A stretch of DNA of 27,012 bases from Symbiobacteriaceae bacterium (GTDB taxonomy: Bacteria > Bacillota_E > Symbiobacteriia > Symbiobacteriales > Symbiobacteriaceae): assembly GCA_027356675.1 (NCBI GenBank), contig DAHVXO010000267.1, positions 1 through 27,012 of the forward strand. The letters are read 5' to 3'. Below the pieces are notes generated by a model, which saw only the letters and a program-made list of their open reading frames with translations, was not told where the DNA came from and made no database searches. This document shows positions 1 to 27,012 of the stretch, in pieces. Positions within the stretch are counted from its first letter, which is position 1, and the number at the start of each line of letters is the position of its first letter. The position numbers and the translations under genes are program-made.

Positions 1-29
1 CTAATACTACAGTCAATAGGAAAGGGGGT

Positions 30-398
30 ATGTCCGTGCGCGGCTTCGCACTTGCCGACGGTGACACACTTCCCAGTCACCCCGGCCCGTGTCTTCTTGC
101 TGAACCGACGCCAAAATCTGAGTTAACCCGAGCGCTGTTTGCGAAGCTGGACGATCCTCGCATGCGCTTTCTGGAGGACGAGATGCGGCGCCGCCGCTTG
201 CCTGGCCAGAAAGATGTCCCAAAGGGGACCGTGATCATCTTCGCCATCGAGCTCTACCGAGAGATGGTTCAGCTGTCAGGGAACCTGGTTGACCGTAAGG
301 AACTGTCTGAGGCTGACCTTCAATCCATGCTGACGTTGCTCCGCCGCTGCCAGGCTCCCATATACTTGCCAAGACTGAGGAGGCTTCGGACAAAGTGA
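30..398 (+). CDS. Hypothetical protein, 122 aa
   Basis: I do not recognise this protein. The ATG has an AGGA-containing site about nine bases upstream (17-20), followed by a run of G. The first 30 residues are poor in structure. The rest is charged and looks helical, with a basic patch (MRRRRLPGQK, near residues 51-60) and leucine-rich helices towards the C-terminus. It has no signal peptide, membrane segment or cysteine motif. Its stop overlaps the GTG of the next gene by four bases, so the two are very likely co-translated, and it opens the S1/winged-helix run. The gene upstream of it lies outside the window. It could be an accessory partner of the S1 protein, but nothing in the sequence proves this. 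Confidence 0.7.
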   Translation: MSVRGFALADGDTLPSHPGPCLLAEPTPKSELTRALFAKLDDPRMRFLEDEMRRRRLPGQKDVPKGTVIIFAIELYREMVQLSGNLVDRKELSEADLQSMLTLLRRCQAPIYLPRLRRLRTK

Positions 399-1411
399 GT
401 GTACCAGAAAAAGACTTCGTCGCTGCTGAACAGGCCGAGCTGGGTCCGGCCAGTGCCGCCCCAGCACCCGCAGCCGGGCCCACTGCACAGGGCGGCCCCC
501 GTCGCCGTCGCCGGCGCCGCTCCCAGAGCCGCAAGACCAACAGGGGCCCTTCGATCGGTCCTGGTGATAAGGTCGTCCCGCTGATGCTGCACCCGGAAGG
601 CTGGACCGGTCAGGATGTTCCGCAGAAGAAGGGCGCTGGCGCCGACGAGAAGGCCATCCTGCGGATGATGAACCAAAAGCGGCTGCTTTCAGCCCGCATT
701 GTCCAGGCCAACCCACAGGATGACGAGATTATCGTTCAGTTCGTGGGTCCGCTGGCCGATCTGAAGGGCGTAATGACGCTCGATGAGTTCGATGAGCACC
801 GCTACAAGGGCTATGAGGGTTTCTGCGGGCAGGTCGTTGACGTCATCGCCCTGGAGTATTTCCCGAAGGCGGGAACGATCCGGGTCTCACGCCGGCAAGC
901 CCGTGCGATCAAGCGGGAAAAGACGCTGGCCGTCATCAAGCCCGGCATGATCGTCAAGTCCGTCGTCCGGTCCATGCAGCGTTACGCCGCCTTTGTGGAC
1001 ATTGGCGGCATCCATGGGTGGCTTGGGGTGGACCAGATCGACTGGAAGCACATCAATCACCCATCGGACATCCTACAAAATGGCGATGCGGTTGATGTTC
1101 AGATCCTGTCCATTGATCGGGACCATCCCGGCGAACCGAGGGTCCGCGTCTCGCGCAAGGCCCTCATGGACCCCTGGAAGGACGTAATGGCGGCATACAA
1201 GCCGGAGGCCATCGTGCTCGGCACGATCGTGGGGATGGTCGGAAACCAACTCTACGTCCGGCCGGAACCAGAGGTTGGCGTGGACTTCCTCTGTACCGTC
1301 CAGCCGGGCAAGAAGTACAACCTGAACGCAGAAGTCCGGGTCAAGGTCGTCAAGGTCGATCCTGTGGAGCGGCATCTCCGCGGACGCATCATCGGCGTCG
1401 TGCGTTCGTAG
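395..1411 (+). CDS. S1/OB-fold RNA-binding protein, 338 aa (copy 1)
   Basis: Likely binds RNA or single-stranded DNA in the cytoplasm. Residues 1-90 are a low-complexity Ala/Pro region with a run of seven arginines at 36-42, suggesting nucleic-acid contact. Three OB-like modules follow: about 97-170 (divergent), 181-256 (a clear S1 domain with IKPGMIVKSVV, AAFVDIGG, GWLGVDQI and a final RVSRKAL strand), and 271-336 (ending VKVVKVDPVERHLRGRI). S1 domains occur in ribosomal protein S1, RNase E/R and PNPase, but none of those enzymes' catalytic parts is present. The GTG start overlaps the upstream stop and has GAGGAGG about 12 bases before it. The gene is followed 12 bases later by a winged-helix gene, and the same pair recurs at 2630-4434. 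The RNA-binding fold is secure; the role is not known. Confidence 0.85.
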   Translation: MSVPEKDFVAAEQAELGPASAAPAPAAGPTAQGGPRRRRRRRSQSRKTNRGPSIGPGDKVVPLMLHPEGWTGQDVPQKKGAGADEKAILRMMNQKRLLSARIVQANPQDDEIIVQFVGPLADLKGVMTLDEFDEHRYKGYEGFCGQVVDVIALEYFPKAGTIRVSRRQARAIKREKTLAVIKPGMIVKSVVRSMQRYAAFVDIGGIHGWLGVDQIDWKHINHPSDILQNGDAVDVQILSIDRDHPGEPRVRVSRKALMDPWKDVMAAYKPEAIVLGTIVGMVGNQLYVRPEPEVGVDFLCTVQPGKKYNLNAEVRVKVVKVDPVERHLRGRIIGVVRS

Positions 1412-1423
1412 AGGGGGAGCAGC

Positions 1424-2260
1424 ATGCCTCTTGGCACTGACTATCTCTACTCGGATGCACTGGAGCGGATAGACACCGACGGGCCGGCCCGCCAGGTCTA
1501 CAACGCACTCGTCTCCTTGGAGATGGGTCACATCACGCAGGACGACTTTCCCATCCTTGAGGCCCTAGGACGACACCAGTTCATGACCGAAGCGCAGCTG
1601 TGTGGTCTGGTGACGGGGAAGCGACTTTCCAAGTCTCGGGCCCGGCGCCGGCTTCACACCCTGCTGGTCAACGGGCTGGTATCACAGGTGCGGTGGATCA
1701 TTCCAGGCGAAACCCCTGAGCTTCGCCTGGCCCATGGTCTCTCGCTAAACGGTGCCCTGCTCTGGCGGCAGTACAACGGGCAGTCCCGCTTCCCCTGGCA
1801 GCCGGGGGACGGGAAACGACACCTGAGAGTGATTTTCTCGATCCTTGCGGCCAACGAGTTCAGGCTACAAGTTACGCTGCAGCAACCTGGCTTGATCACC
1901 GACTGGAAAATCCATAGCAAGAGTACCGAGCCCACAGCCAGTTTTCGGCTCGACGGCCGGCTCTTTTTGCTGGACACCCCCCGCACCGATGAGGACGTTT
2001 GGTCACTTCGGTCGGAGCGTTACACCGCCTGGGAAGACCAGGAGCCGACCATTCTCGTGATCACGCCTACAGAAGCCATGGCCAGTGACCTGTTCCTCCG
2101 CCTCCGGGAGACGATCCCCCCCGAACGCCTGATGTTCACTACTGATGAGCGGGCCTTCGAGGGGGCGATGGACGCACCCGGTTACTTGTGGCAGTGGACA
2201 GCGTCAAACGAACTGGTCGAACTCGCGCTACTTCAACCGGAGGAACAACCGCATGCCTGA
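1424..2260 (+). CDS. Winged-helix protein, replication-relaxation-like, 278 aa (copy 1)
   Basis: Residues about 35-95 read as a winged helix: LEALGRHQFMTEAQLCGL, a basic recognition region with SKSRARRRLHTLLVNGLV, then a strand pair. This resembles the N-terminus of the replication-relaxation family (Replic_Relax) found on plasmids and conjugative elements of Gram-positive bacteria. The C-terminal half has the conserved pieces LAANEFR, TDW, ASFR and DEDV, followed by SERYT. All of these recur in the paralogue at 3457-4434. The start is supported by AGGGGGAG just upstream. It follows the S1 gene by 12 bases and overlaps the next small gene by eight bases. A DNA-binding role in copy control or transcription is inferred from the fold. 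The family assignment was made by eye and should be checked with a profile search. Confidence 0.75.
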   Translation: MPLGTDYLYSDALERIDTDGPARQVYNALVSLEMGHITQDDFPILEALGRHQFMTEAQLCGLVTGKRLSKSRARRRLHTLLVNGLVSQVRWIIPGETPELRLAHGLSLNGALLWRQYNGQSRFPWQPGDGKRHLRVIFSILAANEFRLQVTLQQPGLITDWKIHSKSTEPTASFRLDGRLFLLDTPRTDEDVWSLRSERYTAWEDQEPTILVITPTEAMASDLFLRLRETIPPERLMFTTDERAFEGAMDAPGYLWQWTASNELVELALLQPEEQPHA

Positions 2261-2501
2261 GCTGCCACTCCAGTTGCTCATGGTTCCATGGGGCATCGTG
2301 TTTGTGGTTGCTGCCACCGGCTCTCTGCCGTGGCGGCTGCTCATACCCCAATTCTGGGCCGTACTCGTTGTGAGCTGTGCAACTGCTTTCTATCCATCTG
2401 ACTGGAGGGTCGCCATGCTAATCGGGCTGAGTCCGTTGCTCGGTTGGCTTGTGCCTCAGCCGTACAACTACACTGGCAACGGCCACTCGCGTCGTGGATA
2501 G
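2253..2501 (+). CDS. Small membrane protein, 82 aa
   Basis: An 82-residue protein, mostly hydrophobic, with two or three predicted membrane segments: about 5-25 (LMVPWGIVFVVAATG), 28-46 (LLIPQFWAVLVVSCATAF) and 50-66 (VAMLIGLSPLLGWLV), then a short polar tail. The ATG was chosen because GGAGGA lies six to twelve bases upstream. A longer frame would begin inside the preceding gene without such a site. The start overlaps the stop of the winged-helix gene by eight bases, which suggests translational coupling. I do not recognise the family. Its size and layout would fit a small inner-membrane accessory protein of the element. Function unknown. Confidence 0.6.
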   Translation: MPELPLQLLMVPWGIVFVVAATGSLPWRLLIPQFWAVLVVSCATAFYPSDWRVAMLIGLSPLLGWLVPQPYNYTGNGHSRRG

Positions 2502-2629
2502 CAGGCTCTGGGGGACGGGTGGTCATAAAGTGGGCCGTACTTTCACACTTCCATCCACCCGAGGCTGATAACCAGCGTGGTGCCTGGATTTGTGGCCATA
2601 TGATTCGCAGACCGGAGGAGATTCCTGAC

Positions 2630-3457
2630 ATGCCACAGGGCTCGGGACGCCCCGCCCCAAAGGTTACCCTTTTGCCTGACATGATCCTGGAGGGACAAGT
2701 GTCACGATTGTACGACCACGGCGCCTTGATGCGCTTTGGTCACGGGACAACCGCCTTGTTACCTGTCAGCGAGATCTCACGGCAGTTCGTGAAACACCCG
2801 TCCGACATGTTAAAAATGGGGTCACGTTTGACCGTCAAGGTACTCTCGGTCGTATACGATCCCGATGGCACCGTGAAGGCGACGGTCAGTGCGAAGGAAC
2901 TCAGCGAACCTCCGGTCTGCGGGAAGGCACGTGTCGGGTCAGAGAGCGTTGGACTACCATCTCCCAAGGTTACCCTTATGCCTGACATGATCCTGGAGGG
3001 CGAAGTGGTAAGAGTCTACGGCTATGGTGCCTTGATGCGCTTTGGTCCCGGGACAACCGCAATCCTGCCTGTCCGCGAGATCTCTCGGCACTTCGTGAGG
3101 CACCCGGGCGACGTGTTGAAAAAGGGCTCGCGCTTGACTGTCAAGGTACTCTCGGTCGGGCACGATGCTGATGGGTCTGTACGTGCTACAGTCAGCGCCA
3201 AGGAGCTTGTCCAAACTCCGCCCGAACAGAGTGCCTTGCCTGCACCGAACGCCATATTGCCCGGCACCATTGCCAGTATTAGCGAGCAGCACGTGTTCGT
3301 GCGCGTGCAGGGCGCCCCTGTCGATATGCTCTGTCCACGACTGAATCGTTCACTTTCTGTTGGCCAAGGAGTATCTGTCAAGGTAGTTAAGGCGGATGCA
3401 GTTGCGCGCAAGTTGCGCGGTAGAATCGTCAGGATGACCCCGAAGGGGGTTGGATAA
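2630..3457 (+). CDS. Three-module S1/OB RNA-binding protein, 275 aa (copy 2)
   Basis: Likely binds RNA. Two nearly identical S1 domains (residues about 16-91 and 118-193) each begin KVTL, then PDMILEG, and continue through GALMRFG, a TTA(I/L)LPV strand, GSRLTVKVLSV and a final TVSAKEL strand. A third, more divergent OB module lies at 207-268 and ends VKVVKADAVARKLRGRI. It closely matches the C-terminal module of the 395-1411 protein, so the two are paralogues, although this one lacks the arginine-rich leader. The ATG has GGAGGAG nine bases upstream; an upstream in-frame start lies inside the preceding membrane-protein gene. The first two domains also repeat at DNA level with a 306-base period. 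The stop overlaps the ATG of the next gene (TAATG). Confidence 0.85.
   Translation: MPQGSGRPAPKVTLLPDMILEGQVSRLYDHGALMRFGHGTTALLPVSEISRQFVKHPSDMLKMGSRLTVKVLSVVYDPDGTVKATVSAKELSEPPVCGKARVGSESVGLPSPKVTLMPDMILEGEVVRVYGYGALMRFGPGTTAILPVREISRHFVRHPGDVLKKGSRLTVKVLSVGHDADGSVRATVSAKELVQTPPEQSALPAPNAILPGTIASISEQHVFVRVQGAPVDMLCPRLNRSLSVGQGVSVKVVKADAVARKLRGRIVRMTPKGVG
2656..3211 (+). repeat. Tandem 306-bp duplication encoding two S1 domains
   Basis: Two DNA copies, about 2656-2905 and 2962-3211, are offset by exactly 306 bases (102 codons). The match is strong at the start of each unit (AGGTTACCCT, then TGCCTGACATGATCCTGGAG) and fades towards the end. The reading frame is kept. This looks like a fairly recent internal duplication that added one S1 domain to the protein. 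Confidence 0.85.
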
Positions 3458-4434
3458 TGGCACTCGGAGCGACGTATTCCTACTCTTCGAACATGAGTCT
3501 GGTCGAGCGGACTCAGCAAGATATGGGTGTGAACCCAGCCAGACTCGCTCTGGAGAGGGGTGACCTCACAACACCGGATTTGTACGCGCTGCTGGCACTG
3601 GCCTCAGCCCGCTTTGTAACCCGTTGGCAGTTCGAGTATCTCTGTTTCCCGCTCGATGCACAAGGAAACCCTGCATCCTCACGGCGGGTTACGACTCGTC
3701 TTGAGCGGTTGCAGCGGTATGGCTTGGCCCGCCGAGTCGAGTGGGTGAGTCAAGTGGACCCCCCAGTGAAGCATTCCGCGTACACAATCACCCTCTCTGC
3801 CGCCTTTCTTCTCAAGGATTGGCAAGGCAAGCGGATAGACTGGGAGCCGGGAATGGGCAAGCGGCAGCTAAAGCCGATGCTCCGCCAGCTCGCAGCAAAC
3901 GAGTTCCGGGCGCAGGTGTTGAAGGAACGTCGAGACCTACTCACCGATTGGCGGATGCTCCGCGATGCCGAAGGTCCCGTTGCGTCGTTTCGGATTAACT
4001 CTCACCGCTACCTCATCGACTGTCCCCGTGATGACGAGGATGTTTGCATGATTCGGCCCGAGCGGTATACCCGCCACATTGGAACTAACGACGCCGAACA
4101 TGCCCCGTTTCTGGTGATAGTCGTACCGGACGACCGCGTAAGGGTCGAAGTGTTTGAACGGCTAAGGGGAGACATAGAACCTCACCGAATTCTGGTCACC
4201 TCTGACGACAGGGCGTTTGAGCGTTCCGTGAAAGATCCCGGCTACCTCTGGGCATGGGACACGGGCGAACTGGTAGAGCGAAGCCTCCTGCCTTGGAACA
4301 AGCTATGTGCGCTTCACCTGCCGACGGTAGCGACTGTGGCGCCCAATTGGGCTTCTGTTGCCAGCCCAGCGCCTTCACTGGAAGCTGCGAATACCCTTCC
4401 GCTGCCGCGCAGGCTGGAGCCCTCCAATCGATAG
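3457..4434 (+). CDS. Winged-helix protein, replication-relaxation-like, 325 aa (copy 2)
   Basis: Paralogue of the 1424-2260 product. A winged-helix-like N-terminal region (about residues 40-105: LALASARFVTRWQFEYLCF, then SRRVTTRLERLQRYGLARRV) is followed by the shared core LAANEFRAQV, LLTDWRM, VASFRIN, DCPRDDEDV and PERYT, and then RILVTSDDRAFERSV with GYLWAW. The C-terminal 45 residues are extra, Pro/Ala-rich and probably unstructured. The ATG overlaps the stop of the S1 gene in a TAATG, so translation is probably coupled. Because S1 and winged-helix genes are paired twice, they probably work together, for example one on RNA and one on DNA in replication control. That role is inference. Confidence 0.75.
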   Translation: MALGATYSYSSNMSLVERTQQDMGVNPARLALERGDLTTPDLYALLALASARFVTRWQFEYLCFPLDAQGNPASSRRVTTRLERLQRYGLARRVEWVSQVDPPVKHSAYTITLSAAFLLKDWQGKRIDWEPGMGKRQLKPMLRQLAANEFRAQVLKERRDLLTDWRMLRDAEGPVASFRINSHRYLIDCPRDDEDVCMIRPERYTRHIGTNDAEHAPFLVIVVPDDRVRVEVFERLRGDIEPHRILVTSDDRAFERSVKDPGYLWAWDTGELVERSLLPWNKLCALHLPTVATVAPNWASVASPAPSLEAANTLPLPRRLEPSNR

Positions 4435-4515
4435 GAGACCACCACCAGCAGAACCCGTCGCCACGCCGCTAGACCCTCACGAAAGTCCATCGATTGGGTC
4501 GGTTCGTGTCCCCAC

Positions 4516-5358
4516 ATGTCCAACTTTCCGCCGATGGAGCGATCGGGATCTACAGAGTCAGGGTTACTGATTCCGCAGACCTCCAGCCAGAAGGACAGGC
4601 GCCTTCTGGCTGGTGCGTTGGAGGTGACGCCCTTTACTGCTCTACGTATTCTTGGCCGCCGGTGGCTTCCAGCCGCCTGGCTCCTTCTCCTGGTGGGCGG
4701 GCTCCTGCCGGGCGCCCTCATTGGACCCCGGATTTTCGCACCGCCGGCGGCCCTCCCAGTGATCACCGTGGAGAATCCGCCGCCGCAAACCGCTGCTGCG
4801 CCGACCGGCCATGAAAGTGCGCAGCCCGACACCGCTACGAACCCCGTAGAGGTCATAACGGAACCGGATCCGCCGCCCCCAGAGCGAACGCCTGAGTCTG
4901 CCTGGGCGACCGAACGAGCCCTGCTTGCTGAAATCATTGCCTACCGGCAGGAGAAGGGCCTGCCGCCGCTGACGATCGACCCCATGCTGACGAAGATTGC
5001 CCAGACGCGAGCCCAGGAGATCAAGCAGTCCCGGGAGGTCTCGGCGACCGGGTTGAAGTGGTCGGGGACTCCGGCCGCCCACTTGGTGAAGATGGGCTTT
5101 CCCAGGAACGTCTTCGCCGGAGAGAATCTCAGTCTGGAACTGGCCCCGGAACTGGGGGGCACCACCCAAAGCACGCTGCAGCGCTGGCTAATGAATGACG
5201 AGACACGCAAAAACCTGCTCGATCCCAAATTCACCCATGTTGGCGTAGGGGTGGCATTCAGTGCAAAACCGGTGGACGTGCTCTACGTGGGTGCTCAACG
5301 CAGTGCACCGACCACATCGTTCATCTCGGCCCTGTTCGCCAACGGAGGGGGGCCATAG
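4516..5358 (+). CDS. Membrane-anchored CAP (SCP/PR-1-like) domain protein, up to 280 aa
   Basis: A single N-terminal membrane segment (residues 51-70, LPAAWLLLLVGGLLPGALIG) is followed by a Pro/Thr-rich linker (about 75-128) and a C-terminal CAP domain (about 132-262). The domain shows ERALLAEIIAYRQEKGLPPL, DPMLTKIAQTRAQEI, the conserved GEN (202-204), WLMNDETRKNLLDP and THVGVGV, as in the YkwD-type CAP proteins of Firmicutes. One of the usual cavity histidines is not obvious, so it may bind rather than cut. It is probably displayed outside the membrane. The start is uncertain: ATG 4516 and ATG 4534 have no good ribosome site. TTG 4618 and GTG 4624 are also in frame, just after a strong hairpin and at a GGAGG. 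Two small membrane or soluble genes follow closely. Confidence 0.8.
   Translation: MSNFPPMERSGSTESGLLIPQTSSQKDRRLLAGALEVTPFTALRILGRRWLPAAWLLLLVGGLLPGALIGPRIFAPPAALPVITVENPPPQTAAAPTGHESAQPDTATNPVEVITEPDPPPPERTPESAWATERALLAEIIAYRQEKGLPPLTIDPMLTKIAQTRAQEIKQSREVSATGLKWSGTPAAHLVKMGFPRNVFAGENLSLELAPELGGTTQSTLQRWLMNDETRKNLLDPKFTHVGVGVAFSAKPVDVLYVGAQRSAPTTSFISALFANGGGP
4583..4613 (+). promoter_or_regulatory. Perfect 12-bp inverted repeat near the CAP gene start
   Basis: CCAGCCAGAAGG at 4583-4594 and its exact reverse complement at 4602-4613 enclose a seven-base loop. There is no T-run after it, so it is not a classical terminator. A GGAGG lies seven bases further on (4620-4624). It may be a leader hairpin controlling the CAP gene if that gene starts downstream. 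Otherwise it is translated as part of the N-terminus. Confidence 0.6.
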
Positions 5359-5360
5359 AC

Positions 5361-5711
5361 ATGCGGGAGACTTCCGCCGATTGGCGCCAGGTTGTGACCA
5401 GGATTTTTCAATGCTCGCTGCTGATCATGTACCTCGGCGCGGCTCTGCAGGTATCCGTGTATGTCTGGGTCGATGTCGTGCTTCTCGGACTGGGTGTGCT
5501 TTGGCAGGCCGTACGTCCGGGGCTTGCCCCATCCTTGGGGCTGATCCTGTACCACCTTTGGGGCCTGAGCACTCCCATCCGCGCCGCAATCGTCGAGGGG
5601 CTGTCCTGGCCGCTCGTCTTGTTCGCAGCACTCCATATCGGACCACTTGTCTTGTTAGGGATGTCCCTGCGAAGGCCACGCCGACCAGCGGCAGGCGATG
5701 AGCCATGCTGA
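5361..5711 (+). CDS. Small membrane protein, 116 aa
   Basis: Three hydrophobic segments are visible: about residues 15-35 (IFQCSLLIMYLGAALQVSVYV), 38-66 (VVLLGLGVLWQAV onward) and 80-100 (LSWPLVLFAALHIGPLVLLG). A basic C-terminal tail (RRPRRP) should face the cytoplasm. The ATG follows the CAP stop by two bases and has GGAGGGGGG ahead of it. Its stop overlaps the start of the next gene. I do not recognise the family. The tight packing with the CAP gene suggests the two act in the same envelope process, which is inference only. Confidence 0.65.
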   Translation: MRETSADWRQVVTRIFQCSLLIMYLGAALQVSVYVWVDVVLLGLGVLWQAVRPGLAPSLGLILYHLWGLSTPIRAAIVEGLSWPLVLFAALHIGPLVLLGMSLRRPRRPAAGDEPC

Positions 5712-6037
5712 CGGAGTTGCTGGCGCGGTGGACCAAGGCACGGGCGCCCCGCCCCCTGGCATCATGCGCAGAAAATGTCGCCATCACCTTCCGCCTGGAG
5801 CGAAACGGGTTTGCGGCCAGGGGCACGATCCACGAGGTCTCCGGGAACGGCATGGTGATTGCCTGCAACTTTACCGTTGACCCGGGGACCGTCCTCTGTG
5901 GACAATACCGGGTCGCCGAAGTGGCTTTCGTGTTTCGGGGAGCGGTTTGCACTGTGGAGCACCACGCGACCGGATCTTGGCGGTGGACAATCTCTTACCT
6001 TCTAAACGCGGTAGAGACACCCGTGCAGTCAGCCTGA
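5705..6037 (+). CDS. Hypothetical protein, 110 aa, weak PilZ resemblance
   Basis: A small, mostly beta-strand soluble protein. The stretch RGTIHEVSGNGMVIACNF followed by PGTVL resembles the strand-turn-strand of PilZ domains, which bind cyclic-di-GMP. The canonical RxxxR and D/NxSxxG motifs are not cleanly present, so this is only a hint. The ATG overlaps the stop of the membrane-protein gene by seven bases, implying translational coupling. About 130 bases with a GC-rich hairpin separate it from the next gene. Function unknown. Confidence 0.55.
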   Translation: MLTELLARWTKARAPRPLASCAENVAITFRLERNGFAARGTIHEVSGNGMVIACNFTVDPGTVLCGQYRVAEVAFVFRGAVCTVEHHATGSWRWTISYLLNAVETPVQSA

Positions 6038-6118
6038 GGAACGGGGACCCAGCCTTACCGAGGGATTGTCGTGGGTATCGCATCCGCCACGGAGTTTCAT
6101 CACATCGGACGTCGATTT

Positions 6119-6142
6119 TGGCGCCGGCTTAGGGCGGCGCCA
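6119..6142 (+). promoter_or_regulatory. Leader hairpin upstream of the small exported protein
   Basis: TGGCGCCG (6119-6126) pairs perfectly with CGGCGCCA (6135-6142) around an eight-base loop, without a following T-run. It ends about ten bases before the GGGAGG ribosome site of the gene at 6167. It is one of several hairpins in this window that sit just ahead of a ribosome site. Confidence 0.5.
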
Positions 6143-6166
6143 GTATTGGAATAGGGAGGGCTTATC

Positions 6167-6619
6167 TTGAAGGCTGGCACACGATTCATCGCACTGCTCC
6201 TGCTGGGGATGACTGTGGCTGTCCCTGCTCAGGCAGCGACGACCGATCTCATGGGTCAGGCGGGGCCGGCGGCCGCACCCCGGGCCGTCGCGGGCGCCCA
6301 ACTCACACAGGAAGGGCGCCCTGGTGGGCGTACCGAAGTTACTATCACGGGAGAGCTCCGGCTTGACACGCAGCGGCACGGGAAGGACTTTCGCCTCGTA
6401 AGTCCGAACGGCAGCAGCGTCAGGGTAACCGCTCGGGACGGCGCGTTGCTTCGCTCCTACGTCGGGAGACGAGTCCAGATCAAAGGATACTACGACGGGA
6501 TCGCCTACGCCCAGGGAAGCCCCAGTGACCGTTTCCCCAAGCCGCCGGTGCAAAACGAGCAGGTCCTCGTGACTGTGGAGATTAAGCTCCTGCAAGACCC
6601 GGGGCAGCCCAGAAAGTAG
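6167..6619 (+). CDS. Small exported protein, 150 aa
   Basis: A clear Sec signal peptide: KAGTR, a hydrophobic core FIALLLLGMTVAVP, and a likely cut after AQA near residue 23. The exported part has a strand-rich section (about 58-115: TEVTITGELRL, DFRLVSPNGSSVRVT, SYVGRRVQIKGYYDG) that looks like a small OB-type beta barrel, as in YgiW/NirD-like periplasmic proteins. That match is by eye only. The TTG start is supported by GGGAGG seven to ten bases upstream. The gene stands alone behind a leader hairpin and faces the ParB-related operon end to end. Confidence 0.65.
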   Translation: MKAGTRFIALLLLGMTVAVPAQAATTDLMGQAGPAAAPRAVAGAQLTQEGRPGGRTEVTITGELRLDTQRHGKDFRLVSPNGSSVRVTARDGALLRSYVGRRVQIKGYYDGIAYAQGSPSDRFPKPPVQNEQVLVTVEIKLLQDPGQPRK

Positions 6620-6839
6620 CCTGCGCCAGTGGCAGAGGCCCGCTCCCGGTGCGAGAAAACGGGTCCGAAAACCATCAACCCCGACCTGGGACGGGAGCCC
6701 TGCCGCCATCGGCTGATCGCACCGCCACTTGGGCTTCTGGATGATCTCGCCCCGCACGCAAAGGCCTGAGAAGCGGTAGCGGCTGCCAGTCCGCTCTTGC
6801 ATGTGGGCGCCCGGTTCAGCCCAAGCTATACGATGCCAA

Positions 6840-6877
6840 AGAGCCCCTTTCCGCACCACCAGGCGGGAAGGGGCTCT
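6840..6877 (-). terminator. Terminator of the polymerase-YolD-ParB operon
   Basis: A 15-bp stem (6840-6854 with 6863-6877, one wobble pair) begins six bases beyond the stop of the minus-strand ParB-related gene. Read on the minus strand it ends with GGGGCTCT followed by TTTGG, a short U-tract. It may also stop plus-strand transcripts coming from 6619, since the genes converge here. Confidence 0.75.
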
Positions 6878-6882
6878 CATGT

Positions 6883-7794
6883 TCATCTGCAGGGCACGCA
6901 GGCGGCGTCACCCTCATCACCGTCCCGTCGGGGCGGTCTCACCTCGGACAGTTTCCCTAAGAAGCGGTGTACGTCAGCCTGAATGCGTTGCGCCTCCGCC
7001 CAGAACGGATCCAGCGCTCTGGCAAAAGCCTCAAGGCCAGTCACTTCGGCCAGTAGTGCATCGCGCCGGCGCTCCAGTTCCTCGATCTCCGCCTGGAGTA
7101 ACCTCTTACGTCCACCGCGGTCTGGAGGGGGAGGGAGCGGTTCCCCCACATTCATCGCCCTTATACATGCCTTTACCATTGTAGCCGCCATATTGGCCGG
7201 CCACTGCTCGTTCAGCATTCGTTTTGCAAGCAATCGTACCCGGGCGATTTTCTCCTCCTCCGGTACCCGCGATCGGAGGACCCAGCGCAGAGCGACGACC
7301 GCGCGATCGCTGAGCTGCCCCACTTCCCGCGCCAGGAGCAGGGCCGGTTCGTACTCGTAGATCTTCACTAACCCGAGCTTTTGACTAACGTGGCCCTCGG
7401 AACGCCCGAACTCAGACATAATCCACTTGATGGTCCACCGGAATCGTTCCATGCCGATATGATAGGCCAGCGCCTCCTCAAAGCCGCGCTGGCCGCTACG
7501 AATGATCTCCCGCAGGCGCTCCGCGAGGGCGTCTGCTTCGGGGAGATTCATCACTAGGCACGGCACCTTTGGGATCCCGGCGGCCTTCGCGACAACATAG
7601 AGCTTCATGCCTGAGACCAGGTCGAACGTTCGTCTCTCGTTTCGCCGCACCACGAGGAATCCTGTCATGCTGCCATGCTGACGGAACCGCTCCGCCAATT
7701 CAAGCACGACATCATCCGAAAAGATGATCTCAGCCTCGGGATACGGTTCGATCGAGTCAACGTAAAGATCCTCGTATACCGTCTTATCTCGCAT
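6883..7794 (-). CDS. ParB/Srx-domain protein, 303 aa
   Basis: The N-terminal part (about residues 5-85) matches the ParB nuclease-like fold: a first strand VDSIEPYPEAEIIF, a helix DDVVLELAERFRQHG, LVVRRNERRTFDLVSGMKLYVVAKAAG and VPCLVMN. A helix-turn-helix-like segment follows (WIMSEFGRSEGHVSQKLGLVKI), then a charged C-terminal coiled coil (ERRRDALLAEV onward). The usual GERR box reads VSGMKLY, so the CTP/phosphate-binding motif is altered. The ATG at 7794 was preferred because the domain begins right there and AGGCGGTG precedes it; an in-frame ATG at 7860 adds 22 residues. It is last in the SOS-type operon. ParB-related proteins are part of the PRTRC cassette whose other parts lie at 23137-27012, so this may belong functionally with them. 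Confidence 0.8.
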   Translation of the reverse strand: MRDKTVYEDLYVDSIEPYPEAEIIFSDDVVLELAERFRQHGSMTGFLVVRRNERRTFDLVSGMKLYVVAKAAGIPKVPCLVMNLPEADALAERLREIIRSGQRGFEEALAYHIGMERFRWTIKWIMSEFGRSEGHVSQKLGLVKIYEYEPALLLAREVGQLSDRAVVALRWVLRSRVPEEEKIARVRLLAKRMLNEQWPANMAATMVKACIRAMNVGEPLPPPPDRGGRKRLLQAEIEELERRRDALLAEVTGLEAFARALDPFWAEAQRIQADVHRFLGKLSEVRPPRRDGDEGDAACVPCR

Positions 7795-7895
7795 GCAAAC
7801 ACCGCCTGAAATGGGTGATGTGGCAATGATTCCGCATGCAAAGATATACCCCTGCTTCATCGCCCCGCAAGAGGAACTTTTTTTGGTGGGAGCAA

Positions 7896-8231
7896 CTAAT
7901 TGGCTTCGGTGATGGGTTCCACGTCGAGCAGGTCGACCAGGTTCAAACGGTTCGAAAGGCCGCGTGAGTCGACCAGCACGATTACAGCAGGATTCAACTC
8001 AAGAACGTACCCTGAGACCGCATGCCGCCGGCCCGCCCGGAAGTAGCGCACCATTACTGGGCGCCCATCACGCTGGGCTTCGGCCAGCGACAAGCCGATT
8101 GCCTCTCGCTGCTGCTCGTCAAGTTCCGGGACGGGCTCGATGTCCAGTGACTCCCTAAGCGCGTGGAGCCGTTCCTTGTGCTCCGGGAGCATTAGCGAGA
8201 CCCACTTGTTGGCCCGGTGCTGGTACGTCAC
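7896..8231 (-). CDS. YolD-like protein, 111 aa
   Basis: Matches the YolD-like family, small proteins encoded next to UvrX/DinB-type polymerases in Firmicutes and their phages. Visible features are HRANKWVSLMLPEHKERL near the N-terminus, a central helix, then the beta part VMVRYFRAGRRHAVSGYVLELN and a final strand LNLVDLLDVEPI. The GTG start overlaps the polymerase stop in a GTGA, so the two are translated together. Its biochemical role is unproven in general; by context it acts with the Y-family polymerase. The ParB-related gene follows on the same strand. Confidence 0.85.
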   Translation of the reverse strand: MTYQHRANKWVSLMLPEHKERLHALRESLDIEPVPELDEQQREAIGLSLAEAQRDGRPVMVRYFRAGRRHAVSGYVLELNPAVIVLVDSRGLSNRLNLVDLLDVEPITEAN

Positions 8232-9499
8232 GGCCTCAGTCCTCCAATGCGGGTGCCCGCGGCATGACCCCCGATTTTTCCGTCCTGGTCAGTGCGACCG
8301 GGCGCCAGGTTTCGCCCGCGAAGAACCGCCTGGTGCCCGAAACGGTCTCTGATCGTATCCATCGCTCTGGCCACCTTCAGTTGCCGTTCCTGATCGGAAA
8401 AGAGGCTGCTCTGGACCTGCTGTGCCGGCACCAGATTCGAGAGAGCGACGTAGAGCTGGCGGACTGCATTGCCTGGTCGGTCATGGCGGGCGAGCAGGTT
8501 CATGCAGGTGTTGTACACCTCCATCTGCAGGCACGTAGGGTGGGGGAGGCCCACGCTGTGGGAAAAGCCGCCCGCTTCCCAGCTTTGCTGGGAATAGCCG
8601 ACCGACAGGCTGACGGTCCGCCCCACAAGTCCATGCTGCCGGGCCCGCTCTGTGACTGCATCGCACAGCTCCAAGAGGACGGTGCCCACCTCGTCGCGAT
8701 CCCGATAGTCCCGCAGCAGCGTAATCCCTTTGGAGAAGGAACTGGGCGGTGCCTGATAAGTGTTGCGGGGGCGAGAATGGTCGACGCCCCACGCGTGATG
8801 GAACAGTTGATTGCCAATCACGCCGAATCGGCGCTCGAGCGTTGCAAGGGACGCGTGGGCGAGGTCCCCGAGGGTGTAAACCCCCATGGCCGCCAGCCGG
8901 CGAGACAGGGCCTCACCGATACCCCAGCAGTCTTTCGTTGGCACTTTCCAGAGCTTCACTGGGACATCTGCGTAGGTCCACGTCGCGACGCCCTGCTTCT
9001 TCCCCTCCACGTCGAGCGAAACCTTGGCGAGGAACATGTTCGGACCAATCCCGATGCCCGTCGGAAGCCCCAGCTCGCGCTCAATCCGCTGCTGGATATG
9101 GCCGGCCGTCTGCACAACATCGCCGAGTAACGGGGGCACCTCGACCCAAGCCTCATCCACGCTGTAGACGAGGATATCTTCGGGCGGCGCATAGTCGTGC
9201 AGGATTCGCGCCATCTGGGTGGAGACGCCCAGGTAATGGTCCATGCGGGCGCCGACAACCCAGATAGCCGGGTCATCCGGCACTTCGTAGAGGCGCGAGC
9301 CCGTCTTGATACCATGCTTGGCCTTCAAGGCAGGCGAGGCCGCCAGGACCACCGATCCCGGGCGTGCCACGTCGCTCACAACCGCCAGGAGACATGTGCG
9401 GGGATCCAAACCACGGGCAACAGCCTCTACCGAGGCGTAAAATGACCGGCCGTCGACACAGAGGATCGGCCAGTCAGGCTGCTTTGTGTAATCGATCAC
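8228..9499 (-). CDS. Y-family DNA polymerase (UvrX/DinB-like), 423 aa
   Basis: A translesion DNA polymerase. The palm residues are intact: D16 in LCVDGRSFYASVE, and D115/E116 in VYSVDEAWVEV. The family signature GIGIGPNMFLAKVSLDVEGKK and the helix-hairpin-helix region WGIGEALSRRLAAMGVYTLGDL follow. Near the C-terminus, residues 363-367 read QSSLF, a sliding-clamp-binding motif, and this window encodes its own clamp at 17027. GTG at 9499 was chosen because GGGAGG lies six bases upstream; earlier in-frame ATGs would lie close to the promoter -10. The promoter has a LexA box in its spacer, so it should be SOS-induced. It is first in an operon with the YolD and ParB-related genes. Confidence 0.92.
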   Translation of the reverse strand: MIDYTKQPDWPILCVDGRSFYASVEAVARGLDPRTCLLAVVSDVARPGSVVLAASPALKAKHGIKTGSRLYEVPDDPAIWVVGARMDHYLGVSTQMARILHDYAPPEDILVYSVDEAWVEVPPLLGDVVQTAGHIQQRIERELGLPTGIGIGPNMFLAKVSLDVEGKKQGVATWTYADVPVKLWKVPTKDCWGIGEALSRRLAAMGVYTLGDLAHASLATLERRFGVIGNQLFHHAWGVDHSRPRNTYQAPPSSFSKGITLLRDYRDRDEVGTVLLELCDAVTERARQHGLVGRTVSLSVGYSQQSWEAGGFSHSVGLPHPTCLQMEVYNTCMNLLARHDRPGNAVRQLYVALSNLVPAQQVQSSLFSDQERQLKVARAMDTIRDRFGHQAVLRGRNLAPGRTDQDGKIGGHAAGTRIGGLRP

Positions 9500-9542
9500 G
9501 GGTGGCCTCCCTTCCGGCACCGTGCGCCGTGCGATGGAGGTC

Positions 9543-9571
9543 ATTGTACTACGAACGTCCGTTCGACACAA
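9543..9571 (-). promoter_or_regulatory. SOS promoter of the polymerase operon
   Basis: On the minus strand TTGTGT (plus 9566-9571), a 17-base spacer and TACAAT (plus 9543-9548) form a good sigma-A promoter. Transcription would start near 9536, about 37 bases before the GTG of the polymerase gene. The LexA box fills most of the spacer. Confidence 0.85.
9552..9565. promoter_or_regulatory. LexA (DinR) operator
   Basis: CGAACGTCCGTTCG is a perfect palindrome. It carries the CGAAC-N4-GTTCG core recognised by LexA in Bacillus and Clostridium. It lies between the -35 and -10 of the polymerase promoter, where bound LexA would block RNA polymerase. Confidence 0.9.
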
Positions 9572-9634
9572 GAGCAGTGAATTTGGGGATCAGTTCCAGC
9601 GCAAGCGGTTCTACCCAAACATAACGGGTCCCGG

Positions 9635-9662
9635 CCACCTGTCTCCAAATGGAGACAGGTGG
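9635..9662. promoter_or_regulatory. 28-bp perfect palindrome between divergent operons
   Basis: The arm CCACCTGTCTCC (9635-9646) and its exact reverse complement (9651-9662) flank AAAT. No T-run follows on either strand, so a terminator is unlikely. It lies between the SOS operon and the TPR gene. It could be an operator or a centromere-like site; the sequence alone does not decide. Confidence 0.6.
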
Positions 9663-9700
9663 TATCTGCGCCGGGGCCCCAACGTCGCCGCACTCAGATT

Positions 9701-9736
9701 GTCGTTATTAACGACTTTTCGTGATAGAATGATATT
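9701..9736 (+). promoter_or_regulatory. Candidate promoter and operator of the TPR gene
   Basis: The palindrome GTCGTTATTAACGAC (9701-9715; seven-base arms around one base) overlaps a possible -35 TTAACG (9708-9713). A possible -10 GATATT (9731-9736) follows 17 bases later. Each hexamer matches consensus at about four positions. A repressor bound at the palindrome would block this promoter. Confidence 0.5.
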
Positions 9737-9756
9737 GTGGGGGACTCGTTCGATAC

Positions 9757-10500
9757 GTGGTGGTTCACGTGACCTTTGACGAGCTGCAGGCGAATGTGTT
9801 CGAGGGCTATCGACGCGGCGAACTGGACCGGTGCTTTAGGTTGCTGGATACCTTTCTATTGGCGGCGGAGGGGGAGGATCGCGGTAAGGCCCTGTCGCTG
9901 AAAGCTGCGGTGATCGCTGAGACGGACGAATCCAGGACCGACGAGGGGCTCGATCTGATTGAGGAGGCTCTGGTGCATCTGGCGCGGGCGCCCGGGCGCC
10001 GGCTCCTGGCCGTGGTGAATGCATTGGCCCTCTGCCACACCAGCGACGCGAGGCACCGGGCAGACCACTTTGCTGATCTCGGGTTTCAGCTGCTGAGCAC
10101 CCACCCTGATGATCCAGAGATCGTGACCAACCGCTTCCGGCTCTATATGAACCTCGGGCAGCATGCCAAAGACCATGGCGCCCCGGTTCTGGCGTTCTGG
10201 TACTACAGCCGGGCAATTGAGGATCTGATGCGAACGGAGGCGGTGGATGGGCGTGATCCTGGGTGCTTTCTGTTCTGGTGTTACGTGCACCTGGCAAGCG
10301 TCTGCATCACGTTGGATCGGGCCTCTGAGGCCTGGGACTCCGTAGACAAGGCTGAACTGTATGTAACCGATGACTCCCTGCGGGAACGCTGGGTGGCGAT
10401 CCGTGAAGAGGTCCGAAGGGCAACCGTGTCAACGGTGTGGGCGATGGAGTCGGAAGGCTCGGAAGAGGAGCCAGCAGAACCGCAACCTGAACCAATGTAG
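9757..10500 (+). CDS. TPR-repeat protein, Rap/RRNPP-like, 247 aa
   Basis: An almost wholly helical protein with repeating helix pairs typical of tetratricopeptide repeats: ANVFEGYRRGELDRCFRLLD, ALSLKAAVIAETDE, GLDLIEEALVHLARAPGRR, YMNLGQHAKDHG, AFWYYSRAIEDLMRT, HLASVCITLDRASEAWDSVDKAE. The tail is acidic and Pro/Glu-rich. No N-terminal helix-turn-helix is visible, so it would resemble Rap proteins more than AimR, PlcR or Rgg. GTG 9757 is weakly supported; GTG 9769 is also in frame. Thirteen bases after the stop lies a tiny gene for an exported peptide, the arrangement expected of a peptide-receptor pair. The receptor role is inference; the TPR fold is well supported. Confidence 0.7.
   Translation: MVVHVTFDELQANVFEGYRRGELDRCFRLLDTFLLAAEGEDRGKALSLKAAVIAETDESRTDEGLDLIEEALVHLARAPGRRLLAVVNALALCHTSDARHRADHFADLGFQLLSTHPDDPEIVTNRFRLYMNLGQHAKDHGAPVLAFWYYSRAIEDLMRTEAVDGRDPGCFLFWCYVHLASVCITLDRASEAWDSVDKAELYVTDDSLRERWVAIREEVRRATVSTVWAMESEGSEEEPAEPQPEPM
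9759..9775. repeat. parS-like 17-bp repeat, copy 1
   Basis: GGTGGTTCACGTGACCT occurs here, over the TPR gene start, and again at 22485-22501 in a different reading frame. The core TTCACGTGA is shared with the chromosomal parS site that ParB binds, and most of the 12-base centre is palindromic. This is a candidate binding site for the element's ParB-related protein, not a proven one. Confidence 0.45.
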
Positions 10501-10512
10501 TGGGAGGCATGG

Positions 10513-10674
10513 ATGATGGGCCGAGCTTTGCGAATCCTGATGACCGCCCTAGCGCTACTAGCAACCACAACGGCTGCGGCGGTTCCACGGGCAAGTGCCT
10601 GCACGAACGGTGGGTCTGCCACAGAACTGCCCTGTTCAGCCGCTGCTGTGGTTGCGCCGGCGGGGAACCCGTAG
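10513..10674 (+). CDS. Small exported peptide precursor, 53 aa (Phr-like candidate)
   Basis: The frame reads MMGRALRILMTALALLATTT followed by AAAVPRASAC and ends AVVAPAGNP. This is a textbook short signal peptide (basic start, hydrophobic core, ASA before the cut), releasing a chain of about 24 residues with two cysteines. GGGAGG lies five bases before the first ATG and eight before the second (10516). It sits 13 bases after the TPR gene. Phr and AimP signalling peptides are encoded in this way behind their TPR receptors. Whether the end of this chain is processed to a signal is unknown. It could instead be a bacteriocin-like or unrelated small exported protein. Confidence 0.6.
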   Translation: MMGRALRILMTALALLATTTAAAVPRASACTNGGSATELPCSAAAVVAPAGNP

Positions 10675-10796
10675 GCGACGGGTCAGGGGCCAGGATCCAC
10701 CGCCCAACCGTGTACTGCGGACCACAGGGAACCGGCCCGCTACAAGGTGTTGGCCGTCGCGGCAGCGAATTGACTGCCAGAACGCTAGTCGAAGAG

Positions 10797-10949
10797 GTGG
10801 ATGTCATCGAGGTCATAACGATTGTGGCCGTTCTGGCGGTACTCGGCCTCTGGTGGCAGAACCGGCAGCTCGCTCAGCTGATCGAACTGATGAAGGCCAG
10901 CCAGCCCCGGCCGAAAGAGCAGCAGGAGTCTGAATCTCCAGCGACGTAG
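10797..10949 (+). CDS. Possible small single-pass membrane protein, 50 aa
   Basis: Starting at GTG 10797 the frame encodes VIEVITIVAVLAVLGLWW, a convincing membrane segment, then an amphipathic helix (NRQLAQLIELMKASQ) and a polar tail rich in Pro, Lys and Glu. There is no clear ribosome-binding site, and a TTG at 10770 is also possible. The same frame is open back to 10500, but that part is Cys/Gly/Arg-rich and overlaps the better-supported exported peptide, so I do not include it. Low confidence. Confidence 0.4.
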   Translation: MDVIEVITIVAVLAVLGLWWQNRQLAQLIELMKASQPRPKEQQESESPAT

Positions 10950-11088
10950 GAAGTCTCAGGCACACCTGTGTGAGGGGCTCTCTTAAACAGACTGGACCCC
11001 CCCGGCTGCGGGCCCAACGACAATCGTCCAGAATCCGCCGCGATCGGGCTACGAATCTTGGTGCCTTTCGGGAGTCGTTAATAGTGAC

Positions 11089-11128
11089 GGCGTCGGCCCG
11101 CCGCCCCGCGGATGGCCGACGCCTTTTT
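11089..11128 (+). terminator. Strong intrinsic terminator
   Basis: GGCGTCGGCC (11089-11098) pairs perfectly with GGCCGACGCC (11114-11123), followed by TTTTT. It should end the plus-strand transcript that begins with the TPR gene. About 140 bases separate it from the last small coding frame. Confidence 0.88.
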
Positions 11129-11260
11129 CTGTGTACGAAGTCGCTCACCAATGACCCGCAGTACCCTTTGGCTCTGGCGGATCCGGCACACCTCGCCGTG
11201 AAAAGTGCCGGCGTCATAGCGCCTCTCGTTCCTACGGCCCGCCCCGAACCGAAACAAAGT

Positions 11261-11283
11261 GAGGCCGCCGTACCGGCGGCCTC
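11261..11283 (-). terminator. Terminator of the DUF2325 operon
   Basis: A stem of about ten GC-rich pairs (GAGGCCGCC with GGCGGCCTC) lies five bases past the stop of the minus-strand gene at 11288. On that strand it is followed by ACTTTGTTT, an interrupted U-tract. Confidence 0.8.
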
Positions 11284-11287
11284 GTGT

Positions 11288-12019
11288 TCATGCGACGGCT
11301 TCGATGTACAGATCATCCAGCAGGACCCCCCGGTCACTGAACCGCAGAGCCGATCGCCTCTCCGTCAGGGGCTCGTACTCGCCCTCGTACAGGTGGATGG
11401 AGTAGCTTTCGCCGTCTTTTCGGAACTCATAGATGCTTGCCGTCCCGGTGTAGCAGACCTCAAAAGCCTGTCCTGCCTGAATCAGTGGTGGGCCGCCTTC
11501 GCTGGGGGGCGTGTTGGAAGTGCCAAATCCGTAACGAAAGTTCTCACCAGGTGCGCAGATCGGCTCGGCGACCCAAAGGTCACGGGCCATCCGAATCCGC
11601 CGGATCAGGACCTCAATCACGCGCTCCAAAGCATCCACTCCTCGTCTTTGGTTCTCGAAGACAGGGCTGACACGGCCGGCCAGCAGTGAGCGCCAGTTCT
11701 CGAGAGCTCCGGTGAACTGTGCGTCCCCCCAGATTCGCACCAGCTGCTCCTTGCTCAAGTCCACATGGGCAACCAGGCCGTTCTTGCGATCATAGAGGTA
11801 GATGACCTGGGCGTAAAACCGCTCAAGCACCGGCTCCTGGCGATAACTCAAAGGTGATTCCCGCCAGACGTCTTGATGGCCAAGACGAAACCCCTTGACC
11901 CGTGCCTCGGCGTTCAGGGCGCCCAGATCAGCGACGAAGGCCTCGGCGGCAGTAGGGATTTCCTCCCGCAGCCGTTTTCGATCAGCAGCCATAACCCCAT
12001 CAACAAAGTGAACACCCAT
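11288..12019 (-). CDS. Hypothetical protein, 243 aa
   Basis: I do not recognise it. The ATG has a very good ribosome site (ACGGAGGA, seven bases before). The N-terminal third is helical and charged (AADRKRLREEI, AEAFVADLGALNAEARVKGFRLG). The middle is helical too (LERVIEVLIRRIRMARDLWVAEPI). The last third is strand-rich (GQAFEVCYTGTASIYEFRKDGESYSIHLYEGEYEPL). It has no signal peptide or membrane segment. It lies downstream of the DUF2325 gene on the same strand, 224 bases away, and probably shares its transcript before the terminator at 11261-11283. Function unknown. Confidence 0.75.
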   Translation of the reverse strand: MGVHFVDGVMAADRKRLREEIPTAAEAFVADLGALNAEARVKGFRLGHQDVWRESPLSYRQEPVLERFYAQVIYLYDRKNGLVAHVDLSKEQLVRIWGDAQFTGALENWRSLLAGRVSPVFENQRRGVDALERVIEVLIRRIRMARDLWVAEPICAPGENFRYGFGTSNTPPSEGGPPLIQAGQAFEVCYTGTASIYEFRKDGESYSIHLYEGEYEPLTERRSALRFSDRGVLLDDLYIEAVA

Positions 12020-12243
12020 CGGTAATCCTCCGTTTCGCTGCCTATGGTGGACTCCTCGGCGCTCTTGGGCGCTTGACGAGAGGTGGGGAGGCTCTCTCCC
12101 GGTTGGTTACGACAGCCGTCGTAGGGTGCCAATTCCCTGCAAACACCGCCGATCGACTCCTTCCTGCTGGTCTTCAGCTGAAGCCGGGCACGATTCCGCT
12201 ACCTTACGGGCGCCTGATCCTGAGGGGATACAGGCCTCGATGT

Positions 12244-13464
12244 TCAGGCGGCACGCTGCTGCGTCACCTGCTCCAGGGCCCGGCGGAAGGTGCCCATGCC
12301 CGAATGGTTGACGTAAACCATCTGTGCCTTGAGTCCGGCACGGATCATCTGATCGATGGCGGAGCAGGCCTTCCAGTAGGCCGTGTGGCTCATAAATGCC
12401 CGGATTATGAGATAGACATCCGCCTGTGCGAGGCCGTCGATGCGTCCCTCTTCGTCACAGCCCTTGTAGTGTTTCGGCTCCCCGCCCCAAGCCCTTACGA
12501 GAGCCTCCGTCGCATCCGCCATCGGGTCTCCGCCGATGATCGCAACCCGCTTGCCGGCCAGGGGCGCCCGACCGGACCGCAGCTCGCTGAGCGCTGCCTG
12601 CAAGGTACTTACCAGGTCCGCCCAGGCTGCCTGTTGGAGCACGTACTGCCGGCGCTCTGCATCGAAGTTCTCCTGCAGGGCTCGGATATGCTCTTCCTTG
12701 TCCCGAACGGCGGTCTCCAGGGTGGCCACCTTGCCCTCCAGCTGGGTGACGTGGGTATTGAGATCACGCAGGTGCGTGGTAGCCTTCTGGTGCTTCTCTG
12801 CCGCTGCCTGCGACGCATACGAGAGGGTTTCGACCTTCGAGTTGAGCGTCTTGATCTGCTCATCGGCCGTGTAGGCGGAGAGCGCTTCGGTAAGGGCCTG
12901 CCGGGTGAGACAACCCCACAGAATCGGCCCAACTTCACGGCGCATGGCTTCCATCGTGCGATCCCATTGTTCGTGACCGTATATCTCCCGGGCCACACCG
13001 CCTGCCTCCTGGTTCGGGCTGGTGGCGGCCGCATAGGCAATCCGCTCCCAGTACATGCCCTTCTGACCAAGAGCCTTGGCAACCTCGCTCTGATTGAGCT
13101 CACCCCGGTGGAGCGACGGCACCCCCCAGTACTGCTGCATGAGCTGGTGGAGCGTCGAGCGGACCCGTGCGACATGCCAGTGATTCCGGAGCCAACTCCA
13201 CAGTCGCTCCGCGTCCTTCTTAGCTTTGGCCGGCACCATCAGAACCTGGCTGAGGCGCTCCCGAACGAACGGAGGAATGGAGCCAATCTCGCGGTCGACC
13301 ATCACGAGCAGGAGCATCTCCGAGTCCGATAGGTCCGTCTCGGGGATGGCTACACCGTAGCGGGCTGCGATCCCCTCGACTTGGGTCTTCCAGTCATCGC
13401 CCTCCAGGTTGTCCGAGCCGGTAAAGTGGAACGAAAGGAAGTGCTGGCCATGCTCGTTCTGCAT
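12244..13464 (-). CDS. Coiled-coil protein with C-terminal DUF2325 domain, 406 aa
   Basis: Residues about 304-400 match DUF2325: GKRVAIIGGDPMADATEALVR, GGEPKHYKGC, LAQADVYLIIRAFMSH, then MVYVNHSGMGTFRRAL. This is a Rossmann-like fold, common in Firmicutes, with no assigned activity. Residues about 200-296 form a long coiled coil (LNSKVETLSY through LQENFDAERRQY). The N-terminal 190 residues are helical and unfamiliar (MLLLVMVDREIGSIPPFVRERL, WGCLTRQALTEAL). The layout suggests a dimeric sensor or scaffold. The start has AAAGGAGG nine bases upstream. The promoter region contains an AT-rich inverted repeat that may be an operator. Confidence 0.8.
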   Translation of the reverse strand: MQNEHGQHFLSFHFTGSDNLEGDDWKTQVEGIAARYGVAIPETDLSDSEMLLLVMVDREIGSIPPFVRERLSQVLMVPAKAKKDAERLWSWLRNHWHVARVRSTLHQLMQQYWGVPSLHRGELNQSEVAKALGQKGMYWERIAYAAATSPNQEAGGVAREIYGHEQWDRTMEAMRREVGPILWGCLTRQALTEALSAYTADEQIKTLNSKVETLSYASQAAAEKHQKATTHLRDLNTHVTQLEGKVATLETAVRDKEEHIRALQENFDAERRQYVLQQAAWADLVSTLQAALSELRSGRAPLAGKRVAIIGGDPMADATEALVRAWGGEPKHYKGCDEEGRIDGLAQADVYLIIRAFMSHTAYWKACSAIDQMIRAGLKAQMVYVNHSGMGTFRRALEQVTQQRAA

Positions 13465-13501
13465 CGGTGTGATCCTCCTTTGAAATGCGTCCTACACCCA
13501 T

Positions 13502-13525
13502 ATTGTATCATGTCAATCATACAAT
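13502..13525. promoter_or_regulatory. Inverted repeat over the DUF2325 promoter
   Basis: ATTGTAT (13502-13508) and ATACAAT (13519-13525) flank ten bases. On the minus strand a possible -10 TACAAT falls inside one arm, with a weak -35 TTGCCA 19 bases upstream. The position fits an operator for autoregulation or for one of the element's helix-turn-helix proteins. Confidence 0.5.
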
Positions 13526-13570
13526 TTGGCAAGGGGTGATTGTGATATGAGCATCTTTTTTTCATTACGA

Positions 13571-13600
13571 TTGACACAACAGTTTTGGGCGGGATAGACT
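13571..13600 (+). promoter_or_regulatory. Promoter of the structured RNA
   Basis: A perfect -35 TTGACA (13571-13576), an 18-base spacer and TAGACT (13595-13600) as -10. An AT-rich stretch containing a T-run lies just upstream and could serve as an UP element. Transcription should begin at about 13605-13608. Confidence 0.75.
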
Positions 13601-13778
13601 AGAGACAGTGGCATCTGGCTGCGCTTGCAGTTGTAGTCCGCCACTACATCCTGGCTGTCACCTGGCAGCTACGGTTCCGCTGAGTTCAGCGGCAAGGTAC
13701 GGTTATTCGCTGACCGGAGGCAGTCTCTGGGCGTGAAATGCGAAGGCGTAAGTCTTAGACTTGCGCCTTCTTTATTTT
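13601..13778 (+). ncRNA. Candidate structured RNA or attenuator leader, about 170 nt
   Basis: Between its own promoter and terminator this stretch has no good coding frame, but it has dense potential pairing. AGTGGC (13607-13612) pairs with GCCACT (13640-13645) and encloses CTGC-GCTT-GCAG (13619-13630). TGGCTG (13652-13657) pairs with CAGCTA (13666-13671). CCGCTG (13677-13682) pairs with CAGCGG (13687-13692). CGGT (13700-13703) pairs with ACCG (13713-13716). AGAGAC (13601-13606) could pair with GTCTCT (13723-13728) to close a multi-branch junction, although the 5' arm lies at the edge of the expected start. I do not recognise a known riboswitch or 6S RNA. It may be a free small RNA, or a terminator-controlled leader for the genes from 14003. 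Confidence 0.6.
13742..13778 (+). terminator. Intrinsic terminator of the structured RNA
   Basis: A 13-bp stem (GAAGGCGTAAGTC at 13742-13754 with GACTTGCGCCTTC at 13758-13770, one wobble pair) has a TTA loop and is followed by TTTATTTT. It is one of the strongest terminators in the window. Confidence 0.88.
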
Positions 13779-14002
13779 CCACCCAGCCCTGCAGGTCGAC
13801 GGAGGAGGATCGCCAGACAGGCGCCCGTTACACCAAACTGGCCTCGCCAGAAAGAAAGGAGTTGTTTCCTCTGCGGAAGTCCAACGTCCTACGGCTTCCC
13901 CGGCTATCCAGTCGATCAAGGGAGCCCCTGGCCCCAGGTCTCTGCAGATCGTGCGTGAGCTGGTCGAACCGCTCCCGCGGGCATCTTTCGTCCAGCGGGT
14001 CG
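13779..14002. other. Gap with a leader hairpin and ribosome site but no clear gene
   Basis: CTGGC-CTC-GCCAG (13838-13850) is followed by AAAGGAG (13855-13861), the same hairpin-plus-site arrangement that precedes dnaN. No ATG, GTG or TTG follows at proper spacing. All three plus frames are open for a while. The one reading IVRELVEPLPRASFVQRV (ending at about 14061) looks the most protein-like but has no good start. A non-standard start, a frameshift or a decayed gene are all possible. Confidence 0.4.
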
Positions 14003-14287
14003 GTGCAACCCACCGGCAAGCGTACGAAGGATTTTTCCGTCACCTTCACCGTGGTTGAGGTGGAGACTACCATGCGCTCCTCCAAGCTGAGGGGGCATGT
14101 CGGTCACAAATACCTCATCAGCAAGGGATCGGTCGATGGGCGTTCGAGCCGCCTCCTGGCGTTTGGCAATCGCATGCCAGACATCAAGAGGCTACGGCCC
14201 GGTCAGACGATCCGCGTGCGGGTGGAGAAGGTGCAGGACGACGTTTTCAAGCTGACGGGACCCATCCTGATTCAGCGAGCGGCCTGA
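14003..14287 (+). CDS. Hypothetical beta-rich protein, about 71-94 aa
   Basis: The convincing part reads FSVTFTVVEVETTMRSSKLRGH, then KYLISKG, RSSRLLAFGNRMPDIKRL, GQTIRVRVEKVQDDVFKL and ends LIQRAA. It is an all-beta, basic pattern that could be a small OB or SH3-like fold. Two starts are plausible: GTG 14003, which keeps the first strands, or ATG 14071 with GGTGGAG upstream, which would cut them off. The frame is open further upstream into the terminator, but there the sequence is Ser/Arg-rich and unlike a real protein. It lies about 70 bases before the TOPRIM primase-like gene. A nucleic-acid-binding role is a guess. Confidence 0.5.
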   Translation: MQPTGKRTKDFSVTFTVVEVETTMRSSKLRGHVGHKYLISKGSVDGRSSRLLAFGNRMPDIKRLRPGQTIRVRVEKVQDDVFKLTGPILIQRAA

Positions 14288-14294
14288 CACCGCC

Positions 14295-14325
14295 GGCCGG
14301 GCGCCGCCCCGCGGCGCCCCCGGCC
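14295..14325 (+). promoter_or_regulatory. GC-rich hairpin before the primase-like gene
   Basis: GGGCGCCGC (14299-14307) pairs perfectly with GCGGCGCCC (14311-14319) around CCC. Outer GGCC/GGCC pairs extend the stem to 14295-14325. It ends about 15 bases before the ribosome site AGGAGGAG (14341-14348). No T-run follows, so it is probably a leader element. Confidence 0.55.
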
Positions 14326-14355
14326 CAACACCCGATGCTGAGGAGGAGAAGCGTC

Positions 14356-15609
14356 ATGACGTATGAGGAGAAGTTCCAACGCGTGACTCGTGCTCACCCC
14401 TGCCCGGTGTGCGGGCACACCGATTGGTGCTGTTATACCTCTTACCTGGTCTACTGCATGCGCAGCGACCGGCCCACAGTAGGGGATAAGGTAGACCCCC
14501 ATCCCAGTGGCGGTTACCTGCATGTGATCAGGTCCGGAGTGCATCGGCCGGTCAACCGGTACGAGAAGTTGACGGCTCCGGAGTCCGTGCCGGCGGCTCC
14601 GGTAGAAGTGCGAGACCGGTGGTACCGGACCCTCATTTCGCAGCTCCGGCTGGCGCCGAATCATCAGGCCAACCTGGTCGGGCGCGGCTTCACGGAGGAG
14701 TCGATCCGAGGCCGTGGCTACTGCTCGTTGCCCGAAAAGGACCTGCGGCGTGAGCTTGTGGCCCGGGTGATGAACCGAGTTGGCAGCTCGCCCGTCGGCA
14801 TTCCTGGGTTCTACCAGCACGCGCACTATGGTACGTGGAGTCTGTCCGGCGCCGCCGGGCTGCTCATTCCGGTTCAGGACCACGAAGGCAGAGTCCAGGG
14901 CTTCCAGGTCCGGCGGGATGAGGACGGATCCGAGACATGGTCCGTCCGTCGCCCACCGCGACCTGGCACCATCCCGGACGGACCGCGCAAGGGCCAAACC
15001 TGCGCGTCGGTCGAGTGCCAGAATCCTGACGGAGAGGTCTGCATCGTGCTCGGCTTCGGGAAGATGGCGGCCACAGTTATGGCGGTCACCCCGGGCGGGC
15101 CGATCAAGGGCAAGTTCGAGAAGCTGCCTGACGGCTGCTACGAACTTGTCAAGCCGCTTCGCTATGTCTGGCTCTCCAGCGCCAATGTGAAGAACGGTGT
15201 CAACGGCGCCGGCTCCGGGGCGCCCATCCACGTGTCGCGGCCGGTGGGTGTTGCCAACGGCGCGACAAGTGATGTGGTCTGGGTGACCGAGGGCCCGCTG
15301 AAGGCCGACCGTCTGGCGCAGTGGAAACGGGAGATCGTCCTCTCTGTCCAGGGTGTCAGCGCCCGCAAGGGCATCATCGAAGAGGTCCTGCGGGCAAAGG
15401 CCACCTGGTGCATCGTCGCCTTCGACATGGATCAGAACGAGAACGTGGCCGTTCGAGATGCGGTGAACCAACTCTCGGATGAACTGGATTCCTCCGGCGT
15501 CAAAGTCGGGTTTGCCCTCTGGGATCCCGAGTATAAGGGCATCGACGACGCACTGCAGGCTGGACTCGTGCCGAAGGTGTTCAGCCGCAAGAAGACGGCC
15601 GTCTCGTGA
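14356..15609 (+). CDS. Zinc-ribbon/TOPRIM primase-like protein (DUF3854), 417 aa
   Basis: Resembles the DUF3854 family of plasmid and phage replication proteins. An N-terminal zinc ribbon is visible (C16-P-V-C19, with C25/C26 and C34 as further ligands), as in DnaG-type primases. A central region follows (GFTEESIRGRGYC, GIPGFYQ, GLLIPVQDHEGRVQGFQVRRD). The C-terminal TOPRIM domain has E312 in VWVTEGPLKAD and D357/D359 in FDMDQ, the expected metal-binding residues. DPEYKGIDDALQAG near the end is typical of the family. The ATG follows AGGAGGAG. It probably makes primers or processes DNA during the element's replication. No helicase domain is present. Confidence 0.8.
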   Translation: MTYEEKFQRVTRAHPCPVCGHTDWCCYTSYLVYCMRSDRPTVGDKVDPHPSGGYLHVIRSGVHRPVNRYEKLTAPESVPAAPVEVRDRWYRTLISQLRLAPNHQANLVGRGFTEESIRGRGYCSLPEKDLRRELVARVMNRVGSSPVGIPGFYQHAHYGTWSLSGAAGLLIPVQDHEGRVQGFQVRRDEDGSETWSVRRPPRPGTIPDGPRKGQTCASVECQNPDGEVCIVLGFGKMAATVMAVTPGGPIKGKFEKLPDGCYELVKPLRYVWLSSANVKNGVNGAGSGAPIHVSRPVGVANGATSDVVWVTEGPLKADRLAQWKREIVLSVQGVSARKGIIEEVLRAKATWCIVAFDMDQNENVAVRDAVNQLSDELDSSGVKVGFALWDPEYKGIDDALQAGLVPKVFSRKKTAVS

Positions 15610-15675
15610 TGATCAGCCCGTTTCATTGGCAGGTAGCTCCCACCGGGGGCCACCCGAATGACAAGGAGGCCTGAG

Positions 15676-15789
15676 ATGAAGGTCATCGCTGTCCTGACTG
15701 TGGTGCTTGGCGGGTGTCTATGGTGGCTGAATCATGGCCGCCGCAAGCCTGTGGTGCTGCGGGAGTTCTCCTACATTCGTTTGCGATAG
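15676..15789 (+). CDS. Very small membrane protein, 37 aa
   Basis: The frame reads MKVIAVLTVVLGGCLWWLNH and then a basic, polar tail ending in YIRLR. It has one short membrane segment. It is supported by an excellent AAGGAGG (15663-15669) six bases before the ATG, and by a GC-rich hairpin (about 15632-15654) ahead of that. It follows the TOPRIM gene by 66 bases. Function unknown. The ribosome site is the main evidence that it is real. Confidence 0.5.
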   Translation: MKVIAVLTVVLGGCLWWLNHGRRKPVVLREFSYIRLR

Positions 15790-15883
15790 CCCCCTCGATT
15801 CGTGGCGGGGTGGCGGCGCTGCTGCCGCCCCAGCCCAAGGCGTCGTTACTCGTGCAAAACCATGCACAACGGAGGTGGCCCGG

Positions 15884-16096
15884 ATGGAGCGGCACACGCG
15901 CTGCGGGGGCCCAATCGTCAACGGAAACTGCCCAGCTTGCCGAGTCCGGCGTGTCCCCAAATGTGAGATTGCCCAGGCACCCTTCAAGCCTGATCCTGCC
16001 CTGGACGATCAATTCGGGCCGGGGCGGGAGCTCGTCAGGCTGATGGAGGCCCAGCGGCAGGGGGGCGAGGCTACATCCTCGCGCCCAGGACGGTGA
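15884..16096 (+). CDS. Small zinc-ribbon-like protein, 70 aa
   Basis: The ATG has GGAGGTG six bases upstream (15871-15877); the frame is open further back but with no site. RCGGPIVNGNCPACRVRRVPKC carries four cysteines in a spacing that could hold one zinc ion, although the first pair (a single C before GG) is imperfect. The rest is acidic-basic and helical (GRELVRLMEAQRQ). Its stop overlaps the GTG of the next frame in a GTGA. It may be a small nucleic-acid-binding accessory protein; function unknown. Confidence 0.55.
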   Translation: MERHTRCGGPIVNGNCPACRVRRVPKCEIAQAPFKPDPALDDQFGPGRELVRLMEAQRQGGEATSSRPGR

Positions 16097-16422
16097 GCGG
16101 CATGAAGAACATACGGGCAACTGTGCGGAAGATCATCCGCCAGAGTGAATCGTTTCGGCCGGTCAAGCGCCTGGAACTGCCGGGGCTGATCAACTTCTGG
16201 ACCCGGCGGTCACGATCCGGAGACTCCTGGACACATGTCTGGGTGTTCGCAGGTGTGGATCTCGAGCCGGTGAAAAACGCCCTGTCGCAGGTAATCGAGC
16301 TTGGTGGGTCCTCGTTCGATTCACCATACGACTGCACGGGGCGCCCTTTCTCGAACCCCTGCGAGTTCTACGTGCAGCAGGACCGGATCTTCGTGACCCA
16401 GTGGGGCGGCTTGGACGTATAG
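16093..16422 (+). CDS. Hypothetical protein, 109 aa
   Basis: GTG 16093 overlaps the preceding stop; ATG 16102 is an alternative that removes three residues. The N-terminus is strongly basic (KNIRATVRKIIRQSESFRPVKR). The middle has strands (WTHVWVFAGVDLEPVKNAL), and the C-terminus is YDCTGRPFSNPCEFYVQQDRIFVTQWGGLDV. Two cysteines could pair or bind metal. I do not recognise the family. The coupling to the zinc-ribbon-like gene suggests a shared role. Confidence 0.6.
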   Translation: MSGMKNIRATVRKIIRQSESFRPVKRLELPGLINFWTRRSRSGDSWTHVWVFAGVDLEPVKNALSQVIELGGSSFDSPYDCTGRPFSNPCEFYVQQDRIFVTQWGGLDV

Positions 16423-16502
16423 GCGTTCCCGCTGACCACTGCGCCCAGCGTACCTTGCTGGCTAAGTTCATCCGTTCTCGCCCCGGGCCGGGGCACACTC
16501 AA

Positions 16503-16519
16503 CCCCGGCCTGGCCGGGG
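16503..16519 (+). promoter_or_regulatory. Leader hairpin before the 141-aa gene
   Basis: CCCCGGCC (16503-16510) and GGCCGGGG (16512-16519) form a perfect compact hairpin. It lies two bases before the ribosome site TGGAGGG (16522-16528) of the gene at 16534. It could hide or expose that site, or protect the transcript's 5' end. Confidence 0.55.
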
Positions 16520-16533
16520 ACTGGAGGGACGAC

Positions 16534-16959
16534 ATGGCTGCCTGTACGCTTCCTGTGCCAATCGAGACCGGCGATATCCCCGCAGCCTTTGTCAAGGTGA
16601 GCGAAGATGGGCAGTTGGTCGATGTTTCGGACTCCGACGTGGCAACGGGCCTTGGCTACTACCAGGTGGCTTTGTCACGTGCGGTATGGACCGAGGTCAT
16701 TACCCCCGATCCGCGCGCGGTACCCCTCGGGCAGAGCGTGGCTGGACGCCTGCATGATTGCCTGGGGATGCTCAAACTGCGGATGAAAACATGGGGCTCG
16801 GTGGTGCGCACCGATCGCGGGCTGGAGTGCCTATTTTCGTTCTACGCCGTGATGAAGGTGAGACAGCGGCGCCTGATCCGGCTTCGGGCGGTTATCCGCC
16901 TGGAGGAGGACCAGTCGGCCATGATCACCATCTACGGGGTGAAGGAGTTGCTGCACTAG
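16534..16959 (+). CDS. Hypothetical protein, 141 aa
   Basis: A strand-rich, soluble protein with a good start (GGAGGG six bases upstream of ATG). Visible parts are IPAAFVKVSEDGQLVDVSDSD near the N-terminus, the middle GLGYYQVALSRAVWTEVI, then a helical and strand part, LECLFSFYAVMKVRQRRLIRLRAVIRLEEDQ and TIYGVKELL. I cannot place it in a family. It lies directly upstream of dnaN and in the same direction, so it may be transcribed with the clamp gene. There is no signal peptide. Confidence 0.65.
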   Translation: MAACTLPVPIETGDIPAAFVKVSEDGQLVDVSDSDVATGLGYYQVALSRAVWTEVITPDPRAVPLGQSVAGRLHDCLGMLKLRMKTWGSVVRTDRGLECLFSFYAVMKVRQRRLIRLRAVIRLEEDQSAMITIYGVKELLH

Positions 16960-16997
16960 CCCGGCGCCGGCGCACCAATGGCAACGTTACACCACAC

Positions 16998-17016
16998 CTG
17001 GCCAAGCCAGAAGGAG
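16998..17016 (+). promoter_or_regulatory. Leader hairpin and ribosome site of dnaN
   Basis: CTGGC-CAA-GCCAG (16998-17010) is immediately followed by AAGGAG (17011-17016), ten bases before the GTG. The same hairpin with another loop occurs at 13838-13850 before an AAAGGAG. A stem abutting the site could limit its translation. Confidence 0.55.
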
Positions 17017-17026
17017 TCGTTATACC

Positions 17027-18166
17027 GTGAAATTCACCATTGCTCAGGAAACCATGGGCATTGCCCTGGCCATCGTGGGTCGTGCCGTCAGCAAGAAGAA
17101 CACGATCCCAGTTCTGAAAGGCGTTCACGTCCATGCGGACGCTGCCCTCGGCAGGGTCGTGCTTCGGGCAACGGACATGGAAAAGGTGCTGGAGGTCCCA
17201 GTCCCAGCGCAAGTTGAGACCGGCGGCGCCATCGTCCTGCCGGCACAGATGCTGGTCGACCTTGTACATCGGATTCCCGCCCACGACCTGACGCTCGAGG
17301 CGGACATGCGCAATTTCACCGCCACTATCCGGTGGGGGAAGAGCTCCGAGTATAAGCTGCACGGGTTCGCCAGCGACCAGTTCCCAACGATGCCCGATGT
17401 GCCGGCCGAAGCGCAGAAGATCAGCGTGAAGCAGGCCCTGCTGAAGGACCTGATCGACAAGACGAGCTTCGCCGCTGGTCAGGACGAATCCAAGCCGTGG
17501 TTGACGGGGGCCCTGTTCAAGCTAAAGGACGGGATTCTCAGCGCTCTGACCACGGATGGCGTTCGCATTGCCAACAGTGAGATGCCAGTCGAGAACCCCG
17601 GTGCCATCGCATTCACGGTGATTGTGCCGTCCCCCAGCTTGGACGCCCTCGATCGGGTGCTCAGCGTGGAGAACGACGCCATGATCAACATCACCCTCAT
17701 ACCGGGGGGAAACCAGGTGCTGTTTGACACCGGCAAGGTAACGATGCTAAGCCGGCTGCTCGAAGGCCAGTACCCGGATGTCATGCGGTTGGTGCCCCAG
17801 TCGTACTCGGCCAAGGCCTCCATTCAGCAGTTCGAGCCCAACGCGGAGATGGAGAAAACCAATCTCCTGGAGGCGATCGAGCGGGCGATGCTCCTTGCCA
17901 AGGACGGAGCGCTGAAGCTTTCGTTTACCCAGGGGCTAGTCAAGCTCACCTCCAACACGCCCGAAGTGGGCCAGATCTATGAAGAGGTCCCGGCCAAGTA
18001 CGAAGGGGAGCCCATCGACGTCGGGTTCAATGGCAAGTTCCTGACCGACTGGATCAAGAAGTTCATCGCTCACGGTTTCGAGTTCGAGCTGAGCGGTCCG
18101 CGTAACCCGGCCCGGCTGCGTGCGGGGTCGTGCGTCTACGTGGTGTTGCCGCTGATCAGCTTCTAG
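17027..18166 (+). CDS. dnaN: DNA polymerase III sliding clamp (beta subunit), 379 aa
   Basis: The ring-shaped clamp that tethers DNA polymerases to DNA. Its length is normal and the three-domain layout is recognisable: an N-terminal domain (KKNTIPVLKGVHV, LRATDMEKVLEVPV), a middle domain with KDLIDKTSFAAGQDESKPWLTGALFKL and ALTTDGVRIA, and a C-terminal domain ending RAGSCVYVVLPLISF. The usual chromosomal ending (LMPM/LPMR-like) is replaced by LPLISF. This is close to the surface where clamp-binding peptides dock, so partner choice may differ. The GTG start has AAGGAG behind a small hairpin. A clamp on a mobile element suggests semi-independent replication. The gene next to it has a clamp-binding motif. 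Confidence 0.95.
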   Translation: MKFTIAQETMGIALAIVGRAVSKKNTIPVLKGVHVHADAALGRVVLRATDMEKVLEVPVPAQVETGGAIVLPAQMLVDLVHRIPAHDLTLEADMRNFTATIRWGKSSEYKLHGFASDQFPTMPDVPAEAQKISVKQALLKDLIDKTSFAAGQDESKPWLTGALFKLKDGILSALTTDGVRIANSEMPVENPGAIAFTVIVPSPSLDALDRVLSVENDAMINITLIPGGNQVLFDTGKVTMLSRLLEGQYPDVMRLVPQSYSAKASIQQFEPNAEMEKTNLLEAIERAMLLAKDGALKLSFTQGLVKLTSNTPEVGQIYEEVPAKYEGEPIDVGFNGKFLTDWIKKFIAHGFEFELSGPRNPARLRAGSCVYVVLPLISF

Positions 18167-18171
18167 GTGCA

Positions 18172-18200
18172 GTGGTGGCCGGGGTCTCCCCGGCCACCAC
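18172..18200 (+). terminator. Strong hairpin after dnaN
   Basis: GTGGTGGCCGGGG (18172-18184) pairs perfectly with CCCCGGCCACCAC (18188-18200), five bases after the dnaN stop. The stem has 13 GC-rich pairs with a three-base loop, but no U-tract follows. It could be a terminator of low efficiency or a 3'-end stabiliser. Confidence 0.6.
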
Positions 18201-18264
18201 ATCCCCTGTCCGGATGGCTTATCCTCATACCGGTCCCTTCCCGGCGTCGCCGGGCCAAGTTTAA

Positions 18265-18295
18265 CCCCTTGGCCTGTCGGCCAAGGGGAAGGAGG
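18265..18295 (+). promoter_or_regulatory. Leader hairpin and ribosome site of the PAPS-reductase-like gene
   Basis: CCCCTTGGCC-TGTC-GGCCAAGGGG (18265-18288) is perfect and is followed by AAGGAGG (18289-18295), with the ATG at 18307. Another stem (CCCGGCG/CGCCGGG) lies just upstream at 18240-18254. The arrangement matches the hairpin-then-site pattern seen through the window. Confidence 0.6.
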
Positions 18296-18306
18296 TCCTT
18301 GTCCTT

Positions 18307-19854
18307 ATGAGCCCACCGGCAGCGGCGGTGCAAATGAGCTTGTTTGAGGAAGCGCCACCAGAGGAAGCTGTTCCACAGAAGGCGGAGCCCTCTAAACGCT
18401 CCGCCCCGCGGCAACCAGCCCGCCGGCCTAACGCCTATCCGGCGCTCACAAACCAACTTGCTCTGAACGATGAACTGGTGGCCCGAAAAAAGGCGGAGTC
18501 ACAGGAGAAACTGAGACGGAAGAAGCTGGGCCTGCCCAAACTGGTGAAGACGGAAGCAGACAAAGCAGAGGAACGGATCCTGCAGGAACGGTGGATGGAC
18601 GCATGCCGCGTGCTGGCCCTTCGAGGGCACGAGCCGCTGCCGTTCCCTGACATGCTGGAGGAAGTCAGACGCCGGGTCACGGATGACCCGGGACACTACG
18701 GACTCCAGAACGATCCGGCCGCTCTTGACCCTGATTCCATTGTCTTTCTGAACTGCGGCCTGGGCCAGAACTCCGTCTGCCTATGTGTACTCCTGGTTTT
18801 AGGGCTCCTGCCGGCCTGGATCTATTCACACCACGTCGTGATCGTTTTCTCGGACACCATGGCGGAACGCCCATCAACGTATGCATACGCGCTGAACGTC
18901 CTGATTCCATTCCTGGACCGCTACGGCGTGGAGTTCGTCTGGCTCATGCCCGATGTACCTTTCCACTACGGCATGTCGGAGCCCGCTCCGGAACTGGCCT
19001 GGTTGGATGAAGCACTGGCTGAGGTCAAAACCGAAAGCCGGTTTCACGTCACGCGGAACCGGGTGCTGAAAGGCATTATTGAGACCTACGTCGGTGACGT
19101 GCACGCCAGCTTTCCGATGTGGTCAAGCCGCGCACGCTGCACGACCAATCACAAGCAAAATGTGCTCGCCAGGTACCGGGACGCGGTTCGGCGGGACTGG
19201 AACGGCCGGAGCGCTGTTCAGCAGACCAACAGCGGTTACCGTGATTGGGTTTTGGTCGGCATTGGCGCCGACGAACCCGGGCGGGCGGAACCAACGTTGG
19301 AGCAGAACTACCTCTGTCTCTATCCGCTGCTTGCGTACAATCTGGGCCGCCAGGAACAGGTGGCGTTGATCGAAGCGGCAGCCTTGCCGGTGCCCGAGAA
19401 GAGCGGCTGCTGCGTTTGCTATGCGGCCCCAATGTATGAACGCTGGTATCTATCCCAGAGTTTTCCTGCCGTCTTTGGTCAGATGGTCGCCATGGAGCAG
19501 GCCAGCATCGAGGATCGCCTCAACCGTATCGACCCGAAGACCAAGCTCCCCGCTCCCTTGAAGCCCAATTATGTCTGTCAGGAATATGATCTTCCCCTGC
19601 CGGAAGCCGTCGCCAAGTGGCATGAGGAAAACCCCCATGTCACCGTGGAGATGTGCGCGGAATGGCTCATTTCGCGGACCTACAACCGCGATGAGCGCCC
19701 GGTGAAGTGCCACGTGACTGCCGATCAGCTCACCTTTGATGTGGATGGGCTGGACCCGGACGAAGTGCTGGCGCTGCTCGAACAGATCGAGGCCGAGGAA
19801 GCCGGCGACCAGATGGAATTCCCAGTCCCGGCGCCGATGGGGAATGTACGTTGA
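18307..19854 (+). CDS. PAPS-reductase/PP-loop ATPase-family protein with clamp-binding motif, 515 aa
   Basis: Belongs with the phage and plasmid phosphoadenosine-phosphosulfate-reductase-like proteins, whose PP-loop fold activates substrates with ATP. The PP-loop region reads FLNCGLGQNSVC (residues 147-158) and is followed by HHVVIVFSDTMAERPSTYAY. Then come SRARCTTNHK (C278), VGIGADEPGRAEP and KSGCCVCYAAPMYERW (C368, C369, C371). These cysteines could bind an iron-sulfur cluster or sulfur, as in DndC. Residues 9-13 read QMSLF, a close match to the QL(S/D)LF clamp-binding peptide, placed in a flexible Pro/Ala-rich N-terminus. The clamp gene lies directly upstream. DNA modification or tRNA-like thiolation are possibilities; its substrate is unknown. 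Confidence 0.8.
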   Translation: MSPPAAAVQMSLFEEAPPEEAVPQKAEPSKRSAPRQPARRPNAYPALTNQLALNDELVARKKAESQEKLRRKKLGLPKLVKTEADKAEERILQERWMDACRVLALRGHEPLPFPDMLEEVRRRVTDDPGHYGLQNDPAALDPDSIVFLNCGLGQNSVCLCVLLVLGLLPAWIYSHHVVIVFSDTMAERPSTYAYALNVLIPFLDRYGVEFVWLMPDVPFHYGMSEPAPELAWLDEALAEVKTESRFHVTRNRVLKGIIETYVGDVHASFPMWSSRARCTTNHKQNVLARYRDAVRRDWNGRSAVQQTNSGYRDWVLVGIGADEPGRAEPTLEQNYLCLYPLLAYNLGRQEQVALIEAAALPVPEKSGCCVCYAAPMYERWYLSQSFPAVFGQMVAMEQASIEDRLNRIDPKTKLPAPLKPNYVCQEYDLPLPEAVAKWHEENPHVTVEMCAEWLISRTYNRDERPVKCHVTADQLTFDVDGLDPDEVLALLEQIEAEEAGDQMEFPVPAPMGNVR

Positions 19855-19969
19855 GCGCTCAACGGTCTTCACCTTTGCGTCCGACCCACCTAGCGGGAAT
19901 GACCCGGTATGTGGGCTAGGCCCATGTCCTTATTCATCGGCCAAAGTCCACATCCACCCCCTGCATTCC

Positions 19970-20012
19970 AGGGCGAGAAATACACCTCGCCCTCGTGGCG
20001 AGGTGGGAGGAG
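19970..20012 (+). promoter_or_regulatory. Two mutually exclusive hairpins before a ribosome site
   Basis: AGGGCGAG (19970-19977) can pair with CTCGCCCT (19986-19993). ACCTCGCC (19984-19991) can instead pair with GGCGAGGT (19997-20004). Both stems are perfect eight-base pairings and share CTCGCC. GGGAGGAG (20005-20012) follows at once. This is the layout of a two-state translational switch for the gene at 20023. Confidence 0.6.
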
Positions 20013-20022
20013 TTGTCTGTCT

Positions 20023-20445
20023 ATGGATCGTGAACCTACGATTTTGGCCGGCGTACTGAACGGCGAACACGCCTGGGAGGTGCCGATGCCCGGCGACTTT
20101 GTGCAAGCATTTCAGTGCTGCAACAGCGTGATCCCGGATGGTACCTATGGCGTTATCGAAGGACTGCGTGGCAAAGCAGAGTCCACCTATAGCATCTGCT
20201 GGAACGTTGCTTCTCATCCTTGGGGGGGCGGACCTGACGATGCGGTGATCGATGCCTCTGGCGGACCTGTCCACCTGGATGTCCCTTTCGCCCTCCTGCA
20301 GCCCACCCGACAGACCATCCAACGGGTCTTCTACAGCGGCAGGCCGATCCCTAATGCTACTCCCAAGGTGATCCGAACAGTCCGACTGTACCGGCTGGAC
20401 TTTAAGGGTGCCTTCGATGCAAGGGAGATCCTAGCCAACCGCTGA
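20023..20445 (+). CDS. Hypothetical protein, 140 aa
   Basis: Soluble and strand-rich, with no family I recognise. Visible parts are TILAGVLNGEHAWEVPMPGDF, VIPDGTYGVIEGLRGKAES, YSICWNVASHPWGGGPDDAVID and GGPVHLDVPFALLQPTRQTIQRVFYSG. The ATG has GGGAGGAG ten bases upstream; the frame is open further back, but only through the hairpin region. Two possible hairpins lie just ahead of the ribosome site. It follows the PAPS-reductase-like gene after a 168-base leader, so it may be controlled separately. Confidence 0.65.
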   Translation: MDREPTILAGVLNGEHAWEVPMPGDFVQAFQCCNSVIPDGTYGVIEGLRGKAESTYSICWNVASHPWGGGPDDAVIDASGGPVHLDVPFALLQPTRQTIQRVFYSGRPIPNATPKVIRTVRLYRLDFKGAFDAREILANR

Positions 20446-20613
20446 CCTTTCCCGCTGCGGGAATCGACACCCTACGCCCGACCCGCACAGCGTAGCGGGG
20501 CGATGGGCGCCGGCGGTCTGCAGCAGTCCCGGTCTGAACGCCGATGGGGAGAGTCGGGTGAACGGCTTCAGCCTTCACGAATCCCCCTATTCATAACGAT
20601 GGAGGAATCGCAC

Positions 20614-20952
20614 ATGAAGGTCATCGCTGAGGTCTGCATTGACATCTCGAAGGGCTTCCAGCAGTTCGTCGTTGATGGTTCCGGCGCAGTCAAGCAGGTC
20701 GACACGATCCCGATTAACCTGGTGAAGGGGGAGCATTTCTCCTTCATGGGGCAGTCGGCCCGGCTCCAGGGCGGGGGCACCTGGGAAGTGACGGCCATCG
20801 AGGCCGGCAGGGACACGGTGCTTGGCCGCCGCTACAACTACGAGACGGGGGAGTGCTTCGGTGACGAAACGCCCTTCTCGTATGCCCACCTTCAGGAGCT
20901 ATCAGACGCCGGGGAGATGCTCATTGACGAGCGTCTGCCGCGGCTCGGCTAA
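20614..20952 (+). CDS. Hypothetical protein, 112 aa
   Basis: A small soluble protein with a strand-rich first half (MKVIAEVCIDISKGFQQFVV, DTIPINLVKGEHFSFMGQSARL, GTWEVTAIEAGRDTVLGRRYNY) and a helical, acidic end (YAHLQELSDAGEMLIDERL). The ATG has GGAGGA eight bases upstream. The upstream 160 bases hold several small hairpins (for example TTCCCGC/GCGGGAA at 20449-20463) and no other gene. A strong hairpin at 20972-21001 follows. I considered whether it is a ubiquitin-like partner for the E1-E2 genes, but it has no Gly-Gly end and no clear beta-grasp order. Function unknown. Confidence 0.65.
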   Translation: MKVIAEVCIDISKGFQQFVVDGSGAVKQVDTIPINLVKGEHFSFMGQSARLQGGGTWEVTAIEAGRDTVLGRRYNYETGECFGDETPFSYAHLQELSDAGEMLIDERLPRLG

Positions 20953-20971
20953 TGTGAACGGGCATTGACAG

Positions 20972-21001
20972 GAACGGACTCCGCGCTAGCGGGGTCCGTT
21001 C
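20972..21001 (+). terminator. Terminator-like hairpin
   Basis: GAACGGACTCCGC (20972-20984) pairs with GCGGGGTCCGTTC (20989-21001) over 13 positions with one wobble pair and a four-base loop. No U-tract follows. It lies 20 bases beyond the 112-aa gene and ahead of a new promoter, so it is the likely end of the preceding transcript. Confidence 0.65.
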
Positions 21002-21017
21002 AACTGTGTAGAAGTTA

Positions 21018-21047
21018 TTGCGCTTAACTTAGTGCTGGTGGTACAAT
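21018..21047 (+). promoter_or_regulatory. Promoter with extended -10
   Basis: TTGCGC (21018-21023), an 18-base spacer and TACAAT (21042-21047), with TGG directly before it as an extended -10. Transcription should begin near 21054, upstream of a structured leader and the ArdC-like gene. Confidence 0.75.
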
Positions 21048-21053
21048 CACATC

Positions 21054-21178
21054 GGATCCGATTGCCGCGTTGCGGCAGCTGTTTCCGGACAGCGCCCTAT
21101 CTCTGACTGAGAAGGATGCCGGTTACGGCCAAGGTGTTGTTACTCACCCCAGGTGGCGTTATTGCCTCCTGGGGTTTT
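21054..21178 (+). ncRNA. Structured attenuator-like leader of the ArdC-like gene
   Basis: After the promoter come TGCCGC-GTT-GCGGCA (21063-21077), GCTGT-TTCCGG-ACAGC (21078-21093), a GCCG/CGGC stem, and the hairpin GGTG-TTGTTACT-CACC. The last of these runs into an intrinsic terminator (21147-21174: CCCCAGG(T)GGC with GCC(T)CCTGGGG) followed by TTTT. The CACC arm and the terminator stem share bases, so they exclude each other. This could be a terminated small RNA, or a leader that lets transcription into the gene only under some condition. Confidence 0.6.
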
Positions 21179-21213
21179 CGTGTTCTTCGGAGCACGATGG
21201 CACCGTTATTTCA

Positions 21214-21235
21214 GGGGCGACTGCCCCAAAGGAGG
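21214..21235 (+). promoter_or_regulatory. Hairpin and ribosome site of the ArdC-like gene
   Basis: GGGGC-GACT-GCCCC (21214-21227) is followed by AAAGGAGG (21228-21235), eight bases before TTG 21244. This site fixes the start at 21244 rather than at earlier in-frame codons, which lie inside the leader RNA. Confidence 0.65.
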
Positions 21236-21243
21236 CGTTTTGC

Positions 21244-22098
21244 TTGAAGGAGAGCCGACCAGTCTCGCCCGAGACCCAGGCCCGGATCGACGCCGGCATC
21301 GAGCGCGTGCTGCAGATGTTCCACACCGAGGACTTCCCAGAACGGGTCGCGGAGACATTCCTACACCGGCAGGCGGGCGGAGAACGACCGTGCTCCGGTT
21401 GGTCCCTGGTCAACATCCTCTTGATGCTGGCACAGGGATCGGTGGATGCTCGCACCATGAAGGAATGGAATCGGGTTGGTCGCCGGGTGCGCGCGGGCAG
21501 CAAGGCCATCTACATTCGCCGTCCCACGCGGAAGATCGCAGTGAAGATGACCGATGAGGATGGCAACGAGCAGGTGGTGCCATTACCAGTCGACTACGGT
21601 TGGACTCCCAGGTATCGCTATGAGGACACGGAAGGGGACCCGCTCGCCATCCCGGATTATCGGCCTATCCAACTGCCACCGCTTTACGATGTGGCGGAGA
21701 AGCTCGGGCTGCGGGTTGACTACGGGCCCTGCGAAGGGAAGTTTGCGGGCTACTATGCTCACCGTGCGAAGCGGATTCACCTGTGCACGCACGACGTAAA
21801 CACCTTCTTCCACGAGCTGGCCCACGCGGCCCACGCGACCTTCCACCGGCTGACCGGTGGGCAGGAGGCGGTGCAGGAGATCGTCGCGGAGATGACCGCC
21901 TGCGTCCTTGCCATCCTGTACGGTTACGAGGGGTTCGTGTGGAATGGCCACAAGTACATTGCGCACTACGCACAGGGCAAGAGCCCTGCCGAAGCGGTGC
22001 TGCAGTGCCTGGTTGACGTTCAGCGGACTCTCGGCGTGATCATGAGCACCCACATGGATGATCCGGTGGAAAGACCGGATGTCCTGGTGGCGGCCTGA
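21244..22098 (+). CDS. ArdC-like protein with zincin metallopeptidase motif, 284 aa
   Basis: The N-terminal half resembles the ssDNA-binding part of ArdC antirestriction proteins (SGWSLVNILLMLAQG, TMKEWNRVGRRVRAGSKAIYIRRPTRK). The C-terminal half is a zincin-type domain with HELAH at 190-194 and a likely third ligand in EIVAEMT (E212 or E216). ArdC proteins protect incoming plasmid DNA from restriction. Here such a role would fit a transferring element, but it is inferred. The start is TTG 21244, set by AAAGGAGG. The upstream leader has a terminator, so expression may be conditional. No conjugation gene is present in the window. Confidence 0.8.
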   Translation: MKESRPVSPETQARIDAGIERVLQMFHTEDFPERVAETFLHRQAGGERPCSGWSLVNILLMLAQGSVDARTMKEWNRVGRRVRAGSKAIYIRRPTRKIAVKMTDEDGNEQVVPLPVDYGWTPRYRYEDTEGDPLAIPDYRPIQLPPLYDVAEKLGLRVDYGPCEGKFAGYYAHRAKRIHLCTHDVNTFFHELAHAAHATFHRLTGGQEAVQEIVAEMTACVLAILYGYEGFVWNGHKYIAHYAQGKSPAEAVLQCLVDVQRTLGVIMSTHMDDPVERPDVLVAA

Positions 22099-22226
22099 CG
22101 CCTCCCGGGCGAAGCCGAGACAGCAAAAGGCAGCGGTTATTCAAGTGCTGCGTCGCCGGGCCCCCAACCCATCACGGTACCGAGCCTGGCGAACCAGCTC
22201 TACACCCCCTGAGGGAGGAGTTCTCC
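22099..22226 (+). promoter_or_regulatory. Structured leader of the 215-aa gene
   Basis: GCAGC (22130-22134) and GCTGC (22147-22151) form a hairpin whose loop contains GGTTATTC. The flanking CCCGGGCGA and TCGCCGGG can close an outer stem with one bulge. Near the gene, AGGAG-TT-CTCCT is a palindrome that includes the ribosome site itself, just before TTG 22227. Confidence 0.5.
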
Positions 22227-22874
22227 TTGTCAAAATGGTTTCAGTTGGCGCCACCGCGCCGGGGCACGGAGTGGTTCACCACGATCCTGTCCGTCTATTT
22301 TGGGGATATCGTGGCCCAGGGACGGATGTACAACCTGTACGAGTGCGTGAACATCGACTACCTGTCCACTCTCCAGGCCCCCACCGAGTTCTTTGCCGGC
22401 AAGATCGTCTCGGAGTTCAACCTTGACCGCTCCGACATTCACTGGGCAAGCCGGTTCGTCCGTGAGTTCCAGAAGGCATCCAGCGGTGGTTCACGTGACC
22501 TCGCTGAATTGCTGGCCTTTCTGAAACGGCGGGGCTATCAACCCTGCCAGAAGCACGCAGGTGCCGATGCCTTCCTCCCGCTGGCCACCTTCCCGATAGA
22601 CCCCTACTGGGTCGCCGAGAACAGCCAGGTCAGGGCGGCCGGTGTCTTTGCTGCGACACGGGACGAAGCGATTGCCGGCATCGAGCGTTACCTTACGGAT
22701 CTGCCAAAGAGCAAGCCCGGGTACGCCCGTCGGGCGCCTCTGGCGCTGCAGGAATGGGCAGATAAGGGGCGTCCGCTGACAGTGCACCCGCCGGAGGTGC
22801 CGCTGGTGCCTCCGATGTTGTCTGCGGCAGGTTTCAGGCTCCCGGATGCCCCCGTGCTGTCCCTGACAGCCTGA
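22227..22874 (+). CDS. Hypothetical protein, 215 aa
   Basis: I do not recognise this protein. The first half is helical with aromatic residues (WFTTILSVYFGDIVAQGRMYNLYECVNIDYL, WASRFVREFQKASSGGSRDLAELLAFLKRRGY). The second half includes AGVFAATRDEAIAGIERYLTDLP and a Pro-rich end. The TTG has GGGAGGAG upstream, with part of that site in a small palindrome. A 17-bp parS-like repeat falls inside its coding sequence at 22485-22501. It lies between the ArdC-like gene and the E1-E2-JAMM genes, with its own leader. Confidence 0.65.
   Translation: MSKWFQLAPPRRGTEWFTTILSVYFGDIVAQGRMYNLYECVNIDYLSTLQAPTEFFAGKIVSEFNLDRSDIHWASRFVREFQKASSGGSRDLAELLAFLKRRGYQPCQKHAGADAFLPLATFPIDPYWVAENSQVRAAGVFAATRDEAIAGIERYLTDLPKSKPGYARRAPLALQEWADKGRPLTVHPPEVPLVPPMLSAAGFRLPDAPVLSLTA
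22485..22501. repeat. parS-like 17-bp repeat, copy 2
   Basis: Exact second copy of GGTGGTTCACGTGACCT (first at 9759-9775). Here it encodes Gly-Ser-Arg-Asp, while at 9759 it is read in another frame. The identity is therefore at DNA level and not imposed by the protein. Confidence 0.45.
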
Positions 22875-23136
22875 GGCGAGGGAGATAAGGGTTAGGGGTC
22901 CTTCCTTGACGCGGTAGGGCTCGCCCTTTGCGGGTCCTGCCTATTGGAGGATTGGCCCCACGGCCCCAACACGGGCGCCGACCAGGTTTAGGGTAATGGG
23001 ACCGGGTCACAGCGGAGCAGAATCCGCTCCGGCTGATGGTCTGTCGTCCTGCAGGTGTTGTTATTCACCCCGAAGGGGGCAATCATCTCTTCGACTGGTT
23101 ACTTGCAACCGGTCATACATCCGGAGGTCGTTATCC
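22875..23136 (+). promoter_or_regulatory. Leader region of the JAMM-E1-E2 operon
   Basis: No gene. Several hairpins are visible: AGCGGA-GCAGAA-TCCGCT (23011-23028), GGTG-TTGTTATT-CACC (about 23054-23069) followed by CCCC-GAAG-GGGG, and GACTGGTT/AACCGGTC (23093-23114) about eight bases before GGAGG (23123-23127). Nineteen bases (23053-23071) match the leader at 21132-21150 with one change. I cannot name a confident promoter here. Confidence 0.5.
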
Positions 23137-23940
23137 ATGGCTACACAGAAGTCGGCCGCTGGCCAGGCAACGTTTTTCCAGCTTGATCAGGCAGCGGAGG
23201 TCTTTCCGCAGCCGCCGGCCCGGCCCGAAACAACGACCCGACTTGATGCCGGAACCACGACGGCGGGCTCGACTGAGCGACCCAGGACGGTGTTGCCTGC
23301 CGCCCCAGCCGTGGAGGAACGCTACCGGTTTCCTTTCACGGTTCGGTACGGGCTCGATCCGGTCGAGCTGCTAGGGTTTGTTGATGGCCAGGAGTACACG
23401 AAGGCGCAGGTCAAGGAGCTCCTTGTGTCCCACTGCCAACTCCCTGAGTTTGGAAAGCCCCACATGGACCTCCTGTACCACGCAGAGACCAACTCCTTCA
23501 TCGTCTCTGCGCTTCTCAACAAGAAGGGCGCGCTGGGAACTATCCCAGCCGCCCTCCTTCTCCAGACGCAGGACCTGTTCAAGGAGACCTTCGCCAAGCA
23601 CGGCACAGAAGATCGCCTGCTGGTCTATCGCAACGAGAAGGGGGAGCTGTGGGCCGTCCAACCGCCCATGAAGCGATCTGTTGATGAGGTCGAAATCCTG
23701 GGCGCCCTGCAGACCACCGTCATCCATGAAGGTCAGACGTGGGGGTTGATGGCGGACCTTCACAGCCATCACCACTTTGGTGCGTTCTGGTCGGAAGATG
23801 ACGATGAGAACGAGTACCTCCGGAGGGTTGTCTACGGGGTCTTCTCGTGGAAAGGTGGCCAGGACGTCTGGCTCTTTCGGCACTTCACGGGCACCGAGCT
23901 GGTTCCGCTTCACTATGCGGAGGTGGTCGTAGATGGGTAA
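23137..23940 (+). CDS. JAMM/MPN (JAB) metallopeptidase, PRTRC protein A-like, 267 aa
   Basis: A predicted zinc peptidase of the deubiquitinase (JAMM) type. The motif H-x-H-x7-S-x2-D is complete: H209, H211, S219 and D222, in DLHSHHHFGAFWSEDDDE. The same stretch resembles PRTRC system protein A (DxHSH with AFFS and a DD pair). After about 75 Pro/Thr-rich residues comes a mixed domain (FPFTVRYGLDPVELLGFVDG, LYHAETNSFIVSALLN) before the catalytic region. The upstream JAMM glutamate is not certain by eye. The ATG has GGAGG nine bases upstream. The last eight bases overlap the ATG of the E1 gene. In such cassettes JAMM enzymes process or remove ubiquitin-like tags; the target is unknown. Confidence 0.85.
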   Translation: MATQKSAAGQATFFQLDQAAEVFPQPPARPETTTRLDAGTTTAGSTERPRTVLPAAPAVEERYRFPFTVRYGLDPVELLGFVDGQEYTKAQVKELLVSHCQLPEFGKPHMDLLYHAETNSFIVSALLNKKGALGTIPAALLLQTQDLFKETFAKHGTEDRLLVYRNEKGELWAVQPPMKRSVDEVEILGALQTTVIHEGQTWGLMADLHSHHHFGAFWSEDDDENEYLRRVVYGVFSWKGGQDVWLFRHFTGTELVPLHYAEVVVDG

Positions 23941-25333
23941 CCCCTTCACGAGCGACCGCCTGGCCGTGATCATCATCGGCGCCGACATGACCGGCTCGGC
24001 CGTGTTTCAGGACCTCGTGCGCTTCCTTGCCCATATGGTCGAGATCCACGTGGTGGACGGCGGCACGGTAAAAGAAGCGGACTTGGCCCGACAGCACTTC
24101 ACCAGCAAGGACGTGGGCAAAAACAAGGCGAGGGTCTTACAGGCGAGGGCAACTGGGGCGCTCGGACTTGACCGGGTGTTTGCGCACCCGTATGACCTGA
24201 CCGATGTCCGCCAGTTGCATGACCTGGCTCAGTTCTATGCTTCGGTTATTCTGATAGGTACTGTCGACAACCGGCTGGCCCGATCGGTGCAGGAGCAGTT
24301 CGTTCGGGAGACAAAGGTGGCCACCTACTACCTGTGCCTTACCGACGGCGAGTATGCAGGCGGGGTGATGGCTCTCTGCCGGACCGACGAAGGCGAGGCC
24401 GACTCCGTGGGCTCCCCGATGGACCCGTCACACCTGACGGACGTAGCGGGCGAACCCGTGAGAGGCGGACTTGTGCCAACCGCCGGCAAACTTCCGGCTT
24501 GGATAAGCAGTCGCATGGCGGCAATCATCTCCCTGGAGTTGGTTGCCAAGGCACTCAAGGGGAACCTGCAGACTGGCCTCGCGCACTTCCATCAGTGCAG
24601 GATTTCCCGTGTCACGCCAGCCCTTACTCAGCTTGTCGCCGGCCGCATTGCCGTCATTCTCGTTGGAGCAGGCGGAATTGGGTCAGCCGTGTTTCAGGAC
24701 CTCGTGCGCTACTTATCCCCCATGATTGAGATTCACCTGGTGGACGGCGACCTCGTGGAAGGCCGAAACCTCCAAAGGCAGCACTTCACCAGGAAGGATC
24801 TCAGGCGGAACAAGGCCAGTGCGCTACATGAGAAGGCTCGGGACTTGCTCAAACGAGAGGGCGTGCAAGCCCACGCCTTCTACCTCACCGAGCCCGAACA
24901 GTTACACCAGATCGCCCGGAACTACTCGGCGGTCATCCTGATCGGTGGGGTTGATAACCACCCGGCCCGGAAAGTGCAGGAGCAGTTCGTTCGGGAGACC
25001 AAGGTGCCCACTTACTACCTCTGTCTTGCCAACGGTGAGAACAGCGGTGAGGTGTTCGCCACCTACCAGGTCGATGGAGCCCAATATGGGTTCTTCCGCT
25101 CCCACATTGATCCGTCAGTACTCACGGATGAAGAGGGGGACCCCACACGGCGCAGCTGCGGTCAGCAACTGGATGCTGGAAGCATCCAGACGCTGGTGGC
25201 CAATCGCAAGGCAGCGATTATCGCGCTGGAGTTGGTCTTCCAAGCACTTGTGGGAACAATTCAGACTGGCATTGTTTATTTCGATGAGTGCACGACCGCT
25301 CAGGTGGCGGTGGTTACTCCTGCGGCTGCCTAA
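23933..25333 (+). CDS. Tandem ThiF/E1-like protein with one degenerate and one intact domain, 466 aa
   Basis: Two ThiF/MoeB/E1-type adenylation domains in one chain, clearly duplicated: VFQDLVR, RQHFT, VQEQFVRETKV and TYYLCL occur in both. The second (from residue 237) keeps the key features: GAGGIG (245-250), VDGDLVEGRNLQRQ, and a candidate thiolating cysteine C409 in RRSCGQQ. The first (1-236) has lost them: GADMTG replaces GxGGxG, VDGG replaces VDGD, DLARQ replaces NLxRQ, and no cysteine sits at the matching place. This inactive-then-active order parallels eukaryotic UBA1. Activation of a ubiquitin-like protein or a peptide is the expected reaction. No ThiS-like partner is visible. Confidence 0.88.
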   Translation: MGNPFTSDRLAVIIIGADMTGSAVFQDLVRFLAHMVEIHVVDGGTVKEADLARQHFTSKDVGKNKARVLQARATGALGLDRVFAHPYDLTDVRQLHDLAQFYASVILIGTVDNRLARSVQEQFVRETKVATYYLCLTDGEYAGGVMALCRTDEGEADSVGSPMDPSHLTDVAGEPVRGGLVPTAGKLPAWISSRMAAIISLELVAKALKGNLQTGLAHFHQCRISRVTPALTQLVAGRIAVILVGAGGIGSAVFQDLVRYLSPMIEIHLVDGDLVEGRNLQRQHFTRKDLRRNKASALHEKARDLLKREGVQAHAFYLTEPEQLHQIARNYSAVILIGGVDNHPARKVQEQFVRETKVPTYYLCLANGENSGEVFATYQVDGAQYGFFRSHIDPSVLTDEEGDPTRRSCGQQLDAGSIQTLVANRKAAIIALELVFQALVGTIQTGIVYFDECTTAQVAVVTPAAA

Positions 25334-25357
25334 TCTCAAGGTGATGGAGGTGAGACT

Positions 25358-25999
25358 GTGGATCTTCGTGAGTGGTTCGCTCGCACCGATCTGCCAAAAG
25401 TCCCCCACATGAAGCAGCGGCTTCAGTTTGTTCCGCCGTCGAAGTTTCGTAGCGACGAAGTCATGGAGCTGTTTCTCCGGGGCTATGACCACGGATTTCG
25501 GCTCACTACGCGCAGCGGAATGCCGACTCCCTTGCTCAACCTGATGGCCTCACTTATGTCCTTTCGGGTCAATGGGCCTCTGGAGAGCAGGGTGGTCGTG
25601 GCGGAACTGCTTCCATACGAACAGCTCCCTAGTCTCGAACGGGAGCGCTTTGGTGAGCCTGGGAAGTGGTATTTGTCAAATATCACCACCCGCATTAGGG
25701 GAACAGGCGGGGCGTTTGGTGGTGGCGGATGCGGGTCATCTGACTGGATTCGCAAGCTTCTCCCGGGATTGATCCGCAAGGACATCCCCACCCGCGAGGA
25801 TGGCCGCAAACGGTACCGTGTGCACTATCTAGCCGTTTGTCCACCGGATTGGAGGGTTGACCATGGGGTCTACGAAGGGCTCTACCGGTACACGTTTGGA
25901 CACCAATGCAAGTACCCAGACGGATACGAACTTCTTAGATCTATCCGTGCTGAATCTCAAAAGCAGGGATCGCCAGGAACGCTACCTGCAGCGGGCTAA
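25358..25999 (+). CDS. Hypothetical protein of the E1-E2-JAMM cassette, 213 aa
   Basis: I do not recognise the family. The GTG start has GGAGGTGA six bases upstream and follows the E1 stop by 24 bases. Parts seen: MDLREWFARTDLPKVP, a helical stretch with FLRGYDHGFRLTTRSGMPTPLLNLMASLM, a strand VVVAELLPYEQL, then IRGTGGAFGGGGCGSSDW, an unusual Gly-rich loop with a cysteine, and HYLAVCPPDWRVDHGVYEGLYRY. The Gly-rich Cys loop could be a nucleotide or thioester site, or merely a flexible link. It may be a substrate, adaptor or diverged E2. Its last 137 bases overlap the next gene. Confidence 0.65.
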   Translation: MDLREWFARTDLPKVPHMKQRLQFVPPSKFRSDEVMELFLRGYDHGFRLTTRSGMPTPLLNLMASLMSFRVNGPLESRVVVAELLPYEQLPSLERERFGEPGKWYLSNITTRIRGTGGAFGGGGCGSSDWIRKLLPGLIRKDIPTREDGRKRYRVHYLAVCPPDWRVDHGVYEGLYRYTFGHQCKYPDGYELLRSIRAESQKQGSPGTLPAAG

Positions 26000-26282
26000 G
26001 GGACACGTTGAAGTGCTCCGGCCCCTCTACGCGCAGATCCGTAAGCGGCTCCAGGAGTGTCGTCGAGACGGTAACACCCCGCTCGACTTGGCGAACGACC
26101 TGACTCGGGAGGCAAGGATCTCCCCGGAGATGGGCTTGCTGGCCTATGACTTGCTCGAATTGGTGGAGGGCATCGGTCTGGGCTTTGCTAAGGAGGATGA
26201 AGCCCGACAGGAGAGCTTCCGTTTCTTCCTAGACAACATCGACAAACTCCGGCCCTTAGTAGGTGAGGAGGTATTGTTTTGA
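25863..26282 (+). CDS. Hypothetical helical protein of the cassette, about 139 aa
   Basis: After a Ser/Thr/Asn-rich start the protein is fully helical and charged: SRDRQERYLQRAKGHVEVLRPLYAQIRKRLQECRR, TPLDLANDLTREARISPEMGLLAYDLLELVEGIGLGF, ESFRFFLDNIDKLRPL. ATG 25863 has GGAGG eight bases upstream but makes a 137-base overlap with the previous gene. GTG 25947 would shorten the overlap and start near the helical part, with a weak site. It has no beta-grasp pattern, so it is not an obvious ubiquitin-like protein. The stop overlaps the TTG of the E2-like gene in a TTGA. Function unknown. Confidence 0.6.
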   Translation: MGSTKGSTGTRLDTNASTQTDTNFLDLSVLNLKSRDRQERYLQRAKGHVEVLRPLYAQIRKRLQECRRDGNTPLDLANDLTREARISPEMGLLAYDLLELVEGIGLGFAKEDEARQESFRFFLDNIDKLRPLVGEEVLF

Positions 26283-27012
26283 GCGACTGGCGTGGTTCGG
26301 TCGTGCAGGAAGTCGTTATTCGCATCAATCGGGACATGCTGCGCCAAGGCATCATCCCGACGACAAAGGTGACCCCAAAAGGGGAGAGGACAGTAAACCT
26401 GGGCTTGTATGACGCCTCGGTGCTGCTTAACGACCTCTTCGCCTGGGAGGCCCGCAACCGGAGCGTAACGATGATGTCCCGCTTTGAAACAAACGGGTTT
26501 ATCGCGCTCGGTCAAAATGGCGGGAAGTGGATGGCTGTTAAGGAACTTGAACCGTCGAAGTACTACCTGATTTCGGCGACGGAGAAGGTGTATCACTGCC
26601 ACCTGCCACGGGTGATCATCCAGACCAGCAACTATGGTTATACCTACTTGTTCTGGACGAGAGACAGAAAGCTCAAGCCAACGAGCAGGCTGTACCCACT
26701 CGTGCTTGGGAACGTTTCTTTGGACGGACAGGTATGTTTCGGGTCCACCGGTCTCAAGTGCAAAGGCCCTGAAGAGGTGGACGCGTTCGCCCGCAAAATC
26801 ATTGAGGCGCCCACATCTGGGCACTGGTGGCACGTCTATCGTGGTCGCTGGTTTCGGAAGATGCGTGAGGAACGGGGCTTGTCGTTGGAAGAGGTGGCTA
26901 CGGCCGTCAAGCTTACCCCTGAGACGCTTGCTGCCCATGAGGCTGACAAGAAGCCTATGGTGAACACGGTGGCTTATAAGTTGCGGGATTTCTTTGGCCT
27001 TCCCGGCAGGGA
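26279..27012 (+). CDS. E2-like (PRTRC B-type) protein fused to an XRE helix-turn-helix, partial
   Basis: Runs off the window end; 244 residues are visible. The core resembles the prokaryotic E2 family D / PRTRC system protein B: YHCHLPRVIIQTSNYGYTYLFW, then LKPTSRLYPLVLGNVSLDG and QVCFGS, where C153 is the candidate E2-type cysteine, followed by EEVDAFARKIIEAP and GHWW. Residues about 191-241 form an XRE-type helix-turn-helix (WFRKMREERGLSLEEVATAVKL, then TPETLAAHEADKKP and KLRDFFGL). The TTG start overlaps the previous stop and has AGGAGG seven bases upstream. A DNA-binding domain on an E2-like protein is unusual. It may repress its own operon or aim conjugation at DNA-bound targets. Confidence 0.78.
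   Translation, partial: MSDWRGSVVQEVVIRINRDMLRQGIIPTTKVTPKGERTVNLGLYDASVLLNDLFAWEARNRSVTMMSRFETNGFIALGQNGGKWMAVKELEPSKYYLISATEKVYHCHLPRVIIQTSNYGYTYLFWTRDRKLKPTSRLYPLVLGNVSLDGQVCFGSTGLKCKGPEEVDAFARKIIEAPTSGHWWHVYRGRWFRKMREERGLSLEEVATAVKLTPETLAAHEADKKPMVNTVAYKLRDFFGLPGR

Follow-up and report, generated by a model that had tools for sequence, protein, structure and literature searches.

A rearranged cassette on a bacterial mobile element that appears capable of ubiquitin-like protein tagging

Results

Gene content and order of the cassette

The window, i.e. the whole 27,012-nucleotide stretch of DNA that was analysed, carries five closely spaced genes on the + strand, from 23137 to the window end at 27,012. 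The JAMM and E1 genes overlap by 8 nt, gene X follows the E1 gene after 24 nt, the start codon of gene Y lies inside X, and Y overlaps the E2 gene by 4 nt. This bears out the five tightly coupled genes described in the first-pass annotation. The features are (Ubl, ubiquitin-like protein):

23137..23940, +, Ubl-JAMM fusion gene, 267 aa; start ATG 23137; 265/267 identical to protein P0009
From 23137, ahead of the Ubl, +, low-complexity lead of the Ubl-JAMM protein
About 23320-23529, +, Ubl domain, C-terminal ...LNKKG; matches stand-alone Ubls of viral contigs
23524..23529, +, Lys-Gly at which the mature Ubl is predicted to end and the JAMM to cut; lines up with the KG that closes stand-alone Ubls
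About 23530-23937, +, JAMM peptidase domain
23761..23802, +, JAMM motif HxHx7SxxD, HSHHHFGAFWSEDD; its upstream Glu is encoded by 23608-23610
23933..24598, +, N-half of the tandem E1 (pseudo-E1); GADMTG loop; 20/34 invariant positions kept
24617..25333, +, C-half of the tandem E1, with the adenylation domain intact; 32/34 kept; catalytic Cys predicted at 25157-25159
25358..25999, +, gene X (213 aa), assigned to no known family; L008 and L088 carry relatives
25863..26282, +, gene Y, likewise without a known family, about 139 aa; ATG 25863 is our reading
26279..27010, +, E2-like protein with C-terminal HTH (about 26843-27004); frame open at the window end
26735-26737 and 26822-26824, +, predicted catalytic Cys of the E2 and His

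A gene-neighbourhood comparison showed that this order is not unique to the window. The order ubl-jamm-E1-X-Y-E2 is shared with loci L008, L009 and L088 (X in L009 by position only), and its retention at three other loci argues that the cassette is not a chance assembly.

A ubiquitin-like protein fused to the JAMM peptidase

The JAMM peptidase had been described as having a complete HxHx7SxxD motif, and the motif is indeed whole; together with the upstream Glu and the JAMM fold in the predicted structure, it identifies a JAMM metallopeptidase. The statement that the ubiquitin-like protein C is not seen was wrong. Judged from its sequence, the N-terminal half of the protein encoded by the JAMM gene is the Ubl thought missing, and it ends in Lys-Gly. 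This segment matched seven stand-alone Ubls of viral contigs, which stop exactly at K/R-K-G, with P = 5.7e-16 over 73 columns including the last (hhalign). The four Ubls of the window clade did not match canonical PRTRC C significantly (P 0.12), whereas an 11-member Ubl set matched six canonical C proteins, of which 5/6 as fetched end at KG (P 6.3e-5). Profile-comparison P values move when query and target swap places; for this comparison the exchanged value was 2.3e-6. The JAMM matched PRTRC A-type proteins (P 1.1e-7; exchanged, 6.4e-8) and Firmicute plasmid JAMMs (P 3.7e-11). Column-shuffled controls reached the observed P in 0/30 cases each for JAMM against A, E2 against B, Ubl against viral Ubls, and the Ubl set against PRTRC C.

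An AlphaFold2 model of the Ubl-JAMM protein had a mean pLDDT of 85.6, and the Ubl tail (residues 76-80) was its sole segment of at least three residues with pLDDT below 50. In structure comparison, matches were drawn by the JAMM part only. The fused frame is uninterrupted in the window, in L009, L001, L002, L004, L006 and L019, and in P0009 (267 aa, on a 16,237-base contig), which differs from the window protein at two positions. In the close relatives L088 and L008, Ubl and JAMM are separate, overlapping genes.

JAMM genes accompany Ubls with extended tails

We compared JAMM presence with the Ubl tail across the 57 PRTRC-like loci in which a Ubl was recognised. At loci without a nearby JAMM gene, the Ubl ended exactly at K/N-G in 30/30 cases, whereas at loci with a nearby JAMM it was fused or had residues past K/N-G in 23/27 (Fisher 3.3e-12 over all 57 loci). 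The association held with one locus per 60% E1-identity cluster (18/22 with JAMM versus 0/13 without, 1.6e-6), and also after removal of the fused loci (16/20 versus 0/30, 9.8e-10; clustered, 11/15 versus 0/13, 6.7e-5). The window and L006, whose Ubl was missed by the HMM, were entered by hand; the duplicate fetches L133 and L134 were excluded. Ubl matches with domain E > 1e-3 (L030, L031, L045) were left out, of which L045, if counted, is one more JAMM locus with a tail. Also outside the count are 41 loci with a JAMM-motif protein and no recognised Ubl, and 43 with neither. Because of this co-occurrence, the JAMM is best read as the putative Ubl-maturing enzyme.

A tandem E1 with dissimilar halves

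The 466-aa E1 protein contains two ThiF domains, as the first-pass annotation had noted, and PRTRC_ThiF matched it in two stretches (E 3.9e-36). Across 19 single E1s taken as reference, 34 positions are invariant. Of these the C-half keeps 32/34, including the GxGxxG, Arg, Lys, Asp and catalytic Cys expected of a ThiF/MoeB-type E1. The N-half keeps 20/34; its nucleotide-loop glycines are lost, and the Asp, Asn and catalytic Cys of single E1s are changed. The halves are sisters in the tree (support 99/95), with branch lengths of 1.1 (N-half) and 0.23 (C-half).

A tandem arrangement occurred in 1/143 E1 reading frames examined, in the window alone among the four loci of the same order, and in only one cluster of the protein collection (7998 candidates scored). 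A double E1 suspected in a T. composti relative from its 442 aa proved not to be tandem. The double E1 as a single query found no relative in viral contigs, whereas an alignment as query recovered them.

The predicted structure of the tandem E1, of moderate confidence, resembles eukaryotic UBA1/UBA7 across both halves. Foldseek placed two-half eukaryotic E1s (UBA7 and UBA1 entries) at PDB ranks 1-19, one of them titled only as an E1-E2-ubiquitin thioester mimetic, and a bacterial E1-E2-Ubl complex at rank 20. The protein looks like a dead N-half plus a live C-half, in a layout resembling that of eukaryotic E1s (UBA1/UBA6/UBA7), in which one of two adenylation halves is active. Eukaryotic E1s have additional cysteine and ubiquitin-fold domains; the 466 aa of the window E1 leave no room for these, and its origin lies independently within a bacterial family.

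The E2-like protein and genes X and Y

The E2-like protein had been described as carrying a DNA-binding fusion. Its C-terminal HTH was found (HTH_19, E = 2.6e-6), and a profile match supports the E2 assignment, although Pfam Prok-E2_D matched weakly (E = 0.014; 15.6 bits against a cut-off of 25). This match is to PRTRC-type B proteins, namely seven B-position proteins, 3/7 of them annotated PRTRC B (P = 1.4e-6; exchanged, 1.3e-5). A plasmid/Chloroflexi E2 set also matched (P 1.2e-10). The E2 Cys is conserved in the window, L008, L009 and L088, and the downstream His in 3/4 of these loci. Against all PDB sequences the E2 profile gave five matches, none significant (E 0.89-1.5), three named UBE2L3 and two L3A2-1, with the Cys of query and target aligned; in UBE2L3 this is the catalytic Cys. 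The HTH occurs on the E2 of the window only, among the four same-order loci, and the E2-HTH protein had no match in plasmids. In a PADLOC scan of 10 window proteins, the only matches of the E2-like protein were weak ones to HTH_VI and capH; the E1 matched 29 families, and 25/25 of those listed were models labelled E1-E2.

Two proteins that the first-pass annotation could not place, X and Y, still match no known family. X had no match in Pfam, NCBIfam or PADLOC at E up to 1, and its best E against solved structures was 0.14. Neither X nor Y matched the PRTRC E and F profiles (P 0.14 or worse), and a wider comparison with PRTRC E, F and B, Firmicute E-/F-position proteins and the X' proteins described below gave none (best P 0.04, X against B). 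X has relatives in L008 and L088 and five further proteins. Y has a relative in L088 (phmmer 8e-8) and counterparts by position in L008 and L009 (aligned identity 29% and 24%). A C-terminal EEVLF/EVIL motif, present in Y, the X' genes and other pre-E2 genes, was rejected as a sign of homology, because in L088 the EEV comes from translation of the Shine-Dalgarno-like run of the E2 gene, GAGGAGGT; this reading was extended beyond L088 by inspection.

Relation to PRTRC and other systems

The first-pass annotation had suggested a new PRTRC branch with altered logic, in which JAMM and E2 resemble PRTRC A and B. The resemblance holds, as the A-type and B-type profile matches and their shuffled controls show. 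The E1 is homologous to ThiF, the E2 to B and the JAMM to A; the cassette does differ in its gene order, in the architecture of its E1 and in having two additional genes. Other grounds for the suggestion fell away: the Ubl exists, in fused form, and the HTH on the E2 and the E1 duplication were rejected as branch features because each is seen in the window sequence only. The ParB-related protein at 6883, put forward as a hallmark, is real (ParB_N 3.8e-7); it is no evidence for PRTRC, since it lies about 15 kb from the cassette on the opposite strand and does not match PRTRC_parB (limit E = 1). No ParB-family gene adjoins the cassette in the window. In L008 a ParB gene lies directly upstream (PRTRC_parB domain 1.8e-17, with generic ParB models scoring higher).

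The E1 scored 124.6 bits against TIGR03736 (PRTRC ThiF-family; NCBI curated cut-off 144.75), which makes it a clear homolog below equivalog level, and the JAMM scored 22 bits against TIGR03735 (PRTRC protein A; curated cut-off 101.8). Profile comparison of X and Y found no PRTRC E or F in the cassette, and the PRTRC order ParB-E-C-F-B-A-ThiF is not kept. For these reasons of gene content, order and score, the window cassette is, as far as sequence comparison goes, a sister branch of PRTRC rather than PRTRC proper. From gene content, we equate PRTRC with operon type 6d of Iyer et al. 2006. The passages available of that paper (PMC1779556) describe in type 6d a Ubl, an E1 and an E2-like protein whose Cys is conserved, beside a JAB predicted both to process and to remove the Ubl. 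As described there, shared features are a Ubl with conserved terminal Gly, a ThiF-type E1, a JAMM, an E2 with Cys and downstream His (the His in 3/4 window-type loci), and carriage by plasmids and other mobile elements. The window differs from PRTRC in its Ubl-JAMM fusion, its new genes X and Y, its tandem E1 and the HTH on its E2. Firmicute plasmid proteins have a segment between Ubl and JAMM, perhaps JAB-N, that the window protein lacks.

Seven viral contigs inspected (L010, L011, L012, L015, L018, L022, L024), which we read as Firmicute-like phages, carry ubl-E1-X'-E2 operons. Their Ubls are closest to that of the window by profile, their E1 is about 30% identical and their E2 is related (P 1.1e-4). 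In contrast, no JAMM was found in them, their Ubl ends KKG/RKG, and X' (about 280 aa) has no similarity to window X or Y. Upstream of the operon in L010, L015 and L022 lies a gene that we read as beta-clamp-like.

In the available text of PMC11354881, the BilD E1 has an inactive N-half and an active C-half, described as a pseudo-dimer, and a JAMM processes the Ubl in BilABCD. The window shares the inactive and active E1 halves, but has a single Ubl domain fused to its JAMM and an E2 related to PRTRC B. As the window E1 halves are sisters, their duplication is independent of that in BilD, and the resemblance to Bil is confined to E1 layout.

Discussion

We consider it probable that this cassette, of the PRTRC/Iyer '6d' superfamily, is carried by a mobile element and serves ubiquitin-like conjugation. 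The primary product would be a Ubl-JAMM precursor, in which the JAMM, as its co-occurrence with Ubl tails suggests, would cut after Lys-Gly and expose the C-terminal glycine of the Ubl. The tandem E1 would form an intramolecular pseudo-dimer, in which, according to the predicted packing, the dead N-half stands in for a second subunit. Given the pattern of sequence losses and the sister relation of the halves, the C-half would adenylate the Ubl and accept it on Cys409. By homology, the E2 cysteine would then receive the Ubl and hand it to a target, and the JAMM, by its enzyme family, may also strip the tag. More speculatively, the HTH on the E2 may guide conjugation towards targets bound to DNA, or act in regulation of the operon.

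The N-half could instead be a decaying, functionless remnant of a recent duplication, carried as a passenger by an ordinary homodimeric E1. This fits the loss of 14/34 invariant positions, the long branch and the rarity of the tandem form, but we think it rather unlikely. The N-half frame is open throughout, its third-position GC is 0.77 in frame against 0.66 and 0.43 in the other frames (a modest difference), its predicted structure has a Rossmann core, and inactive-active pairing also occurs in eukaryotic E1s and, in the text available, BilD (PMC11354881).

It is improbable that the fusion stays uncleaved, with the Ubl serving permanently as a recruiting domain by which the JAMM is tethered to E1/E2 or to targets. 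The frame is unbroken in all eight fused sequences listed above, but relatives without a JAMM end at the same K/N-G, L088 and L008 encode the two parts separately, and the model is least ordered at the junction. We give similarly little credence to a sulfur-carrier system, in which E1 would adenylate a ThiS/MoaD-like Ubl for thiocarboxylation and the JAMM would free the Ubl. The E1 matches are of ThiF/MoeB type, one related Ubl is annotated as MoaD/ThiS family, and phosphoadenosine-phosphosulfate-reductase-family genes lie about 4 kb or less from the E1 in L002 and L137. Against this, all four same-order loci encode an E2-like protein whose Cys is conserved, the arrangement given for type 6d in the passages available of PMC1779556, and the annotated stretches that were fetched name no rhodanese gene (L006 came without annotation).

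A bolder version of the conjugation reading, which we regard as unlikely, is that the element independently re-invented the eukaryotic dead-plus-live E1 layout, with a self-processing Ubl-JAMM, an E2-HTH that tags proteins at chosen DNA sites (e.g. in replication or partition), and X and Y as new targeting subunits.

Large plasmids commonly carry PRTRC-type cassettes (one such E1, searched at E 1e-5, had matches in 365/72,556 plasmid records). In the titles, abstracts and short passages covered, from few subscription journals, no function is stated for them beyond the predictions of Iyer et al. The comparison yields a testable rule for the family, namely that mature Ubls end in Lys-Gly and that a JAMM accompanies those Ubls that need trimming. 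The window would offer a natural single-chain Ubl-JAMM precursor for assaying maturation, and its E1 may represent a recent case of a single E1 becoming a dead-plus-live pair, the type of step inferred for the evolution of eukaryotic E1s.

A conserved cassette at the end of the window

The putative conjugation cassette for a ubiquitin-like protein (Ubl) formed by the five packed genes at the end of the window, in the order ubl-jamm-E1-X-Y-E2, is real and conserved. The neighbourhood comparison proposed in the first-pass annotation was made among loci with relatives of the window E1 (L-numbers), and the gene order is kept in two viral-contig loci (L008, L009) and one MAG contig (L088). The window cassette encodes a fused Ubl-JAMM precursor; the tandem E1 and the HTH on the E2 are found in the window sequence only.

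Cassette genes with coordinates and profile matches
23137-23940: gene 1, Ubl-JAMM; Pfam Prok-JAB (E = 0.0015) and NCBIfam PRTRC_A (E = 9.5e-5), both covering the C-terminal part only
23933-25333: gene 2, E1; PRTRC_ThiF in two stretches (E = 3.9e-36)

Genes 3 and 4 (X, Y) had no match at E up to 1 in Pfam, NCBIfam and PADLOC. Gene 5 matched an HTH family and, weakly, Prok-E2_D in Pfam. Window X shares 37% identity with that of L008, which is identical to a protein named Symbiobacteriaceae, and 49% with that of L088, a Chloroflexi MAG; the L009 X (18% identity) was assigned by position only. GC content is 61% in the window and 34.5% in L009.

Other genes of the window

The cassette appears to sit on a mobile element; genes resembling those for ParB, DnaN and Pol IV lie in its vicinity.

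Other features of the window
395-1411 and 2444-3457: S1-domain proteins
1424-2260 and 3457-4434: weakly Replic_Relax-like proteins, one after each S1-domain protein
6883-7860 (-): ParB/Noc-like protein, matching nucleoid occlusion protein best in NCBIfam (1.4e-12)
8228-9571 and 7896-8231 (-): Pol IV-like polymerase and YolD-like partner
17027-18166: sliding clamp DnaN, carried by the element
18307-19854: 515-aa protein, no Pfam match at E 0.1
21070-22098: protein with HELAH metalloprotease-like motif, no Pfam match

The S1-domain and Replic_Relax-like genes look like a duplicated pair. The 21070-22098 protein appears ArdC-like and the 515-aa protein resembles a PAPS-reductase/DndC-type nucleotide-binding protein; genes of the PAPS-reductase family are found close to the E1 of L002 and L137. 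Clamp genes occur near related cassettes in L001 and L007 (phmmer) and in L009, L010, L015 and L022 (by eye); we read the gene directly upstream of the L009 cassette as a likely beta-clamp. Directly upstream of the L008 cassette is a ParB gene, whose PRTRC_parB domain match (1.8e-17) is outscored by generic ParB models.

Relation to PRTRC

Profile comparison showed that the E2 is homologous to PRTRC B-type proteins (P = 1.4e-6) and the JAMM to A-type proteins (P = 1.1e-7). By these tests, X and Y were not related to the PRTRC E and F profiles. The earlier proposal of a new PRTRC branch broadly holds; the cassette is a sister of PRTRC rather than a member, and the E1 duplication and E2-HTH were seen in the window only.

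Cys144 and His173 of the E2 (numbering from 26306) are invariant in the window, L008 and L088. They match the Cys and His described for type 6d E2s by Iyer et al. 2006 (PMC1779556); L009 differs, retaining the Cys but not the His. Among the four loci, only the window E2 carries an HTH. A three-sequence E2 profile gave five matches against all PDB sequences, none significant (E 0.89-1.5); three were named UBE2L3 and two L3A2-1, with the cysteines aligned.

A Ubl inside the JAMM gene

Gene 1 had been read as a JAMM peptidase and the Ubl (protein C) as not seen. The C-terminal part is indeed JAMM, but the N-terminal segment (23320-23529) is the Ubl, which ends LNKKG where the JAMM domain begins. 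Plasmid relatives of the window E1 served for comparison. In L003 and L005 (Firmicute plasmids, no JAMM gene in the stretch), the small protein before the E1, annotated MoaD/ThiS in one of the pair, stops at KKG or NKG; in others, the corresponding segment forms the N-terminus of the JAMM protein, as in the window. In L009 the two are likewise fused; in L008 and L088 they are encoded by separate, overlapping genes, the Ubls ending KGVRHG and KGG, respectively.

In seven viral-contig loci the Ubl stands alone and in each case ends KKG or RKG. The four-member window-type Ubl profile matched these seven over 73 columns, to the last column (P = 5.7e-16); none of 30 column shuffles came near (best P = 0.038). 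The 11-member Ubl set matched canonical PRTRC C proteins (P = 6.3e-5), with no significant match for the four-member clade alone (P = 0.12) and none for the viral-contig set (P = 0.5). Five of six canonical C proteins examined end in KG; the sixth ends in KG followed by AYAQI.

JAMM presence and the Ubl tail

The collected loci (a capped sample, with 80 of 143 kept from one search) were searched with a Ubl HMM, and each was scored for residues past the terminal K/N-G and for a JAMM-motif protein close to the Ubl. The count took in 57 loci and left out 41 with JAMM but without a recognised Ubl. All 30 Ubls from loci where no JAMM was found end at K/N-G; the 27 loci with JAMM comprise 7 fusions, 16 tails of 1-112 residues and 4 tail-less Ubls (Fisher 3.3e-12, related sequences being partly dependent). 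With one locus per 60% E1-identity cluster, a tail or fusion occurs in 18/22 loci with JAMM versus 0/13 without (1.6e-6, with partial dependence remaining), and with fused loci excluded a tail occurs in 11/15 versus 0/13 (6.7e-5). PRTRC-like Ubls extending 73-112 residues past K/N-G, with a separate JAMM gene nearby, were seen in L033, L037, L038, L041-L044, L046, L052, L054, L065, L071 and L085.

Because JAMM and tail co-occur across the 57 loci, we read Lys-Gly as the probable mature end of the Ubl, which the JAMM would make; the same rule would explain the Ubl-JAMM fusion. For operons of this kind, Iyer et al. 2006 (PMC1779556) had proposed that the JAB both processes the Ubl and takes it off; to this the present comparison adds the Ubl-JAMM fusion and the rule of co-occurrence.

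Viral-contig ubl-E1 loci without JAMM, with Ubls ending KG, were L010-L018, L020, L022-L024, L028, L029, L075 and L080. In seven inspected JAMM-less viral-contig loci, the E1 is followed by a ~280-aa gene and an E2-like gene. These JAMM-less loci represent a Ubl system in phage-like genomes that is worth separate study.
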